This document shows positions 1 through 64,000 of a stretch of 64,000 bases of DNA, in pieces. The stretch spans positions 21,270 through 85,269 of IMG/VR virus record IMGVR_UViG_3300049215_000527. One strand, given 5' to 3'. Positions within the stretch are counted from its first letter, which is position 1; every line of letters begins with the position of its first letter. The stretch comes from a virus. Position numbers and translations under genes: made by a program. The notes under the pieces were generated by a model. That model was not told the origin of the DNA. It worked only from the letters and a program-made list of their open reading frames with translations, and made no database searches.

Positions 1-3000
1 AAGCCCCGCTCTGATTATCTGGCCCGCTATATCACCCGCATTGCCCATCGCTATGATGGCACGCCGCTGTTGTCCCATGCCCCGACCGTCTCCCGCCGTA
101 ATGCGCCAACCAAGAGCCGGGGCGAGTGGGATGCACGGTACAAATTGACCTGGGGGGGCATCGAGGAACCGGACGACTTCGCCACCAAGGCCCAAGCCGT
201 GCAGGGCCTCATGACCAGCGGCGTGCTGACACGATTGCAAGCCAAGCGCGTCCTGAAACTGCCCATTGACCAGGGTGAGCAGGACACGCCGCCCTTCACC
301 GTCTTCAATGGTGGCATGAGTGCCGTCATTCCGCTGCAAGACATCGACGGCAGTCGCAAGGCCATTATGGCTCAACTCCAAGCGCAGTCGCAGTCGGCCC
401 AAGTCGGCGTGCAGACGGCACAGGCGGGCCTCAAGATCCAGCAGGACCAGGGCAAGATGCTGGACAACCAGGTGAGCCAGGCCGCCCAACAGCAGCAATC
501 CCCCGATCAGTCGGACCAGGGTGGCGACGAAGGTGAAGGCCAACCCCCACCCGATGACGGCAGCCAGGGGCCGGATAACGGCCCCACTGGCACGCCACCA
601 ACGCCACCTGCTCCCAAAGGCAGCAAGGGCAAAGCCAGTGCCGCGCCATCGGCGGATACCTCTGGTGACGACGAAGGGGAGAACACCGACCAGGGTGATA
701 CGGGGGCAGGCAATGATGCCGCCGCCGAAGCCGAGGTGGATGCGCTGATCGCCCAGGCCAAAGCGAAGGCAGCGGCTAAGGGCAAGAAGACGCAGCGGGC
801 GCAGGCGGTGGATGATGTCTATCTCCCCATGCCGCCGATTGCAGAAGATACCGCCTCAGAGTGGCGACGCTATCGTGAGTTTGCCCTCAATCGGGTGAAG
901 CGCGGTCTTGCCATCACGCCCTTCACCAGCGATGTCCTGCCCACCCACCTACACACGTATGCCGCCGATGCGTTGCAACGCGCCACGACCCCCGATGCGG
1001 TGCGCGCCGTGTTCGCCGAGATTCGTGATGCGGAGACGCACCCCACGGATTGCCGCTGCATGGTGTGTGGGTGTGGTGAACCAGGGAACGATCACGGCAT
1101 GCCCTACCCCGTCATCATTCCTGGCGATACGGAGAATGAGGGGTGCATGGTCGCGTTCTTCTTGCCCGCCTCGCTGTCACAGCAACTGGCGATTCCAGGT
1201 GGCATGCCTCAGCAAGACATGCACATCACTCTTGCCATGCTGGCGAAAGATATCACCGAGACACCAGTGAACAAGGCGCGTCTGTTGGCCGCTGTACAGC
1301 AATGGGCGACGACGCAAACGCCGATCCAGGTCGATCTTGACCACCTGACGCGCTTCGATGGGGATACCGAGACCTATCCCGTGGTGGTACGCAGTTACAC
1401 CCAAGCCTTGATGGATTTGCGGGCCGATTTGGTGGCGGCGCTAGACAATGCGGGCATTGCCATCGACACCACCTATCCCGATTACAAGCCGCATGCGACG
1501 CTGTGTTATCTGCCGCAAGGTAGCCCGTTGCCTGCGGTACCTGAACCAAACGTGCATGGGAACTTGTCCCAGGTGTGGGTGGCGTATGGCGATGAACGCT
1601 ACGCCTATCCCTTGGGTGGCAACGACGACACCGCCAACATGGCAGAGACCCCCGTCAATGACGCGGTGGTGCAGGAACTGCGGGCCATGCGTACTGACGT
1701 GCTGGCGTTGCTGGGAAGCGAAGTCGTCCAGCCCCCTTTTCCTCTCGCCGTGCAACAGGCGGATGAGCAGCGTTGGGCGGAGCATGAGATTGTCCGTGGG
1801 GCGGGCGGCAAGATCATCGGCAACATCTATGATGGCGTCTTTCACCCCGTAAGTGGCATGCCTCATGCCGAGATCCGTGCTGCTCTGCCTCATGTCGATC
1901 CCACCTTCCACCGCGCCGTCGCCTCCTATCTCGGCAATCACCCGCAAAACATGGCAGAGCAGGCCAACTACTGGCAGGACAAACAACATCTCACGACACT
2001 CCTGCGTCAGGTTGATCCGCTAGAAAAGATGATCGACGCAGCTAAGCGTGAGGTTTCATTCCATACGTGGAATGCACAGGTCTCAGCACATGGTCAATCG
2101 CAACTTGATGCTGCAAATAGGAATCTAGCAGAATTACTGAGTCTGCAAAAAGAGTTGGCGGAGGAAATCCACAACACACAAAGTCGCTTACAGGCTAGTC
2201 CGGTTGCGGCATCAATCCATCTTTTGCCGCCCACCGTCATCCATGAGCGTGCCGATACGCAACAGACCATCCAAGCCACCTTTGGGCGGGCGCTCTCTGA
2301 TCAGGAAGTGGCGAGCCTCGTGGGGGCGCAGCACGGCGACCTCGTGACGGTCACGACCATTGGTGGTGGCTCGGCGCTGCAACTGCATCTTTATCAGCCG
2401 GATGGGTTATACGAAGCGCAACGCACAGTGGAGCGTGACCCCACGACGGGGCAGATCGCCCTCGACAACAGCGCCTTTCAGGTGCGCGACACAGGGCAAG
2501 GCTTGGGGACACGGGTGTTCATTGATCAGGTGCGTAGTGCCGCCGCTTTGGGTGTTGCCACCATCCTCACCGTCGGCGGCAAGGGTAACGTCACCACAGA
2601 CCTGGGCGTCATGACCAACGCCAACGGCTATTACACCTGGCCGCGCTTGGGGTATACTGGATCATTGATGGCGGACTTCGCCGACAAAGCGTCCCAGGCA
2701 TTGGGGTATCGGGTGACCACCGTGATGGATTTGATGCAAACCCCAGAGGGCCGTGATTACTGGCGGGCCAACGGCTATCAGACCGACCTGTATTTTGATC
2801 TGCGACCCGATAGCCCGTCACGCCAGATCTTGGCTGCCTATGCCGCCGCCAAGGGCCTTGATACCACCGGAGTACAGCGCATGCAACAACCTGACGACCC
2901 ACAAACGCCCCCATGGGTGGATCTCGATTGGACAGAGGCCGACGAAGCCGCCGCTGATGCGGCTTGGGCAAACGTCTTTCCCCCGAAAGATGCCTCTGCT

Positions 3001-3024
3001 GAAACCCCTGCCACCGAGGAATAA
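1..3024 (+). CDS. Portal protein C-terminus fused to 2H phosphoesterase-like and GNAT-like domains (5' truncated)
   Basis: The frame is open from the left edge, so only the last 1007 codons are present. The first ~120 residues look like the C-terminal part of a portal protein (a glutamine/asparagine-rich, helix-rich clip and crown region). They are followed by a Pro/Gly/Asp/Gln-rich linker (about residues 125-260). A CxCxxCxC cluster lies at about residues 351-358. HITL (408-411) and HATL (498-501) form the paired HxTL motifs of 2H phosphoesterases (2'-5' RNA ligase/cyclic phosphodiesterase superfamily). Near the end, QGLGTRVF (about 833) and a following NGYYTWPRLGY stretch resemble a GNAT acetyltransferase acyl-CoA loop. 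The position directly before the MuF-type head gene fits a portal. The portal call rests on a fragment and on order; the 2H call is stronger; GNAT is tentative. Confidence 0.62.
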   Translation, partial: KPRSDYLARYITRIAHRYDGTPLLSHAPTVSRRNAPTKSRGEWDARYKLTWGGIEEPDDFATKAQAVQGLMTSGVLTRLQAKRVLKLPIDQGEQDTPPFTVFNGGMSAVIPLQDIDGSRKAIMAQLQAQSQSAQVGVQTAQAGLKIQQDQGKMLDNQVSQAAQQQQSPDQSDQGGDEGEGQPPPDDGSQGPDNGPTGTPPTPPAPKGSKGKASAAPSADTSGDDEGENTDQGDTGAGNDAAAEAEVDALIAQAKAKAAAKGKKTQRAQAVDDVYLPMPPIAEDTASEWRRYREFALNRVKRGLAITPFTSDVLPTHLHTYAADALQRATTPDAVRAVFAEIRDAETHPTDCRCMVCGCGEPGNDHGMPYPVIIPGDTENEGCMVAFFLPASLSQQLAIPGGMPQQDMHITLAMLAKDITETPVNKARLLAAVQQWATTQTPIQVDLDHLTRFDGDTETYPVVVRSYTQALMDLRADLVAALDNAGIAIDTTYPDYKPHATLCYLPQGSPLPAVPEPNVHGNLSQVWVAYGDERYAYPLGGNDDTANMAETPVNDAVVQELRAMRTDVLALLGSEVVQPPFPLAVQQADEQRWAEHEIVRGAGGKIIGNIYDGVFHPVSGMPHAEIRAALPHVDPTFHRAVASYLGNHPQNMAEQANYWQDKQHLTTLLRQVDPLEKMIDAAKREVSFHTWNAQVSAHGQSQLDAANRNLAELLSLQKELAEEIHNTQSRLQASPVAASIHLLPPTVIHERADTQQTIQATFGRALSDQEVASLVGAQHGDLVTVTTIGGGSALQLHLYQPDGLYEAQRTVERDPTTGQIALDNSAFQVRDTGQGLGTRVFIDQVRSAAALGVATILTVGGKGNVTTDLGVMTNANGYYTWPRLGYTGSLMADFADKASQALGYRVTTVMDLMQTPEGRDYWRANGYQTDLYFDLRPDSPSRQILAAYAAAKGLDTTGVQRMQQPDDPQTPPWVDLDWTEADEAAADAAWANVFPPKDASAETPATEE

Positions 3025-3051
3025 CCCACTTACCCTCATACGTTACGCGCT

Positions 3052-3072
3052 GCGATGACTCCCCGTCATCGC
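3052..3072 (+). other. Intergenic hairpin
   Basis: A perfect 8-bp stem, GCGATGAC/GTCATCGC, with a TCCCC loop lies in the 93-nt gap after the portal gene. No T-tract follows, so an mRNA-stabilising or processing hairpin is more likely than a terminator. Confidence 0.5.
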
Positions 3073-3117
3073 ATCCTCGCCCTGTTCCCTGAATCTGCCC
3101 CCTAGTGAGGTCCCGCC

Positions 3118-5091
3118 ATGCTCTCGCTCTCTGCCCTCCAAGCCTATATCGCCCAGATTCAGTGTGACTGTGACCGCGTGTGGATCGCCGAGCAACTGCG
3201 GGCGCTGCACGATGAGTCCGATGATCCCACCTATCGCATGCAGTTGGCGGAGTTGCAGCGGTTCGCCTGTGCCAATCCGATCTTTGGCTACCATCACTAT
3301 TTCGCAGGCTGTGCTGATGGCGGTGGCAACAAGGCGGTGGTGCGATCTGATGTCAGTAAGATGGCAGGGATGCAGCATGAGGTGGATCTGCATGAACTAG
3401 AAAAGTCTGATAGATCCGACCGTGAGGCTCTCGATCAAAAAGCGGATCTCGAATCTAAGGCGCTGGCAGCGGCCCAAAAGATGACGCCTGAAGAGCGGCA
3501 GGTACTTTCCGATCATCTGGATCGTATTCAGTCCCAAGTACAGCGCCTGAACGCCGATCTTATCCATGCGTTTGAGAAAAACCCTGAAGCCGATATGAAT
3601 GACCCCCATATTCGCAGCGTTGCCGAGCAACTGCGTACACGGCAAGCGGAAGCGCACATGCTATCCACGCATCTGAGTCGTGCGCAGAATGAAGAGAACG
3701 CTCGGCAAGGGCGTATCGCTGCTTTCGCCAAGTCGATGGCAAAGGATCATGAAGCAGGGCTCAAAAACGTGCAGGAAGCGAAAGCAAGGGATGCCGCAGC
3801 CGCAAAGGCCAAAGCCGATGCCGTGCAAGCGAAAGCCGCGAAAACCGCCGCCCTCGCCCAAGCACGTGCAGAACGCGAGCAACGCCGCCTTGAAGAGATT
3901 CAGATGCGTGAGAATGTGCGTCGCGCGAAGGCGCAGATTGAGATTCGCTACGCCCGTGAGGCTGTGAAGGCTGCTCGCAGCAAACTGGATGATGCGGTGG
4001 CGAAACAGCGCCCCGCCAAATCCATTGCCTCCGCCAAAGAGAAGTTGCGCCAAGCGCGTTTGCAGGTACAGATCCTAAACGCCAAGGAAAAGAACCGTCA
4101 ATCGGTGCAGATGAAACTTGACCTAGCCGAGGCGGCCAATAAGCCCACCCGCAAAGCATCGTCCAAACGGGCAATGGTAGCAGACCTCATCCAGCGTACC
4201 ATGATGCAGGCCAATATCCTCCGGTTTGGCTGCACGCCAGAGAACGTGATTCGAGGGTATAACGGCCATTTCGCAGGATGTGCGGGTGGCGGTTCCACGG
4301 GTAAGGCAGTCCATTCCCAAGTCATTCACACCCGTGGTGGGATGAAAGCGGAGATCGATCTGCGGATGCACGAACGCGATGCAAAAGCCTTTGTTGCCAA
4401 GAATGGTGCTGCCCAGTACAAGGCGGTGCATGATGATCTCGTGCAACAAGCGAAGGCGGGGGCGGCGCAACTGACGGCAGCTGACAAGACCATCTTGCAA
4501 GCCGACCTCAAAAGCGTGTTAGCTAAGGCGGCGGCGATTGAGCGCAATGGGCAAAGTGCCACGTATTTACGGGATGAGGCGCTGATGTTGCAGCGGCAGT
4601 TACAGCGGGCAGGGGTGACAAAAAGCGCAGGCAAGGCGACGGGGAAACAAAACGTTCCCAGTGCTCCGAAACCCGCCCATAAAACCAGTAACATCCATCC
4701 ATCCTTTACAGTGCCAAAATATGATTTTGATCCGCTGGCCCCGATCAATCCTCGTGCAGTGCATCTCATGTATGGCACGGATAAGTTTCGCCAAGCACTT
4801 GTCGAGGAAACGTTGGCGGGACTGAAAACGGCAGCCAGATCCTGGGCGAATGCCCATCCGGCAGATGGACAGCCCGCATCGTACTCAAAGAAATCGGATC
4901 TCGTGGACTATTTGTTTGATCGGGTCACCAAACATGATGGCACGATTGCATCATCTGCCGATGTTGCCGCTGCGGTGGCAAAAGAGCCAGTGGTGGATGC
5001 GCCGCTTCCTCCTACTTCTCGTGCCATCCAAGCCACCCTCGTCGCCACCCGTCTCGCGCATCTACGCACCCAACTCGACCGCGTGAAGTGA
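3118..5091 (+). CDS. Head-associated coiled-coil protein with duplicated FAGC motif
   Basis: This 657-residue protein has no recognised family. It contains two related segments, HYFAGCADGGG (about residue 61) followed by VDLHELEKSD, and GHFAGCAGGGSTG (about 382) followed by IDLRMHERD, which suggests an internal duplication. Between them is a long Ala/Lys/Glu-rich heptad region (about 90-340) that should form a coiled coil. The C-terminal ~70 residues (from about 540) match a helical module that recurs five times in the protein encoded at 8264-11395. It sits between portal and MuF genes, with four bases to the next start, so a head or internal virion protein is inferred. Confidence 0.5.
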   Translation: MLSLSALQAYIAQIQCDCDRVWIAEQLRALHDESDDPTYRMQLAELQRFACANPIFGYHHYFAGCADGGGNKAVVRSDVSKMAGMQHEVDLHELEKSDRSDREALDQKADLESKALAAAQKMTPEERQVLSDHLDRIQSQVQRLNADLIHAFEKNPEADMNDPHIRSVAEQLRTRQAEAHMLSTHLSRAQNEENARQGRIAAFAKSMAKDHEAGLKNVQEAKARDAAAAKAKADAVQAKAAKTAALAQARAEREQRRLEEIQMRENVRRAKAQIEIRYAREAVKAARSKLDDAVAKQRPAKSIASAKEKLRQARLQVQILNAKEKNRQSVQMKLDLAEAANKPTRKASSKRAMVADLIQRTMMQANILRFGCTPENVIRGYNGHFAGCAGGGSTGKAVHSQVIHTRGGMKAEIDLRMHERDAKAFVAKNGAAQYKAVHDDLVQQAKAGAAQLTAADKTILQADLKSVLAKAAAIERNGQSATYLRDEALMLQRQLQRAGVTKSAGKATGKQNVPSAPKPAHKTSNIHPSFTVPKYDFDPLAPINPRAVHLMYGTDKFRQALVEETLAGLKTAARSWANAHPADGQPASYSKKSDLVDYLFDRVTKHDGTIASSADVAAAVAKEPVVDAPLPPTSRAIQATLVATRLAHLRTQLDRVK

Positions 5092-5094
5092 CCT

Positions 5095-6570
5095 ATGCCT
5101 GATCGTACCGCCGCCCTCATCGCCGCTGATGCCCGTATCCGCGCCACCATCATGCGTCTGGAAACCCGTCGCATGCCCAAAGGGCCAGCAGGGTTGCGGC
5201 TCGTCACACCACAGCGAGAGCGGGTGACGGGGCAGATCGTGCGCGAGGTCGCCTGGCCGCGCTATCTCGTGTGGCACAGCTACATCATGAGTCAGGTGCC
5301 GACCTCAGCCAGCGTCACGGTGATGGCACATCGGTTGCATGGCCACCTCTTGTATCGTGCCGCGTTGTGGTGCCAAGCCCACGGACTGCCCCTGCCCACG
5401 AAGGATCACACGACGCCACCCGCATGGGCGATGCAGCCCTACCAAACGCTGTCCATCACCCGCGCTGTGGATGACGGCGGCGACCCCGAAGCCTACTGGG
5501 ATGACTATGGTGATTGGCCCGATGCGCTGGAAGGATTGACCCCGCAAGAGATTGCCGCCTGGGGATTGGAAAGCAGCCAACAGGCCAGTGACAGCGCGAC
5601 CTTTGATGCCTGGATTGCCAATGAAGTCATGACCGACCTGGGCGTCCTGCAAGTATTGTCCCAAATCTGGAATGGCAGTGCGGCACAATTGGCGATGGGG
5701 GAATCGTTGGGGGCGATGGGCATCACGGGCAGCTTTGATTTGGTTGATCCCACGATGATGTCCTTCCTGCAAAACCAAGCAGGGTTGCTCGTGGGCGGGC
5801 AGGCGAACCGCTTAGCCAGTGCCGAGCGCAACCTCTTGCAACAGGCGCTGTTCGAGGGGCTAGGCGGCGCTGATGGCGGCGTGGGGCTGGCGATGCCAGG
5901 ACTTGCCCGCATGCTGCAAGACGCGATGGCGGCGTATGGCGGGGCGCTGGCCGATATGAGTAGCGCACGGGCGATGATGATTGCCGTGACGGAGACGGCG
6001 CGGGCCGAGACTATCGGCCAGTTTGCCTCGATGCTCGCCACCGGAGCGCAGCAAAAGCAGTGGATTGCCACCGCCGGGGCATGCCAAATCTGCGCTGAAA
6101 ATGAATCCGTCAGTCCCATCGGCATTATGGAAGAGTTTCCTAGTGGTGGCCTTGCCCCGCCAATTCACCCTCTGTGCCGATGCTCAATCGCCGCCTACGT
6201 CGATCCGACCGCACCCTTTGACCCCAAACAATGGGCCAATGCGCCAGGGCAAGATGCCATCAATAGCTTCTTTAGTGACCCCGCCTGGGCCTTGTGGCCC
6301 CAGATCCCTGATGGCGTCGATATGTCGGCGCTACGTGCCACCCAACCCACGCCCAACCTTGCGGCGGAGTGGGCACGGGGCAGCGCACTGGCGACGCGCA
6401 TTGGCGCCGTCGCCCAGCGATTCGAGGGGCAGGGTGACACCCTGGATGAACTGGCACACCACCTCACCCCTGCCCAGATGCGCCACGCTGCGAGCGAGAT
6501 CCGGCAAGTCATCGTGCAGGATATCAGTGACTTTCGGGCTAGGAGTAATTATCTATTCTCAAACGATTGA
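5095..6570 (+). CDS. Phage MuF-type minor head protein
   Basis: This 491-residue protein carries the MuF/SPP1 gp7 signature. A helix with the sequence MIAVTETARAE (about residue 300) is followed by K-x-W, then CQIC (about 330), then a PSGG...PPIHPLCRC stretch (about 349-362). The paired cysteines and the PP-x-HP-x-CRC motif are characteristic of this family, which sits near the portal inside the procapsid. It starts four bases after the upstream stop. The ~200-residue N-terminal extension is unassigned. This is the best-supported head gene on the left side. Confidence 0.85.
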   Translation: MPDRTAALIAADARIRATIMRLETRRMPKGPAGLRLVTPQRERVTGQIVREVAWPRYLVWHSYIMSQVPTSASVTVMAHRLHGHLLYRAALWCQAHGLPLPTKDHTTPPAWAMQPYQTLSITRAVDDGGDPEAYWDDYGDWPDALEGLTPQEIAAWGLESSQQASDSATFDAWIANEVMTDLGVLQVLSQIWNGSAAQLAMGESLGAMGITGSFDLVDPTMMSFLQNQAGLLVGGQANRLASAERNLLQQALFEGLGGADGGVGLAMPGLARMLQDAMAAYGGALADMSSARAMMIAVTETARAETIGQFASMLATGAQQKQWIATAGACQICAENESVSPIGIMEEFPSGGLAPPIHPLCRCSIAAYVDPTAPFDPKQWANAPGQDAINSFFSDPAWALWPQIPDGVDMSALRATQPTPNLAAEWARGSALATRIGAVAQRFEGQGDTLDELAHHLTPAQMRHAASEIRQVIVQDISDFRARSNYLFSND

Positions 6571-6584
6571 GTTTTACACTATGA

Positions 6585-6616
6585 TTGAAGTATCAAGAAG
6601 CAATGAGGTACTTCAA
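6585..6616 (+). promoter_or_regulatory. Inverted repeat enclosing the ribosome binding site of the next gene
   Basis: TTGAAGTA (6585-6592) and TACTTCAA (6609-6616) form an 8-bp inverted repeat. The loop holds the TGAGG Shine-Dalgarno sequence and the right arm ends on the A of the start codon. It could be an operator for the HTH protein or an RNA hairpin that hides its ribosome site. Confidence 0.45.
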
Positions 6617-6846
6617 TGCCAGATGAAAAGCAACCCCAACTGCCCCCTCCCACAGGCTGGATGAGTGCCAAGGGAGCAGGGGAATTTTTAGGGCTAAGCC
6701 CTATTACAGTCCGTAACCTTGTTCGTAACAAGGTGCTTGACCCTGGCTACATTGGTACGAACCTTTATGTCAGTGAGGTAAGTGTTCGGCGCTACGCGAA
6801 AGAACGGAAACCCTCTCATCGCCCTAAGAGCAAAAGTATTAAGTAA
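6616..6846 (+). CDS. Small HTH protein, excisionase/MerR-like
   Basis: This 76-residue protein has a winged-helix HTH_17-type core: MSAKGAGEFLGLSPITVRNL, then a short wing (GTNLYVSEVSVRRYAKER) and a basic tail. Such proteins act as excisionases or small DNA-binding regulators. It lies downstream of the MuF gene in a locally A+T-richer segment unlike the flanking head genes, which suggests insertion. It is followed within 15 bp by a parS-like palindrome. Confidence 0.75.
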   Translation: MPDEKQPQLPPPTGWMSAKGAGEFLGLSPITVRNLVRNKVLDPGYIGTNLYVSEVSVRRYAKERKPSHRPKSKSIK

Positions 6847-6860
6847 AACTAGAGCGATTG

Positions 6861-6876
6861 TGTTCCACGTGGAACA
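6861..6876. promoter_or_regulatory. parS: Perfect parS-like palindrome
   Basis: TGTTCCACGTGGAACA is a perfect 16-bp palindrome in the gap between the two small HTH genes. From memory, it differs by one base from the Bacillus subtilis spo0J parS site TGTTCCACGTGAAACA, and it keeps the central CACGTG. A canonical ParB domain is encoded at 23749-25500. No second full match was noticed elsewhere in the window by eye. Confidence 0.7.
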
Positions 6877-6888
6877 GTGGGAGGGAAT

Positions 6889-7143
6889 ATGGATGCCTAT
6901 GCACGATTTGCGATCATTCAGGCTGGTTTGCCCCATTGGATGCGCAGAGAAGAGGCCATCTCACTGCTGAAAACTTCTGGTTCCCAACTTTCGAGATGGT
7001 GCAAGGCTGGCGTAATTACAAGCCGAAAAGATTTGAGTGATTTTCGCATTGTCTGGTTGAAACGCAGTGACGTGGAGCAACTCATTGTGAAGCGAGAAAA
7101 TTCCTCGGCCCAAAATTGCTCAGAGATCGGATTGCTAAAATGA
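6889..7143 (+). CDS. Second small HTH protein, excisionase-like
   Basis: This 84-residue protein contains MRREEAISLLKTSGSQLSRW and a following wing (FRIVWLKRSDVEQLIVK), again an HTH_17/excisionase-like layout. The ATG at 6889 is chosen because GGGAGGGA sits just upstream; a GTG twelve bases earlier would place that ribosome site inside the gene. It may be a divergent paralogue of the preceding HTH gene. The parS-like palindrome lies immediately before its ribosome site. Confidence 0.65.
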   Translation: MDAYARFAIIQAGLPHWMRREEAISLLKTSGSQLSRWCKAGVITSRKDLSDFRIVWLKRSDVEQLIVKRENSSAQNCSEIGLLK

Positions 7144-8042
7144 CTCATTCCCGAAACGCATCTTTGTAATGTTCGGGTAAGGTCATGCACACCAACGATG
7201 TAGATCCGCAAAAATGCGAATCCTCAATCTGACTTTTCCTTGCTGCTGCAATTGGATGGCGCTGATTGCACTCACCCCCCTTGTTCAATGTGTGCCACCC
7301 TGCCACAAAAGCCGTCAAATGCCAAAACTCAACTCGCACGTTACACGGTTGCTTGCCAAGAATGGGAAAAATCCAGCACCTCAATTCCTCCAAAGCATGG
7401 TTTTAGGCCAGTTGAGGCGGTCTTTTGCCCGATTTTGGGAAGGATTGAGGTGCAAAAATTTGACGGCCTGTTTTCGGACACGTGGGACCCGATCCACTTA
7501 CGAATGATTGCCTGCCTGTTGAGTTGAGAAATCTGCCGTTAGCTATTTCGTAATGTCCGGCAAGTAGTTAATCAATCACTTGATTGGCTGGTGTGCGAGG
7601 TATGGGTGATGGGACCGATGGCAGTGGTGACGGTGGCGGGTGACGGTGGTGGTGGCGAGTGACCGCCAGGTATGAGGTACGTGCGATGCTGACTCCCCAA
7701 GCGTTACAGGATTATTGTGGAATGACACGATAAAAATCTCATCTTCGCCAGGATTCCTGTCCCCAAAATGACATCAATCCAGGAGTACCCAGAGATGTGC
7801 TGCTTAACTGCTTTGCCATGATTCGCGTCGAGATCATGTACCCCTTTGCGAATGCATGAATTGATGCCTCGCAACGCTTGCTGTCCCGACGCGAATCATG
7901 GCAAATGGGATAGTAATGATGGCATTCAGAATCGGGATCATTGCGCGGGACAAGAATCATGGCAACGACCAAACGTGGAACCCGCTTTTTACGTGCGCAC
8001 GAATCCTGGCAACGCGGACTTTTATCCTGTCAACCCACACTG
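7144..8042. other. Low-coding island inside the head operon
   Basis: About 900 bases have no convincing gene; short frames here lack good start sites and family features. Contents include an exact 10-bp inverted repeat GCACCTCAAT (7376-7385)/ATTGAGGTGC (7444-7453), a GTGACGG/GGTGGCG-rich tract at about 7625-7667, and the repeat cluster at 7742-8014. Together with the parS-like site it resembles a maintenance or origin region more than a structural-gene spacer. Confidence 0.5.
7742..8014. repeat. Iteron-like repeat cluster with 19-bp inverted pair
   Basis: TTTGCCATGATTCGCGTCG (7812-7830) and its exact reverse complement (7887-7905) form a 19-bp inverted repeat 56 bp apart. Related copies with the core GAATCATGGCAA or GAATCCTGGCAA lie at about 7948-7966 and 7998-8013, and an inverted, diverged copy at about 7744-7764. 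Five copies in 270 bp in both orientations resemble binding sites for a replication, partition or packaging protein. Spacing is too irregular for CRISPR. Confidence 0.6.
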
Positions 8043-8258
8043 ATGTCCCCCACCCCTGACTATCCCGCCGTGATTCGTGCCGCTGGCCCTGATGCCATGC
8101 ATGCCTATGACGCCCTCATCCAACGCCTCACCGCCGCCAATGGCGCGGCGGGGCCAGCGACGCTGTACCCTGAAGAGGTCGAACTGCTGGTGCATCAGGC
8201 GGGTGGCCCTATCCCACCAGACCTCTTGCAGCACCCCATCCCCCCTGATACGGAGTAA
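8043..8258 (+). CDS. Small unknown protein
   Basis: This 71-residue protein starts MSPTPDYPAVIRAAGPDAMH and ends five bases before the next gene. It is acidic and probably helical, with no recognised motif. An in-frame ATG at 7959 exists, but the added residues read through the repeat cluster and look non-coding, so 8043 is preferred even without a clear ribosome site. Confidence 0.5.
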   Translation: MSPTPDYPAVIRAAGPDAMHAYDALIQRLTAANGAAGPATLYPEEVELLVHQAGGPIPPDLLQHPIPPDTE

Positions 8259-8263
8259 CGCTG

Positions 8264-11200
8264 ATGGTTGCGCGCCCGACGCTAACTGAACTACGGGCGC
8301 GCCTCACCCGCATGCAAGAGGCCGTCGTTGCCCGTGACTATCATCCCGATCAACCTCGCACAGCAGATGGGCGGTTTGGCTCGACAGGTGGCAAACCTGT
8401 CGACCTCTTGCTCAATCCAGGCGACGACATGGGCAAGTACGCCAAGATCATTGCCAAGGCGGCAGGCAACGAAGAGATCGTTGGTCAGTGCTCCCATTGC
8501 TCGCGCATGCTTTCTGGCCCGCTAGCAGGTAAACGCATCGGAGTTATCGTGCGCAAAAACGCCTGGACCACTGGCCTCAAGACGGGCTTCTCGCATGGGG
8601 TATGTCGGTCATGTCAGAAGGACTGGCTCATCGATGTCTATACCAAGAAAGGGTTGACACCTGAGCAGGCCACGGCACGGGCGACGCTCTTTCAGGCGGG
8701 CAAACCCATCCCTGATGACCTGCGTACCGAGGCGGAAAAGGCCCAGCGTGCCATGACCCCCGATGAAGCATACGCCCTACTGCGTCAGGCCCAGGCGGCA
8801 CGGTTACAGTTGGTGCGCACTCGCCTGGCGCTGCACATCCTGCGTGTGCGAATGGCCGATGAGACCCGCTATGAGGGTGGGTTGAATGGGCGCATCCCCT
8901 TGTTCGCAATGGGTGCCGATGGTAAGATGCACTTCGCAGGCAGTACACCAGGGGCGGGCAAGGCCCCAATTCCGACATCGCCGGGCCATCTGCACATCCC
9001 TGGCGTGACCCATGTCGCGCATACCGATGGCAAGGGCGGGGGGGTGAAAGCGAGTGGCAAGCATGGTGCAAAGACCCCATCCGTCGCCGATCTGCACCAT
9101 GCGTCCCGCGCATGGCAAGCAGCGAACCCGCACACCCCAGAGACGCCACCTACGCCCGTCGATCAACTGGTGCTTGTCCAGCCCGTCGATATGCGGGAAA
9201 TTGACCCGTATACCCATCCCGATGCCCACCGACTCGCCAGCATCTTCGGCGAGCATCAGGTGGGGGCGGCCATCAGCAACTTCACCGTTAGCACCTTGCA
9301 GCAGATGGCAAAATCCCTGGGCATCTCCACCACGGGCATGCGCAGCAACCATGATGCGTTGGTCTCGGTCATCACAGCGCATGTAACAAATGGCCACTAC
9401 AGCGCCGATTTCGGCACGCAGACGGCGACGGGCAAGACGGCGGGGACGAAAGCCCAAAGCGAAGAGGCGGGAAGGTTCCCAGCCGCACGGATAGAAGAAT
9501 TGAAGAACCGCGCCCTATATGGCGATAAAACGGCGCAAGAAGAGGTCATGAATCTCCTGCGCGATCATTTTCACGATCCTGAGTCCAAAAGTGTTGCCAC
9601 GGACAGCGAAAAGGCGGCCCGTGCCGCCGATCTCATGCTGCAATATCGGGGTCGCTATGAGAGGGAGCAGTCCGGCTACCTTACGGATAACGGTAGACCG
9701 CTTTCCCGTGCGGCTGATCCCGCATTGTTCTGGCACGCGGCTGGTGGCGACCCGGAACTCATGGAACTCATGTTGAAGTCTGGCGTGGGAGGCATGATGC
9801 CGCATTATCTGCGTCAGCATCCCGATATGCTAGGCATGGAACGATTTAACAATGGCCAGGTGAATCGCGACCCATCACCAAAGGAAATTGTGCAGGCGCT
9901 GCAACTGCAACATGACGGTAAAGTGACTTGGCGCGTTGGTTCGGATGGCGGCGCACCCCCCAACCCTGCTGATCCCCGTGCCGCCAACTACCTCGCCGAC
10001 ATGGCCCGCCTACGCGAGACCCATGCGGCGTATCTGGCTGATACCCCTGCCGTGGCCAAAGCACATGATGCGGCGACAAAAGCCGCACGTGGGGGGACGA
10101 AGGCAAAAGAGCCGACAGCCAACCAACAACTACGCATCAATCAGCACCAAGTCGTCGATCGACTGGTTCCTATTCAGACTGGGCTTCGGTTTAACGCCTT
10201 CAATCTGTTAGATGATGCGAGCCTCACGAGCGCCCATCGAACCTTTGGCTCTGATCAACTCAAAGACGCCATTTATGCGAATCCCACAGCAGACCTTCGC
10301 GCGAAAGCGCAAGAGATGGGTATTTATCGAGCAGGGATGACGCATGAAGATTTGGCCCGTACAATTGCTGCCGCCTGGATTGCCAAAGAGGGCCACATTG
10401 ACGGCCCGCCCTCTCATTTGGATGAGATATTGGCTCAGACGAGCAAACCCGACGCCTATACGGGTGCGGATCTGGTGCCGATCTCGTCGGCGGTGGGTTA
10501 CAACATCAATGTGTATGGCCCGCCACAAGAGGATATCCTGCTCAAGATCTATGGCGCGGAACAACTGCCCAAGGCGCTCTCGCTGTTTAGTACACCCAAA
10601 CTCAAAGAGGCGGTGGACAGGGCGATGACGAAGTATCCTGGCACCAAGCCCGCCAGCCGCACCAAACGCGAGGATCTCATTGCATATCTCGTACAGCAAG
10701 CGGTACATCCGGGCGAACCGATGCCAGGTGCCAGTGCGGGTAAGGATCTTACTGGCCTCAAACCTTCTGGGGCGGCGACACTCGCCATTTTGGGGTCACA
10801 GTTACTTCAGTTGAAAGATCCTGGAGATCCAATCGAAGCGTGGCATCATTTTGGTGGCACGGCGGAGTCACTGCGTGCGGTCTTATATGAAGAACCCATT
10901 GGGTATTTACGCGGTATGCTGATGCATCCCAATATGCCTCCTGGGCCATCCCCCCGTGGCAAATCGCGGCAAGTGTTGGCCGACAACATCGTCAAACGCC
11001 TCGATGCGCACTTCAATCCGCAGCCGCCCACCAGTGCGGGCAAGGGTCTTAGTGGCCTCAAACCCTCGGGGGTTGCGGCATCACCAGCCGACCCCTATCA
11101 CACAATGAGTCCTCATGATCTGTTGCATGCGGTAGGCGAGGCTCAATTCCATGAGGCATTATCCCGTATGTCCACGGCAACCCTGCGGGAGATGGCAAAA

Positions 11201-11395
11201 ACCTATGCCATCCCCACGGGCCGCGCCAAACGCGATATGGTGGATGCTATTGAGCAGTGGACGAAGGCGCATCCCGAAATGGCAGGCGTCTATCCCACAA
11301 AGGGTAGTACCGCCATCAAGGATAGCGCGACACGCATGACCCTGCCCGATCTCGCCGCCAAACTCGCTCACCTGCGCGCCGCCGCCCGCATGTAA
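8264..11395 (+). CDS. Large head-region protein with zinc knuckle and five helical repeat modules
   Basis: This 1043-residue protein has a GGAGT ribosome site. Near the N-terminus is QPRTADGRFGSTGG, a (D/N)GRF-type motif often seen in phage head proteins. CSHC (about residue 71) and CRSC (about 113) could bind zinc. A second Gly-Arg motif lies at about 202. Residues ~310-1010 contain five diverged ~65-residue modules of the pattern G-x-x-x-L-x-x-A-(L/I), then S-x-x-x-L-x-x-x-A, then (T/K)-R-x-D-L-(I/V), at nucleotides about 9199-9390, 10187-10385, 10498-10708, 10810-11020 and 11080-11276. Two AGK-x-L-x-GLKPSG linkers separate the last three. The module resembles SAP/Rho-N-like nucleic-acid-binding helices, which is an inference. 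A virion or genome-organising role is possible. Confidence 0.55.
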   Translation: MVARPTLTELRARLTRMQEAVVARDYHPDQPRTADGRFGSTGGKPVDLLLNPGDDMGKYAKIIAKAAGNEEIVGQCSHCSRMLSGPLAGKRIGVIVRKNAWTTGLKTGFSHGVCRSCQKDWLIDVYTKKGLTPEQATARATLFQAGKPIPDDLRTEAEKAQRAMTPDEAYALLRQAQAARLQLVRTRLALHILRVRMADETRYEGGLNGRIPLFAMGADGKMHFAGSTPGAGKAPIPTSPGHLHIPGVTHVAHTDGKGGGVKASGKHGAKTPSVADLHHASRAWQAANPHTPETPPTPVDQLVLVQPVDMREIDPYTHPDAHRLASIFGEHQVGAAISNFTVSTLQQMAKSLGISTTGMRSNHDALVSVITAHVTNGHYSADFGTQTATGKTAGTKAQSEEAGRFPAARIEELKNRALYGDKTAQEEVMNLLRDHFHDPESKSVATDSEKAARAADLMLQYRGRYEREQSGYLTDNGRPLSRAADPALFWHAAGGDPELMELMLKSGVGGMMPHYLRQHPDMLGMERFNNGQVNRDPSPKEIVQALQLQHDGKVTWRVGSDGGAPPNPADPRAANYLADMARLRETHAAYLADTPAVAKAHDAATKAARGGTKAKEPTANQQLRINQHQVVDRLVPIQTGLRFNAFNLLDDASLTSAHRTFGSDQLKDAIYANPTADLRAKAQEMGIYRAGMTHEDLARTIAAAWIAKEGHIDGPPSHLDEILAQTSKPDAYTGADLVPISSAVGYNINVYGPPQEDILLKIYGAEQLPKALSLFSTPKLKEAVDRAMTKYPGTKPASRTKREDLIAYLVQQAVHPGEPMPGASAGKDLTGLKPSGAATLAILGSQLLQLKDPGDPIEAWHHFGGTAESLRAVLYEEPIGYLRGMLMHPNMPPGPSPRGKSRQVLADNIVKRLDAHFNPQPPTSAGKGLSGLKPSGVAASPADPYHTMSPHDLLHAVGEAQFHEALSRMSTATLREMAKTYAIPTGRAKRDMVDAIEQWTKAHPEMAGVYPTKGSTAIKDSATRMTLPDLAAKLAHLRAAARM

Positions 11396-11425
11396 CCCTC
11401 TCGCAATCATCCCCCTATTTTACGC

Positions 11426-11448
11426 AAAGCCGCTCTACAGGCGGCTTT
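11426..11448 (+). terminator. Rho-independent terminator-like hairpin
   Basis: AAAGCCGC/GCGGCTTT stem with a 7-nt loop, followed by a short T run, lies between the large repeat protein and the protease gene. It probably separates or attenuates transcription within the head operon. Confidence 0.6.
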
Positions 11449-11479
11449 TCTGTTGCCCGCCAACAGGAGGACCGCCCGC

Positions 11480-14254
11480 ATGGCTGTGAAATATGCCAAA
11501 ACCCAACGCGCCAAGAAGTTCCAATCCCCTGGCCACTACACGACCAAGGACCGCACCACCATCGATGCCGCCGATTTTGGCGACCCAGCGCACAAACTCT
11601 TCCCCATCGTTGTGGCGGCGGACGTGGCCGATGCGGCCCGCCTCATTGGCAAGGCCGCCGACCCCGACGCCGTGAAAGCACGGATCATCAAAATCGCCAA
11701 GAAAAAAGGTTTCCCGTTGCCCGCAAGTTGGGAAGAGGAGAGCGGCGCCCGCGCCCTTCTGCCCACCGAAACCCGCGCCGATGCCGCCAGCGTCACCACC
11801 CTCCCCTTTGCCCGTGTCACGCGCATTGATGAGCAGAACCGCCTCGTCACGCTACGGGCAACGTCGGAGGCAACGGACTCCTTCCGCACTGCCTTTGCCT
11901 ATGAAGCCAGCAAAGATGCGTTTTCGCGGTGGGAGCAGGCCGCAGGCAACATTCGCGAGATGCACGCCCCCAAGGCGGTGGGCCGGGCGGTGCAGGTGGA
12001 GTACGACGATGCGTCGCGCGCCATCGACGTGACCCTGCGGATCTCGAAAGGGGCCCAAGACACCTGGGAAAAGATTGTGGATGGCACGTTGCAAGGCGGC
12101 AGCATCGGCGCCTCGAATGTGGTCTGGCAAGTGAATCAGCAACGGGTTGCCAATGCCCCCGAAAAGATTGCCACGAAATACGACCTCGTGGAGCTCTCGC
12201 TCGTGGACAATCCGAGCAACCCCGATTGCCGCGTCCTTGCCGTGCGTGCCGCTGGTGCCACCGATATTCTCGAAGCCCTGGACGACGCCCCCGCCCCCGC
12301 CGCGCACCCCAAAGGCATGGCCAACCCCGCGAATCTTCCCCCCACGATTGCCGCCGCCATGGCCGCCGCCTATGGCGACGCGCCCGACGAAACCCTATCA
12401 TCGGCGCCACGCGCCGCCACACCACAGGAGGCCCCTATGGGCATGAACGCCAAGAACCGGGCGCGAGAGGCGGCGCAACGTGCGGCGCAGGAACGCGCGC
12501 TGAAGATCCGTGCCGCCGGAGACGCGGCGGTGAAAGCCGCAAACCTTACCCAATACGCCCCAGGACGCGGCAGCTTTGATGTCTTTACCCAACAGGTCGC
12601 CGCCGTACGCGGCACTGCCGAGGCCGAGGCGGCACGGGCCTTGCCGCCCGTCATGGGGCGCTTCGCCGCCCCCGACACCGCGCCTGCCGCCCCGACCGAG
12701 ACGCGCTTCGACGACCCTGCTGGCATCATCCCCGCACCAGACACGGCGGCCAATCCCGCCAGCATGCCCGAAACACCGCTCGCGGTGTCGTTGGACGATC
12801 AGTCCTCGGCCAGTCACCCCTTGCCCCATGTCCATGCCCATGCCCACACCCATAGCGATGGCATGACGCATGCCCACCCGCACAGCCACAGCCACGAGGA
12901 ACACGTCATGCGGGCCGACATGCCGGACAACGCGCCGCATGCGGAGCACGCCCATGTCTATCGCGGCGGCGTGGCGTATGACGCCACCCTCTTGCAGCAG
13001 CCCGAACTGTTGCGCGGCACGCCGTGGCAAATCAACCCCATCGCCGCCGCCACCGCCGAGGCGGGTAACGTCCACGGCACGCAGTTGGTCGCCGCCAAGA
13101 TGGCCAAAACGGGCACGGCCATGATGCAGCCGCAAGGCGTGGGCCACCCGGTCATGTATAACAGTGAAGACGCCAACATGCTGGGCTTTGCCGTGCCCGT
13201 CGCCGCCGATCCGGTGCAGGCCACCCCCACCGACAACGTGACGCTGGACCCCGCCATGTTCCACTCTGGCGGCCATAGGCCGCGTGTGGATAACGTCCAT
13301 GTCAAGGAACCCATGGCCGATCAGGATGGCGACCATGACGCGGCAGAGGACGAGACGGAGCGGACCGAAGGGGACAAGATCGTGGGCGGCGGGTTGCCTG
13401 CCTTCACCGTGCCCAATCGGGATGTGGAGGCGACGCCCCGCATGGCGGCAGCAGATGACGGTGGGTTGCCCGCCTTTGCCGATCTCGTCGAGGAACTGCG
13501 CACGGCCCTGGCCGAGCACCTCAACCTCGAACTGCGCTATGGCGCCCGGCTGTCCGGGGATAGCATGGACGCCGTGCATGGCATTCGCGATAGTGCCCTG
13601 GCCACGGCGCAGATGGCGACGGCGCACTGCGGCTGCGACGAGTGCCAGGCCCACCAACCTGTGATTCTGGCCCTCATGAACGGCGAACCGCCCGATATGG
13701 GGGACGAGGACGATGAGGACGAGGACGAGGACACGGGGGCAGGCGACGATGACGGCATGCGCCTGCAATTAGCCGAAACACAGCGGCAAACGGCGGAGGC
13801 ACTGAACATGGTCTTTGGCCAAGTGCAAACGCTGGCCACACGCCTCGCGACGCTGGAAACCCAAACGCCATACCTCGCCGCGCAGTTGAGCGATCTCACG
13901 CTGACCCTCGCTGATCAGCAGCGCATGCAATCCGCCACCGTGACCCGTGCGCAATCGGCGCAAGACGCCCAGACCCAGGCCCTGCAAACAGCCATTATCC
14001 AGCGAATGGAAGCGTTGGCTGCGGACGCCGCAGCGACGAAAGCACTCGTGGAGCAAGTGGCGGCGCAACCTGTGGCGGGCAATGCCCCGCTCGCCCCCTG
14101 GGCCGTGCCAGTGGACAAACGGATGGGCGGCTACTATGGCAACGCCCAACCCGAAAGCACGCCAGAACAAATCCGGGCCTGGATCGCCCAGCGCCCAATG
14201 GAAGACCAAATCGACCTTGCCGCCCAACTCGTGCGGCCCGCAACCCGCAAATAA
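11480..14254 (+). CDS. Prohead protease (XkdF/S78-like) fused to scaffold-like region
   Basis: This 924-residue protein starts at the ATG nine bases after AGGAGG. An N-terminal LFPIVVAADVADAARLIG segment precedes a protease-like domain (about residues 105-265): REMHAPKAVGRA supplies the candidate His (about 160), DTWEKI-x6-GGSIGAS the candidate Ser (about 207), and YDLVELSLVDNPSNPDC the closing strand. This pattern is that of the XkdF-like prohead serine protease family, which cleaves the scaffold during capsid maturation. The rest is long and scaffold-like, with a His-rich stretch (about 449-475), a CGCDEC cluster (about 714), an Asp/Glu run (about 738-760) and coiled-coil helices near the end. 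It lies directly before the capsid gene, as expected. Confidence 0.75.
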   Translation: MAVKYAKTQRAKKFQSPGHYTTKDRTTIDAADFGDPAHKLFPIVVAADVADAARLIGKAADPDAVKARIIKIAKKKGFPLPASWEEESGARALLPTETRADAASVTTLPFARVTRIDEQNRLVTLRATSEATDSFRTAFAYEASKDAFSRWEQAAGNIREMHAPKAVGRAVQVEYDDASRAIDVTLRISKGAQDTWEKIVDGTLQGGSIGASNVVWQVNQQRVANAPEKIATKYDLVELSLVDNPSNPDCRVLAVRAAGATDILEALDDAPAPAAHPKGMANPANLPPTIAAAMAAAYGDAPDETLSSAPRAATPQEAPMGMNAKNRAREAAQRAAQERALKIRAAGDAAVKAANLTQYAPGRGSFDVFTQQVAAVRGTAEAEAARALPPVMGRFAAPDTAPAAPTETRFDDPAGIIPAPDTAANPASMPETPLAVSLDDQSSASHPLPHVHAHAHTHSDGMTHAHPHSHSHEEHVMRADMPDNAPHAEHAHVYRGGVAYDATLLQQPELLRGTPWQINPIAAATAEAGNVHGTQLVAAKMAKTGTAMMQPQGVGHPVMYNSEDANMLGFAVPVAADPVQATPTDNVTLDPAMFHSGGHRPRVDNVHVKEPMADQDGDHDAAEDETERTEGDKIVGGGLPAFTVPNRDVEATPRMAAADDGGLPAFADLVEELRTALAEHLNLELRYGARLSGDSMDAVHGIRDSALATAQMATAHCGCDECQAHQPVILALMNGEPPDMGDEDDEDEDEDTGAGDDDGMRLQLAETQRQTAEALNMVFGQVQTLATRLATLETQTPYLAAQLSDLTLTLADQQRMQSATVTRAQSAQDAQTQALQTAIIQRMEALAADAAATKALVEQVAAQPVAGNAPLAPWAVPVDKRMGGYYGNAQPESTPEQIRAWIAQRPMEDQIDLAAQLVRPATRK

Positions 14255-14266
14255 CTTCACCCCTAC

Positions 14267-14284
14267 TCCCCTCCCTTGAGGGGA
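14267..14284 (+). other. Hairpin before the capsid gene
   Basis: TCCCCTC/GAGGGGA stem with a CCTT loop ends eight bases before AAGGAG, the ribosome site of the capsid gene. It has no T-tract. It may stabilise the capsid mRNA 5' end. Confidence 0.45.
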
Positions 14285-14305
14285 TACTTATAAGGAGACC
14301 CATTC

Positions 14306-15814
14306 GTGCAAATTTCCGAAGAGACGATCCGCCTCGTTGAGGAAGCGATCGCCACCCGTCAGATGATGCCCAATGTCACCCGTGGCATCACGATCAGTTC
14401 TAATGACATTGGCTATGACCTTGAAGCCCCCGCCAAAGTCATCGTCCCAGTGCAGACGCCGCTCGTCAACATGCTGCCCCGCAAACCAGGGCCTGGCATC
14501 AACATCACCAACTGGAAGGCCATCACCGCCTTCGACACCTCGCGCAGTTGGGGTACCCTATCCGGCAACAACGTCCCCACTGCCGTCACGTACAGCTTCG
14601 TCTCCCTCTCCAACAACTACCATACCATCGCCCTGTCGAACTCCGTAGACTTCGAGGCGCAGTGGTATGGGCGCAGTTTTGAAGGCGATGTCCGGGCGCG
14701 GCGCTTGGCCGAACTGCTGTACCAGGTCAAGATCACCGAAGAGCGGTGGCTCTTGCAAGCCTCAGCCAAGTTGATGGTGCCCCCGGCCCCGGTGCTCTCC
14801 ACCACGACCAGTGGCGGCGCGGCGCTGGACAGCACGACGTACTATGTCACGGTGACGGCAGTTAACGCCAACGGCGAAACGACGCAGAGCAGCGCCACCA
14901 GCATCACCACAGGCAACTCTGGCTCCAATGTCAATACCCTCAAGGTCACGCTCTTCACGGTCCCGAATGCGACGTACTACAACGTCTATATTGGCACCAA
15001 CAGTGCGGCGGCCCGCACCACGCAGTGGCTGCAATCCTCCATCTCCGGCAACAGCAACGCTCCGCAGCCCTCCGTCAACGTGGCCGTCTCGCTGAACGGC
15101 GGCGGCTCGACGGCCTGTGGCGAAGTCCAGGCCCCTACCGTTGGCCCCTTGTCCCTCACGGCGTCGGTTGCCTCCTCTGGCACGAACCCGCCCTCCACCA
15201 ACGGCGCGAACACCTTCCAGGACTCGAACTCCAACACGACGATGTGGGATGGCCTCATCTCCCAAGGCCTCTTGAACGCGGGCACGGGCAATGGCTTGAC
15301 GCTGGGGACGCAGGTGGCACAACCCGCCGCCACCAATGGTGTGCTGGCCCTGTCCGACATCGACAACCTGTTGGTCTCAGCCTACAACCAGGCTGCCGCC
15401 GACCCCGATGTCTTGATCATGAACAGCATCGTCCATCGCAAGCTCACCAACCTCGTGGCGCAGGCCAACCAGACGCGCTACGTCGTGGATTCGACGCAGG
15501 GTCAGGCCCAGGGCAACCTCACGGCGCAATACCGCGTCACGCATTACCTCAACGAAGCGACGGGCAAAGAGATCCCGATTGTCGTGGACCGCTACTGCCC
15601 CGCCGACACCATCGTGGCGCTGCCGATGTCCATCCCCTATCCGGTGCCCGAAATCAGCAACGCCGTGGAGATCGAAGTGAACCAGGAATACTGGGGCATC
15701 GACTTCGCCATCACGAACAGTTCCTTCCAATTCGCGGATTACGTGAACGAGACCTTGAAGGTCTACTTCCTGGGCGGCTTGTGCGTTCTGCGCGGCATTA
15801 CTCCCGCTGTCTAA
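14306..15814 (+). CDS. Major capsid protein, HK97-like, with inserted Ig/FN3-like domain
   Basis: This 502-residue protein starts at GTG, eight bases after AAGGAG. The N-terminal 155 residues (SSNDIGYDLEAPAKVIVPVQTPL, split by a basic loop) and the C-terminal part (DPDVLIMNSIVHRKLTNLV, PYPVPEISNAVEIEVNQEYWGIDF) read like a HK97-fold capsid protein. Between them (about 158-275) is a Thr/Ser-rich beta segment, including YYVTVTAVNANGETTQSS, resembling a fibronectin-III or Ig-like domain exposed on the capsid surface. Its place after the protease/scaffold gene is the main contextual support. Confidence 0.78.
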   Translation: MQISEETIRLVEEAIATRQMMPNVTRGITISSNDIGYDLEAPAKVIVPVQTPLVNMLPRKPGPGINITNWKAITAFDTSRSWGTLSGNNVPTAVTYSFVSLSNNYHTIALSNSVDFEAQWYGRSFEGDVRARRLAELLYQVKITEERWLLQASAKLMVPPAPVLSTTTSGGAALDSTTYYVTVTAVNANGETTQSSATSITTGNSGSNVNTLKVTLFTVPNATYYNVYIGTNSAAARTTQWLQSSISGNSNAPQPSVNVAVSLNGGGSTACGEVQAPTVGPLSLTASVASSGTNPPSTNGANTFQDSNSNTTMWDGLISQGLLNAGTGNGLTLGTQVAQPAATNGVLALSDIDNLLVSAYNQAAADPDVLIMNSIVHRKLTNLVAQANQTRYVVDSTQGQAQGNLTAQYRVTHYLNEATGKEIPIVVDRYCPADTIVALPMSIPYPVPEISNAVEIEVNQEYWGIDFAITNSSFQFADYVNETLKVYFLGGLCVLRGITPAV

Positions 15815-15833
15815 ATCCCCCCCCATTTCATTC

Positions 15834-15861
15834 ACGGGCGGTGGCGAAGGCCACCGCCCGT
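15834..15861 (+). other. Strong hairpin after the capsid gene
   Basis: A perfect 12-bp stem, ACGGGCGGTGGC/GCCACCGCCCGT, with a GAAG tetraloop follows the capsid stop. It lacks a T-tract, so partial termination or 3'-end protection of capsid mRNA is more likely than full termination. Confidence 0.55.
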
Positions 15862-15880
15862 TGCATAGGAGTACCCCCTC

Positions 15881-17065
15881 ATGGCAACAACTGCCAATAC
15901 CCAAGGACTCATTGACAGCAGCGCGCGCACGCTGCCTACCCTGCACTCGCCGGGCAATGCCCAAGAATCCGCCATCATGGCGGGCACGCAAATCATAGAC
16001 AATGTGACGGGCGAGCCATATGCGCCCCAGGTGACGCAGATCGGTGATCGCAGCACCCCGGCGCAGGCCGCTGCCGTTGACACCTTCGGCAACCTTTCCA
16101 TGAAGTTGGGCGGTGTGGGCTATCCCGTCATTGTCCAGAAAGGCAACGCCGCCAGCACGGGCTCGGTGGCGTCGCTGGCCAAAGCCTTCACCACCGCCAA
16201 CACCGCAGGCAATACCATCGTGGTCGTGGCAGGCTGCGGCAATGGCACCGCCATGACGGTGGCCGACACCCTGGGCAATACCTACGTCTCGGCGGTGGCG
16301 GCCCCCAACAGCACGACGTTTGCGTCCCAGATCTTCTATGCCGCTGGCGTCCTCGCGGGGACGAACACCGTCACCGTCACCAACGCGGGTACCACGGCTT
16401 CGATGGCCATGGAAATCTACGAAGTCTCCGGCCTTTTGGCCGTAGCGGCGGGGCAGCCCGACTACACGTCGCTGAGCACGGGCACCAGTGCCACCCCCAG
16501 CGCGCCCAACCACGCGCCAAGCCTGCCCAATAGTATTGCCTTCATGGGCGTGGCCGTCGGTACGGCAGCCCAAGCCGTGAGTGCCACCGCCTCCAGCGGC
16601 TGGACCCTGGATTCGACGCAGAACACCACGACCCCGGCGGGTTTGTATACCTTTGGCGCGCTCTCGGCCTTCCTGGCCTCCACTGCGCCTATCACGCCCA
16701 AGGCGACCTTGGCGGGATCAGAGCCGTATGCTATCGCGGCGGCGGTCTTCCGGCCCGTGGCGCTGCCCATCACGGGTATCGTCACCCAGGACGGCTACAA
16801 CTATACGCACTTCAACACGGCGCAGACCAACACCATCGTCAAAACGGGTTCTGGCATCCTGCACGCCTTGATCCTCAATACGGCGGTCGCCAGCGCGACG
16901 TTCGAGTATGACGATGCCATCACGCATACCAACGCGATGGGTATCTTCACCCTGCCTGGTACGTTGCTCGCCTCCAACGGCTACTACGAACTCGACGTGC
17001 GCTTCAACACGGGCTTGGCGATCACCTCAACGGGCACGGCGGACTGGACGGTCGTCTGGAAATAG
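15881..17065 (+). CDS. Capsid decoration / head fibre-like protein
   Basis: This 394-residue protein has an AGGAGT ribosome site. It is Ala/Thr/Gly/Ser-rich and mostly beta. The centre (about residues 108-195) has NTIVVVAG, DTLGNTY, IFYAAGVLAGTNTVTVT and MEIYEVSGL. This is the order found in a beta-sandwich module common in surface proteins of soil bacteria. The C-terminal third looks like a separate beta domain. It follows the capsid gene, where decoration proteins normally lie. It could instead be a head fibre; there is no enzymatic motif. Confidence 0.6.
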   Translation: MATTANTQGLIDSSARTLPTLHSPGNAQESAIMAGTQIIDNVTGEPYAPQVTQIGDRSTPAQAAAVDTFGNLSMKLGGVGYPVIVQKGNAASTGSVASLAKAFTTANTAGNTIVVVAGCGNGTAMTVADTLGNTYVSAVAAPNSTTFASQIFYAAGVLAGTNTVTVTNAGTTASMAMEIYEVSGLLAVAAGQPDYTSLSTGTSATPSAPNHAPSLPNSIAFMGVAVGTAAQAVSATASSGWTLDSTQNTTTPAGLYTFGALSAFLASTAPITPKATLAGSEPYAIAAAVFRPVALPITGIVTQDGYNYTHFNTAQTNTIVKTGSGILHALILNTAVASATFEYDDAITHTNAMGIFTLPGTLLASNGYYELDVRFNTGLAITSTGTADWTVVWK

Positions 17066-17070
17066 TCCTT

Positions 17071-17102
17071 GCGGTGCGTGCGCCGTACCGCGCACGCACC
17101 GC
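17071..17102 (+). other. Hairpin (first of a tandem pair)
   Basis: GCGGTGCGTGCG pairs perfectly with CGCACGCACCGC across an 8-nt loop, directly after the decoration gene stop. No T-tract follows. Confidence 0.5.
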
Positions 17103-17119
17103 GTCTATCTCGCCCATAC

Positions 17120-17149
17120 CCCAGACGGACCCCAACGGGTCCGTCTGGG
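17120..17149 (+). other. Hairpin (second of a tandem pair)
   Basis: A perfect 13-bp stem CCCAGACGGACCC/GGGTCCGTCTGGG with a CAAC loop ends 16 bases before the connector gene start. Two strong stems in one 100-nt gap mark an expression boundary between capsid-level and connector-level genes. Confidence 0.55.
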
Positions 17150-17165
17150 CAGTGGAGGTTGCCCC

Positions 17166-18149
17166 ATGACGGTCTTCGCGGTGTACATCGATCTTCCGAC
17201 CTTCCTGAACCAATCGGCAGTCAATCAGGAAACGAATAGCCTGGTGGGGATGAACACGACCCTGGTAGGGGGCAGTGGTGGCACGTATCCGGCAGGCAGC
17301 ACCACGCTCGCGGTCGGCAGCACCACGGGCATCACCAACGCCTCACCGTCGGCCAATAACCCCGCCACGACGTGGATCTTGGATGGCCTCAATAGCGAGA
17401 TCGTGAGCGTCACCGCCATCTCTGGCACGACGCTGACGCTCACGGCGGGGACGCTGGCGGCGCACACCAATGGGACCAGCATCAGTACGGCGGGCACGGC
17501 GGGATGTTTGGCCGATATGATTCACCAGGCATCGCGTGAGGTGGATAATATCTGCTGCCAAGGGCCAGAAGGGGTGACCGAGTATGATGGCACGCCGCTC
17601 TCGACTGACCGCAGCCTCTATGCCATCAGCCGTGTTGAGACCTATGAAGCGCCCTATGGCTATGCCCAATTCAATGTCGATAATGCCCTCACGATCTATC
17701 CCTATCACTTTCCCGCCCGCAGCGTCACCAGCATCACGGTGCAAGTGGGCGCCATGACGCCCGTCTCGATGGGGACGCAGTATCTCACTTTTTCCCAAGG
17801 CGGGCGGGTCGTGACCGTACCCTATGCCCAACTGACCTCGACGCCGCCCAATATTCAAAGCTATTTTGTCTATCCCTTTTCCCGCAATCAAGAAACCTTC
17901 CTGGTCATGACCTATACGGGTGGCCCCATTGCCAGTGCCAGCCTCTCTGCTGTGCCCGGCGATATCCAACGCGCCACGATGCTGCTCGTAGCGGACACGA
18001 TGGCGACCCGCAAGAACCCCTACGGTGCCGCCACGGCCCGCCTGGGCGATGAACAACACATGTTTGAACTGCGCGGCGACACGGCGGGCAAATCCCTCTT
18101 GTGGAAAGACGCCGCCCACCGTCTGCAACCCTACACGCGAAAGGTTTAG
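17166..18149 (+). CDS. Head-tail connector (gp6-like) with Ig-like insertion
   Basis: This 327-residue protein starts at the ATG after TGGAGG. The segment GCLADMIHQASREVDNICCQG (about residue 114) and the C-terminal MLLVADTMATRKNPYGAATARLGDEQ follow the layout of HK97 gp6/SPP1 gp15 connector proteins, with a helical core and a conserved C-terminal arm. Residues ~30-105 are a Thr/Gly/Ser-rich beta insertion. It would form the ring under the portal. Position after capsid and decoration genes supports this. Confidence 0.65.
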   Translation: MTVFAVYIDLPTFLNQSAVNQETNSLVGMNTTLVGGSGGTYPAGSTTLAVGSTTGITNASPSANNPATTWILDGLNSEIVSVTAISGTTLTLTAGTLAAHTNGTSISTAGTAGCLADMIHQASREVDNICCQGPEGVTEYDGTPLSTDRSLYAISRVETYEAPYGYAQFNVDNALTIYPYHFPARSVTSITVQVGAMTPVSMGTQYLTFSQGGRVVTVPYAQLTSTPPNIQSYFVYPFSRNQETFLVMTYTGGPIASASLSAVPGDIQRATMLLVADTMATRKNPYGAATARLGDEQHMFELRGDTAGKSLLWKDAAHRLQPYTRKV

Positions 18150-18152
18150 CCC

Positions 18153-18425
18153 ATGTCTGAAGCTGCCCCACCGCTGGCCCATCATGAACGCTTTCGCCGC
18201 GCCGCTGCGGCCCACCATCGGGGCTTGCCCTATGACGACGCCGAGATGCTGGCCGAAGTACGCCACGTCGAGGATGAGATCCTGCTCATGACGACCTTCA
18301 ATGGCTATGACGCCGTGCGCTCTGCCCGCGCGCAGTATCCCCAGTTCGTGGAAGATGTGCTGGCGTATCTGCATGTCAAGGCCGCCGCTGAGGCGGAGCG
18401 AGCGGCACGCACTCCCAGGAAGTGA
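18153..18425 (+). CDS. Small unknown protein of the connector cluster
   Basis: This 90-residue helical protein (HHERFRRAAAAHHRGLPYDD... LAYLHVKAAAEAERAAR) has three bases to each neighbour. No family is recognised; in this position it may be a minor head-tail joining component. Confidence 0.5.
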   Translation: MSEAAPPLAHHERFRRAAAAHHRGLPYDDAEMLAEVRHVEDEILLMTTFNGYDAVRSARAQYPQFVEDVLAYLHVKAAAEAERAARTPRK

Positions 18426-18428
18426 GCC

Positions 18429-18776
18429 ATGTGGACGACCACTGTCACCGTGCAACGGCCCGAAGGCACGACGCTTACTGATGCCACCAATCGCCCGGTG
18501 ACGCATCTACCCGTGAAGGTCGATGCCAGTAGCGGCACGTTGGCCGAAGCCATCGCCTCGGCGATGCTGCCACAGTATCACAGTGGCATCAAGTTCAAAA
18601 TCTTGGTGGATTGGCAACCCAATGCGTTGCTGAAACAGGCCGATATCTTGATCGACGAAGCGCAGATCGACCCTGACACGGGCACCTATTACAAGTATCG
18701 CGTCATTGCGCGCCCCATGAATTTTGTGGGGTCTCACCAACAACTCGAAGTCGAGACCGTGGTCGGTACGGTGTAA
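18429..18776 (+). CDS. Head-closure-like protein
   Basis: This 115-residue beta-rich protein (ATNRPVTHLPVKVDASSGTL ... KQADILIDEAQIDPDTGTYYKYRVIA) resembles small head-closure/stopper proteins by size, beta content and place between connector and tail-terminator-like genes. No diagnostic motif is visible, so this is a context call. Confidence 0.5.
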   Translation: MWTTTVTVQRPEGTTLTDATNRPVTHLPVKVDASSGTLAEAIASAMLPQYHSGIKFKILVDWQPNALLKQADILIDEAQIDPDTGTYYKYRVIARPMNFVGSHQQLEVETVVGTV

Positions 18777-18778
18777 CG

Positions 18779-19003
18779 ATGTTTCAACTCGTCTCTACCT
18801 GCCCCACCTGTGGGGCACCCCTCTTTGCGGAAACCCCCACCGCCATCTCGACCTGGGATCTCTGGCCCCACGTCCCTGCCATCACCTATACCTGCATCTG
18901 TCGCCTGAGTGCGGAGCCACTGCCCACGGAAACACCCCTAGAGCCGTACTGCCGCCCCAAGCGGAAACCTTCTGCCTTCGGTGGCAGCAGTCTGCGAGAT
19001 TAA
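18779..19003 (+). CDS. Small zinc-ribbon-like protein
   Basis: This 74-residue protein has CPTCG near the N-terminus and CIC plus a lone C further on, which could form one zinc site. It starts two bases after the preceding stop and ends one base before the next start. Function unknown. Confidence 0.5.
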   Translation: MFQLVSTCPTCGAPLFAETPTAISTWDLWPHVPAITYTCICRLSAEPLPTETPLEPYCRPKRKPSAFGGSSLRD

Positions 19004-19004
19004 C

Positions 19005-19553
19005 ATGAGTTACACCCCCACCACCTTCGCCGATCTCGCCGCGTGGCAACTCACGGTGCAAAACGAGGTACAGATCGGCGGGTCGAGTCCCTTTCCCCTC
19101 ATGACGGCGAACGACGCCGCGCTGTATGGCGCGACCCTCACCTTCGGCACCGATGTCGCGATCTTTATCGGTGTTCCCAAAGACCTCAAGACGCTCTATC
19201 CCTATCAATGCTGGCTCACCCCCTTGAGCGAAAACGTCTATCGCAAGACATTGGGCGGTTATGTCTTCGATGAGATTGAAGTGGCCATCGTCGTTGCGGG
19301 GAACTGGACGACCAATGCGTATGCCGTCCAAAAACAGATCTACGCCATTCGTGATGTGTTTGAGACCGTCATCGCGAAACATGCCGAGCAGCCCAATGCC
19401 GCCGAAGTCGTCGGCGCGAAGTGGGGCGCATCGGGCAGTAGTGGCTCGCACGGTTTTTATATGTTGGAAGAGATCGGCTACGGCTGGTACTGCTGGCGCA
19501 CCACGCGCTGGATGCGCCGCCAATGGATCGTGCAAGGCAACGTGCAACAATAA
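19005..19553 (+). CDS. Tail-terminator / tail-completion-like protein
   Basis: This 182-residue protein starts MSYTPTTFADLAAWQ. Its size, mixed alpha-beta character and place between the connector set and the tail tube gene fit a tail-terminator. No motif confirms it. An upstream in-frame start would overlap the zinc-ribbon gene and is not needed. Confidence 0.45.
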   Translation: MSYTPTTFADLAAWQLTVQNEVQIGGSSPFPLMTANDAALYGATLTFGTDVAIFIGVPKDLKTLYPYQCWLTPLSENVYRKTLGGYVFDEIEVAIVVAGNWTTNAYAVQKQIYAIRDVFETVIAKHAEQPNAAEVVGAKWGASGSSGSHGFYMLEEIGYGWYCWRTTRWMRRQWIVQGNVQQ

Positions 19554-19578
19554 GACCAACCCCACCAATAACACCATC

Positions 19579-19600
19579 GGCCAGCCCCAAAAGGCTGGCC
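19579..19600 (+). other. Intergenic hairpin
   Basis: GGCCAGCC/GGCTGGCC stem with a CCAAAA loop lies in the 82-nt gap before the next gene. It belongs to the series of hairpins in this operon. Confidence 0.45.
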
Positions 19601-19635
19601 TCTGCCATCCCACTTTACCCCCACGAGGTACCCGC

Positions 19636-19920
19636 ATGCCCAAAAAGCCTGATCCCGCACCCATTGTTTACCAGCCCGAAGATCCGCCCCCCGTCCCCGA
19701 ACGTGTCCTGGTCGGCGGCACGGAAACGGGCCTGCCGCAGGGTCTGCACCTCAACGGCCAGTTCTACGCCACACGCCTCTCTGATGGCCGTCTGGTCGTG
19801 GAAGGGCTGCCCGACAGCCTCATGGCCCGCTATTATCCCGACCTCTTTCCTCCCGCCCTTCCCGTGGCGGCTGACCCTGTGGCGGATCTCCCGCCCCCAC
19901 CAACGATAACTGAGGTATAA
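19636..19920 (+). CDS. Small proline-rich protein before the tail tube gene
   Basis: This 94-residue protein (MPKKPDPAPIVYQPEDPPPV ... LPDSLMARYYPDLFPP) starts after a GAGGT ribosome site and ends three bases before the tail tube gene. The middle GLHLNGQFYATRLSDGRLVV looks like a short beta hairpin. Function unknown. Confidence 0.5.
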   Translation: MPKKPDPAPIVYQPEDPPPVPERVLVGGTETGLPQGLHLNGQFYATRLSDGRLVVEGLPDSLMARYYPDLFPPALPVAADPVADLPPPPTITEV

Positions 19921-19923
19921 GCC

Positions 19924-21549
19924 ATGCCAAGTACACCTCGTGGGTATAATCTTTTCGTGCAGGAGAATACGAGCGGGCTGCAACAACTGCTCACCGCCAC
20001 CGCCGTTTCTGCACTCCCTGTTGGCCTCACATCCAGCACGGCGCTGACCGCTGCCACCACGGGCATGCACCTGCTCATCCGCATCTACAACCACACCGCC
20101 ACAGGCACCATTACCGTGGCAGGCACGGCCCCGCTCACGGGTGGCGCGGTGAGTGAGACCACGCCCACCATTCCGGTTATGGAATCGCCTGGCACCTATT
20201 ACGACTATGTGACAACGAGCGTCTATGCCACCGTCACGGCCAGCACGGGCATCTCGGTGAGCGGCCTCACGGGGGGCAGTATCACCATCTATGGCATCCA
20301 GGCCGCCTCACGGGGTATGCCATTAGAGGTGAAATTGACCGACAAAAATAGCGTCTATGTCCCCGTGGCGCAACGCGGCGATTTCAGTCAGTCCCACGTG
20401 CGCGCCCTCAAGACGGCGGACAATCCTGAATGGGAGGCAACGGGTGCCCTGTGGCCGGATAGTGCCTCCCTTATCATCCCAGGGGCCTGGTCTACCTCGC
20501 CCACCTCGACGCAGTTGCCCGGCAGCGCCATCAGTATCTTGGCCAGTACGGGCATCACCACAGGGTCAAATGCCAGCGCCGCCAACCAGCCCACGGCGCC
20601 CGGCATGATCCTGAAATGCGTCATCTCCTCCTCGCCCACGACGGCGGCGACGGTGAGCGTCACAGGTACCAACCTCTATGGCGAGACCATCACCGAGGTG
20701 GTCGTGCCCAGCACCAAGAGCAACGGCACTTACTACTCGCAGAACTCCTTTGCCAGCATCGCTTCGAGCGGCATCGTGTATGGCAGCTTTGGCGCAGGCA
20801 ACTTGGTGATATCGGGTATCTTTGGCGCGACGCTTTCGGGCAACCTCGCCAACGCCCCCTACAGCACCTTTGCCATTGGCCAGTATGACGGCATCGGCAG
20901 TTACGTCGCGCCGTGGGCCACGGTGGAATCGTGGGAGATCACGGGTGGCATGGACAAGGAGTGTATGATCGCCCTCAAGGGTCCCTGTCAAGCCGTCCTG
21001 CCTGTGGGTGTGTATTCCACCACCACCAGCCAAATCCCCGCCCTGGTCAACCCCATCGACGAGCCCATCGTGGGCTGGCGTTCCCTCGTCTTCATCGACG
21101 CCATCAGTGGCACGGCGGGCACGACGCAGTTTTTGGACGTGATGGAGTGGAAAGTAGCGGGCGTCATGAAGACCAAGACGACGCACCGCTCAGCCTTCAA
21201 TCCCCCTGCGACGTTCTGGTCGGCACTGGACTATGGTCGCCACGAACTCTCCTGCGAACTGAAAGTCTATATGGATGCTACGGCGTACCAGAACGAGTAT
21301 GCCCTCGCATTCAAACAGGGCAAGAAGCGCCTCGTGCAGATCCAGCTCTACGGCGGGCCGAACCTCTCGGCGGCCAACCAGCAGGGCTTGACGCTGACCT
21401 TCCCCTGCGAATGGGTGGAAGATCCCCAGCGCGTCTTCACCCTCAATCAGGAGTATGTCGAACTGACGCTCAAGGGTGATATCTACCGCGATGACGCCCT
21501 GGGCTATGACTTCAACTACTCCTGGAACACGCGCTTCCCCACGTACTAG
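19924..21549 (+). CDS. Major tail (tube) protein with Ig-like domains
   Basis: This 541-residue protein begins with a short linker and two Thr/Ser/Gly-rich beta segments (about residues 20-120 and 195-290) resembling Ig-like adornments. The rest (about 125-190 and 310-541) is a mixed beta fold. It contains WEITGGMDKECMIALKGPC and a C-terminal LVQIQLYGGPNL...GLTLTFPCEW...YVELTLKGDIYRDDALGYDF, the typical closing strands of siphovirus tail tube proteins. It precedes the tail-assembly region and the tape measure gene, as expected. Confidence 0.7.
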   Translation: MPSTPRGYNLFVQENTSGLQQLLTATAVSALPVGLTSSTALTAATTGMHLLIRIYNHTATGTITVAGTAPLTGGAVSETTPTIPVMESPGTYYDYVTTSVYATVTASTGISVSGLTGGSITIYGIQAASRGMPLEVKLTDKNSVYVPVAQRGDFSQSHVRALKTADNPEWEATGALWPDSASLIIPGAWSTSPTSTQLPGSAISILASTGITTGSNASAANQPTAPGMILKCVISSSPTTAATVSVTGTNLYGETITEVVVPSTKSNGTYYSQNSFASIASSGIVYGSFGAGNLVISGIFGATLSGNLANAPYSTFAIGQYDGIGSYVAPWATVESWEITGGMDKECMIALKGPCQAVLPVGVYSTTTSQIPALVNPIDEPIVGWRSLVFIDAISGTAGTTQFLDVMEWKVAGVMKTKTTHRSAFNPPATFWSALDYGRHELSCELKVYMDATAYQNEYALAFKQGKKRLVQIQLYGGPNLSAANQQGLTLTFPCEWVEDPQRVFTLNQEYVELTLKGDIYRDDALGYDFNYSWNTRFPTY

Positions 21550-21562
21550 GTTGGTTCATGCA

Positions 21563-21592
21563 ATCCTGCCAAGTGTCATTACTTGGCAGGAT
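21563..21592. terminator. Bidirectional hairpin between convergent genes
   Basis: A perfect 12-bp stem ATCCTGCCAAGT/ACTTGGCAGGAT with a 6-nt loop lies between the rightward tail tube gene and the leftward cassette. Position between convergent genes suggests two-way termination, although T-tracts are weak. Confidence 0.6.
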
Positions 21593-21600
21593 ATGGCTGG

Positions 21601-21885
21601 CTACGGATGTGACGCCCATGCGTCGGTGTCCTGATATGTCTCTGTCAGGATCTCTTCCACATTCGCTTGCAGTGAGGGTGGCGATGTGCGAACCCAATTC
21701 GGTTGCCACTCGTCCTGCTCATAACGTACTTCTGCATCAGGATATGCGCGCATAATGCGTTCCGTGGCGAGGTCGCAATAGGCAGTTACGAGGGTAGGGT
21801 CATCTGTCACTTGCTGGGCAAGTTCCGTGTCGTCGCTCCCGACAAAGAGGCCGGGGTTTTGGTTAAAGGTGATTACCTGTCGCAT
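21601..21885 (-). CDS. Unknown protein, last gene of leftward cassette
   Basis: This 94-residue acidic protein (MRQVITFNQNPGLFVGSDDT...) overlaps the end of the RHH gene by 13 bases. No family recognised. Being co-transcribed with a ribbon-helix-helix-like protein, it may be part of an accessory (moron) unit. Confidence 0.55.
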   Translation of the reverse strand: MRQVITFNQNPGLFVGSDDTELAQQVTDDPTLVTAYCDLATERIMRAYPDAEVRYEQDEWQPNWVRTSPPSLQANVEEILTETYQDTDAWASHP

Positions 21886-22400
21886 GGCTGCTCTCCATTC
21901 TTTGCCGTATTGAGGAGGCGATAAATCGCATCACTCATGCTCTCGCGCGGTCCGCGCTGCGCATCGAGCCACGCGAAAAGATCCTCTGAGATCATGGCGG
22001 CGATGCGATGAGAGCGTCCTTGCGATGGCCGTCCCATTACTGGGCGCGGTTCTGGTGTGGAGAGAATCATTTTCATGGCCAGCATGACTTCGTTTTGTTG
22101 ATCGCGTGCCACCGCAATACTGCGCCCGAACTGATGATTCCACAGCCCGTCGACCAGCAATTCCACAAAAGCGGCAATGCGTTGGCGTTGCGGTTCGGTA
22201 GGATAACGTCCATCAAGTTGTGTTTGCAGCCAATCGGCACATTGGCCGCATATGCCCATTTGCAGATCATCATCCTCAGCACCATCGCTGACTAGACCTG
22301 CATCAATGGTTGAAAGCAATGCCTGATAGGCCGTGCGCATGAGGGCATATGGATCAATAGTCGAGATATCCCGTAAGGCGCGAGCGATGTCTTGATACAT
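21873..22400 (-). CDS. Protein with C-terminal ribbon-helix-helix-like domain
   Basis: This 175-residue protein starts at the ATG overlapping the upstream stop (TAATG). The N-terminal part has CGQCADW and is helical. The last ~45 residues, beginning GRSHRIAAMISEDLFAWLDA and ending SMSDAIYRLLN, fit a ribbon-helix-helix DNA-binding fold. It could be the repressor of its own promoter, whose spacer holds a palindrome. Confidence 0.55.
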   Translation of the reverse strand: MYQDIARALRDISTIDPYALMRTAYQALLSTIDAGLVSDGAEDDDLQMGICGQCADWLQTQLDGRYPTEPQRQRIAAFVELLVDGLWNHQFGRSIAVARDQQNEVMLAMKMILSTPEPRPVMGRPSQGRSHRIAAMISEDLFAWLDAQRGPRESMSDAIYRLLNTAKNGEQPCDR

Positions 22401-22705
22401 TAGTAGCGCTCCCATCCATCCAACGCCGCCATGCCATCACCGCCCGCCATATGCGGATCGTAAGCCGTGATATAGCGGGCATTATGCTCAATCGAAACGC
22501 CGTCCATATCGGTCGCCCATGCACTGCTCGCAGCAACAGCAATGTAGATGTCGCGTTGTGCCTTGGGGGCGAATCCCGGCCCTTCCCAAGTATAGCCTGC
22601 TTCTTGCAAACGTGCTTGGAACGCTTCGCTCGTTACCCAGAGCATATCGCCGTTGCCCAGATACGCCTGGTATGCATCGACATAAATGTTGTAGTCTAGT
22701 TCCAT
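22400..22705 (-). CDS. Unknown protein, first gene of leftward cassette
   Basis: This 101-residue protein (MELDYNIYVDAYQAYLGNGD...) has an AAGAAGGA ribosome site and follows the consensus promoter by about 38 bases. No family recognised. Mixed acidic/aromatic composition; probably cytoplasmic. Confidence 0.6.
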   Translation of the reverse strand: MELDYNIYVDAYQAYLGNGDMLWVTSEAFQARLQEAGYTWEGPGFAPKAQRDIYIAVAASSAWATDMDGVSIEHNARYITAYDPHMAGGDGMAALDGWERY

Positions 22706-22749
22706 TGCCGTGTCCTTCTTTCGTTTCGTTTGTCCCTATCGACATTCTT

Positions 22750-22778
22750 ATTATATACATTGCTGCAATGTATGTCAA
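22750..22778 (-). promoter_or_regulatory. Consensus sigma-70 promoter with palindrome filling the spacer
   Basis: On the minus strand TTGACA (22778-22773) and TATAAT (22755-22750) are separated by exactly 17 bp. That spacer, TACATTGCAGCAATGTA, is a perfect palindrome around one base. A repressor bound there would block RNA polymerase directly. It drives the three-gene leftward cassette. Confidence 0.85.
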
Positions 22779-22852
22779 GCCCTTGGTACCCCAGTTTCAC
22801 CAAGGTGAAGATTTCTTCACCTAACCCACCCACAGAAAGAGAGCACCATCCC

Positions 22853-23464
22853 ATGCCCGTCTCCCACGCTATCAGCACCCGCGAGACCATTGATCTCCAC
22901 GCCCCCTGGTGGTCGCCAAAGCGCACCCAGGACGGCACGCTCACCACGCCAGAGGTTGGCCCCGATGATGAGGGCCGCTACGTTGAACGCTGCGTCATCT
23001 ATGCCCAACTGTTTCATATCGATGAGGAGTGGGCACAGGGCAAGTCGCTGGGCAAGTTCGATATGAAGAAGAAGGCGATGGACCCCATGCAGGCCGCCAA
23101 AGCGCCGCGTTTCCTGTTGCAACGCATGGTGCAAGAAATTACCGACCCCACAGGCCACCCCCTGCCCAAGACCGCCACGGGCGATCATGGCGAGGCGATC
23201 TACAGCGAGGCATTCTTCGCAGGGATGTTTTCGCAAGACACCACCTGGATCAGCGAACAGATCAACGCCCTCAAAGAGCCGCCCGTCCCCGTGATCGACG
23301 CCGATGTGGCGGTGGCCGAGAAACGCGAGGAACGGTACCTGCACCTCGTAGGGCAAGGGTATGGCGACGATCACCCCCTGGTGACACGCATCGGCGCGCG
23401 CGACGCGGAGGTGGTCGCTCAGGAACGGTTTCCTGGCGATGGTGCAAGCGATCTTTACGAGTGA
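22853..23464 (+). CDS. Tail-assembly chaperone-like protein
   Basis: This 203-residue protein starts MPVSHAISTRETIDLHAPWW and lies between the tail tube and tape measure genes, where the gpG-type chaperone is encoded in most siphoviruses. It overlaps the next frame by 26 bases. The relation is +1, not the usual -1, and no slippery heptamer is visible in the overlap. The call is from position and size only. A GGTGAAGA/TCTTCACC inverted repeat lies at about 22803-22820 upstream. Confidence 0.45.
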   Translation: MPVSHAISTRETIDLHAPWWSPKRTQDGTLTTPEVGPDDEGRYVERCVIYAQLFHIDEEWAQGKSLGKFDMKKKAMDPMQAAKAPRFLLQRMVQEITDPTGHPLPKTATGDHGEAIYSEAFFAGMFSQDTTWISEQINALKEPPVPVIDADVAVAEKREERYLHLVGQGYGDDHPLVTRIGARDAEVVAQERFPGDGASDLYE

Positions 23465-23735
23465 GCCACTCTCCCGCGAGTTTCAGTTAGATGATGCGGA
23501 GATCGAGGCTGATCTGGATCTGTTCGTGAAGGAAGCCATCCTCGACTATCGGGTCTGCGAGAAGCGCGGCTACGCCTTCCTGCATGACCACCCGCCGACC
23601 GCAGCGTATGTGTGGCGCACCGAAGCCATTCTGGCGGCGGAGGCAGCGGCCACGGCGCACATCGAGAACAAGCACGCCCAACGGCTCAAGGCCGAGTCTG
23701 ATGCGCTCAAAAGCCAGATGCACACCCGCCGCTAA
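23439..23735 (+). CDS. Second tail-assembly chaperone-like protein
   Basis: This 98-residue protein starts at an ATG inside the end of the previous gene and is rich in Ala/Glu helices at its C-terminus. It could be the partner chaperone, made by re-initiation or a frameshift. No family recognised. Confidence 0.45.
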   Translation: MVQAIFTSEPLSREFQLDDAEIEADLDLFVKEAILDYRVCEKRGYAFLHDHPPTAAYVWRTEAILAAEAAATAHIENKHAQRLKAESDALKSQMHTRR

Positions 23736-23748
23736 AGGATACCTCGCC

Positions 23749-25500
23749 ATGACCGATCTTGCCACCCTACGCACCCGTCTCATGGCCATTCGTGCCGCCC
23801 TGCCAGACTCGCCAGAGGTGGCGCTCTTGCGGGCGTACCTGCCCACGGCACCGGACCCCGCACGGGTGGCGCTGGCCATCGCGTATCTGCAAGAGGCGGC
23901 GGTGACACGGTACGAGGGGCAAGAGATTGTGCGCGGCCCCAACGGGCGCATCGTGGGCAATATCGGTGTAGGTTTGGGTGCGGAGCGATCTGCACATGTC
24001 CTCATGAATCGTTACGGCGACCATGTGGCAAAAGGGAAAGATCCGGAAACGTTTACCCACAAAGGACTACACGGCACAAAGGACGTTGATGCCCATTTGC
24101 AAGAACTCGGTCATAAGGCCGATGCCCATGCGGCGGCGTACACCTCACAGCAAGTGGATAAGTTGATGGCACTCCATGCCCAGGCGGAAGAGGCACTGAT
24201 GCGTGGCCTGGCACTGGGGTTTGCGACCAAAGCTGAGGCTGCCAAGGCGGCACGGGAGCAAGATGTCCTCAAAGCACACCTGCACCGTGTGGCAAGCCGA
24301 TCCCCCGCCCAACGCGACCGCATCAATCAGTATCTCAACGGTCGCCGCGCGGCACGGGATCAGATTGCGCGAGACATCGACCGTGCCAAGTTGCAACAGA
24401 TGGCGGCGAAACTGCGCGAACACCAGCAAGCCGCAGTCGAGGTGACGCGCTACGCGGGACAGGTAGCGATTCATGGCGCAGGTGGCCGTATCATCACCAA
24501 TGTGAGCGCAGGTGGTGGCAAAACACCAACGGGCGGCGGGGCGAAATCTGCCAGAGTCCCCTCGGCCAGCAAGCCCCCCAAGGCCAGTGGCGCGAAGGCG
24601 GGTAAGGCCACCAGCGCCAAAGCGTCCTCACAGGAAGTCAAACAGATCCCCATCGCCGCCATCCACACGGGCCTCAACCCGCGCGAGTTCTTCGACCCCG
24701 CCAAGATCGCCGAACTGGCACAGAGCATCAAAGGGCATGGCCTGTTGCAACCCATCAGTGTGCGGCCCCACGAGGGCGGGTATCAAGTCATTGCGGGTGA
24801 GCGGCGCCTGCGCGCGCTGCAAGCCTTGGGCATGACGCATGCCCCCGTCATTGTCCATCAGGTGGATGATCAGACGGCGCATGAGTTGGCGTTGATTGAG
24901 AACATTAACCGCGAGGATATGCGGCCCGGCGAGACAGCCCGCGCCTATCAGAACTTGCTCAATAGCGGCATGACGATCAAGGCCCTGGCCGAACGCACGG
25001 GCAAATCCACCGATGCCATCCAGGCCCACCTCGACCTCTTGACGCTGCCCATCCACCTGCAAGCGTTGGTGGATAAGGGCAAGCTGTCAATGGGGGTCAT
25101 CCGTGGCTTGGCCCGCCTCAGTCCTAAAGGGCAGGAGGCGGCGGCAGAGCGCATCTTGCGCGATGACCTGGGCGTGAAGAGCGCCAATCGCCTCATCAAG
25201 ACCATCAGCGAACGCGAATCCCAGACCAGTCTCTTTAGCGAGGTGCAGCCCGTGAGTCAAGCCGCCCATGACGCCCAAGCCGCATACCAAGACACCATGA
25301 CCCGCCTCACCGAGATGCTGTCTGGCATGGATGACGCCCACGTAACGTTGGCCGCCCAAGCGACTGACACCCCGTTACGGGAATCCGAGCGGTTGGGGCT
25401 GATGATCAAGCAACTGCAACGCATGCAGGGGGCAATGGAGACGGAGCATTACCGCCGCGCCGAACGCTCGGCACGGGCCACGCTGGTGCGGATCAGATGA
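23749..25500 (+). CDS. Structural-operon protein with canonical ParB/Srx domain
   Basis: This 583-residue protein has an AAAGGA ribosome site. The N-terminal half is helical and holds two copies of a motif, RYEGQEIVRGPNGRIVGN (about residue 54) and RYAGQVAIHGAGGRIITN (about 234), also seen in neighbouring structural proteins. From about residue 298 it is a ParB/Spo0J domain: KQIPIAAIHTGLNPREFF, then LLQPISVRP, then the CTP-binding AGERRLRALQALG (about 349), then ENINREDMRPGE, then an HTH (about 408-435, TIKALAERTGKSTDAIQAHL). ParB is a CTP-dependent clamp that loads at parS. Finding it between tail chaperone and gp10-like genes is unusual. Function in virions or in genome maintenance is inferred. 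Confidence 0.8.
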   Translation: MTDLATLRTRLMAIRAALPDSPEVALLRAYLPTAPDPARVALAIAYLQEAAVTRYEGQEIVRGPNGRIVGNIGVGLGAERSAHVLMNRYGDHVAKGKDPETFTHKGLHGTKDVDAHLQELGHKADAHAAAYTSQQVDKLMALHAQAEEALMRGLALGFATKAEAAKAAREQDVLKAHLHRVASRSPAQRDRINQYLNGRRAARDQIARDIDRAKLQQMAAKLREHQQAAVEVTRYAGQVAIHGAGGRIITNVSAGGGKTPTGGGAKSARVPSASKPPKASGAKAGKATSAKASSQEVKQIPIAAIHTGLNPREFFDPAKIAELAQSIKGHGLLQPISVRPHEGGYQVIAGERRLRALQALGMTHAPVIVHQVDDQTAHELALIENINREDMRPGETARAYQNLLNSGMTIKALAERTGKSTDAIQAHLDLLTLPIHLQALVDKGKLSMGVIRGLARLSPKGQEAAAERILRDDLGVKSANRLIKTISERESQTSLFSEVQPVSQAAHDAQAAYQDTMTRLTEMLSGMDDAHVTLAAQATDTPLRESERLGLMIKQLQRMQGAMETEHYRRAERSARATLVRIR

Positions 25501-25515
25501 GGGAGGGATAAGGAT

Positions 25516-25980
25516 ATGCTCGGTGGCGCATATGAAATGACCTTTGACGCGGCGTCCATTCGCCGCATTGCCGCGCTGGTCTATGCCCAACCTGTCTTCG
25601 AGATGTATTATCGCTCGGCGATGCGGGCATCCGTCAATCGGGTCAATGCCTTGGCGCAGAAGAATGCCCCAGTGGGGGACTACCCCAATGAAAAGAATCA
25701 CACCGGAGGCAATCTACGGCGGGGCATTCGCGGGTTTGTGGACACCCCCTATCGGGGCCGAGTTGGTGTATTGGCGAGTGTCCCGTATGGCGCCCGGCGC
25801 GAGTTCGGCTTCGATGGCAAGACGGATAGCATGGGGCGGTACTACCCAATGGACCCCAAAGACGCGGATAAACGCAGCCACATGATGTATGTTCATCGGG
25901 CGCTAGAAGCGTCCCTGCCCTACATTGCCAGTGCATTCAAGGCATCCACCTCACTCGCTATCCGGAAGATCGTCATGTGA
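25516..25980 (+). CDS. HK97 gp10-like tail component
   Basis: This 154-residue protein carries the family pattern: NAPVGDYPNEKNHTGGNLRR (about residue 51), GRVGVLASVPYGARREFG (about 79), a YYPMDP segment, then a C-terminal helix VHRALEASLPYIASAF. gp10-like proteins act in head-tail or tail completion. The last 30 bases overlap the antisense endonuclease gene. Confidence 0.75.
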   Translation: MLGGAYEMTFDAASIRRIAALVYAQPVFEMYYRSAMRASVNRVNALAQKNAPVGDYPNEKNHTGGNLRRGIRGFVDTPYRGRVGVLASVPYGARREFGFDGKTDSMGRYYPMDPKDADKRSHMMYVHRALEASLPYIASAFKASTSLAIRKIVM

Positions 25981-26913
25981 GAAGAGGGTGCCTTGCGTGG
26001 GTGGGGTGAAAGCGGATGATGTCGTTTGTTGCTCTCGTTGCAACCTCCGCGCTTCCCTTGCCTTAGCAAGGCCCGCAATGCCTTGAGCGCGAAATTGCTC
26101 TCTTTCTTCAGGGGTCATGCGTTCCAAGCGGTGTTTTGCGCCAACACTTCGAGATTGACTCTTGATCCCCCGCTGGCTCTGGGCAACCTTGGCGATAATC
26201 GCTTGACGTTCTTCTTCGGTTCTCTTTGCCCACATCTTTTTAAGAGATTCCGTTTGTTTCTGGCGCGTTTCCTTTGAGACTTTTACTCCCCTTCTCTTCT
26301 CGTAACGTTCCTGTTCCTTCTCGGTTAAAGGTCTCTCGTGCCGACGGGCGTTGCCATCAATTTGCGCTTGCGTTAATCCTCTTGCTTTCATCCGTGCATA
26401 TCCTGCTTGTTGTGCAGGTGTTAATGGCGCGCCTTTACGGCGTTCACGTGAGGCTCGTTCTGCTTCCGTCGGCGCACGTTCTTTACGCATGTCGTAGGCT
26501 TTACGCATATTCTCGGTCACCCGCCCACGCCTCTTACGCGCCGCATCTCTATTGGCTTGCAATGCCTCAGGGGTGAATTGAATGCCGAGGGTACTCTGCG
26601 CAATTGGGGCCATATTGTAGCCGTGATTGCCCGTTTCTTCCTGTTGTTTCTGAAACCAGTAATTCTCCCGTTCAAACAATTGCGAAGGTTCCACTTCCTC
26701 AATGATTTCAAAACGGAAGGATTCCTCACCGTACTTGTTCCAGGCTCTTTGGAGTGCAATGGAATGGTGCGTGCCTGCACGTAAGAGATGGTAATGGTGA
26801 TTTCTGCGTAGCCGAACGTTGACAGCACTTCCCACGTAATATTTGCCACTAGGAACACAGTAAATGCGGTAAATGCCGCTCACGCTGGGGATGTCTGAGT
26901 ATGGCAATGGCAT
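25951..26913 (-). CDS. GIY-YIG homing endonuclease with NUMOD3-like region
   Basis: This 320-residue protein opens with GIYRIYCVPSGKYYVGSA, the GIY-YIG catalytic motif, followed by RRNHHYHLL (conserved Arg region) and a Glu in ERENYWFQ. The middle and C-terminal parts are Arg/Lys/Glu-rich helices, with a NUMOD3-like SKETRQKQTESLKKMW segment typical of DNA-binding in phage homing enzymes. It lies antisense between two tail genes and overlaps the gp10-like gene, a pattern of invasion. It stands about 0.9 kb from the group I intron and may promote its spread. Confidence 0.85.
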   Translation of the reverse strand: MPLPYSDIPSVSGIYRIYCVPSGKYYVGSAVNVRLRRNHHYHLLRAGTHHSIALQRAWNKYGEESFRFEIIEEVEPSQLFERENYWFQKQQEETGNHGYNMAPIAQSTLGIQFTPEALQANRDAARKRRGRVTENMRKAYDMRKERAPTEAERASRERRKGAPLTPAQQAGYARMKARGLTQAQIDGNARRHERPLTEKEQERYEKRRGVKVSKETRQKQTESLKKMWAKRTEEERQAIIAKVAQSQRGIKSQSRSVGAKHRLERMTPEEREQFRAQGIAGLAKAREARRLQREQQTTSSAFTPPTQGTLFSHDDLPDSE

Positions 26914-27059
26914 GGACTTCTAGCTCCTACCAACTAGCTCCTACACACATGCACCGCCAGAGGGAGTAGGAATTCCCCTTTTCAGCGCGGTTCATGAGGC
27001 CACACTTAGACGGCAATCTTACTATACCATTCTTTTGCGAACGGGCAAAAACGGATCTG

Positions 27060-27091
27060 AACGAGGCGGTACTATCTAGTACCGCCTCGTT
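27060..27091. terminator. Large perfect inverted repeat before the tape measure gene
   Basis: A 15-bp stem, AACGAGGCGGTACTA/TAGTACCGCCTCGTT, with only TC between the arms precedes the tape measure gene and follows the antisense endonuclease gene's start. It may terminate transcripts or be a protein-binding palindrome. Confidence 0.5.
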
Positions 27092-27127
27092 GTTACAGGA
27101 GAGGAGCAAGCTACGGATAATTCACTC

Positions 27128-30100
27128 GTGCTTACAGTATTTATCATGGCGCAAAACATGTTGGGCAACACCCTGGCCAAGATTGGGATCGATGCCCAGG
27201 CAGCCATGTCTGGCTCGATGGGGGTGGCGGGATTAGCCACCGCCGCCGTGGTGGGCCTGGGTGCTGGGGTAGCAGCGGTGGGTGTGGCCAGTATCAAGGC
27301 CGCCTCCACCTTCCAAACCCAGATGGCCCGCATCAGTGGCCTCACGGGGTCATCGACGGAGCAGGTCAAATACTACCAACAACAGATCCTCGCCCTCTCG
27401 CCCACCTGGGACATGTCAGCAACCGATGCCGCTAAGGCCCTTTACTTCATCATTAGCGCGGGCTTCAGTGGTTCCAAAGCCATTGATGTGCTGAACTATT
27501 CCGCGAAAAGTGCCACCGCGTCCTTGGCCGATCAGGCCACGGTGGCGGACGCGCTCACGAGTATGCTCAACGCTTACAAAGACTCGAACATTTCCGCTGC
27601 GGAAGCCGCCAATGATCTAACCAAGATCGAGATCTACGGTAAGGCGCAACTGGGGTCATTCGCCTCATCGCTCGGCTTCACGATGGTGACTGCCCATGCT
27701 GCGGGGATCAGCATTTCCGAGGCGTCCGCTGCCGTAGCGGATCTGAGCCAGGTGTCGGGCAACCACGGTATTCGGCGTAGACATGCATGCGCCTTTGGGG
27801 AGCAATCCCCATCGAAGAACTGTTCTGAATTCGGCGAAACCCCCAACTATGCCGCCGCATAAGTGGGCAACGCCGAGCGAACCGCCTCAGTGTTGAGTGC
27901 GGGCGTGTAGAGACTAAGTGAACGGCTCCCTACAGTGTCGTAGGGATGGAGCCATAGTCCGACCTGCATGGGAACATGCAGAGGCCAGCAGAAATGCCTG
28001 GTCCCGCCTTCGGGTGAGTAACAATGTTTGATGCAAAACGAGTTCGACAACCTCGCGCGATCCCTCCTGGATATCAACGCCATCGCCAAAAGGGCTAAGG
28101 CGCAGGGCCTGAACTTCGACGCCAATTCCTTTGCGACGATGACGTTTATCCAGAAGTTACAGTACCTGCAACATATCTCAGGAGCACTATCCAGCAACAT
28201 CAACGACGAAACCTACTCCATGATGAAGAGCACCGACGCCACCCAGAACCAGTTGGCGGTGACGGCGCAGTTGGATCTCCACCTAGATAAGGCCAATTCG
28301 TCTTTCATGAAACTCACCGGGGGCGCGGCGGCCTTCATCCCCGCTGCCATTTTGCTTTCCGGTAAAGCCTCAGAGTACAACATGATCCTGGGGCAGATGC
28401 ATAACCAGACCGATCTGGTCACGGCAGCCTTCCTCAACATGCGTGGCACCTTGGCACAATCGTTAAAGATGCTGGAAATTCGTTTCCAGAACATCTTGAT
28501 TGTGTTGGGCTTACAACTCATCCCCGTCGTCACCAACGTGGCCAAGAGCTTCCTCGGGGCTGTGGATGGGGTCATGGCCTTTGTACAAAGCGCCAATGGC
28601 CTCGAAATTATCAAGCAGGGCCTCATCGGTCTGGCCATTCTGCTCACGGGGGTCGTCGTTCCCGCCATTGTGAGCGCCGTCATGGCGGCGGCGCCGTTCA
28701 CGCTCACCCTCATCGCCGTGGCAACGGTCTGCATTTTCCTAGGCAAAGCCGTCGAGGCCGTCGTCGCGCACTTTGGCGGGATGGATAACATCCTGCGCAT
28801 GGTGCATCCCGTCATTGCTGCCATCGGGCAGGCCTTAGGCATGCTGGGGCGGGACTTGCATAAATCGCTTGCCAATCCCGCCATGCAGCAGGGCCTACAA
28901 CAACTCAAGCAGGCCTTTATTGAACTCCTGCCGACCTTCAAGGCATCGGCGATCTTTGCGGGCATCATCCTGGTCGTTGCCCTCAAGCTCTTCGTCGTCG
29001 CCCTGGACGTGGTGATCAAGATCATCCCTATCGCTGTGCGAATCATCGGCACCATCGCACTCGTCCTGGCGACGGTAGCCGCCGCCTTCACCCAGTTTGT
29101 GACGCACATCCCGCAACTCTGGTCGCAGATGTGGTCTACCATCGGGCGGGCCATCGGCAACTTCTTCTCTGGCCTGGGTACGATGGTGCATAATGGTCTC
29201 GGCAAAGTCGGGGAGTTTTTCGGCGCGGCCTTCGCGGCGCTGGGGCGGGTGATCGATGATTTCGCCACCCTCACCCCGCAAAAGATCGAGACCGCCATTG
29301 GCTATGCCATCGGCTTCCTGATTGCCCTGCCTATTCGGGGCGTGGAGTTGGTGGTGGGCTTTACCCTGGCGGCCATGCGCGCCATCGACCGCTTCGTCGT
29401 GTCGTTGCCTGCCCGTATCGCTGGCATGGCGACCGTGGCCGTCCTGGCCATCGGACGGTTCAAGACGGCGGCCATTCAAACGTTCGTGACATTTGTCACG
29501 AATGCCATCACGACCATTCAACGGCTCATCACCGAGGCCCCCGGCGTGCTGTTGCAGATGGCCATCGCCATGATTACCCGGCTCAAGCAACTGGTCGTTG
29601 ATGGGGCGAAGCAGACGTATGACTTGGGCGTTGCCATCATCAATGAACTCAAGAAACTGCCAGGACAAGCCCTTGCGGTCATCAAGGATTTCATCCAAGG
29701 GATCATCAACGGCATCAAGAATGGCGCGGGCGCAGTGTGGGATGCCATCAAGAACATGGCGGGTGGCATGATCAACGGCTTCAAGAATGCCCTGGGCATT
29801 CACTCGCCCTCCACCATCATGTTCGCGATGGGCACCAACCTCAGTCAAGGCCTCATCAACGGCTTCAAGAGCCTCGATGTGGCGGGAGCATGGCTGGCAC
29901 ACACGGCGGGCCTCACCAATCCGCTCGTCGCACCGGGTCTTGCCACCAGTGGCATCAGTTCGGCGGCGTTGGCGGGGGCAGGGGGGGGTGGCACGGTGGC
30001 TCCCGTCTACAACGTCACCATCCATGCCCTGGATGGCAAAGATGCCGCCAATCAATTTGAGAAGATGATCATCCGACACGAGCAAACCACCTATCGTCGC

Positions 30101-30142
30101 AGCCGCCGCCCCGGTGGCTACAGTGGCGTGAACGCAGGATAG
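27128..30142 (+). CDS. Tape measure protein, split by a group I intron
   Basis: Two exons (27128-27778 and 28031-30142) join in frame to give about 920 residues. Exon 1 begins with the beta strand LTVFIMAQNMLGNTLAKIG, typical of these N-termini, then a Gly/Ala-rich hydrophobic stretch and the TP901-1-like core (SATDAAKALYFIISAGFSG). Exon 2 resumes at MQNEFDNLARSLLDINAIAK and has several hydrophobic segments (LIGLAILLTGVVVPAIV, IGTIALVLATVAAAF) and an Ala/Ile-rich helical rod. The GTG start is chosen to keep the first strand; ATG at 27146 is an alternative. Unspliced mRNA would stop at 27862. Tape measure proteins set tail length and help DNA enter the cell. Confidence 0.8.
27779..28030 (+). 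ncRNA. Group I intron (about 252 nt, no internal ORF)
   Basis: The core segment AATTCGGCGAAACCCC...GGGCAACGCCGAGC matches the P4-P6 strands of IC3-type introns (compare cyanobacterial tRNA-Leu: AATTCAGAGAAACCC...GGGCAATCCTGAGC). GTGTAGAGACTA and CCATAGTCC supply P7. The 5' exon end GGCGT pairs with GCGCC (27789-27793) through a closing U.G pair, forming P1. The 3' exon start ATGCA pairs with TGCAT (27784-27788), forming P10. The intron ends in G at 28030. Length is a multiple of three and splicing restores the tape measure frame. Confidence 0.88.
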
Positions 30143-30146
30143 AACG

Positions 30147-33100
30147 ATGACGAACGCAACCACCCTTCAGTTGGGTTTTTGGCAGCAATCCACCGATCAG
30201 TTTGTGGCACACCCGAATAGTCCCACCGGAGCCATCCTCAACCTCAATGATGGTGTGACCTACACCCTCATGGATAAATCCGGGGGCAAGGGGGAAGGCT
30301 TTGACTGGGGGACATTGAAGCGCGAGGTACTGTCCACGGGCAACCCACGCACGGTGGGCGAGGTCATCACCGTCGCCAACTACCGCGAGAACCGCGAACT
30401 GAAACTCCACCTCTATCTGGGACCAGCGGCAGCCTTTGTCACGCTGGACACGGCGCTGCACAACCTCGTGCAACTCTGTCGGGGCATCACCAAAGAGTAT
30501 CCAGGGGCGTTACAGTTTCAGTATGTGGGCATGGCCACCCCCATCTACTTTGATGTCCTGGAAGCGCACGTCGATGACCACTACCAGGAGTTGATGTGGT
30601 GGCAGGGCGTGGATGACACGATTGAGGTGACGTTCACCGTCAAGCCCTTTGCCCGTGGCGCCCGCCAATGGTTGCAAAACCTCGTCAACAATCCCGGCGC
30701 GGAGACCCCCTCTGGGCCAGGGGTGAGCGTGTTTACGGACACGCTCACCAACACCAATGCCTACCAGGCCACGGCGTACCTCAATGCCGTCGAGACGGAT
30801 ACCCCGTTGCGGCTCTACACGCTGGGGGACAACGCAGGGCAAACCACCGTCGTGGATTTAGGCAGTCAACTGCAAAATGGCACGGTGACGGGCGGCGTCA
30901 CGCTGGGACAATCCGGCGATCAGTTGAACTACACGGCGGCCTTGCTCAATGGCACCACAGGCTATATCACGATGCCCAGCCCTGGCACATTGCCCACGGG
31001 CAACGCTGCATGGAGCCTGGAGGCCCTGGTCAATATCGCCAGTAACCCATCCAGCACGGCCACGGTGGTGGGCATCGGCACGAGTACATCCAGCAAGAGC
31101 GTCGGGCAGATCCTCATCACCTCCTCTGGCGTCCCGCAGGCGGATGTCAACGGCAGTACCGTCTCCGGCACGGCGCTCTCGACGGCCACGTGGCATCATC
31201 TGGTGGCAACGTATGACGGCACAACCTTGAAACTCTACGTCGATGGCAGTAGCGTCGGCACCCCCACCACACCAGGGACGCTCTCCCTCACGGGGGCCTA
31301 TGCTACCATTGGGGTGCGACCCGCTGCCTCGACAGGGGCCTTCTTGCCCGGCACGGTGCAGATGGTGGCGGTGTATAACGCCGCACTCACCTCGACAAGG
31401 GTCACAGCACACTATACGCCACTTTCCTACTCTTACAGCACGCAGGACAAGCTGACCTACCTCGATGTCGTGCTGGCCGATGCACCTGTACGCTACTATC
31501 GCATGGATGAGGCCAGTGGCACGACCTTGCATGACGCGATGGGCAGTGGCAACAATGCCACGACGCATGCCAGCCCCACGCTGGGGGCGACGGGCCTGCT
31601 CACGGGCGACAGTGATACGGCGGTGACGTTTGCGAGTGCCAGTAGTCAATATGCGAGCATGCCCACGACGGGCTTGCCCAGTGGCGCGATGACGGGTGGC
31701 GCAACGCTGGAATGCCTCATCAAATATGTTTCGCAGCCTGCGTCGGGCGATAACGTGATGGTGCATTTTGGCACCCCTGGCAGTGCGGGCGAGGATTTCA
31801 ATATTGCCATCGACGGCACGACGAAGAAGCCGTGGGTATCGATTTGGGGCACGAACTCCCTGGGCAGTGGTGCCCTCAGTAATGCGACGACCTATCACGT
31901 CGTTGGCACCTACGATGGCGCGCAGATGCGCCTGTATGTCAATGGCTCGCTGGTGGCGGGTCCCACGACGGTCTCGGCCAATATCGTGCTGGCCACCGCC
32001 TCCATTGCCTATGGCGACACCGCAAGCACGTATACCTCGGCCACCATGGATGAGGTGGCCATTTACAACTATGCGCTGTCCAGTGCTCGCGTGACGGCGC
32101 ACTATACCGCCGCCACCAATGCGCCATCGACCACCACTAACACCCTCTCGCTGCCTGCTGGGGCGCAAGTAACCTTCGGCAGTCCGGCCTGGACGGGCAT
32201 CAATCAATGGCAGGTGCGGTTCCGCTGGACGGCATCCCTTACGGCCAACTTTTACATCCACTACCTCAATCCCAGTAACTATCTCTTGGTGCAGGCGCAA
32301 AGTAGTAGTTTGAACCTTATCAACGTCGTGGCTGGGGCTAGTACCACCATCGCCACCAATGGTTCAGTCTTTTACGTTCCTGGTATGCAGTATTGGGTGC
32401 AGATCACGCAGTTTCCCTTTCTCCCTCAGGTGCAAGCTGGCCCCTATGCGTTGGGGGTGACCTCAGGCTCGTATGTCCAGGCAACGCTGCTCGCGGATAG
32501 CGCGGGCGCGCCGGGCAATAGTATCCTGACCATTGGTCCCGCCGCCAGCACCGATACGGGATCGGCTTACACGGGTTCTGGGGTGACCTCCTCGCTCGTG
32601 GGGCGTTGCCAGATTGGCGCCGTCGGCGCGGCGCTGGGGCTCGGCGGCAACTTCAGCAACATCAATCAGGTGCAGTTGTTTGGTCCGGGTGGGTGGGGGT
32701 ACAGCAATATCAGCGCGCCGACAGGTCCCAGTAGCGGGGCGTGGGAGACGTATGCCAGCGCCTACAATGCGGGCAACACCTATGGCGGCGGTCCCGTCGT
32801 CTCGTATGGCGCGGGGCGCATCGACTGCGCCCCAGCGGGCACGGTAAATGCCCAGTGGCTCTCTGGCACGGCCGGCAGTAGCACGGCGATGATCCTGACA
32901 GGCATCGCCGCCACGCAAAACCTACCCGTTGGGAGCCAGGCGATTGGCCAAGTCTTTGGCGTGAGTGCCTGGGTCAAAGCGCCGCTCATCGGTGCCAGCG
33001 CTACCGTGACGCTGAGCGTCATCGAGTACAACAGCAGCGGCGCGGTGACGACGAGTGGTAGCGTCGCCACCCACACCGGACCCCTGAGTAGCTATACCCA

Positions 33101-34223
33101 ACTTAGTGGCACCTACACCGTCGCCAATAGCAGCACGACCTATCTCTTGGTGGCCATTACGCTGGCGGACAGCAATGCCGGGGCCTCGGCCAACGCCACG
33201 CTGTGGTGGGATAATGTGCTGGCATGGAATCAAACCGTGACGGGCGCGACGACGATGCCCTGGTGCGATCTGCGCGGCACGTTGGCCCCTGGCACGCTCG
33301 TCCTCTCTGGCCTCTTGGGTGACACCCCCGCCCCCGCCATGCTCAGCCTTGGCGTCAACATCGGCACCACCGCCTGGCCCACGGGGCGCAACGCCAACAT
33401 CTTCGTGGGACGGCGCGCCAAATTCAGCAAGTATGCTTTTCTCGTCGCCAACTATGCGTATAGCATCAATGCGTCCCTGTTGACGCCCACCTTGAGCAGC
33501 ACCAACTATGGTGGCTGGTACCTCTCCTCGGCGGCCTCGTCGACGAGTCAAATCCTGACCTTTCCCAGCATGGCCTTCGACACCATGGGGCACAATATCC
33601 TCGATGGCCAGTACCACGCCTTTGGTCGCATCCAGGTGACGGGGGCCGCCACGGCCAGCGCGGTGGGCGCCAATGCCAGCATCATCTACTCAGGTGCCCT
33701 CTCCGCCGCGCCCTATAGCTATCCCAACCAGTATCCCTTTAGTGCGAATAGCACGTGGTACCAGGCCGATTTGGGCCTCTACTCCACCAACGTGAGTCTG
33801 CCCAGCACGCTGGCCAATCAGAGCAACTACATCCAGCCCTTCATCGGCTGCGACACCAGCAGCAAAACATTCATTGCCAACGTCATGGCCCTCATCCCCG
33901 TCGATGCCGAGTTTTTCGCCCTCTACCTCGCCAACCCCTCGCTGGCCTACACGGGGGGCTGGGTCCACAGTTACCTCGATGGCATCAATCGTAGCGCCAC
34001 CTTTACGGTGGACACAGCGGCGGGGGCCAACCCCGCCAACGCCATCGCCAGCGTCTTTAGTAATGCCTCAGTGACGAGCCTGGGCTATTCGCAGCCCATC
34101 GTTGATCCGACCTTGGCGGGGGGCATCAATCAATTTGGCCTAGTGGCCCAAGATTCGACGGGCAATATCTTGCCCTACACGGTCGAGGTGATCTACTCGC
34201 CGCTGTATGATTTTAGTAGCTAA
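30147..34223 (+). CDS. Large distal-tail protein with two LamG-like domains
   Basis: This 1358-residue protein has an N-terminal ~190 residues resembling distal tail (Dit-like) proteins (NYRENRELKLHLYL, then FDVLEAHVDDHYQELMWWQG). Residues ~270-425 and ~445-655 are two concanavalin/laminin-G-like domains: each ends with a TWHHLVATYDGTTLKLYVDG- or TYHVVGTYDGAQMRLYVNG-type strand pair, then VAVYNAAL or VAIYNYAL. The rest is beta-rich, with further carbohydrate-binding-like segments. It probably sits at the tail tip and binds cell-surface glycans. It starts four bases after the tape measure stop. Confidence 0.72.
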   Translation: MTNATTLQLGFWQQSTDQFVAHPNSPTGAILNLNDGVTYTLMDKSGGKGEGFDWGTLKREVLSTGNPRTVGEVITVANYRENRELKLHLYLGPAAAFVTLDTALHNLVQLCRGITKEYPGALQFQYVGMATPIYFDVLEAHVDDHYQELMWWQGVDDTIEVTFTVKPFARGARQWLQNLVNNPGAETPSGPGVSVFTDTLTNTNAYQATAYLNAVETDTPLRLYTLGDNAGQTTVVDLGSQLQNGTVTGGVTLGQSGDQLNYTAALLNGTTGYITMPSPGTLPTGNAAWSLEALVNIASNPSSTATVVGIGTSTSSKSVGQILITSSGVPQADVNGSTVSGTALSTATWHHLVATYDGTTLKLYVDGSSVGTPTTPGTLSLTGAYATIGVRPAASTGAFLPGTVQMVAVYNAALTSTRVTAHYTPLSYSYSTQDKLTYLDVVLADAPVRYYRMDEASGTTLHDAMGSGNNATTHASPTLGATGLLTGDSDTAVTFASASSQYASMPTTGLPSGAMTGGATLECLIKYVSQPASGDNVMVHFGTPGSAGEDFNIAIDGTTKKPWVSIWGTNSLGSGALSNATTYHVVGTYDGAQMRLYVNGSLVAGPTTVSANIVLATASIAYGDTASTYTSATMDEVAIYNYALSSARVTAHYTAATNAPSTTTNTLSLPAGAQVTFGSPAWTGINQWQVRFRWTASLTANFYIHYLNPSNYLLVQAQSSSLNLINVVAGASTTIATNGSVFYVPGMQYWVQITQFPFLPQVQAGPYALGVTSGSYVQATLLADSAGAPGNSILTIGPAASTDTGSAYTGSGVTSSLVGRCQIGAVGAALGLGGNFSNINQVQLFGPGGWGYSNISAPTGPSSGAWETYASAYNAGNTYGGGPVVSYGAGRIDCAPAGTVNAQWLSGTAGSSTAMILTGIAATQNLPVGSQAIGQVFGVSAWVKAPLIGASATVTLSVIEYNSSGAVTTSGSVATHTGPLSSYTQLSGTYTVANSSTTYLLVAITLADSNAGASANATLWWDNVLAWNQTVTGATTMPWCDLRGTLAPGTLVLSGLLGDTPAPAMLSLGVNIGTTAWPTGRNANIFVGRRAKFSKYAFLVANYAYSINASLLTPTLSSTNYGGWYLSSAASSTSQILTFPSMAFDTMGHNILDGQYHAFGRIQVTGAATASAVGANASIIYSGALSAAPYSYPNQYPFSANSTWYQADLGLYSTNVSLPSTLANQSNYIQPFIGCDTSSKTFIANVMALIPVDAEFFALYLANPSLAYTGGWVHSYLDGINRSATFTVDTAAGANPANAIASVFSNASVTSLGYSQPIVDPTLAGGINQFGLVAQDSTGNILPYTVEVIYSPLYDFSS

Positions 34224-34234
34224 CAGGTGGCCCC

Positions 34235-35737
34235 ATGCCTACGCCCGTGCCCATCAGTGCCTATTTCTATAACCTCGCGCAGACGTTACCCGTCACGGAT
34301 TACGGCGCGCAACTGGAAAATCTGAAGCTCACGACCATCGCCCCTGGGGGCTTTGGCGACTTCACCTGCGATCTCTACGTGCCCAGTACCCAGATCCCCA
34401 ACCAGAACTTTGCCAGCTTCAACAATGTGGCCTTGAACTGCGCGGGGACGTGGATCTTCTTGGGTCGCCTCGATGAGCCAGGGGTGGATCTCGATAAAAC
34501 GTATGGCCCCGTCCTGCATTTGTCGGCGCTAGGGGCCAGTGATGTCCTCAAGGATGATCCCCAAGACACCGCCTATACCAGTCAGACATGGCTACAAATC
34601 ATCACCGATCAACTCTCTGGCCCCACCGGAGCCAGTCACCCCCGCTCCAACTACCTCCCCCTCTCGACGGATACCAGTCTCATTTTGCCCGACAATCCGG
34701 CCAGCACCTATAGCCCCGAATTTAACGCACTCACCATTGAGGATATCTTGAATCAGGGCTGCAACGACCTGGGCGATTACACCTGGGCGGTGTGGAATCA
34801 TCTGCAACAAATTGATGCCCAAGGCTTTCCCAAGTGGCAGTTACAGGTCCATGCCCGCAACTTTGGCCTGACCACACCCTCCATCAATTACCGTGTGACG
34901 CAAGAGCAGATCATTGATTTTGACATTCGTCCCGCCGTCGAGTACAGCTTCAATAGTATCTATCTCGTCTATCGTGACCCCACAACGCAGAACCCCGGCG
35001 CGGTGCAGGTGCAGGATAGCCGCCTCAATAGCAACCGCAGCCAGGGTACGGCACCCTTCCCCTTTCGCCTCATGCGCAAGGACGTGTCGGATGCACTCCT
35101 CACGGCCACGCAGGCCACGACCCTGGCGAATGCGTTGCTCAATCAATACAAGAATGGCTCCTACAAAATCACGATGACGCTGGGTGCCATTAGTGATAAC
35201 AACGGCAGCCCTATCCCACTCGCTACCGTGCGGGCGGATAACAACGTCTTTGTCGATCTCTTGACGCCGCTGGGGCCTACCCTACCCACGGGCATCACCA
35301 AAGATGCGGGCCTGTTCTACATCACCGAGACCGAATACACCGAGACCAAGGGCGAGACGCCGCAGTTGGTGCTGACCTGCGACACCTTCTATGATTCCAG
35401 CGCCTTTCAGTTGGCTCGCATCCAACGGCCTGTGAAGCAAACCTTAGGGGCCAAGACGAAGGGGTCACTGTTGCAACCCGGCATTGCCGAGACGGGGCAG
35501 GTGGGGACCAGTTGGGGCGGCAATGCGCTGAGCACTGACACGTACGAAGAAGGGGTCAACTTTAAGAGTACGCTCAATTCTGCTCCTGCCAGTATTACGC
35601 TCACGGCCACCTCCACCAGTAATGCCAATACGCCTACCGCCGCCAACATTCAAACGACGGGCTTCGAGTTCAAGGTGACGCCTACGGCTAATGGCGCGGG
35701 GCGTTGGTATGGCAGTTACAAAGGGGTAGGGACCTGA
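34235..35737 (+). CDS. Tail hub / tail-associated protein
   Basis: This 500-residue protein starts after an AGGTGG ribosome site. The order (after tape measure and Dit-like protein) and content (YGPVLHLSALGASDVLKDDP, ALTIEDILNQGCNDLGDYTW, then beta-rich domains, then a Ser/Thr/Asn-rich C-terminus) fit a Tal/hub-like protein. No peptidase motif was found. Last base of its stop is the first of the next start (TGATG). Confidence 0.6.
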   Translation: MPTPVPISAYFYNLAQTLPVTDYGAQLENLKLTTIAPGGFGDFTCDLYVPSTQIPNQNFASFNNVALNCAGTWIFLGRLDEPGVDLDKTYGPVLHLSALGASDVLKDDPQDTAYTSQTWLQIITDQLSGPTGASHPRSNYLPLSTDTSLILPDNPASTYSPEFNALTIEDILNQGCNDLGDYTWAVWNHLQQIDAQGFPKWQLQVHARNFGLTTPSINYRVTQEQIIDFDIRPAVEYSFNSIYLVYRDPTTQNPGAVQVQDSRLNSNRSQGTAPFPFRLMRKDVSDALLTATQATTLANALLNQYKNGSYKITMTLGAISDNNGSPIPLATVRADNNVFVDLLTPLGPTLPTGITKDAGLFYITETEYTETKGETPQLVLTCDTFYDSSAFQLARIQRPVKQTLGAKTKGSLLQPGIAETGQVGTSWGGNALSTDTYEEGVNFKSTLNSAPASITLTATSTSNANTPTAANIQTTGFEFKVTPTANGAGRWYGSYKGVGT

Positions 35738-36183
35738 TGCTGACGCATGTAGATCATCTCAATCACACCTTCGACTTCCGCTGCGAACACTGCTATGAGC
35801 ACTCCATCCAACTCCCCATACACCCTGATGCCGGGCATACCACCGTGCGGACTGAGGATGTCTTCATCACCTGCCCCGCCTGCAAAGCAAGGTGGGCAAG
35901 CCAAACGCCCTGCCCCCAGTGCCTGCATCAACCCACAAAAATCCACCCCCCCGCGATTGAGTTGATGCTCTTTGATTACCTCACGGCAATCGACACGGGC
36001 GATGCCGAGGAGCCGGAGAGCCTCGTGGGGACCATCCTGGAAGGAAACAATATCGTGGTGCTCGATGACCGCACGGGGCGGCGCCATCCCCAGCGCCAGC
36101 ACCTCTGTCGTCTTATCCTCTCCCTGCAAGCCCATCCCCACATCGTGGCGGCCCGCGCCGCCGCCCGCGAGGTGACGCCGTGA
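35737..36183 (+). CDS. Zinc-ribbon protein
   Basis: This 148-residue protein has three CxxC pairs, CEHC (about residue 16), CPAC (about 47) and CPQC (about 60), enough for one or two zinc ribbons. The C-terminal half is a mixed domain (IVVLDDRTGRRHPQRQHLCR). It is translationally coupled to both neighbours. Function unknown. Confidence 0.55.
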   Translation: MLTHVDHLNHTFDFRCEHCYEHSIQLPIHPDAGHTTVRTEDVFITCPACKARWASQTPCPQCLHQPTKIHPPAIELMLFDYLTAIDTGDAEEPESLVGTILEGNNIVVLDDRTGRRHPQRQHLCRLILSLQAHPHIVAARAAAREVTP

Positions 36184-36536
36184 CCGCAACGCCCAAACAA
36201 CGCGCCACTCATAGCAGATGGCCCCGCTGGGCGCAACACCCCATCCTGCTTATTCTGCTCGGTGTGCTGGGTGCCAGCGCCGATACCCTCACCACCTGGG
36301 TAGCCATCGCCCATCAGGCGGAGGAGGCCAATCCCCTCATTGCTTGGCTCATCGGCCAGGGCGCTTGGTGGGCCATCATCCTCATCAAGGGGGGCGAGAT
36401 CACCCTCCTGGCGGGCTTCGTCCTGGCGCTGCGCCGTTGGCAGATTCGATCCGTCTGGGCGGATGGTTCGCTGTGGCTGGCGCTGGGCGTGCTCTGGTTT
36501 CCCGTCGTCTGGAATCTCCTGCAACTCGCCCGTTAG
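36180..36536 (+). CDS. Small membrane protein, DUF5658-like
   Basis: This 118-residue protein starts at GTG overlapping the previous stop. It has three membrane segments: ILLILLGVLGASADTLTTWV, WAIILIKGGEITLLAGFVLA and SLWLALGVLWFPVVWNLLQL. The D-x-x-TT and EANPL residues in the first loop match DUF5658-type proteins. Its place near the presumed lysis genes allows a holin role, not shown. Confidence 0.6.
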   Translation: MTATPKQRATHSRWPRWAQHPILLILLGVLGASADTLTTWVAIAHQAEEANPLIAWLIGQGAWWAIILIKGGEITLLAGFVLALRRWQIRSVWADGSLWLALGVLWFPVVWNLLQLAR

Positions 36537-36573
36537 CCCGCCTCATTATTTTTCACATTATCAGGAGCTTGCC

Positions 36574-37143
36574 ATGCCCAAGAAAGCCCGTACCACGCCC
36601 GATCACCGCACGGTGGAACACGTCCACGAGACACATGAAGCATCCGCCACGATTGAGATGTCGCCGCCACATTCTCCGCGAGTAGAAACAGCGGCATTTC
36701 GCAAATCCCGCAAGTTCCTGCTCGAAGTGAAGAGGCAGGGCTGCGCTATCTGTGGTGTGACCATCGACACGCTTAGCGACCCCGCCAAGAATATCTTTGG
36801 GGCAAAAACACTCGAAGCCCACCACACCCCCATCGAATTTAGCACACAGGATGCGTGTGATCCGATGAAGGTGCATCTGGACTACCCCGAAGTCATTGAC
36901 CGTGAGACGCTGGCAGCCTTCGTGGATAGCCCACGCAATCTCGTGATCCTCTGCGACCAGCATCACCGCTCAGTAGATCGCGGGATTCACCATGTGTTGG
37001 TGCCGGATTTCTGGGTACAAAAATACCTTCTTGATGGGTACCAACTTACGGCCACCGCCGCTGACGCCGCCGCCGTCGAAGCACATGATGAGCAGATCGA
37101 GCAATCCGCTGGGCTGGAAGTGGCAGAGGACAAAGCAGCATGA
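36574..37143 (+). CDS. HNH nuclease-like protein
   Basis: This 189-residue protein has an AGGAG ribosome site. CAICG (about residue 53) and LEAHHTPIEF (about 77), followed by NLVILCDQHHRSVDRG (about 116), reproduce the Cys pair, His-His and closing C-x-x-H-H of an HNH fold. Most phage HNH proteins lie beside the terminase and help cut DNA during packaging; this one is in the late tail/lysis region, so it may be a free-standing mobile nuclease or a packaging helper. Confidence 0.75.
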   Translation: MPKKARTTPDHRTVEHVHETHEASATIEMSPPHSPRVETAAFRKSRKFLLEVKRQGCAICGVTIDTLSDPAKNIFGAKTLEAHHTPIEFSTQDACDPMKVHLDYPEVIDRETLAAFVDSPRNLVILCDQHHRSVDRGIHHVLVPDFWVQKYLLDGYQLTATAADAAAVEAHDEQIEQSAGLEVAEDKAA

Positions 37144-37268
37144 CCCTGGACGATCTCATTGCCCGCCTTGCCCCCACGCCCCTGGCGGCGTGCCTCTTCT
37201 GCCTCACTGGCTACATCGCCCTTGTCTTGAGCGTGCTGCTCCTGGTGGCCGCCATCTCCCATATCTGA
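37140..37268 (+). CDS. Tiny single-span membrane protein
   Basis: This 42-residue frame (MTLDDLIARLAPTPLAACLF...) overlaps the HNH stop by ATGA and is mostly one hydrophobic span ending AAISHI. Tight coupling and position before an XhlA-like gene suggest a lysis accessory peptide. Confidence 0.55.
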   Translation: MTLDDLIARLAPTPLAACLFCLTGYIALVLSVLLLVAAISHI

Positions 37269-37277
37269 GGTCTCCCC

Positions 37278-37589
37278 ATGCCCCCATCGGACGACAAGCC
37301 CATGACCTTTGCCGCCACCCATGAGCGCATGATCGGTGAAATTGACGCCAAACTCAATGCCACCGCGCAGCAACTGTCGATGTTGACGGAGCAGGTCAGT
37401 AAGATCTCGACCAATTTTGAGATCCTGCAATATCGCGTCAACGATCTCACCGAGCGGATGCGTGGCACTGAGGGACGCGAGCGTGACCAACAGAAGACCA
37501 CCAATAACAATAGCCAGGTACTCATTCGCGATATCGTCTACTGGGTCGTCGCCGCCGGAGCCATTCTGGTGGCGATCCTCAAGCCGTGA
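37278..37589 (+). CDS. XhlA-like coiled-coil membrane protein
   Basis: This 103-residue protein has a coiled coil (about residues 20-68, LNATAQQLSMLTEQVSKIST...) followed by a single C-terminal membrane span (VYWVVAAGAILVAIL). This is the layout of hemolysin XhlA proteins, which act with holins in phage lysis. Flanked by other small membrane genes. Confidence 0.65.
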   Translation: MPPSDDKPMTFAATHERMIGEIDAKLNATAQQLSMLTEQVSKISTNFEILQYRVNDLTERMRGTEGRERDQQKTTNNNSQVLIRDIVYWVVAAGAILVAILKP

Positions 37590-37649
37590 TGTGAGATCGG
37601 ACTTATCTTTTCCTTCATCCCCATCTTGCCCATCGCCAAGGAGACCCCC

Positions 37650-38297
37650 ATGTCCCAAGCACCGAACGTGCTCTATCAGCACGTTCCGCACCCACATACC
37701 CCGCGTAACCCCAACCAAACCCATCTTGCCGAGCAACAGGCGCAAGGGTTCAACACCCGCCTCGCCGTGTGGCTCACACTGCATGTTGGGTCGATGCCCT
37801 GCGCGTACCTTTTCGCCGCCATTGGCGTCGGCAGTCTCGTGGGCGTGCTCACGGGCAACGCCTTACTCGCTGTCCTGTGTGGCTCGCTGTCCAGCTACTT
37901 CCTGCAACTGGTCCTCTTGCCCATATTGTCGGTCGGGCAGGGCGTCCTTGGGCGCAAGCAGGAACTACAAGCCGATGAACTCACGGCGACGGCGAGCCAC
38001 ACTTTCCACGATCTGGGCCAAGTGGGCCAGCACCTCGACGCCCAAGATACCGTCGTCGTCGCCACCCATGCGAAGACGAGCGCCCTGGTCGATGCTGTGG
38101 CGGCATTACAAGAGAGCCACGCCGCCCTGCACGCCAAGGTCGATGCCCTGGCAACACCCCCTGTGGCCCCAGCATCGTCGCCAGATGCCACGCCACCCAA
38201 GCGCACACGCAAAGCCCTTACCCCCACGCCTGTACCCGCAGAGAGCGTCACAACGCCACCCGCAGCAGAGCTAGCCCCCACGGAGGTGGTCGCATGA
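37650..38297 (+). CDS. Two-span membrane protein, DUF1003-like
   Basis: This 215-residue protein starts after AAGGAG. RLAVWLTLHVGSMPCAYLFA and SSYFLQLVLLPILSVGQGVL are two membrane spans in the pattern of DUF1003-type proteins common in high-G+C Gram-positive and Chloroflexota genomes. The C-terminal third is an Ala/Pro/Thr-rich tail after a short coiled coil. It may be host-derived; role in lysis or membrane protection unknown. Confidence 0.55.
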   Translation: MSQAPNVLYQHVPHPHTPRNPNQTHLAEQQAQGFNTRLAVWLTLHVGSMPCAYLFAAIGVGSLVGVLTGNALLAVLCGSLSSYFLQLVLLPILSVGQGVLGRKQELQADELTATASHTFHDLGQVGQHLDAQDTVVVATHAKTSALVDAVAALQESHAALHAKVDALATPPVAPASSPDATPPKRTRKALTPTPVPAESVTTPPAAELAPTEVVA

Positions 38298-38779
38298 GTG
38301 ATGTCAAGGAGCACGAGGCGTTCATGTGGGATGTCCTGGACCACAAACGCCTCGTCGCCAAATATGTGCAACGGGTTGCCAATGCCCTGTTTGGTCGTGC
38401 GGTGATCCACGACTATTCCAAGTTTGGCCCTGATGAATTTGCTATGTATGCGCAGGCACTCCCACGCTTTCAACAAGCGGAGTACGGCACAGAAGCATAC
38501 AGGGTCGTCGTGGAAAGCGTCAAGCCTGCCATCCAGCATCACGTCACCACGAACCGCCACCATCCTGAATATTTCGCCGACGGCATCAATGGGATGAATC
38601 TCATTGACCTCCTGGAAATGACCTGTGATTGGCTGGCGGCATCGCAGCGCGTTCCCGGCAACAGGTTACGCCTGGACCTTCAGCAAACGCGGTTCGGGAT
38701 CGATCCGCAACTCCTGCGCATTATCTCAAACACCGTAGAGTATCTGGAAGCACCGCACGATGAGGAGTCATCACTATGA
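38294..38779 (+). CDS. DUF5662-like protein
   Basis: This 161-residue protein overlaps the previous stop by ATGA. HDYSKFGPDEFAMY (about residue 39) and HHVTTNRHHPEYF (about 85) match DUF5662 phage proteins, which have an HD-like His/Asp arrangement and may bind metal. Enzymatic activity is not established. It is coupled to the next gene by a second ATGA overlap. Confidence 0.7.
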   Translation: MSDVKEHEAFMWDVLDHKRLVAKYVQRVANALFGRAVIHDYSKFGPDEFAMYAQALPRFQQAEYGTEAYRVVVESVKPAIQHHVTTNRHHPEYFADGINGMNLIDLLEMTCDWLAASQRVPGNRLRLDLQQTRFGIDPQLLRIISNTVEYLEAPHDEESSL

Positions 38780-39462
38780 GTGACTTCGGTCTCGCTCACG
38801 GGATGAGCGAATTCATCAACGGCCTCAACGGTGACTGTATTGAGACCGCAATGGCGGCGGCGATAGCGGCGGCACATGGCGAGTCGATGACCCCCGCCGA
38901 ACTGGCCGACATCGTGAAGTCGATGCAGGCCGAGCATCTGGCCGCCACCAACGGGGCCACGACCATCAATGCCTGTGCCACCTGGCTCAAGGAGCATGGC
39001 GAGCATGTCCTGGTGGCGGTGGGCTACGCCGAACCCTTTCACGGTGACTGGCATGCGTTGCTCTTGGAGCATGCCGGGGTGCATCCCATCGTCCTCAACG
39101 TCGCCAACGCCCAAGCTCTACACGATGCGCAAACCAATGCTTGGGATGAGCACGGCGTGAAGTATCACGGCATCGCGGTGTTGGATAAGGGGCAGGACGG
39201 CTATTCCTGTGTCGATGGCGATAACCCGCAGGCCAACCAACGCTTCCAGGTTTACACCTATCAGACCCTCATCGCCGCCAAGCCGTGTGGCATGGTCGTC
39301 ATCGACGTGCTGCATCCCGCTCCGGTCCCTGCCCCCAAACCGGAACCAAAGCCCACCCCTGCACCATCTGCCCCCACGCCATCAGATGAAGTCACGGCGC
39401 TCAAAGCGCGGGTGGCCGCCTACGAACAAAAGATCGCCGCTGCCGTTGCGGCCCTGAAATAA
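38776..39462 (+). CDS. C39-like cysteine peptidase, candidate endolysin
   Basis: This 228-residue protein has GDCIETAMAAAI (Cys about residue 20), HGDWHALLLEH, YHGIAVLDKGQDGYSCVDGDNP (His about 127, Asp about 142), the order of a papain-like/C39 peptidase. Then a Pro-rich linker and a short C-terminal coiled coil. Next to membrane genes and before a holin-like gene, so it is the best endolysin candidate in the window. The Cys-His-Asp assignment is inferred. Confidence 0.5.
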   Translation: MSDFGLAHGMSEFINGLNGDCIETAMAAAIAAAHGESMTPAELADIVKSMQAEHLAATNGATTINACATWLKEHGEHVLVAVGYAEPFHGDWHALLLEHAGVHPIVLNVANAQALHDAQTNAWDEHGVKYHGIAVLDKGQDGYSCVDGDNPQANQRFQVYTYQTLIAAKPCGMVVIDVLHPAPVPAPKPEPKPTPAPSAPTPSDEVTALKARVAAYEQKIAAAVAALK

Positions 39463-39479
39463 CAAAGGAGCATCATCCC

Positions 39480-39749
39480 ATGCCTACCCTCAATCAGCAG
39501 ATCGTCAAATCCGATATCGCGATGGGCCTTACATTCCTAGCGGGCCTGTTGTCGTTCTTTGGCCTGCATCTCAACCAGGATCTGGCGCTGGCCGTGCTGA
39601 ATGATATCGTGTCGTTCCTGTTTATGGTCGTCCCCGCTGCACTCTTCGTGGTGCGCGAGATTGCGCATGCCAAGCTGCGCTCACTGGTGACGCATGCCCC
39701 CGTGCCTGCCCCCACTGCGACGCCGACGCAGGCCGAATCCAAGATCTGA
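39480..39749 (+). CDS. Holin-like membrane protein
   Basis: This 89-residue protein has an AAAGGAG ribosome site, two hydrophobic spans (MGLTFLAGLLSFFGLHL and LNDIVSFLFMVVPAALFVV) and a charged tail. Last gene before the operon terminator. Size and topology suit a class II holin. Confidence 0.6.
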   Translation: MPTLNQQIVKSDIAMGLTFLAGLLSFFGLHLNQDLALAVLNDIVSFLFMVVPAALFVVREIAHAKLRSLVTHAPVPAPTATPTQAESKI

Positions 39750-39768
39750 TCTTGCCCAGCAACACAAC

Positions 39769-39800
39769 GCCCCCGCCCATCACTGGGCGGGGGCTATTTT
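39769..39800 (+). terminator. Rho-independent terminator of the late operon
   Basis: An 11-bp stem, GCCCCCGCCCA/TGGGCGGGGGC, with a TCAC loop is followed by TATTTTG. It lies between the rightward late operon and the leftward arm, so it may stop both. Confidence 0.9.
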
Positions 39801-39818
39801 GCGTCTGTAGGAGGAAAA

Positions 39819-40580
39819 CTAGGAGGCGACTTCGCGCAATTTGCGGGCAACGACAGGCTTACGTAACTTGGTGAGTGCCCCCGTTTCTATCTGGCGTATC
39901 CGTTCACGGGTCACGCCGATGGCTTCCGCCACTTGTGCCAAACTCCACCCCTCGCCCTGGCAGCGGGGGTCTAGCCCATAGCGAAGGCGGAGCACTTCGC
40001 GCTCACGTGGGGAAAGGATGCGTAGCGCCTGCTGAATGGCCTTTGCGCGCTCAGAGGCGATGGGTACCGCCTCAAGGGCAACTTCTGGTGCGGCGATGAC
40101 ATCCGCCAGGGTACGCTCGTCATCTTCACTCAGGGCACGATCCAGGGAGATGGGTTGGGCAGGGATGGCGTCCAGCGCAAAGGAAGGATCTTCTCCTTTG
40201 CGGGCCTTGCGCGCCTGCTCAGTGAGATAGACCGGAATATGAATGGCGTTGCCTTTATTGAGTCGGGCCCGACTCACGGCCTGTCGTATCCACCACGTGG
40301 CATAGGTCGAAAAGCGATAACCCAGTGCCGGATCGAATTTCACTGCCGCCTGCATCAAGCCGATGTTGCCCTCTTGGATGAGGTCATCGAGGGTCAGATC
40401 ACCTTGGCCCAGGTAGCCCCGTGCGACGCTCACTACAAGGCGTAGGTTGGCTTCAACAAGGCGATTGCGGGCCGCAAGGTCGCCTTGTTGGGAGAGTGCG
40501 CCGAGCCGCCGCTCTTCGTCCACAGAGAGCAGAGACCAGGCGCGAATCTGGGTCTGATACGCCATCCCTTCCGTGTCCAT
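39819..40580 (-). CDS. RpoD-family (sigma-70) sigma factor
   Basis: This 253-residue protein has sigma regions 1.2-2 (ARNRLVEANLRLVVSVARGY, LDDLIQEGNIGLMQAAVKFD, YRFSTYATWWIRQAVSRA), then a short region 3 and region 4 (LSPREREVLRLRYGLD, then LAQVAEAIGVTRERIRQIE). All core promoter-binding helices are present, without a large region 1.1. ATG at 40580 has AGGAG upstream. A phage sigma factor of this size would redirect host polymerase, probably to late promoters. It is the last gene of the leftward arm. Confidence 0.92.
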   Translation of the reverse strand: MDTEGMAYQTQIRAWSLLSVDEERRLGALSQQGDLAARNRLVEANLRLVVSVARGYLGQGDLTLDDLIQEGNIGLMQAAVKFDPALGYRFSTYATWWIRQAVSRARLNKGNAIHIPVYLTEQARKARKGEDPSFALDAIPAQPISLDRALSEDDERTLADVIAAPEVALEAVPIASERAKAIQQALRILSPREREVLRLRYGLDPRCQGEGWSLAQVAEAIGVTRERIRQIETGALTKLRKPVVARKLREVAS

Positions 40581-40588
40581 CACTGCTC

Positions 40589-41227
40589 CTAGTCCAGGGA
40601 ACCCAATCCGCCAGCGAGCAGATCGACCATCCACAACCAATCCATCCGCCGCGGATCAATCTCTTCCGGGTGTTCGGTCACAAAGCGCCGAATGGCCGTG
40701 TGGGTAAAGATCCACATGTCCCCCGCTGTCCGTTCGCTCTGACGACGCGATCCCTTGAGCCATCCTTGTTCCACCATTTTGATGATTTTACGATGATCAA
40801 GGCCCAGCGCGATTTCCAGGCCCCGCATGGTGTAGCCTTCATTGGTCTTGTTGACGCCCATCCGTTTGGCCCGCACGCGGATGGCGGTCTTGGTACGCCC
40901 CAGGTGCTGAGCGATGGCGTCTAGACTCATCGTGGGGAGATGACGTTCGAGATAGGCATCATCGGCATCACTCCAAGCGGGCATGCGCTTCATCGGACGA
41001 CATAAACCCAACCATGACGCCCATCGAATGACTTTCCAGCGCGGCACCCCGAGGATCTGTTGCAGGCGGTCGATGGTTGCGGTGCGTCCGTCATACATTT
41101 CCAGTAAGATTCGCCGCGCCCGTTCATCAGCCACCCACTTTTGCTTACAGCCCCCAGCGTGCGCCCCTACCCGTGGAGCACCGACTTCGGTCATAAGGGG
41201 CTGTTTGCCTTGCCGCCGTTCTGACAT
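40589..41227 (-). CDS. HTH/Myb-like DNA-binding protein
   Basis: This 212-residue protein contains two or more helical DNA-binding segments: IDRLQQILGVPRWKVIRWAS and WSDADDAYLERHLPTMSLDAIA with HLGRTKTAIRVRAKRMGV (Myb/GcrA-like), then MRGLEIALGLDHRKIIKMVE. It ends 8 bases before the sigma gene. Likely a regulator of phage genes. Confidence 0.65.
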   Translation of the reverse strand: MSERRQGKQPLMTEVGAPRVGAHAGGCKQKWVADERARRILLEMYDGRTATIDRLQQILGVPRWKVIRWASWLGLCRPMKRMPAWSDADDAYLERHLPTMSLDAIAQHLGRTKTAIRVRAKRMGVNKTNEGYTMRGLEIALGLDHRKIIKMVEQGWLKGSRRQSERTAGDMWIFTHTAIRRFVTEHPEEIDPRRMDWLWMVDLLAGGLGSLD

Positions 41228-41232
41228 CGTCG

Positions 41233-41565
41233 TTACCCCCGCAATCCCAACAATCGCTCGATCTCCTCCGTCACCTTTTCAATGTCAGCGAGCGATACAG
41301 GGTCGCGGATGACGTGCAGGGCGCTTTGCAGAGCCGCACGGGTACGGCCATCGAGACCCCCTTGGGTAGGGAACGTCTCTTGCAATTGCTTGAGGCATGC
41401 CTTGCACCCCGACCAGATGATCTCGGTGCCACCGCCTTGTGTCGTTGCCTTCCACTCGAAGTAATCCACTTCGGCGACCTGATGCCCGCCTAATTGATGG
41501 ACACAGGTGCGCTTCTGGATGGGGGCGGACAAAGCATTGATGATGGCCTTGTAGGGATTGCTCAT
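41233..41565 (-). CDS. Unknown protein with CxxC
   Basis: This 110-residue protein starts MSNPYKAIINALSAPIQKRT. GCKACLKQL and an upstream CVHQLGGH could bind a metal. Acidic helical C-terminus (LADIEKVTEEIERLLGL). Five bases before the HTH gene. Function unknown. Confidence 0.5.
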   Translation of the reverse strand: MSNPYKAIINALSAPIQKRTCVHQLGGHQVAEVDYFEWKATTQGGGTEIIWSGCKACLKQLQETFPTQGGLDGRTRAALQSALHVIRDPVSLADIEKVTEEIERLLGLRG

Positions 41566-41636
41566 CGGTCTCACCTCTTGTGTGTGTGGTTGGTGATCAT
41601 TTCAGTTTACCACGATTGCGGTGCGGGTGGCCCAGA

Positions 41637-41930
41637 TTATCCATTGCCCACCTCTAAGCGCTCTAGGAGGTCACTGGCCTCTGATGCGAGGTCATGCACC
41701 GCATTGGCAGCGCGGGAATGGACCATGCGTGATGCAAGGTTATCAGGCATCGTGAGGATACCTTTGGTGGCGGCCATCATGAGACCAATCTCCGTCACCA
41801 TCTGCGCCCGCATGTCCGATGCTTTGGCCGTATCGGCCTCAGCAAGGCGGTCTAATAGGTCGCTGACGGCCTCCAATGCCGCCGCCGTATCGTGCAGGAT
41901 ATCCACCGTGGTGGTGGCACCATCACCCAT
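41637..41930 (-). CDS. Small helical protein
   Basis: This 97-residue protein is almost all Ala/Leu/Asp/Glu helix (DTAAALEAVSDLLDRLAEAD...), likely a coiled-coil dimer. Two bases separate it from the upstream gene. No family recognised. Confidence 0.5.
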   Translation of the reverse strand: MGDGATTTVDILHDTAAALEAVSDLLDRLAEADTAKASDMRAQMVTEIGLMMAATKGILTMPDNLASRMVHSRAANAVHDLASEASDLLERLEVGNG

Positions 41931-41932
41931 GA

Positions 41933-42142
41933 TTATTGGCCTCCTTTCGGTGCCAATTCCATGCGGACATAGCCCGCGAGATCGCCGTGTTCGCCCGTTG
42001 AAACATAGACGCTTGACACGCCATACCTAGTGGTAATGCCGCCACCGCGCCAGACATTTGGACGGCCATCATCATAGTACCAAGCGCAGATGATGATGAT
42101 CTCTTTGGTCTCAGGATGTTGCCAGAATTCGACTTCGTTCAT
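41933..42142 (-). CDS. Small beta-rich protein
   Basis: This 69-residue protein (MNEVEFWQHPETKEIIIICAW...) ends ELAPKGGQ; the last codons contain the AAAGGAGG ribosome site of the following gene. Function unknown. Confidence 0.55.
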   Translation of the reverse strand: MNEVEFWQHPETKEIIIICAWYYDDGRPNVWRGGGITTRYGVSSVYVSTGEHGDLAGYVRMELAPKGGQ

Positions 42143-42147
42143 GGTGG

Positions 42148-42351
42148 TTATTGCCCTCCTTTCGGCGCTGGTTGCGCGGGCAATAAGCCCGGCATGTTGG
42201 CATCATGCAACAGCTCTTCTCGCACGATAATGACATCGGGCGGCGCCTCAATCCCGATTTTTACGCGGCCAAATTCCATGTCCAAGATGATGACCTTTAT
42301 CACGCCATTCAGCACGATAGCCTCGCCTGGTTTCCTACGCAAAACTAACAT
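42148..42351 (-). CDS. csrA: CsrA-family RNA-binding regulator
   Basis: This 67-residue protein starts MLVLRRKPGEAIVLNGVIKV after AAGGAG and continues GRVKIGIEAPPDVIIVREEL, the five-strand CsrA fold with conserved R6-R7, G-E-A and V-R-E residues (here in IIVREEL). CsrA binds GGA motifs in mRNA leaders to control translation. The ~15-residue tail ends APKGGQ, encoding the next gene's ribosome site. Phage-borne, it could retune host or phage mRNAs. Confidence 0.92.
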   Translation of the reverse strand: MLVLRRKPGEAIVLNGVIKVIILDMEFGRVKIGIEAPPDVIIVREELLHDANMPGLLPAQPAPKGGQ

Positions 42352-42376
42352 GGTTGGCTCCTTCTCGTTTAGTGAA

Positions 42377-42484
42377 TCAGTGAATCTGTGCCTTGACATA
42401 CAGCGTCACTAGGGCCATGAAAACGATCAGGCCCCCGGTGACGAGGGCGTACAGACGATGTTCGCGGCGTAATTCGCGCATCAT
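42377..42484 (-). CDS. Tiny single-span membrane peptide
   Basis: This 35-residue frame (MMRELRREHRLYALVTGGLI...) has a basic N-terminus and one span (YALVTGGLIVFMALVTLYV). AGGAGG-like ribosome site upstream. One of three consecutive tiny membrane genes. Confidence 0.5.
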   Translation of the reverse strand: MMRELRREHRLYALVTGGLIVFMALVTLYVKAQIH

Positions 42485-42491
42485 GGCCTCC

Positions 42492-42617
42492 TTAACCGTG
42501 GCGCATCACGATGAAAATGCCCACAGCGATGACGGCGATGACCATTACCACGAAGGCACAGCCGAATATTTGCAGGTCCTCGAAGGCGATGAAGGTTGGC
42601 GGTTCCTCTTCTTCCAT
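42492..42617 (-). CDS. Tiny single-span membrane peptide
   Basis: This 41-residue frame starts MEEEEPPTFIAFEDLQIFG and has one span (CAFVVMVIAVIAVGIFIVM). Acidic N-terminus. AAGGAG-like ribosome site upstream. Confidence 0.55.
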   Translation of the reverse strand: MEEEEPPTFIAFEDLQIFGCAFVVMVIAVIAVGIFIVMRHG

Positions 42618-42626
42618 GCTTGCTCC

Positions 42627-42707
42627 TTAATTGAGAAATACCCACAGGACAATGACAGCGGCGGCGGCGAAGATGAGGATGGTTAGGATGATGGTGATGA
42701 GCCTCAT
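42627..42707 (-). CDS. Tiny membrane peptide
   Basis: A 26-residue frame (MRLITIILTILIFAAAAVIV...) that is nearly all hydrophobic, with AAAGGA upstream. First gene after the spacer-palindrome promoter. Confidence 0.5.
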   Translation of the reverse strand: MRLITIILTILIFAAAAVIVLWVFLN

Positions 42708-42750
42708 GGGCGGTCCTTTCGGGCAAAAGTGCGGCCAATCCTACGTTCAA

Positions 42751-42779
42751 GCCATATGTGAATCATTCACACATGACAA
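42751..42779 (-). promoter_or_regulatory. Promoter-like site with palindrome in the spacer
   Basis: Minus-strand TTGTCA (42779-42774) and TATGGC (42756-42751) are 17 bp apart. The spacer contains TGTGAATGATTCACA, a perfect palindrome around one base. The -10 is weak. Same design as the site at 22750-22778. It would drive the tiny membrane genes and CsrA. Confidence 0.45.
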
Positions 42780-42792
42780 ATAGTATTACAAG

Positions 42793-43863
42793 TCAGGAGC
42801 CGCCTGATCTCGTATTGATGAGCTTGATCATGGTGGCGAGTTGCTTGGCAAAATCATCGGCGGTGTCTTCCCCGAGGTGTGTCGTGAACGTTTCGCGTTT
42901 GCTTTCGAGCAGTTGCAAGGCCACCCCGAGGTGCGTCTTGAATTTGTCCAGATAATCTACTGCCTTTGCGTCACCTTTGCCCGCCCTCGGCTTATCACTG
43001 GGCAACTGCAACACCTGCGTTGCCTCGCGTTTGGCCTCCATGATGTACCGTTCGCTTTCCACAGTATTCATGGGTTGCTCAATGAGATGGGTGAGCGTGC
43101 GCTGGAGGACGCTGGGATAGTTCCCGAGCGCCTCACAGAGTTTGATGGCCGTGGAAACCGCAATCTGCCCTTGCCGCCAGGCCAGATCAGCCTCTTGGCT
43201 GCGCTCGGCGATGCTTTCGAGTTTCGAGATATATTCCCGACTCATCCCCAGGAGGCGCGCGATGCCCTCCTGGGTGTCTGGCATGCTCTCTGGTGACTCC
43301 TCATAGATGGCGCGCACTTGCCGCCAGATTTCGGCCTTGCTCGGGGGGCTTTCCTGGATGCGCAGGTGCAACCCCCAATTGCGGATCAGATAATTGGGGA
43401 TATCGGGATAGACCAGGGCGGGGATCTTCGCCCACTTGAGGTGGCGTGCTGCCACCCACGGCTGCAACTTCCACAACAGTAAGAGCTTTTGGCGTGGATT
43501 CTGGGGATTCGCCCGTTCCACCAGGATGAGAGGCGCGACGAGGGTGGTGCGGGCGATCTGGTTTTCATCCTTCACCTGACGCTGCTGGTACGAGAACAGC
43601 AGATTGTCCAGGGCCTCACCAGGCGCCACCATGACCGGATCATCGGTGCCAAAACAATAGAGATCGGGGTCATGCCAGATGAGGTTGGTCGGCACACCGT
43701 CGCCCCAATCCAGTAATTCACCGTACTTGCCCATGCCCACCGGAGTGGAGGCTTCATCCCAACTGGTGACGAGCCGTGAGACTTGGGCGGCATTGTCGGT
43801 GAGCTTGGGCAAACGCGCTAACAGCGTTTGCCCCTCACGAACCGCTAAACGTTGATCAGTCAT
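42793..43863 (-). CDS. ParB-like partition protein with degenerate CTPase box
   Basis: This 356-residue protein starts at the ATG overlapping the ParA stop by 8 bases. The centre has an HTH block like ParB: LHLRIQESPPSKAEIWRQVR, then TQEGIARLLGMSREYISKLE, then WRQGQIAVSTAIKLCEAL. The segment before it, LLLLWKLQPWVAARHLKWAK (about residue 145), aligns with the ParB GERRxRA box but lacks the Gly and Arg pair, so CTP binding is probably lost. The C-terminal helical part may dimerise. With ParA upstream, a partition role is likely. Confidence 0.65.
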   Translation of the reverse strand: MTDQRLAVREGQTLLARLPKLTDNAAQVSRLVTSWDEASTPVGMGKYGELLDWGDGVPTNLIWHDPDLYCFGTDDPVMVAPGEALDNLLFSYQQRQVKDENQIARTTLVAPLILVERANPQNPRQKLLLLWKLQPWVAARHLKWAKIPALVYPDIPNYLIRNWGLHLRIQESPPSKAEIWRQVRAIYEESPESMPDTQEGIARLLGMSREYISKLESIAERSQEADLAWRQGQIAVSTAIKLCEALGNYPSVLQRTLTHLIEQPMNTVESERYIMEAKREATQVLQLPSDKPRAGKGDAKAVDYLDKFKTHLGVALQLLESKRETFTTHLGEDTADDFAKQLATMIKLINTRSGGS

Positions 43864-44878
43864 GGAACACCGCCTGGGCCAACTGTTTGGCCAATTGGTA
43901 GCACCCTTGCATGGTGGCGCAAAGGGGGGAATATTCCATCGGCAAGATGCCCTGTTCTGAGGCGCGCTCCATATCCCGATGATAGGGCACACGGATATCA
44001 TTGAGCCGCAGGTTCGCACCAGCCAACTGGGGACGGGCCACATTACTGAGCCAGGATTCCATTGTTGGCTCTTCGGGATCGGGCGGTACATCCCGGTAGC
44101 GATTGAGGATGGGATCGTGGATACGGGGAAAGCCCGTACCAAGATCGTCTTGGATTTGTCGGATATCCTCTACGCTATTGAGCAATCCGGCCAGGGCGGG
44201 CTTTTGCGCCCCAAAGGGCAGGATGACGTTGCTCGCCGCCGTGGCACCTAAACGGGCAGGGAGATCCCGCGCACCAGGGCAGTCAATGACAAAGGCGTCA
44301 ATGCGCTCCCCCGTCTTTTGTAGATGCGCCTCTGCCACGATGGGCAACGCACGGGCCAGGGCGCCATCTACGTCATAACTGGGCGAGCGCAGTTTATTCT
44401 CTACTAACTGGTTCGTGATGCCATCCAGCGTCCCCGCATTGGGGACGAGGTACATCTTGCCAATGCGGTGTTCATCAATGCCATAGGCGGCGATGGTGCG
44501 ATCAATGATCGTGGCGTCATTGATGCGCGACGCCTTCAAACGCGGCACCTTATTGAGGCGGATGATGCCCTCCCACACATCGTAGGTCATGAAATCGGTT
44601 AAGCCCATTTCAGGCCGCAGATATAGGCGATCAATAGCATACAGGGCGGGCTGGCGGCGCACACGGGCAATCAACTCTTGCTGCGGCTTCGTAACTTGAA
44701 AGCCACTGAGCCAGTTGGTGATGCCCGGCAAGGCGTCCTGGTCGATGATGACCACGTTCTTGTTCATCAGGGTAAAGAACCACGAGATGAGCAAGGCGAT
44801 CACCGTCTTACCCTCGCCGCCCTTGGAGAGCATTACGGCCAGGGCAGGCGGATAGCGACTATCTAAGACGTAACCCAC
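43856..44878 (-). CDS. parA: ParA-family partition ATPase
   Basis: This 340-residue protein starts at GTG. LSKGGEGKTVIALLISWFFT (K19, K24) is the deviant Walker A of ParA/MinD ATPases, and VVIIDQDALPGITNWL is the A' motif. DAFVIDCPGARDLPARLGAT provides Walker B. ParA patterns the nucleoid to position plasmid or phage DNA. It starts two bases after a multi-span membrane gene and is translationally coupled to the ParB-like gene. Confidence 0.9.
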   Translation of the reverse strand: MGYVLDSRYPPALAVMLSKGGEGKTVIALLISWFFTLMNKNVVIIDQDALPGITNWLSGFQVTKPQQELIARVRRQPALYAIDRLYLRPEMGLTDFMTYDVWEGIIRLNKVPRLKASRINDATIIDRTIAAYGIDEHRIGKMYLVPNAGTLDGITNQLVENKLRSPSYDVDGALARALPIVAEAHLQKTGERIDAFVIDCPGARDLPARLGATAASNVILPFGAQKPALAGLLNSVEDIRQIQDDLGTGFPRIHDPILNRYRDVPPDPEEPTMESWLSNVARPQLAGANLRLNDIRVPYHRDMERASEQGILPMEYSPLCATMQGCYQLAKQLAQAVFHD

Positions 44879-44880
44879 GG

Positions 44881-45762
44881 CTAGTTCTCCTCCACTGAGA
44901 GATGCGCGGCGGCGGCATGACCATTCATGGATGGTGGGAAAAGTGGAGGGAGCGGAGGATCTAACACGGGGTACAAGTGGCTTTCAGCGGGATCAAGATC
45001 GTCGTGAATCACCCGAGGGACACCACCCTGTGCGGGTAACTGCGGCGGATCAGCATCCACAATACGGGGGGGATTATCGTCCGTCACAGCCGCCCGCATG
45101 GCGTCAAGTTTCGCTTGTTGCTCCGTCGTCAAGGTTGCCGCCGCACGGTAAATCGCAATCTTGCGGTCAAGCGGGGCGGTGGGATCATTGGCGGCCTCGG
45201 CGATATCACGCAAGAGACCTACGCCGGAATACAGTTCGGTGAGATAGGCGATATCACTGGTGGTGACGGTGTTGCGCCGCGCCATGCTGAGATAGATCGA
45301 GAGGGCGGGGACGGCCAGCGCGCGGGCGATGATGAGAATCCAGGCAATGGCGGTCTGCGGCTTTTCGTAGAGCACCAGCATGTAACTGTAGGTGCCCGCT
45401 TCAAGGAGGGCAACGAACAGCATGAGGGCCACATGGCCACCGAGACTGCGCAAAGTTTGCCCACGTTGCAGCCCGATGCGGATCTGGCTCGATGCTAAGA
45501 GCATGCCGCTATCCATTGCCAGAACCAGCAGCAAGGTAATAATGATGCTCGTGTCTTGTGGCACACTGCCTTGCCCGGAAAGCACAATGAGCAGAACCAC
45601 GGAAGCGAGACTGATAAGCGACGCCACACTCGTGGCAATCACTAAGAGCAGGGCGAAGACGTGGGCCAGTGTGACCATGCCCTTGTTCGCCCGTTCGATG
45701 GCGTCGATGGCGCGCGTCACCTGTTCCTGGGGTGTTTGCGTTCGACGGTTCCAAAATGACAT
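44881..45762 (-). CDS. Multi-span membrane protein of the par operon
   Basis: This 293-residue protein starts MSFWNRRTQTPQEQ with AGAGG upstream. It has about four to five membrane spans (AHVFALLLVIATSVASLISL, DTSIIITLLLVLAMDSGMLL, VALMLFVALLEAGTYSYMLV, AIAWILIIARALAVPALSIY) and a cytoplasmic Pro/Asp-rich tail. Organisation before ParA suggests a role in membrane association of the partition complex, which is inference only. Confidence 0.65.
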   Translation of the reverse strand: MSFWNRRTQTPQEQVTRAIDAIERANKGMVTLAHVFALLLVIATSVASLISLASVVLLIVLSGQGSVPQDTSIIITLLLVLAMDSGMLLASSQIRIGLQRGQTLRSLGGHVALMLFVALLEAGTYSYMLVLYEKPQTAIAWILIIARALAVPALSIYLSMARRNTVTTSDIAYLTELYSGVGLLRDIAEAANDPTAPLDRKIAIYRAAATLTTEQQAKLDAMRAAVTDDNPPRIVDADPPQLPAQGGVPRVIHDDLDPAESHLYPVLDPPLPPLFPPSMNGHAAAAHLSVEEN

Positions 45763-45887
45763 ACTACCTAGGACCTCTTTCGTATGATGGGTTGTGTGGG
45801 TGATGGGTGGATCGCGGTGGATGGTCCCATCACCCCTCTTTGTGTCGCGCCTCAGTGCCTCGTGGGCGGCATTGCCCGAATACTCCG

Positions 45888-46301
45888 CTAGTGGTGGGTG
45901 CCCTGCAAGGTGGCAGGGTCGATGTCGAACATGGCGCAATGGTTCACAAGGTCCAGCATGCGTCGCCGGGCATACGCGGGATATCTAGTGGCATCGGGCG
46001 CATATTCCGGGTGATGGGCAATCCAGATCGTGAAGGCGCGTTCGGCGAATGGCCGAGCAAGGTTCACCTGCCACAATTCGGGTGCGACCTCCGTGGCGCT
46101 GGCGATGTGCCAGACCTTCGCTAGGGGTGGCAGGACAATCCGGGTGTCGATGTCGAAGATATTCCAGTGACCTGTGCCAGGGCCACTCTCATAGGCGTAT
46201 ACCTCCTCACCTGCCTCCGCACGGGCCAGATAAGCGGCGCGGTCCTCGATGGTGATGACCGATGCAGGGATGGCACGGATACTTTGGACGTTATCTGTCA
46301 T
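45888..46301 (-). CDS. Unknown protein
   Basis: This 137-residue protein (MTDNVQSIRAIPASVITIED...) overlaps the previous gene's end by ATGA. It has an aromatic-rich centre (GTGHWNIFDIDTRIVLPP). No family recognised. The 125-nt gap to the downstream par operon shows no clear promoter. Confidence 0.55.
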   Translation of the reverse strand: MTDNVQSIRAIPASVITIEDRAAYLARAEAGEEVYAYESGPGTGHWNIFDIDTRIVLPPLAKVWHIASATEVAPELWQVNLARPFAERAFTIWIAHHPEYAPDATRYPAYARRRMLDLVNHCAMFDIDPATLQGTHH

Positions 46302-46729
46302 GCCGCCACCTCCCGAAAGAAGGTGAGCTTTTGGGCATTGCCTACGGTGCGCTCGCGCTGCCGTTGCTCATCGCCCAGTGTCACTTCCGTATAGGTCAGG
46401 CGATCTCTTTGCGGAATAATCGTGGCCACCTTGGCAAACGCAAAGCCCCCGGTCTGGCTGGCAACGATATCGCCAGGAACTAAGAGGTTGGCGGGTTGCT
46501 GCTCGAAGCAGAGGTATTGCGCACCATCCGGGCAGTCAGGCCGCAACACCCACACGGTGTGGTCGTTGTCGAGGATGTGCGCCTCGTACAGAAACGTCAG
46601 GGCGGTGGCTGATCCCCCCACGGTGACGGTGCGCACATCGGTGAAATCCTGCCCCTGGGCAAACAACTGCGTCAGGATGTCGTGCGCCCGCACATCCTGG
46701 GCGCATACTCGTTTCAGTGCGTAGCGCAT
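46298..46729 (-). CDS. Unknown protein
   Basis: This 143-residue protein starts MRYALKRVCAQDVRAHDILT, coupled by ATGA to both neighbours. The VRAHDIL...LVPGDIVASQTGG pattern with beta strands recalls small beta-barrel, hint-like or SH3-like folds, without catalytic residues. Function unknown. Confidence 0.5.
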   Translation of the reverse strand: MRYALKRVCAQDVRAHDILTQLFAQGQDFTDVRTVTVGGSATALTFLYEAHILDNDHTVWVLRPDCPDGAQYLCFEQQPANLLVPGDIVASQTGGFAFAKVATIIPQRDRLTYTEVTLGDEQRQRERTVGNAQKLTFFREVAA

Positions 46730-46929
46730 CACTTGCCCCCTTTCGGTGGGGTGAGAGCGGTAATCGGCGCATCGAGCACGCCCGGCGACACGCCCTGTTG
46801 GAGGGCGAATGTGCGCAGATAGGCTTGCTGCTCCGCCACCGTCTTGAGTTTGGCCCCGAAGGCGGGGTCGATCTGCGTGCGGATGCCTTGCCCGAAGCAG
46901 ACCAGCAGGAATTCGGCAAGGGTAATCAT
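46729..46929 (-). CDS. Small unknown protein
   Basis: This 66-residue protein (MITLAEFLLVCFGQGIRTQI...) ends TPPKGGK, where the codons hold the next gene's ribosome site. It may be a paralogue of the next upstream gene by size and pattern (LAEFLLVCF versus VEQLLVLFL). Confidence 0.5.
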   Translation of the reverse strand: MITLAEFLLVCFGQGIRTQIDPAFGAKLKTVAEQQAYLRTFALQQGVSPGVLDAPITALTPPKGGK

Positions 46930-47120
46930 GCGGCCTCCTGTGTCTGCGTCGCGGTGCAGACGAGCGCCTCAAGGGCGGGGAGCGTCAGCGCCAAGAGGGC
47001 GGGGGTGAGTCCCACTTGGGCTGCCAGTTGCCGCGCGACCGTTGCTTCGTCTTCGCCCGCTGCGAGGGACGCCCCACGCATCAGAAAGAGCACGAGCAAC
47101 TGCTCAACCGTCTGATTCAT
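46926..47120 (-). CDS. Small unknown protein
   Basis: This 64-residue protein (MNQTVEQLLVLFLMRGASLA...) is helical and overlaps its neighbours by ATGA at both ends. Confidence 0.5.
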   Translation of the reverse strand: MNQTVEQLLVLFLMRGASLAAGEDEATVARQLAAQVGLTPALLALTLPALEALVCTATQTQEAA

Positions 47121-47470
47121 GCCACCACCTCCATCGGGCGAAACACGGCTTCCATCCGCAAGAGATCCTGCGTACAGCGACACAAGAGATCGTCCGACAC
47201 GCCATCGGGGGTCATAGTCACAAACTCAGCCCCCGTGGCGGTGCTGGAAATAGCGAAGAGATAGATGGGCGGGTCCTGTGGCGAGATGGCATACAGCGTC
47301 CAGTCCGCCGCGTCGGCCACAAGATTGTAGTAGGCGTGGCGACCATATTCGGTGATATCCTGTGGCTCATGGCCACTGATGGCCCGCAGGGAGGCCATGA
47401 TGCGGCAGGCGGTGGCACACAGGCCATCACGCACGCTCTGGCTGGGTTGGAGTATACTGGTCGGTAACAT
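47117..47470 (-). CDS. Unknown protein
   Basis: This 117-residue protein starts MLPTSILQPSQSVRDGLCAT after AAAGGAAG. Three cysteines and a TPDGVSDDLLCRCTQDLLRM segment. Its 108-nt leader holds an 11-bp GGGTTGTGCTG/CAGCGCAACCC-type hairpin (47511-47539) and a CTTGT/ACAAG hairpin next to the ribosome site, so translation may be controlled. Confidence 0.5.
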   Translation of the reverse strand: MLPTSILQPSQSVRDGLCATACRIMASLRAISGHEPQDITEYGRHAYYNLVADAADWTLYAISPQDPPIYLFAISSTATGAEFVTMTPDGVSDDLLCRCTQDLLRMEAVFRPMEVVA

Positions 47471-47577
47471 GGGATCTTCCTTTCTTGTAGTAACAAGATT
47501 CCAGGTTGGTGGGTTGCGCTGTTCGTAGCAGCACAACCCCTATTTATGTTCATGGCCAGACGGCCAGAATCGCTAGG

Positions 47578-47922
47578 TTAGGCTTCGACGCCGAGAACGG
47601 TATTGATGATCTTTTGGCCCGCAGCGCACCACACGCCATCACGGCATAGTTTGCAATCACGGAAGTGCTGGGCATCACGGTCGGACAGACCGCCGATGAC
47701 AATGGGGGCGGTCGCCCGCCAAGATTGACCCGCATAACGAAAGGCCCAGGTCATGGAGTTGGGATGATAGAGTGCCGTGACCGTGATGCCCTCAGCAAGA
47801 GCCAGCAAAGCGCGTGCAGTGCGCGGCATAATCAGCCCCTCAAAGGTCGTTGCCCCTGGCCGTGTCCGATAACTGCTTTCCGGGGCGACGAAGGTATCCG
47901 GTGTGATGTGGATGATGGGCAT
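47578..47922 (-). CDS. Unknown protein with CxxC
   Basis: This 114-residue protein (MPIIHITPDTFVAPESSYRT...) has CKLCRDGVWC near its end, a possible zinc site. Three bases from the upstream gene. Function unknown. Confidence 0.5.
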   Translation of the reverse strand: MPIIHITPDTFVAPESSYRTRPGATTFEGLIMPRTARALLALAEGITVTALYHPNSMTWAFRYAGQSWRATAPIVIGGLSDRDAQHFRDCKLCRDGVWCAAGQKIINTVLGVEA

Positions 47923-47925
47923 GCG

Positions 47926-48147
47926 TTACCCCTCCTCCCCTTCGCGCAATCGGGCCATGTGGGCCTCGCCGACCCACGAGGAAAACAGTTTGGCAAGGGT
48001 GTCGATTTCATCAGGTCGCAAGCGCACAGGTGGGAAGGTCCCCGCCTCCGCAGGATTAGGATGGGTATAGGTCAGCACATACCAGCCGAGCTTGCCCGTT
48101 TCAGGGGCTACGCGGAATGGCCCCACCTCGATTGCCATCGTCATCAT
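47926..48147 (-). CDS. Small unknown protein
   Basis: This 73-residue protein starts MMTMAIEVGPFRVAPETGKL with GAGGAG upstream; an ATG three codons later is an alternative. Acidic C-terminal helix. Function unknown. Confidence 0.5.
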   Translation of the reverse strand: MMTMAIEVGPFRVAPETGKLGWYVLTYTHPNPAEAGTFPPVRLRPDEIDTLAKLFSSWVGEAHMARLREGEEG

Positions 48148-48160
48148 CTTCGTCTGCTCC

Positions 48161-49003
48161 TCATGCCACTTGCGGCCATGCGTGATATTGTTGCCCGTCG
48201 AGCAGGTCGCCGCCGGACTTGGATGTGACACCACCCCATTGCTTAAAGAAAAAGGGTATATCGGCGGCGGCGCATTGGTCACGGATATCCCGCGCCCACT
48301 CAGGGTGCATCGGGCGATGCTTGGGACCAGATTCACCGCCGACGATAATCCAGTGCAGCGGATATATAGGGATCTTTGCCGAGGGTGACCAAGGAATCTG
48401 GCCCCAAGCGTCGCCACGGCGTGCTTCTTCTGGTTTATAGATAGGTAGCCAAGGCGACAAGTCCACTGGCCCCAATAGTGGCTCACAGGACAAAAACCGC
48501 ACCTTGGCCGGAATGTCCAACAACTGTGGGATGCGGATATCCGCCCAGTGCTGATTTTCCACTGACGTGCCAATCCACACATTGGCGGGAAACCCAGCCA
48601 GCCAGGGTAGCGGTACCATATGCAGCACCTGCTCTGGGCGCTTCGTCAACAAAAGCCACGTGAGTGCCGTCGTTTCCTCAATGAGGGGCCAGAGCTTTTC
48701 GCGCTCACGGGCAACGATGGGATGATCCTCAAAGACATCGGCCATTGAGGCGCAAAAGACCTTGGCAGGTTTTCCGGCCCCTTGTGCATGGCGATGCCAG
48801 CGTAGGGGTTGCTGCCAGTAGGAGGCGCTCAAGATCCGCCGATGGCCTTTGCCCTGCTTTGGCCCTTTACCCCACACATCAAAGCCATAGCGTGCGGATA
48901 GGTCCGCGGCATAGCAGTGGGCGCATCCGGGCGATACCCGCTCGCAACCCCAAACAATGTTGAATGTATGGTCCGTCCAGCTTATGCCAGTAGTTTCACC
49001 CAT
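48161..49003 (-). CDS. DUF5131 / phage Gp37-Gp68-like protein
   Basis: This 280-residue protein opens GETTGISWTDHTFNIVWGCE, then VSPGCAHCYA: the conserved W-T-x-x-T-x-N-x-x-x-GC and CxxCY segments of DUF5131. Later parts KVFCASMADVFED, WLLLTKRPE and WIIVGGESGPKHRPM are also family hallmarks. The Cys set suggests a radical-SAM-like metal centre, but no activity is established. ATG at 49003 has GGAGAAG upstream and leaves an 8-base overlap; earlier in-frame ATGs are possible. Confidence 0.85.
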   Translation of the reverse strand: MGETTGISWTDHTFNIVWGCERVSPGCAHCYAADLSARYGFDVWGKGPKQGKGHRRILSASYWQQPLRWHRHAQGAGKPAKVFCASMADVFEDHPIVAREREKLWPLIEETTALTWLLLTKRPEQVLHMVPLPWLAGFPANVWIGTSVENQHWADIRIPQLLDIPAKVRFLSCEPLLGPVDLSPWLPIYKPEEARRGDAWGQIPWSPSAKIPIYPLHWIIVGGESGPKHRPMHPEWARDIRDQCAAADIPFFFKQWGGVTSKSGGDLLDGQQYHAWPQVA

Positions 49004-49247
49004 CGTCTTCGTCTTCTCCATAGCGGTCATAAATGTCGGTGACGCGATAGCCCGTTGCCGTGTGCGCCACCGTCACACTGGTTTCATCTTCGTCAGGATG
49101 CTGAAAGGTCAGGCACCAGCGTTTCCGGTGGTATTTCACGTCTAGCGATGATTGGATGTTGATGAGGACGGCAATCATCGCCTGATCGCCGATGGCCGCA
49201 CGCGCCAAATCAATCACCTCAAGCGGGGCATCACTCTGTTGCATCAT
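48996..49247 (-). CDS. Small unknown protein
   Basis: This 83-residue protein (MMQQSDAPLEVIDLARAAIG...) ends in an acidic tail (DRYGEDEDDG) and overlaps the DUF5131 start. Function unknown. Confidence 0.5.
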   Translation of the reverse strand: MMQQSDAPLEVIDLARAAIGDQAMIAVLINIQSSLDVKYHRKRWCLTFQHPDEDETSVTVAHTATGYRVTDIYDRYGEDEDDG

Positions 49248-49251
49248 CGGC

Positions 49252-49719
49252 TTACTCCGCAACGATGGTGTCAGGAACGCCCGCCGCCACGTTGGGCTTG
49301 CGCCCGCGTCGCTTGCGGGGCGGTGGCGTGGCGTCGGCATCCGCTGGCAACGTCATCACCGGAAAGATCGGGCCGACACCCCCGACCGCCAGGCGATCCT
49401 TGAGGGCGTTGGCATACACCGCGTTGGTCTTGTTCACCGCCTCCTCGATGGGATAATTGTGGTACAGCATCAGCCGAAAGAAGGCGTCGGCTTCGAGACC
49501 TGCTTGCAGGCGAGCATATTCGGCGGGGGCAAGCCCTAATTCCTGGCGCAACTGCTGGACCTTATCCTGGCTGAGCTTGGCCACTTGGCACACGTCATCG
49601 GCGGCCTGTTGTAGACGGGCGATCTGCTCAGGGTGCACGCCCAAGCTGCGGCCCATTGCCACGAGGCTGGTGCCATGATCGGCCAGGATGGCGCATACTT
49701 CGGATGCGAAAACTCCCAT
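49252..49719 (-). CDS. Unknown protein with AT-hook-like tail
   Basis: This 155-residue protein has a helical N-terminal half with an HTH-like LVAMGRSLGVHPEQIARLQQ and a C-terminal PPPRKRRGRKP, which resembles an AT-hook. DNA binding is plausible. Two bases from the upstream gene. Confidence 0.5.
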   Translation of the reverse strand: MGVFASEVCAILADHGTSLVAMGRSLGVHPEQIARLQQAADDVCQVAKLSQDKVQQLRQELGLAPAEYARLQAGLEADAFFRLMLYHNYPIEEAVNKTNAVYANALKDRLAVGGVGPIFPVMTLPADADATPPPRKRRGRKPNVAAGVPDTIVAE

Positions 49720-49721
49720 GT

Positions 49722-50273
49722 CTAGTCCTCCTTTGGTGGGGTGAGTAACAGTGTCGGCTGTGCGATGCGCCGAGTTGTGGCAGAGATCTGTGTCAGTTGG
49801 TCCACCGTCAATAGTTGGGTGGGTTTATGGCTGGTGTAGCGCCACACCGGGCAGGGGTCGATGTACCAGCGCATGGCGGCATAGCCCCACCAGATGTAGG
49901 GTCGCATGGTGCAGAGCGTGGCGTAAATACCTTCCCATCCCACCATGCCGAGCGGCGCGGTGTCTTCCAGCCACAGGGGTACGGCGGGATCGTGGAAGTA
50001 GAACTGGGCCGGGGTGGGGTGACGATTGCCACAGAGGATGGCCGGGCAACTCGCCTCGGCACTAAACAGCCGGAAGACGCGGCGCACATCGGCGCTGGCC
50101 CGCACGAGAGCGGTGCGCAGGTCATAGGTCCGAGCAGGCGTGGCATCTTTATTCCACTGCCAATAGGCACCATGGCGCACTGGGGGCAACAGATCCTCGG
50201 CCACGGGCGTGGTGGTCATCTGACCAATACGACTAATGGGGCTGGATTTCGCGCCGTGAAAACTCTCACTCAT
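49722..50273 (-). CDS. Unknown protein
   Basis: This 183-residue protein starts MSESFHGAKSSPISRIGQMT, its ATG overlapping the stop of the second KGG frame by ATGA. It is Trp- and Pro-rich (WWGYAAMRWYIDPCPVWRY). No family recognised. Confidence 0.5.
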   Translation of the reverse strand: MSESFHGAKSSPISRIGQMTTTPVAEDLLPPVRHGAYWQWNKDATPARTYDLRTALVRASADVRRVFRLFSAEASCPAILCGNRHPTPAQFYFHDPAVPLWLEDTAPLGMVGWEGIYATLCTMRPYIWWGYAAMRWYIDPCPVWRYTSHKPTQLLTVDQLTQISATTRRIAQPTLLLTPPKED

Positions 50274-50502
50274 CACGCGGCCCCCTTGGGCATCCTGGGT
50301 GCCTTGGGGGTGCTGCCCCCTTTCTTGCCGATGCGCGAATAATACTCTGGCCCAATGCGGTGTAATACCCCATCCCGTGCCGCTCCTTCACCGCCGCCCC
50401 ACCTTTCCGCCCGATTTCCACAAAGTGCTCGTGAGAGCACTTCGTGCGGTTGGCCTGGCTCCCGCGTTTGCCCGCAGCGGCCAGTTCGTCGTGTTTGTCC
50501 AT
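50273..50502 (-). pseudogene. KGG-motif protein, disrupted by a frameshift
   Basis: One frame from ATG 50502 (spaced from AAAGGAG by six bases) gives MDKHDELAAAGKRGSQANRT ... HFVEIGRKGGAAVKERHG and MGYYTALG. The shifted frame then gives PEYYSRIGKKGGSTPKAPRM and stops in the ATGA overlap with the next gene. Two KGG repeats (stress-induced acidophilic repeat type) only appear as one protein if frame shifts by -1 near 50350-50356. It may be a mutation, a sequencing error or a real -1 frameshift. Confidence 0.6.
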
Positions 50503-50514
50503 TGGCATCTCCTT

Positions 50515-50976
50515 TCAGGAATGGCCGTGCAGATAAAGCACGGTGATACTGTCCCACGGCATCAGGAATTGTTGGCAATAGATGCTGGTGAAGAGCCAGA
50601 GGAAAAGGATCACACAGAGGGACAGGGTGATAACGAGAGCATGAAAGCGGTCAAAGCGATATTGCAATGCGTTATATTGTTTCGAGAAGATCTCATTCCT
50701 CTGGTTCAGGCAGCCTTGCAACCGTTCGGCGCGCAGGTGTTCGGCCTCGTAGGCCCCGTGCCAGCGTTTGGCCACATACGCGGCCTGTTGCGCGGTGAAG
50801 GCGGTCGCCGCCACCACTTGCCGCAGGTGATGGGCGACGGGTTCCGTATCGGGTTGCCAGGCCTGGGCCTTGTCGGATGGCAGAAAGCAATCACCATTGC
50901 AATAAGCACAGAAGGCAATGGCATCACCATCCTGACGCCACCCCGCCCCTTTGCAGGCGGGGCATTCTACCGTCAT
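50515..50976 (-). CDS. DnaJ-type zinc-knuckle membrane protein
   Basis: This 153-residue protein opens with CPACKGAGW and CAYCNGDC, a DnaJ-like CxxCxGxG pair. A helical region follows and then a membrane span (LVITLSLCVILFLWLFTSIY). It is coupled to the kinase by ATGA and may be a substrate, anchor or partner of it. Confidence 0.6.
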   Translation of the reverse strand: MTVECPACKGAGWRQDGDAIAFCAYCNGDCFLPSDKAQAWQPDTEPVAHHLRQVVAATAFTAQQAAYVAKRWHGAYEAEHLRAERLQGCLNQRNEIFSKQYNALQYRFDRFHALVITLSLCVILFLWLFTSIYCQQFLMPWDSITVLYLHGHS

Positions 50977-51911
50977 GACTGCACCTCGGCAATCATCGTG
51001 GCCCCTGGTTCCTCCTGCGTCCAGGGTGCCAGTGCCACAGCGAAGTCGCGCATCGCCTGGTAACGCCGGGCGGGGTCAGGGTAAAAGGCCCCGTGCAGCA
51101 CCATCGCCAGTTCCTTGGGAACGGCGGGCTGATACCGGTTCACGAGATCGGGCATCTTGTGGATGTGGGCATAACCCACCTCGTTGACGGAGCCAATGAA
51201 AGGGGGCCGTCCAGCGAGCAGGGCATAGATGAGGCAACCCAAGGCATAGACATCGGAGCGGGCGTCGCCGTCCTGGCCCTGGATCTGTTCGGGGGCCATG
51301 TATTCCGGTGTTCCCACTGCGCTGCCCGCCGAGGTCAAACGGCTATCGGCCTGCATGATGCGGGCGATGCCAAAATCGGCCAGCTTGACGTGGGTCACGT
51401 CCTCGGCGTCCACGAGCACGTTCTCTGGTTTCAAATCGCGATGTAGGACGCCGCGCTCGTGGGCATGCTGCAAGGCATTACACAGTTGCAGCGCAATCGC
51501 CATCGCCGCTGGGATATCGTACTCTGGCGGGTGCTGGCTGCTCGGCGGGTGAATATGCTCGGCCAGGGTGCCACCCAGCATCAGTTCCATCGCAAACCAC
51601 AGGAAGGGTCCCTCGCGGCCCGCGTCAAAGAGTTTGACGATGTTGGGGTGATCGAGGGCGATGAGGATATTGCGTTCTTGGGTGAAGCGACCCGGACTGG
51701 CTAAAGGCGTCGCCCGTTGGGTGTCGAGCACCTTGAGGGCCACCTCCTGGCCCGTGTCCAGATCCGTGGCTTGAAAGATGGAGGCTTGCCCCCCATCGCG
51801 CAGACTGCGGCCTAGGCAATAACGTTGCCCCCAAATGGAGCCGATGGTCACCAGCAGGCGCGTCGGCGCGCCAGGTTGAAAGGTTGGGGTGTCCCAGGAA
51901 TCGTTCCCCAT
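50973..51911 (-). CDS. Hanks-type Ser/Thr protein kinase
   Basis: This 312-residue protein is a compact kinase. A degenerate Gly-rich loop (LGRSLRDGGQASIF, about residue 33), catalytic Lys60 (VALKVL), alpha-C Glu79, HRDLKPEN (157-164, Asp159), DFG (179-181) and APE (206-208) are all present, so it should be active. It has no membrane span or PASTA repeats, unlike most bacterial host kinases. GAGGGGGA precedes the ATG. A structured RNA and terminator lie just upstream. Role may be lysogenic defence or host takeover by phosphorylation. Confidence 0.93.
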   Translation of the reverse strand: MGNDSWDTPTFQPGAPTRLLVTIGSIWGQRYCLGRSLRDGGQASIFQATDLDTGQEVALKVLDTQRATPLASPGRFTQERNILIALDHPNIVKLFDAGREGPFLWFAMELMLGGTLAEHIHPPSSQHPPEYDIPAAMAIALQLCNALQHAHERGVLHRDLKPENVLVDAEDVTHVKLADFGIARIMQADSRLTSAGSAVGTPEYMAPEQIQGQDGDARSDVYALGCLIYALLAGRPPFIGSVNEVGYAHIHKMPDLVNRYQPAVPKELAMVLHGAFYPDPARRYQAMRDFAVALAPWTQEEPGATMIAEVQS

Positions 51912-51958
51912 GTCATTCCCCCTCGCGACAAATACAGCTTACTTGCTGTTTGAGGGTA

Positions 51959-52156
51959 CAAGAAAGGCCGTGCTCGTGGAGCACGGCCAATGGAGTAGCA
52001 AGCACCCGATGTGCTATACTACGATTACGGCTGGCTCCACACGCTCGTAACGTGTGGAAAGAGTCTAGCAGTGAGAGGAGGCTGGTACCCAACTCTCACT
52101 GTGCCTGTGTGGTGGGGCGCTAGCAGCGCGTCCCTGCGGACAGCATCGCACGCGAT
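51959..52156 (-). ncRNA. Predicted structured small RNA with own promoter and terminator
   Basis: About 198 nt from a TTGACA/TATACT promoter to a GC-rich hairpin with TTTCTTG tail. Stems read in order: GCGCT/AGCGC, CAGTGAGAG/CTCTCACTG (9 bp), TCCACACG/CGTGTGGA (8 bp), a GTAG...GCAC/GTGC...CTAC hairpin and the terminator. No open frame with a ribosome site fits. No known RNA family is recognised by eye; 6S RNA was considered. It could also be a leader that reads through to the kinase. Confidence 0.65.
51966..51988 (-). terminator. Rho-independent terminator of the small RNA
   Basis: GGCCGTGCTC/GAGCACGGCC, a perfect 10-bp stem with a 3-nt loop, followed on the minus strand by TTTCTTG. Only about 50 bases separate it from the kinase start. 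Confidence 0.8.
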
Positions 52157-52162
52157 ACTTCT

Positions 52163-52190
52163 AGTATACGGCTGAGCACTGATTTGTCAA
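52163..52190 (-). promoter_or_regulatory. Promoter of the first small RNA
   Basis: Minus-strand TTGACA (52190-52185), 16-bp spacer, TATACT (52168-52163). Expected start near 52156. Confidence 0.75.
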
Positions 52191-52321
52191 GGATGATTTG
52201 TGAGCGAATAGTGTGCAACCCCTGAACAAACCCTCAACCGCAGCGAAACAAAAGCCACCCGCCACGCCGTGCACGGATGCGCAACGGGTAGCGAACGGTC
52301 GGCAAGGCATCCAACCATTTC

Positions 52322-52467
52322 AATCAAACATGAGCCTCATCTGAGGCGAACAGCATAGCCATATGCTATGCTAGCCATAGGTGTGCCGCGCGGGCCTTGT
52401 CCGTTGGGCGTGCCGAGTGGGCGTTGGAGTCACTACCTCCGGCGTCCACGTCTCCCGTATATGGCTC
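52322..52467 (-). ncRNA. Second predicted small RNA
   Basis: About 146 nt from a TTGACA/TATCTT promoter. It contains GGAG/CTCC-type and ACGCC/GGCGT-like pairings, then AGCATAGC/GCTATGCT (52352-52372) and a final GCCTC/GAGGC hairpin (52334-52347) followed by a weak T-rich TCATGTTTG. Termination is less certain than for the first RNA. Confidence 0.45.
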
Positions 52468-52473
52468 ATGAGC

Positions 52474-52502
52474 AAGATAGCCCAAATGCGCTACCCTGTC
52501 AA
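52474..52502 (-). promoter_or_regulatory. Promoter of the second small RNA
   Basis: Minus-strand TTGACA (52502-52497), 17-bp spacer, TATCTT (52479-52474). It is followed by GCTCATGAGC, a short palindrome near the expected start. Confidence 0.65.
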
Positions 52503-52545
52503 ATGGGTTGTAAGAAAAGATTAAGACTTGTTTGATTGTTCCGGT

Positions 52546-52788
52546 TCATTTTCCATTATCAATGATTGACTCTGGAATGTCCGAGTTTGGTGCCTCTTCA
52601 TCAATCAGATCTCTGACCTTAACACCAAGTGCCGCTGCCAACGCTTCGAGTGTTTGAAGCGTTGCGTTATATTCAGGGTTATTGAAGATGCGCAGAATAA
52701 CATTGTAAGCCACGTTCGACCTTTTAAATAGTTCGGTGGCATCGATGTTCTGTGCTTCTGCAATTTCCTTGACTCGCAATCGAGCCAT
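52546..52788 (-). CDS. Cro/CI-type HTH repressor
   Basis: This 80-residue protein starts MARLRVKEIAEAQNIDATEL (ATG 52788, GAGGGGAT upstream). The HTH continues LFKRSNVAYNVILRIFN, and the C-terminus LQTLEALAAALGVKVRDLID closes an XRE-type fold. A second ATG 21 bases upstream (52809) falls on the predicted transcript start and would give a leaderless message. Likely part of the lysogeny switch. A+T-richer than its neighbours. Confidence 0.8.
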   Translation of the reverse strand: MARLRVKEIAEAQNIDATELFKRSNVAYNVILRIFNNPEYNATLQTLEALAAALGVKVRDLIDEEAPNSDIPESIIDNGK

Positions 52789-52815
52789 GTTTTTAATCCC
52801 CTCGGTCATGTTGAT

Positions 52816-52844
52816 ATGATACCGTACATTGTCGCCATTGTCAA
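52816..52844 (-). promoter_or_regulatory. Promoter of the repressor gene
   Basis: Minus-strand TTGACA (52844-52839), 17-bp spacer, TATCAT (52821-52816). An ACCGT/ACGGT inverted repeat at about 52850-52864 and related GTACC half-sites lie beside it and may be operators. Confidence 0.75.
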
Positions 52845-52951
52845 GGGTACCGTTTAAGACGGTCTACATCTTGACGCATGCCTTAAAAGGTGTTATAACT
52901 TTCACAGGCGACACTGTAAGGTGATTCCATCGCACCGGAACAACTGAAAAG

Positions 52952-53377
52952 CTACGGTTTCTGAGTTAGAATCCACTGTTCGATGTCCAGTTTCAGGCGG
53001 TCATATGACACCAGAACCTGATCGACGTACCGGATGAACGCTTGAAACGGTTGCAGATCCACCGTTTCCTTGTGGCGCATGTTTTCGCGGTGTTTAGCCC
53101 GCATAGTTTTGTAATCCCCACGCCGCATGAAGAAGGAGAGTCCCAACGCATCCGCTTTCATCTGGCGATCAAAGCGCCCCTGGGCGCGCACGGTCTTCAT
53201 GTGGCTACGCACATCCTGCAAGAGCAGTTTCAGTTCTTTCTTGGCAAGGTTGACAGCGGCGATGGCATGACGTGCCTCAGTCACCGTTGTGTAGTGCAGA
53301 GCATTCACCCGCAGCATGATCGTGTTACGGCGTTGTTCGTAGGGCTCTAGGGGGTCATGCGCTGGCTGGCGAAACAT
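52952..53377 (-). CDS. Unknown basic helical protein
   Basis: This 141-residue protein starts MFRQPAHDPLEPYEQRRNTI after AGGAGG. Long Arg/Lys-rich helices (VNLAKKELKLLLQDVRSHMK). It lies between the repressor and another HTH gene. DNA or RNA binding is possible; no family recognised. Confidence 0.55.
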   Translation of the reverse strand: MFRQPAHDPLEPYEQRRNTIMLRVNALHYTTVTEARHAIAAVNLAKKELKLLLQDVRSHMKTVRAQGRFDRQMKADALGLSFFMRRGDYKTMRAKHRENMRHKETVDLQPFQAFIRYVDQVLVSYDRLKLDIEQWILTQKP

Positions 53378-53460
53378 ACCTAGTCCTCCTGTTAAGTTGA
53401 CGTCTGCGATGTGACAGCATACACTAAACCTCAAGGATAACTTGTGGTGTGGTGGTGTGT

Positions 53461-53673
53461 ATGGCGCGAAAAAAGGGCGTGTGGCGATTAGTGACGATCG
53501 CTGAAGCGGCACGCGAATATGACATGGCTTATGACCGCATGCGCAATCTGATCCGGCGGTCACAGATTCCGGCGTACCCCTCTCCCACGGGCAATCGTCG
53601 TTCCAAGGTGGTATATCGAGCAACCGATATCAAATTACTCATGATCCCGGCCTCATTGCCGCGTGCATCATGA
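53461..53673 (+). CDS. Small HTH protein
   Basis: This 70-residue protein (MARKKGVWRLVTIAEAAREY) has an excisionase/MerR-like helix pair and a wing (KVVYRATDIKLLM). A GTG twelve bases upstream is an alternative start. It overlaps the end of the next, convergent gene by six bases. Confidence 0.6.
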   Translation: MARKKGVWRLVTIAEAAREYDMAYDRMRNLIRRSQIPAYPSPTGNRRSKVVYRATDIKLLMIPASLPRAS

Positions 53674-54255
53674 CATGGCCAGCATTTCGGTGGTTTTCCG
53701 ACGGTAGCGCGGCAGGTCATCATTGCGATGCTGCCACCACTCATACACCGCATCCGCATAAAAGCGGGCGCGGGTCAGCGGATCAACATTGAGGACCAGC
53801 GCCATTTCCGCGCGCTCTTTGTAGGTGGATTCCCAGGTGAGGCGTTGCCAATCCCGATTGTGCTGCGCGAAACGCAGGGTATCCAGGATGTACTGTTTCA
53901 CCTGCGCGTCTCTACCGTTTGCGGCTTCGCGCTTTTCGACCATATCCAGCAGGGCCTGCACATCCGGCAATCCTTCAACCCGTAGTACATCCTCTAGCGA
54001 TACCTCCAATTCACGGGCAATGATCAAGCAATGCCAGAGCAACGCCTGAATCTTGCCGTTGAGAATTTGCCCCAACGTGGTTTCGTTGATGTGCATCTCT
54101 GCTAAGCCGAGATGCGCTTGGGCGACCCAGGTTTCCCCGTCATGGTGTGCTGCCCAGTTCGCTTTGGCTTTGGCGAAGAACTGCTTGGCTTTGGTGGCAT
54201 CAAACCCACTTTCCATTGCAGCCATCTCCGCCGTCCGCTTGCGTGTTACCGCCAT
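53668..54255 (-). CDS. XRE-family-like regulator
   Basis: This 195-residue protein has an N-terminal basic helix, a central HTH-like LGLAEMHINETTLGQILNGK and LEVSLEDVLRVEGL, and a long helical C-terminus. Layout suits a phage repressor or antirepressor. Promoter TGGACA/TATACT lies upstream. It is divergent from the Cro-like gene at 54497, so the pair may form the genetic switch. Confidence 0.6.
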   Translation of the reverse strand: MAVTRKRTAEMAAMESGFDATKAKQFFAKAKANWAAHHDGETWVAQAHLGLAEMHINETTLGQILNGKIQALLWHCLIIARELEVSLEDVLRVEGLPDVQALLDMVEKREAANGRDAQVKQYILDTLRFAQHNRDWQRLTWESTYKERAEMALVLNVDPLTRARFYADAVYEWWQHRNDDLPRYRRKTTEMLAMS

Positions 54256-54307
54256 AATCCCGCTCCATTACCTCTATTGTGTCACAGCAGATCTAGTCTA
54301 CTAAAAC

Positions 54308-54337
54308 AGTATAACACTGCCAAATAATTCTTGTCCA
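54308..54337 (-). promoter_or_regulatory. Promoter of the leftward regulator
   Basis: Minus-strand TGGACA (54337-54332), 18-bp spacer, TATACT (54313-54308). It faces away from the promoter at 54441. Confidence 0.55.
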
Positions 54338-54361
54338 GAAAAGATAGGCTTTATCCCAGGA

Positions 54362-54429
54362 TATTCCTAGTCCCGTGCAAAATTCTTATTCAGATTCTTT
54401 TCGTAGGACAGGAGATCTGTCTAGGAATA
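54362..54429. repeat. Operator-like inverted repeats in the switch region
   Basis: TATTCCTAG (54362-54370) and CTAGGAATA (54421-54429) form a 9-bp inverted repeat 50 bp apart. GACAG/CTGTC (54407-54421) lies between, centred on AGATCT. These may bind a looping repressor between the two divergent promoters. Confidence 0.5.
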
Positions 54430-54434
54430 GCATG

Positions 54435-54469
54435 TCTACCTTGACAAGGTAGATCATCCGTGGTATAGT
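54435..54469 (+). promoter_or_regulatory. Rightward early promoter with overlapping operator
   Basis: TTGACA (54441-54446), 17-bp spacer, TATAGT (54464-54469). The 19-bp perfect palindrome TCTACCTTGACAAGGTAGA (54435-54453) covers the -35 box, so a dimeric repressor there would silence the right arm. Confidence 0.85.
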
Positions 54470-54496
54470 CGAAATACGATAAGAAAGGAGAGCGCA

Positions 54497-54748
54497 ATGC
54501 GAACGACCAAGCCTGTCGTCAACGACCCGCTGGTGATTCAACCAGAAGATTTACGCGCCTGGCGCATGAGCGTAGGTGCCTCACAAACCGATGTGGCGAA
54601 GCTGGCAAAATCCTCGCAAGACCGCATTTCTCTTATTGAGACGCGGGTTGCTGGCACCATTCGTACCTACATTGCTGTCAACCGTGCCCTGCGCACGCTG
54701 GAATCACAACGGCAGCAACGTGCGGCACAACTGGCGCATGCCGCCTAA
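54497..54748 (+). CDS. Cro-like XRE HTH protein
   Basis: This 83-residue protein has AAAGGAG upstream and an HTH (RAWRMSVGASQTDVAKLAKS, SQDRISLIE) followed by a helical tail. First gene of the rightward early arm, just after the operator. Likely the Cro-type counterpart of the leftward regulator. Confidence 0.75.
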   Translation: MRTTKPVVNDPLVIQPEDLRAWRMSVGASQTDVAKLAKSSQDRISLIETRVAGTIRTYIAVNRALRTLESQRQQRAAQLAHAA

Positions 54749-54803
54749 GAAAATGCCACCTGACGCGGTAAACGTCGGTGGCCAGAACCAAGGGAGTTAC
54801 GAC

Positions 54804-55262
54804 ATGGTTCATTCCCATCCTACCACACGGCGCTTGAAGAGTGCAACCAAGCAGAACCTTTCGGCCCTTCCCCCCTCTTCCTCTGCCAGCGACGGGACGC
54901 CCCCTGCCCCGTCGCGCGGTGGGGGTCTCACCTACCCTGCTAAGACGCACGTCGATGACGTGTGCCAGGGGCGCATCATTACCGTCGAGAGCGAGTGGAC
55001 GGGTACCCATTGGGTGCATCGCATCCCTGGCCATGACAAGTGCGTCAATCACTGGTGCTGGTGTCGGGGTACCCATCATGCCGCCGAACTGAGCCTGCAC
55101 GAGTGGGTCTGGTACATCCGGCATTACTATCTCATCCTGGGGGCCAGCGGCGATGATTATGCCTTCGGGCTCCGCAAGTTGGCCGAGATGGGCCTGACCC
55201 GTGAGACGGCGCGGCAGGTGCTCGACCCGCCCACAAATGCGACGGAAAGGCGGGCGGCGTGA
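54804..55262 (+). CDS. Unknown protein with Cys/His/Trp-rich centre
   Basis: This 152-residue protein starts MVHSHPTTRRLKSATKQNLS after GGGAG. The Ser/Pro-rich N-terminus is followed by GHDKCVNHWCWCRGTHHAAE, a Cys-x4-Cys-x-Cys/His patch that could bind metal, and a helical C-terminus. An upstream in-frame ATG is not supported. Last base of its stop starts the next gene. Function unknown. Confidence 0.5.
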   Translation: MVHSHPTTRRLKSATKQNLSALPPSSSASDGTPPAPSRGGGLTYPAKTHVDDVCQGRIITVESEWTGTHWVHRIPGHDKCVNHWCWCRGTHHAAELSLHEWVWYIRHYYLILGASGDDYAFGLRKLAEMGLTRETARQVLDPPTNATERRAA

Positions 55263-56323
55263 TGACACTGCAAATCAAGAAAGCCGTTAAGACACGGGTC
55301 AAGATCCGCATTGCGCTGGCTGGCCCCGCCGGATCGGGTAAGACGCTCACCTCGCTGCGTTTTGCCAAGGTGTTAGCCGAGGGCGGCAAGATTCTGGTCA
55401 TTGATACAGAGCATGGCCGCGCAAGTGTTTATGCTAGTCGCTTTGATTTCGATGTGGTCGAACTCGACAAGTTTTCACCACTCATTTACGTGGAAGCGTT
55501 AGAACTTGCGGAACAAGAAAACTATAGCGTCGTTGTCATCGACAGTTTGACGCACGCATGGACAGGCGAGGGCGGCGTGCTTGAGATTGTGGACAAAGCC
55601 ACGGCACGCGCCAAAAGCAACAACTCATTTACGAGCGGATGGTCCGTTGGTACGCCGCTGCACAACCAACTCATCAACAAAATCATGGCTGCCCCCTTCC
55701 ATGTGATTGCTACGATGCGTGCCAAAACAGAGTATGTCATGGAGTCAACGGGGGGCAAATCTACCCCGCGCAAAACGGGCATGGCGGCAATCCAGCGGGA
55801 CAACATGGATTATGAATTCAACTTCTATGCCACGATGGATCGGGAGCATACCCTGAGCATTGAAAAGTCCGACCCCGAATGCTTTGAAGTAGGCGATCAG
55901 ATTGGCTTGCCGGATGAGCGCGTGGCGGCAAAAATGTTGACTTGGCTCAATGATGGCGCAGAACCAACACCACGCGCAAAACAAGAAGATCCCCCTGCCC
56001 TCGCCACCGATGCGCAGTTAGTCGCCTTGCGTGACCTTGCGGCAAAGCTGGGACCAAATAGGCACATCATTCCTGCTGACCTCACTTTTCAGCGGGCCAA
56101 CGAACTGGGCAAAGCATGGAAAGAGGAACTGACAAGACCCTCGCCGCAAACTGTCATGAATGTGGAGCCATTTGCCACGGATCGCCAAATCAGCAGCATC
56201 CACAAACTCTGCGCAGCACTTAGCCGCCCTGAACCGGATGTGGCAATGATGACTTTTGCCACCGCCCGTGAATTGATAACGCAACTCACCCAAGCTTATT
56301 CCGAATCGAGGCAGGCATCATGA
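55262..56323 (+). CDS. Sak4-like AAA ATPase (single-strand annealing/recombination)
   Basis: This 353-residue protein has GPAGSGKTLTSLRFAKVL (Walker A, about residue 21), ILVIDTEHGRAS and VVVIDSLTHAWTG (Walker B), ATMRAKTEYVM (sensor-like) and a C-terminal extension. This is the RecA/Rad51-like Sak4 or AAA_24 layout found in phage recombination modules. With a RusA-like resolvase downstream it forms a small recombination set. No separate SSB gene is seen. Confidence 0.8.
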   Translation: MTLQIKKAVKTRVKIRIALAGPAGSGKTLTSLRFAKVLAEGGKILVIDTEHGRASVYASRFDFDVVELDKFSPLIYVEALELAEQENYSVVVIDSLTHAWTGEGGVLEIVDKATARAKSNNSFTSGWSVGTPLHNQLINKIMAAPFHVIATMRAKTEYVMESTGGKSTPRKTGMAAIQRDNMDYEFNFYATMDREHTLSIEKSDPECFEVGDQIGLPDERVAAKMLTWLNDGAEPTPRAKQEDPPALATDAQLVALRDLAAKLGPNRHIIPADLTFQRANELGKAWKEELTRPSPQTVMNVEPFATDRQISSIHKLCAALSRPEPDVAMMTFATARELITQLTQAYSESRQAS

Positions 56324-56505
56324 CCACGATCCTCACCTATCTCATCATTCCCATCGCCTTTATCGCGGGCCTGGGCCTCGCCATTCGGTGGCAATCCCGC
56401 CGCCCGCGCCCTGAGGCCACCGACCCGAAAGAGCGGGCGCACGATGCGGTCATCGCGGCGCAATTCGCCCGCAAACGGCCATCACGCAAGGGGGATGTGC
56501 GATGA
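56320..56505 (+). CDS. Small membrane protein
   Basis: This 61-residue protein has one N-terminal span (LTYLIIPIAFIAGLGLAI) and a basic cytoplasmic tail. ATGA overlaps at both ends. Function unknown. Confidence 0.6.
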   Translation: MTTILTYLIIPIAFIAGLGLAIRWQSRRPRPEATDPKERAHDAVIAAQFARKRPSRKGDVR

Positions 56506-56759
56506 CCCCCACACGTCGCAAACATTGGCAGCGCCGCCGTGCCGTGCGCACGATTGCCGCCGACCTCTATGCGCGGCAACGCCATATCACCGATGCCCGC
56601 ACCCGCCTTGAGGTGATCACGGAACTCGTCATGGATGCCCGCCACGAATATCTCTGTGCCCGCGAATATGGCACATACATGGAAACGCAGGAATTGCAGC
56701 GCGTGTTTCTTTGGCTAGTGGATAAACGCGATAGGGCGAAAAAGGCGGTGGCGCGATGA
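56502..56759 (+). CDS. Small basic helical protein
   Basis: This 85-residue protein (MTPTRRKHWQRRRAVRTIAA...) is Arg-rich and helical, coupled by ATGA overlaps. Possible nucleic-acid binding; no family recognised. Confidence 0.5.
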   Translation: MTPTRRKHWQRRRAVRTIAADLYARQRHITDARTRLEVITELVMDARHEYLCAREYGTYMETQELQRVFLWLVDKRDRAKKAVAR

Positions 56760-57115
56760 CGACTACCCTACTGGGCTTTCCCCTTCCCAACCGCTGGCGA
56801 TACTTGCGCCGCTTTGGGCCATCGGGCGCGGCGTATACCGACACCAAAACGGGCATGACCATTATCGAAACGATCAGCGATGTCTCTGATAGCGATCAGG
56901 ACTGGCATCACCTGAGCATGGCGCATGAAGACCATGTGCCAACCTATGACGAAATGAAGCTCTGCAAAGCGGTGTTCATTGGCGATGCGCACACGTCGAT
57001 GCAGTTCTTTCCTGCCAAGAGTCGGCACGTCAACATCCACGAATACTGCCTGCATCTCTGGACACCAATGGACCACGATATCACACCAGATTTTGGCCAG
57101 GAGGGGACGATATGA
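56756..57115 (+). CDS. Conserved phage protein, DUF7694-like
   Basis: This 119-residue protein has DWHHLSMAHEDHVPTYDEMK and RHVNIHEYCLHLW, the spaced His/Trp pattern of a phage family I recall as DUF7694. Family number is uncertain. Function unknown. Confidence 0.55.
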   Translation: MTTTLLGFPLPNRWRYLRRFGPSGAAYTDTKTGMTIIETISDVSDSDQDWHHLSMAHEDHVPTYDEMKLCKAVFIGDAHTSMQFFPAKSRHVNIHEYCLHLWTPMDHDITPDFGQEGTI

Positions 57116-57225
57116 ACACGCAGGATTTCGCTATCATCGCCCTGGCGCTGTGCACCGTCATCGCCACCACACGGCCCGCCTGGCGGCATTGTGACGTGCC
57201 ATGTGTGCTAGGAATGGAGGCATAG
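57112..57225 (+). CDS. Tiny membrane peptide
   Basis: A 37-residue frame (MNTQDFAIIALALCTVIATT...) coupled by ATGA to the previous gene. One short hydrophobic span. Confidence 0.4.
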   Translation: MNTQDFAIIALALCTVIATTRPAWRHCDVPCVLGMEA

Positions 57226-57228
57226 CCG

Positions 57229-57603
57229 ATGATCAACAAAGTTTCACGCCCCATGCCCGATCTGCCGGAGTGGCGCTTCCGTGACTGGCTGCGGATGCAA
57301 TCCCCCGTCACCTGCGTGGGCTATGCGTTACATGGTGAATCATGCCCCCTCGCCAACTGGCTCAGCGAGGAGGTGCTCGAAGGTGTGACCGAGATCTTCG
57401 TCACCGAGGATCAGATCGACGTGCGGCATGGCGAGGATGACTTCTACACGACCTATCGCCCCCATGCCTGGATGCAAACCTTCATCGAGCGCGTGGATGA
57501 TATCGGTAAGGAGCGCGACGACAGCGAGCGCGACATCACGGCGGGCATGGCGCTGGAACTCCTCGCCGATATCCACGTGTGGGAACTGGCGGTGGCGGCA
57601 TGA
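57229..57603 (+). CDS. Unknown protein
   Basis: This 124-residue protein (MINKVSRPMPDLPEWRFRDW...) is acidic with a long helical C-terminus. ATGA overlap with the next gene. No family recognised. Confidence 0.55.
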   Translation: MINKVSRPMPDLPEWRFRDWLRMQSPVTCVGYALHGESCPLANWLSEEVLEGVTEIFVTEDQIDVRHGEDDFYTTYRPHAWMQTFIERVDDIGKERDDSERDITAGMALELLADIHVWELAVAA

Positions 57604-57770
57604 ATGACGACCTCTTGGCGCAACGCATCCTGGCGGTCCTCGACGACGAAGATGCACTCGATCATCTGTACGACGCCACGGTGCAAGAGGGCGACCTCAC
57701 GGATAGCCTGCGGTTCCAGGAACTGGTGATTGCCCTACGGCAGCGGCAAGGGGAGCGGCAGAATGCCTGA
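57600..57770 (+). CDS. Small acidic protein
   Basis: This 56-residue protein (MNDDLLAQRILAVLDDEDAL...) is helical and acidic, overlapping neighbours at both ends. Function unknown. Confidence 0.5.
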   Translation: MNDDLLAQRILAVLDDEDALDHLYDATVQEGDLTDSLRFQELVIALRQRQGERQNA

Positions 57771-57906
57771 CGACGAATTGGGGGCATGGCGGATCATCCT
57801 GCTCATTGCCAACGCCGTGATGGCGCTGTGTGGCATGGTGGCCTGCATCCTGGCGGCGATTCTCCGCCGCCGCCCCATTCGTCGGGAGTGGCAAGACCCT
57901 CGGTAG
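57763..57906 (+). CDS. Tiny membrane protein
   Basis: This 47-residue frame has one span (IILLIANAVMALCGMVACIL) then a basic tail (RRRPIRREWQDPR). Overlaps the previous gene by eight bases. Confidence 0.5.
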   Translation: MPDDELGAWRIILLIANAVMALCGMVACILAAILRRRPIRREWQDPR

Positions 57907-57928
57907 ACCTTGGTGAGGCGGTGGGTGG

Positions 57929-58270
57929 ATGGAAACGGTCAGTCTGGCGACGTGGCAACGACAGGCGGCATGGCTCGAAGTTTATTGCAAACAGCACCCG
58001 TGTGAGGCATGGGGCTGGGAACGGCTCGGTTTCATCCTGCGGCGGTGCGGACGGCCACAGGCGGCGGTGCGGGCCTATCGCAAGGCCATTGACCTGGATG
58101 CCACCGCCTACACCTGGGTGATGCTGGGGCTGGCCCACCACGAGGCAGGCCACCTACACGCCGCGCACATGGCGTTTATCACGGCAGCGGCGATGGACCA
58201 GGATGAGCAAGACTGGCTCATTAGACTCGGTTATCTCGAAGCGATTTTGACGGGAAAGGAAGCAGCATAA
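57929..58270 (+). CDS. TPR-like protein
   Basis: This 113-residue protein contains AWGWERLGFILRRCGRPQAA, VRAYRKAIDLDATAYTWVML and HHEAGHLHAAHMAFITAAAM, the A/G-x-Y/F pattern of two to three TPR repeats. Last base of its stop starts the next gene. Probably mediates protein contacts. Confidence 0.65.
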   Translation: METVSLATWQRQAAWLEVYCKQHPCEAWGWERLGFILRRCGRPQAAVRAYRKAIDLDATAYTWVMLGLAHHEAGHLHAAHMAFITAAAMDQDEQDWLIRLGYLEAILTGKEAA

Positions 58271-58512
58271 TGATTCACCCGAACCTCATGACGATAGATG
58301 ACCCGCGTCGCCTGGCAGGGCTGACCCTCAAGGCGATCCTGGCCCAACTGGACATGACACCCTATGCCTTTGCTGACCGGGCGGGATTGAAACGCGACAC
58401 GGTGGTGCTAGTGGCGGCGGGCCGTGCCACCCCACGAGACGCCACCAAAGCAAAGATCGCCGCTGCCCTGGGCATGGCGGTCAAGGATATCGTGTGGGAG
58501 GTGGTCCCATGA
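58270..58512 (+). CDS. XRE-type HTH protein
   Basis: This 80-residue protein has LDMTPYAFADRAGLKRDTVV and a closing KAKIAAALGMAVKDIVWEV, an XRE/Cro fold. Likely a small regulator of the right arm. ATGA overlap with the next gene. Confidence 0.7.
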   Translation: MIHPNLMTIDDPRRLAGLTLKAILAQLDMTPYAFADRAGLKRDTVVLVAAGRATPRDATKAKIAAALGMAVKDIVWEVVP

Positions 58513-59228
58513 TCCTACAACAGCTACGGCACTGGTTGGCCCGCTGGCAACGGACGCTACCCACCACACCGCCCCCTGTGACCTTGCCGGGTAATCTCCC
58601 TGTCATGCCCTATCAGGCGAGTGTGTACGACTATCTGGCGGCAGACACCCAACTGGCCCTGACACCGCCGCCGCCCCCACCGCCTTACAACATCTTGTGG
58701 GAAGCGGAGGCCATTGCGGCGGCGGAATGGCGGCGCATCACTGGCAAGGGTGACGCCAAGAGCCAGATTGCCACCTGCCCGGTAGCACGCCCGGTCCTGG
58801 CCACCCAGGCCCAAGCCTGCCTCGACCAGTTATCCGAAAGCGTGCTGCTCACCAAAGATAAACTCCCGCTCCTGCCAGCCTGGCGGGATGAGCTCGATTA
58901 TCTCGGTCATCAGTGCCTGCGTCGCCACATCAATGATGCCCAGTTCGCCATGACGCTGCCAGAGCAAACCCGCCTGACCTGGGCCATTGACCACGGCTTT
59001 ATCCGTCTGAGCATCCACGTCTTCTATCCCCCGTCGTGGGGCCATGAGGATGCATGGGTGATGCAGGTCGTTGCCCCCTTGGCCGAGATTGTAGTGCACA
59101 CGATGGACCTGCCCCTCTATTGCCTGGATGACCTCGAATTCGTGCGCCCTATCCCCGCTTATTCGGACGATGAGGCGATGTGGTCTTTCACCCTCTGGGA
59201 AGAGGACGTTTCGGCGGAGGTGGCCTGA
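58509..59228 (+). CDS. Unknown protein
   Basis: This 239-residue protein starts MILQQLRHWLARWQRTLPTT, then a Pro-rich segment and a mixed domain (VFYPPSWGHEDAWVMQVVAP). No family recognised. TGATG coupling to the next gene. Confidence 0.55.
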   Translation: MILQQLRHWLARWQRTLPTTPPPVTLPGNLPVMPYQASVYDYLAADTQLALTPPPPPPPYNILWEAEAIAAAEWRRITGKGDAKSQIATCPVARPVLATQAQACLDQLSESVLLTKDKLPLLPAWRDELDYLGHQCLRRHINDAQFAMTLPEQTRLTWAIDHGFIRLSIHVFYPPSWGHEDAWVMQVVAPLAEIVVHTMDLPLYCLDDLEFVRPIPAYSDDEAMWSFTLWEEDVSAEVA

Positions 59229-59383
59229 TGCGCAAGACCCACATTGTCATCCTCGGTCTCATGGGTGCCACCTTGCTCAACCTGATGCCCTACATCACGG
59301 TGCAATGGTTTGAGTTTCTGACTTCCGCCGCGCTATTCGCCTGGGCGTGTCTCACCTGTGCCTCTTGGAAGGAGGGCCAGTAA
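59228..59383 (+). CDS. Tiny two-span membrane protein
   Basis: This 51-residue frame has spans HIVILGLMGATLLNLMPYIT and LTSAALFAWACLTCASW. It shares one base with the next start (TAATG). Confidence 0.5.
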   Translation: MRKTHIVILGLMGATLLNLMPYITVQWFEFLTSAALFAWACLTCASWKEGQ

Positions 59384-59610
59384 TGCTGCTCTTTCGCAAC
59401 GCCATCGTGCAGTACACGCATATTAGTTGCAATTTTGATAACCAATATGTTCAGGTCGCCTATGACGGCGCGCGCAACGAGTATGTGGTGACACGCGATA
59501 AAAGGGTCGCGAAGCGCCTGCGCGATCTGCCGAGCCTACAAGTGTGGATGGAGCAGGTGATGCCCGGCATCACCCACACCGCTTGCTGGCGTGGGGAGGT
59601 GCAACGATGA
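59383..59610 (+). CDS. Small unknown protein
   Basis: This 75-residue protein (MLLFRNAIVQYTHISCNFDN...) has a short beta start and a basic helix (KRVAKRLRDLPSLQVWME). ATGA overlap with the resolvase gene. Confidence 0.5.
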   Translation: MLLFRNAIVQYTHISCNFDNQYVQVAYDGARNEYVVTRDKRVAKRLRDLPSLQVWMEQVMPGITHTACWRGEVQR

Positions 59611-60071
59611 CGGCACATGCAACCCTGCGGGCGGTGGATAGCAACATCATTCATGTGGCATGGCCCAGCCGTGCCCCCGATGTGCGCGTGTTCGTGGCGG
59701 GTGTGCCCGTGAGTGAAAATCACAATCGGGCGCTGGCGGGGCAAGTAACGGCACGCGGTGGGCGGCGGCAATATCAGACCGCCGCAACCCAGGCCTGGCG
59801 CGGCGCGGTCATGGTGGCCGTGCGCAACCACCTCACCCAACGACACATCACGCTTACCCCGCCATTGGCCGTGGTCTGCATTTTTGTGAACACCACGGGC
59901 GATCCCCCAAACTATCTCAAAACTACGCTGGATGCCATCCAAGACGCGACTCATATCAACGACAAAACGTATCGGCCACTCATGGTCGATGGGCAACGCC
60001 ATAAAGGCCACCCCAAAGGGGTCCTCATTGAACTGTGGTCTGCGCCTGGACCCAATGGAGACGCGGCATGA
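59607..60071 (+). CDS. RusA-like Holliday-junction resolvase
   Basis: This 154-residue protein has a Lys-rich N-terminal arm region, LAGQVTARGGRRQYQTAAT, then NTTGDPPNYLKTTLDAIQDA and THINDKTYRPLMVDGQRHKG, matching the RusA D-x-x-N-x-x-K-x-x-x-D-x-L and D-D signature in outline. It resolves four-way junctions made during phage recombination. One catalytic Asp position is altered, so activity is likely but not certain. Confidence 0.65.
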   Translation: MTAHATLRAVDSNIIHVAWPSRAPDVRVFVAGVPVSENHNRALAGQVTARGGRRQYQTAATQAWRGAVMVAVRNHLTQRHITLTPPLAVVCIFVNTTGDPPNYLKTTLDAIQDATHINDKTYRPLMVDGQRHKGHPKGVLIELWSAPGPNGDAA

Positions 60072-60433
60072 AGAAGATCGCCTCCCTCGATCCCCTCGAC
60101 GCCCTGCGCGCCTTTCGTGCCGCCTACGACGGGGTGACGGCCTTGGGCACCGAGTATGGCGATTACAACGACTTCGACCTGCAACTGAGCCTGAAGCCAG
60201 AGCACAGCGATTTCTACCGTGAGATGACCGGGCGGCACATCCTGGTCATCACGGTGAACCACGACGATCAGACGATCTTTGCCGAGATCGACGCCACCTG
60301 CATCGCCATGTGGCTCGGCTTCTGGCGTGAGACGGCATGGGTGCATGAGTTGGCGATAGGCAAGGCGGCGATCCACCGCTACACGACCATAGGGAAGATG
60401 AGGATTGATGATGAACGACGAGACGACGCCTGA
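60068..60433 (+). CDS. Unknown protein
   Basis: This 121-residue protein (MKKIASLDPLDALRAFRAAY...) has an acidic mixed alpha-beta centre. It overlaps the next gene's start. Function unknown. Confidence 0.5.
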   Translation: MKKIASLDPLDALRAFRAAYDGVTALGTEYGDYNDFDLQLSLKPEHSDFYREMTGRHILVITVNHDDQTIFAEIDATCIAMWLGFWRETAWVHELAIGKAAIHRYTTIGKMRIDDERRDDA

Positions 60434-61199
60434 TAGTCCGGCGAGCACGGTGGTGACGGTGCTGCCAGCACCATTGACGGAAGCACCGACGGCAGACGAT
60501 CCGGGGCAGACAGGGGAAGTGCCCGTGACGGCGGGGCCTGTTCCACCGCCGTACCTCACGCCGGGCTGGGACGATGCCAAAAAGGCGCACCTCAAAGAGG
60601 GCGATGGTCATCGCTGGTGGCGTAAGACGCCGTGGGGCCGCGAGATGCCTCTTGAGGCATTCCAAAGCTACAACGACAGTTACCTCGGCTACCTCACCCG
60701 CCAGCAGTTGCAGCGGAATTTCTATCGAGACCGCACCACCTTTCGGGTGGCCATGCTGATTGTGCTCATCGCCCCGTTCCTCTTCACCTTCGGCGGCTAT
60801 CAATTGGGGCGGCGCTACGTCGCGCAAGATCCCTCCACCATTGGCTATCTCTATACATCGGGCGGGGTGGCCATCTACATTGAATTGTTCCCGAAAGGCG
60901 CCCACGGCGTGCAGGGGACGTGGTTTCAAACGGATAGCACAGGCGCGGCAGGCCAGGATGAATACGCCATCACGGGCACGGTGCTGGACGGCGTAACACT
61001 GCAAATCCAGTACACCGACAACCAACAAGTCACTCATCAATACGTCTTCGAGCTGCAATCGCCCTGGCCGGGGGACGGTCTGGCCGATGGGTCGGGCATC
61101 CTGGATAGTGACAGTGGCCCGATCACCTTCCAGCCCGCCACCTATGCCGATTGGTTTTCCGCTCGGTGCAGCATCAGTGGCTGCAACACCACGCCATAA
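60411..61199 (+). CDS. Membrane-anchored protein with extracellular domain
   Basis: This 262-residue protein has a Pro/Thr-rich cytoplasmic N-terminus, one span (VAMLIVLIAPFLFTFGGYQL, about residue 115) and a beta-rich C-terminal domain with two Cys near the end (CSISGC). ATG three bases earlier is also possible. Could act at the envelope, e.g. in superinfection exclusion, but this is a guess. Confidence 0.6.
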   Translation: MNDETTPDSPASTVVTVLPAPLTEAPTADDPGQTGEVPVTAGPVPPPYLTPGWDDAKKAHLKEGDGHRWWRKTPWGREMPLEAFQSYNDSYLGYLTRQQLQRNFYRDRTTFRVAMLIVLIAPFLFTFGGYQLGRRYVAQDPSTIGYLYTSGGVAIYIELFPKGAHGVQGTWFQTDSTGAAGQDEYAITGTVLDGVTLQIQYTDNQQVTHQYVFELQSPWPGDGLADGSGILDSDSGPITFQPATYADWFSARCSISGCNTTP

Positions 61200-61210
61200 G
61201 GAGTACGGCC

Positions 61211-61453
61211 ATGCCCTTCTTTTTGCAAGTCATGCGCGATAAAGAGACGAGCAGTTGGGGAGTCTTTTTGCGCAAAGATACGGGGCAGGACTCTATTCAC
61301 TTTCCGACACATTGCTTGTCCTTGTACGCCACACGCGCGCGGGCATGGAAAGAGGCAGAGCAGTTAGGCGAGTTCATGGATTGCGACGTGTACAACGGAA
61401 GGCAAATCAAGATCAGGAATACGAGAACGGAGCACGGCCATGAAACAGTATAA
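61211..61453 (+). CDS. Small unknown protein
   Basis: This 80-residue protein (MPFFLQVMRDKETSSWGVFL...) overlaps the next gene by fourteen bases. AAGGAG ribosome site. No family recognised. Confidence 0.5.
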   Translation: MPFFLQVMRDKETSSWGVFLRKDTGQDSIHFPTHCLSLYATRARAWKEAEQLGEFMDCDVYNGRQIKIRNTRTEHGHETV

Positions 61454-61991
61454 AGATCTGCTCGTGTTCACGGCGGTATGTATTCTCGCCATGGCAGGGA
61501 TCGTCTATTTCACCACCCAACTGCCCCCTGCAACCATAACGGTGAACGTGGCAATTCCCACGAGCCAGACGGTGTGGCAGCACGATACGACGGGGCAGGC
61601 ATCCTATATGGCCGTAAGCGGCGATACCATCTTCTATTTGACTTGGGAGGCAGACGTGGCAGGGAACATCACCGCCAACACGCTAACAGGGATACCACAG
61701 GGGGCAAGTTTCTTTAGCACGAGTAACCCAAAGACTTGTCAAACGAGCAGCGGCGCACTCACTGGGGGCAATATCGGTGATGACCTGATCCTCCTACAAT
61801 TCGTTGATCCTCACGAATTACCCGTGCAATTCTCTGGCATCTATCATCCAGGAGATCCCACGTTCACCGTCACGCAAAGTCCAGTGAGTGACACCGCATT
61901 CGCATCGACGCTGACATTCCATGAAGCGACCTATCTTGACTTCCAAACCGCCACGAATGGGGCTAATTACAATCAGCAATGCGGAGGATAA
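61440..61991 (+). CDS. Exported or membrane-anchored unknown protein
   Basis: This 183-residue protein has an N-terminal span (LLVFTAVCILAMAGIVYF) and a Thr/Ser/Gly-rich beta extracellular domain with three Cys. Similar architecture to the protein two genes upstream. Function unknown. Confidence 0.6.
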   Translation: MKQYKDLLVFTAVCILAMAGIVYFTTQLPPATITVNVAIPTSQTVWQHDTTGQASYMAVSGDTIFYLTWEADVAGNITANTLTGIPQGASFFSTSNPKTCQTSSGALTGGNIGDDLILLQFVDPHELPVQFSGIYHPGDPTFTVTQSPVSDTAFASTLTFHEATYLDFQTATNGANYNQQCGG

Positions 61992-61993
61992 CG

Positions 61994-62185
61994 ATGCTGA
62001 CCCGTTGTACCTGCCCCTGTGGGCATACGCACCTCGTGGTCGCCGACCCTGACGAGCAGGAGCAACGCACCATGCGCGGTCTCGCCTATGCCATCCTCGC
62101 CGTGTTGGTGGTGAGTCTAGTGGTCATGGGAACCATCGGCATCTGGTTCGGGAGCGGGGCCTATCACACGATTCTCGCGCACTAG
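61994..62185 (+). CDS. Tiny zinc-knuckle membrane protein
   Basis: This 63-residue frame has CTCPCGHTH near the start and one span (LAYAILAVLVVSLVVMGTIG). Confidence 0.55.
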   Translation: MLTRCTCPCGHTHLVVADPDEQEQRTMRGLAYAILAVLVVSLVVMGTIGIWFGSGAYHTILAH

Positions 62186-62268
62186 ACTGATAGCTGAGTA
62201 AAAGAAAGTTGATGAAATCATCATGGTAGAAAAACGGGCAACCGCCCTTGACGTAGGGAAGTGACGCT

Positions 62269-62442
62269 ATGAAACGTGGCCCATCCGTGCCATCATGGCA
62301 GCAGGGCAATCGCGTCGCCAAAAACAGGAAGGCCGCCGAGGGATCGCAACGCATTCCTGATGAGGCCCTGATGCGCCTGGGCAAACTCTTTTGGCAGATT
62401 GCCAGCGAAAAAGCCGAACGGGAGGTCCGTCGTGCCGCGTAA
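62269..62442 (+). CDS. Small basic protein before the recombinase
   Basis: This 57-residue frame (MKRGPSVPSWQQGNRVAKNR...) is Lys/Arg-rich and overlaps the recombinase start by eleven bases. It could be a directionality helper, which is inference from position. Confidence 0.45.
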   Translation: MKRGPSVPSWQQGNRVAKNRKAAEGSQRIPDEALMRLGKLFWQIASEKAEREVRRAA

Positions 62443-64000
62443 ACCACAAGCCCTTTTCCCGCCAGGGACACCGCCCAAGCCGTGCATGTACACGCGCGTC
62501 AGCAAGGCCGAACAAGCGCAAGGGTACAGCTTGGATGAGCAACGGCGCGATAACCGCGCCTATGCCCTGCGCATGTTCGGCTGTGACGTGCCGGAAAGTG
62601 CGGCATTTCGGGATGAGGGCATCAGTGGCACATTGGACGAACTGGAAGACCGCCCCGGCTTTCGCGCGATGGCTGAGGCCTGTTACGCGGGCCAGTATAC
62701 CCATATCATCATCCATAAGACGGACCGCTGGGCGCGCAACACCGCGCTTTCCACGACGGTGGCTCGCAAACTGAATCAGTTGGGCATCCCCATCATCAGC
62801 GTGATGGAGGGCATCGACACGTCCACTCCCGCTGGTATGCAGATGTTCCAAAATTCCAGCATCTTTGCGGAGTATTTCAGCACGCTCTTATCCATCAATG
62901 TGAAGATGGGCAAACGGGGGGAATTGCGGCGAGGCATCAACATCGGCGTGGAACTGTGGGGCGCGATACGCGGCCCGGAAAAGGTCAGCATTGCCGATAC
63001 CCGCCCACTCACCATCACCGCCCGTGATGGCACGACCCAACAGACGACGCGCCATGATGGGGCCATATGGATGTTTACGCTCTGCGCTGATGGGCAGACG
63101 CCACGGGCGATTGCCGATGCGCTGAATGCCGCTGGCTATCGCCATGATAACCGCGCGGGCAAGCCGCTGCTGTTTGCGCGTGCCACGGTGCGCCGCATGC
63201 TCTTGAGCCGCTTCTACATTGGCGAGATCCAGCATCAGGGGGCGTGGCATCCGGGTGCACATGGGGAAATTATCCCCCGCGCGCTGTGGGACCGCGCCCA
63301 AGCGGCGCTCGCCCGCCATCGGGCCAATCCCCAAACACAACCAGCACAGGCCACGCAACACGCGCTCGGCGGCGGCATGCTGCACTGCCTGGCGTGCTAT
63401 GAGCAAGGACTTGAGGCGCATTGGCATTCCAAGATTAGCACGCGGTTTGCGAGCGGCACACGCTACATGTGTGCCAACCGCGATCAGCGCCGCCTGTGCA
63501 CGCAGTCGAGTATCCGCAAGGACCATCTGGACAATCAGGTGCGTGGCATCTTAGCGGCCTATACCTTGAATGAGGCTGAGGTGACGCGGCTACTGGCCTT
63601 GCAACCAGCCCAGCCCGATGCGCCCACCATTGTGGATGTGGCCGCGCAGGTGAAGCGCCTTGAGCAACGGTTAGAACGCGAACGGCTCTTGTACCGCGAA
63701 GGCGACCAAACCTTGGCAGAGTATCGCGCCCAAAAACAAAAGATCGCGGCGCAGATCGCCGAACTACGGGTGGCTGAGCCACAGCCCGCCATTGATCATC
63801 TGGCGCAAGTGGCGACGTATGCCGCGTCTTGGGTGCAAGCCTGGGATGATGCGAGTTCCGCGCAACGCCGGGCGCTGGTGCGCGAATTGTTCGTGGCATT
63901 GTGGGTGAAGGATGGGCGTATTGTGTCGATGGAACCAGCACCCGCCTATCGCGGCTACTTTGAAATGGTATTGGGTGGAGATGGATCATTTACTAGGGCT
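62432..64000 (+). CDS. Large serine recombinase (integrase), 3' truncated
   Basis: The frame is open for 523 codons to the right edge. It starts at GTG with GGGAGG upstream. MYTRVSKAEQAQGYSLDEQR holds the nucleophilic Ser (about residue 24); HKTDRWARN has the catalytic Arg. A recombinase/zinc-ribbon domain follows (LHCLACYE, YMCANRD...CTQ) and a long coiled coil (AQVKRLEQRLERERLLYREG). This domain order is that of large serine integrases, which join attP to attB. An attP site should lie near its start or past the window edge. Confidence 0.93.
   Translation, partial: MPRKPQALFPPGTPPKPCMYTRVSKAEQAQGYSLDEQRRDNRAYALRMFGCDVPESAAFRDEGISGTLDELEDRPGFRAMAEACYAGQYTHIIIHKTDRWARNTALSTTVARKLNQLGIPIISVMEGIDTSTPAGMQMFQNSSIFAEYFSTLLSINVKMGKRGELRRGINIGVELWGAIRGPEKVSIADTRPLTITARDGTTQQTTRHDGAIWMFTLCADGQTPRAIADALNAAGYRHDNRAGKPLLFARATVRRMLLSRFYIGEIQHQGAWHPGAHGEIIPRALWDRAQAALARHRANPQTQPAQATQHALGGGMLHCLACYEQGLEAHWHSKISTRFASGTRYMCANRDQRRLCTQSSIRKDHLDNQVRGILAAYTLNEAEVTRLLALQPAQPDAPTIVDVAAQVKRLEQRLERERLLYREGDQTLAEYRAQKQKIAAQIAELRVAEPQPAIDHLAQVATYAASWVQAWDDASSAQRRALVRELFVALWVKDGRIVSMEPAPAYRGYFEMVLGGDGSFTRA

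Follow-up and report, generated by a model that had tools for sequence, protein, structure and literature searches.

A Spo0J/Noc-type ParB module in a late-operon phage protein: a clamp that may enter the host together with viral DNA

Why would a phage place a full ParB clamp module among its head and tail genes? The question is raised by P0001, a protein encoded in the 85,269-bp virus record IMGVR_UViG_3300049215_000527. The window, that is the whole stretch of DNA that was analysed, comprises 64,000 nucleotides (bases 21270-85269 of the record), and positions below refer to it. The model we favour, to which we give an even chance, is that P0001 is a polyvalent-type, probably virion-associated orphan Spo0J/Noc-type ParB clamp that has a DNA specificity of its own. 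Such a clamp may reach the host cell along with the viral DNA.

23749..25500, plus strand: P0001, a 583-residue late-operon protein with a C-terminal ParB module (open reading frame, translation, Pfam)
24631..24906, plus strand: ParB_N CTPase-fold domain, residues 295-386, with GERRLR and IENINRED boxes (PF02195, E 3.8e-26, 91.4 bits)
24913..25209, plus strand: HTH_ParB domain, residues 389-487, in which T421 replaces the parS-contact arginine (PF17762, E 1.2e-18, 67.6 bits)
25210..25497, plus strand: C-terminal helical segment, residues 488-583, common to the ParB payload of a second phage, L077 (BLASTP alignment reaching residue 572)

The P0001 frame is open from the ATG at 23749 to the stop at 25500, and a ribosome-binding-like AAAGGA precedes the start codon. 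The profile search proposed with the original prediction found both ParB_N and HTH_ParB at scores far over the Pfam cut-offs. The NCBIfam model TIGR00180 (ParB/RepB/Spo0J domain) matched P0001 with 146.5 bits (cut-off 58.5), and phmmer against the PDB returned B. subtilis Spo0J (6e-36), Thermus Spo0J (1e-34) and Noc (1e-31). Taken together, these results confirm the full ParB domain with a downstream HTH that had been read from the letters. Among plasmid records, the nearest ParB domains belong to ParB/RepB/Spo0J-family and Noc proteins (~40-43% identity). A search for the ParB C-terminal dimerisation domain gave no Pfam match beyond residue 487, a Pfam scan to E 0.1 for a DdrB-type ParB domain gave ParB_N, HTH_ParB and two weak generic HTH matches only, and the HExxH motif of zincin MPTases is absent. 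The ParB module is the single recognised module of P0001, and on that count the protein would not rank as polyvalent in the strict sense. An AlphaFold prediction made without an alignment was a poor model (mean pLDDT 58; ParB fold mostly below 50), and its Foldseek matches to Spo0J (rmsd 14-19 Å) brought no gain over the sequence evidence.

All nine CTP-pocket and catalytic positions checked are kept in P0001 (Q334; G350, E351, R352, R353 and R355; E384, N385 and R388). The LLQP (332-335) and IENINRED (383-390) boxes are intact, as is GERRLR at 350-355, which bears out the GERRLRA box originally noted. Judged by their counterparts in B. subtilis and Caulobacter ParB, these residues would bind CTP and bring about gate closure and hydrolysis. 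According to a 2025 survey, sequence is no reliable predictor of nucleotide choice in the ParB fold (PMC12704722), and for this reason we infer CTP rather than assign it. P0001 resembles chromosomal ParB/Spo0J and Noc (TIGR00180; PDB 6sdk, 1vz0, 7nfu) in combining ParB_N with HTH_ParB and in sharing the GERRxR and EN boxes and the catalytic Gln and Glu. It differs from them in its extra 290-residue N-terminal half, its late phage operon, the absence of a ParA-binding motif and of a detected C-terminal dimerisation domain, and its changed parS-contact residues.

The genomic surroundings are those of a virion operon. The upstream part of the record (L001, L002) encodes a DnaB helicase, DNA methyltransferases, a tyrosine integrase and a T4-type terminase large subunit. 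The window starts within an apparent portal gene. A MuF-type head protein comes next, with matches to PF04233 (E 1e-4) and to a minor head phrog (E 2e-18), then a SAP/Rho_N protein, a protease for head maturation (phrog E 3e-29) and a SU10-type capsid protein; tape-measure and laminin-G-type proteins are also encoded. The P0001 gene is thus set among late/virion genes (terminase, MuF-type head, protease, capsid-type and tape-measure), with these immediate neighbours.

22850..23464, plus strand: putative tail-assembly chaperone, first ORF (position and overlap; no family match)
23439..23735, plus strand: putative tail-assembly chaperone, second ORF (position and overlap)
25516..25980, plus strand: weakly HK97-gp10-like protein (PF04883, 17.4 bits, cut-off 21.4)

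Only 13 bp separate P0001 from the putative chaperone gene and 15 bp from the gp10-like gene. The position between these neighbours is as originally described; their identities are less firm, since the gp10-like match falls below its cut-off and the sole basis of the chaperone calls is two overlapping ORFs ahead of the tape measure, for which family searches gave no match. No tRNA genes were found within the window. The tape-measure gene is split by a group I intron (27769-27981, plus strand; RF00028, 55.9 bits) into ORFs 27128-27862 and 28028-30142, and a GIY-YIG homing-type endonuclease gene (25951-26913, minus strand) lies between the gp10-like and tape-measure genes, ~850 bp from the intron.

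Late expression of P0001 is no proof of packaging, and a further indication comes from its N-terminal half. Family searches with residues 1-290 gave no matches. This region contains two copies of a EIVRGPNGRIVGNI-type motif, VTRYEGQEIVRGPNGRIVGNI and VTRYAGQVAIHGAGGRIITNV, a type also present in the portal-2H fusion of the same phage.

23902..23964, plus strand: motif copy 1, residues 52-72, VTRYEGQEIVRGPNGRIVGNI (score 52 against the portal fusion)
24442..24498, plus strand: motif copy 2, residues 232-250, VTRYAGQVAIHGAGGRIIT, directly ahead of the linker to ParB (internal repeat)
70..3024, plus strand: C-terminal part of the portal protein fused to a 2H phosphoesterase (PF13563, E 2.8e-9), with motif EHEIVRGAGGKIIGNI at 1780-1827
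4237..4287, plus strand: weaker motif relative PENVIRGYNGHFAGCAG in a 657-residue head-operon protein (score 37, shuffle maximum 35)

The 16-mer GQEIVRGPNGRIVGNI of P0001 aligned with EHEIVRGAGGKIIGNI of the portal-2H fusion at a BLOSUM62 score of 52, against a maximum of 33 in eight shuffles, and its repeat inside P0001 scored 47. The virion-protein motifs ascribed to the N-terminal half are thus upheld. A profile of four motif copies, run over all loci fetched by then, had matches in this phage alone at the threshold used. The portal-2H gene begins upstream of the window, where its reading frame continues, and a 2H-portal fusion is of the type described for polyvalent proteins (PMC5512222). 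By eye the C-terminal end of the fusion is GNAT-like, for which Pfam gave no confirmation, and the 657-residue protein (3118-5091) carries a duplicated FAGCAxGGG...KAVxSxV motif.

A parallel was found in a second, unrelated phage (L077/L135, IMGVR_UViG_3300029258_001409, 61 kb), which came from two IMG/VR scans with ParB alignments (at least 80 loci in the first, 63 in the second). After its terminase, its portal and a 209-residue gene comes a protein at least 2,708 residues long (L077 5734-12531) with several payloads: ParB_N (3e-27), HTH_ParB (3e-20), RadC (4e-20) and a HEWGH peptidase motif. The spacers between them repeat TIRGSRVxIxxGRxVAGP and HPRxxxGxF motifs. Its first payload is a ParB, HTH and helical module that aligned with P0001 over 311 residues (31% identity, BLASTP E 7e-32), the homology continuing through the C-terminal helices; its nucleotide pocket is intact as in P0001, and the parS-contact arginine is changed to P. 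Like P0001, this ParB-RadC-MPTase protein occupies a head-operon position and has a motif ahead of the payload, and by eye the P0001 motifs appear to be the same kind of spacer. The two differ in that the L077 protein is far larger, has several payloads, lies directly after the portal region and is only 31% identical.

The late-operon position, the tag-like motif common to the portal fusion and the homologous L077 payload make a packaged clamp the better of the two readings first offered for P0001. In the favoured model, P0001 would be made late, from the structural operon, and its N-terminal half, which bears this motif, would probably take it into the particle. Once delivered, it would bind nucleotide (by homology CTP), be loaded on DNA non-specifically or at a site that is not canonical parS, close, and go on to slide or bridge. 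P0001 would coat the entering genome, or perhaps host DNA instead, and so help infection become established. The packaging of P0001, its use of CTP, the closing of the clamp, the DNA targeted and the benefit gained are all put forward here as conjecture. A more exact version, in which a packaged and injected CTP-gated clamp is loaded on the entering genome from a phage-specific site within minutes and acts in defence or early genome organisation, seems doubtful to us.

Polyvalent proteins provide the closest setting (Iyer et al. 2017, PMC5512222). These include P1 DdrB, a packaged late-gene ParB-type protein and hence a precedent. As with them, P0001 has a ParB-superfamily domain and lies in a late structural operon, and its phage also carries the 2H-portal fusion. 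P0001 is unlike them in that its ParB is Spo0J-type with an HTH rather than DdrB-like, only one known module is present and an MPTase is lacking; in polyvalent proteins that peptidase is common, not obligatory.

Four alternatives were weighed, here in order of decreasing plausibility. The first is that P0001 is made late and stays out of the particle, acting as a KorB/Noc-like regulator or as a DNA-organising clamp on replicating or packaging phage DNA. Its intact ParB and HTH domains fit this role, and KorB and Noc are non-partition clamp precedents (PMC11790492, PMC8429893). This alternative nevertheless leaves the portal-fusion motif and the polyvalent payload of L077 unexplained, and we consider it unlikely.

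The second alternative, that P0001 acts as partition ParB for a plasmid-prophage and lies in the late operon merely by location, turns on the DNA that it recognises and on the ParA that it might serve.

6861..6876, plus strand: exact canonical parS, TGTTCCACGTGGAACA, single copy in the 85.3-kb record
43856..44878, minus strand: ParA-like ATPase with a KGGEGKT Walker A (PF13614, 42 bits; phrog_164, E 9e-16)
42793..43863, minus strand: degenerate ParB-like protein after parA (weak HTH_ParB, 15.4 bits; phrog_4715, E 0.004)

A parA, a ParB and one exact parS are therefore all present in the record, and ParABS systems are common in phage-plasmids (PMC7157519). Base composition predicts ~2e-4 exact matches to the parS 16-mer, so the parS-like site of the original prediction is real. 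To ask whether P0001 could recognise it, the parS contacts of Jalal et al. (PMC7383237) were considered, with Caulobacter positions placed on P0001 via the B. subtilis alignment. Five of the eight are kept (G418, K419, S420, G449 and R452, for Caulobacter G170, K171, S172, G201 and R204), while three are lost (Q162 to I410, R173 to T421 and N178 to A426). R173 and G201 are absolutely conserved across extant ParB orthologues (PMC7383237), and it is this invariant arginine (R149 in B. subtilis) that is T421 in P0001. In B. subtilis, substitution R149G effectively removes specific parS binding, and non-specific binding and condensation remain (PMC5731820). Because of these three changes, 6861-6876 is probably not the loading site of P0001, judging from the residues, and the proposal that it was is disfavoured; a host ParB target or another role appears likelier for it. 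The contact arginine is present in just 33 of 127 distinct phage ParB alignments, which suggests that re-specification is common in phages.

Canonical parS was absent from all 50 other phage records searched, 46 of which had been chosen because they encode a ParB, and the idea that it is the usual companion of phage ParB was rejected. The site lies in a lower-GC insert of the head operon (6570-7940, ~46-54% versus 59%), flanked by two small HTH-like ORFs. A GAATCATGGCAA-like element occurs in six copies, in both orientations, at 7745-8078, upstream of the 8264 gene. Chance can account for an 18-bp palindrome at 40259 (~0.4 expected), which was discarded as a special site.

The parA gene lies ~18 kb from P0001 on the opposite strand and already adjoins a different ParB-like partner, a label that for 42793-43863 is partly drawn from position (AlphaFold without alignment, pLDDT 37). 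In three annotated records of a phage collection, too, parB and parA are direct neighbours. Positions 42793-44878 are a probable partition operon in their own right, and the record carries an integrase as well. The ParA-binding motif [LFI]G[KR]G[LFI] is absent from P0001. With a parA/parB-like operon elsewhere and no such motif, a partition role for P0001 is unlikely, and the tyrosine integrase, the late-operon position and the lost contacts including R173 (PMC7383237; PMC5731820) also speak against it. We regard this alternative as improbable, and the earlier suggestion of a maintenance protein made late loses ground with it.

The third alternative takes the ParB fold for a nuclease regulated by NTP, or for an anti-defence effector, in line with proposals for DdrB-like polyvalent ParB domains. 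The polyvalent-like setting is in its favour, and several ParB/Srx domains have reported nuclease activities (PMC5512222). P0001 is, however, Spo0J-type with its HTH kept, and its nearest solved relatives are clamps, not nucleases, which makes this possibility a slim one. An in-frame joining of ParB to a tail protein, by chance or of recent origin and with no particular function, would agree with the failure to find the same architecture in close relatives, but is very improbable given the intact nucleotide and catalytic residues, the independent parallel in L077 and a motif sitting directly upstream of the ParB linker.

Close relatives of P0001 were sought in IMG/VR and GTDB genomes and none were found. 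The capsid-type, tape-measure and tail-region proteins were likewise used as queries, and no relatives turned up. Terminase relatives at 60-63% exist, on contigs that stop short of the P0001 region. Two terminase-related records contain ParB matches: one (G024) is among early genes with an SSB-like neighbour, and the other (G020) is a 293-residue frame ~4 kb from the terminase match. Two long phage ParBs (L137, L164) were rejected as further structural cases, being near early, integrase-type genes, and host assignment from three bacterial genomes with terminase relatives was rejected as these genomes are too distant.

ParB domains of polyvalent proteins are already known, as are orphan ParB fusions in phages. 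The fusions of Kaljevic et al. (2025; PMC12704722, available part) are, like P0001, phage-borne, without parA and joined to lineage-specific parts; these parts are methyltransferases, DUFs and others, unlike that of P0001. The words 'portal', 'capsid' and 'virion' are absent from the main text of PMC12704722. The polyvalent-protein ParB domains described so far are of a distinct DdrB type interpreted as nucleases (PMC5512222, available part). No description of a Spo0J-type ParB with HTH in a polyvalent setting was found in the accessible text of either source; this arrangement in a late polyvalent-style context appears to be new, with two examples here. That two unrelated phages place a full Spo0J-type clamp in late polyvalent-style proteins suggests that sliding-clamp loading may be delivered with the DNA.

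Two further genes of the window are recorded here. At 39819-40640 (minus strand) the phage encodes a sigma-70 factor that has regions 2 and 4. A Ser/Thr protein kinase at 50973-51911 (minus strand) has the PD-T4-6 family as its best PADLOC match (E 2e-74) and is possibly a superinfection or defence factor.
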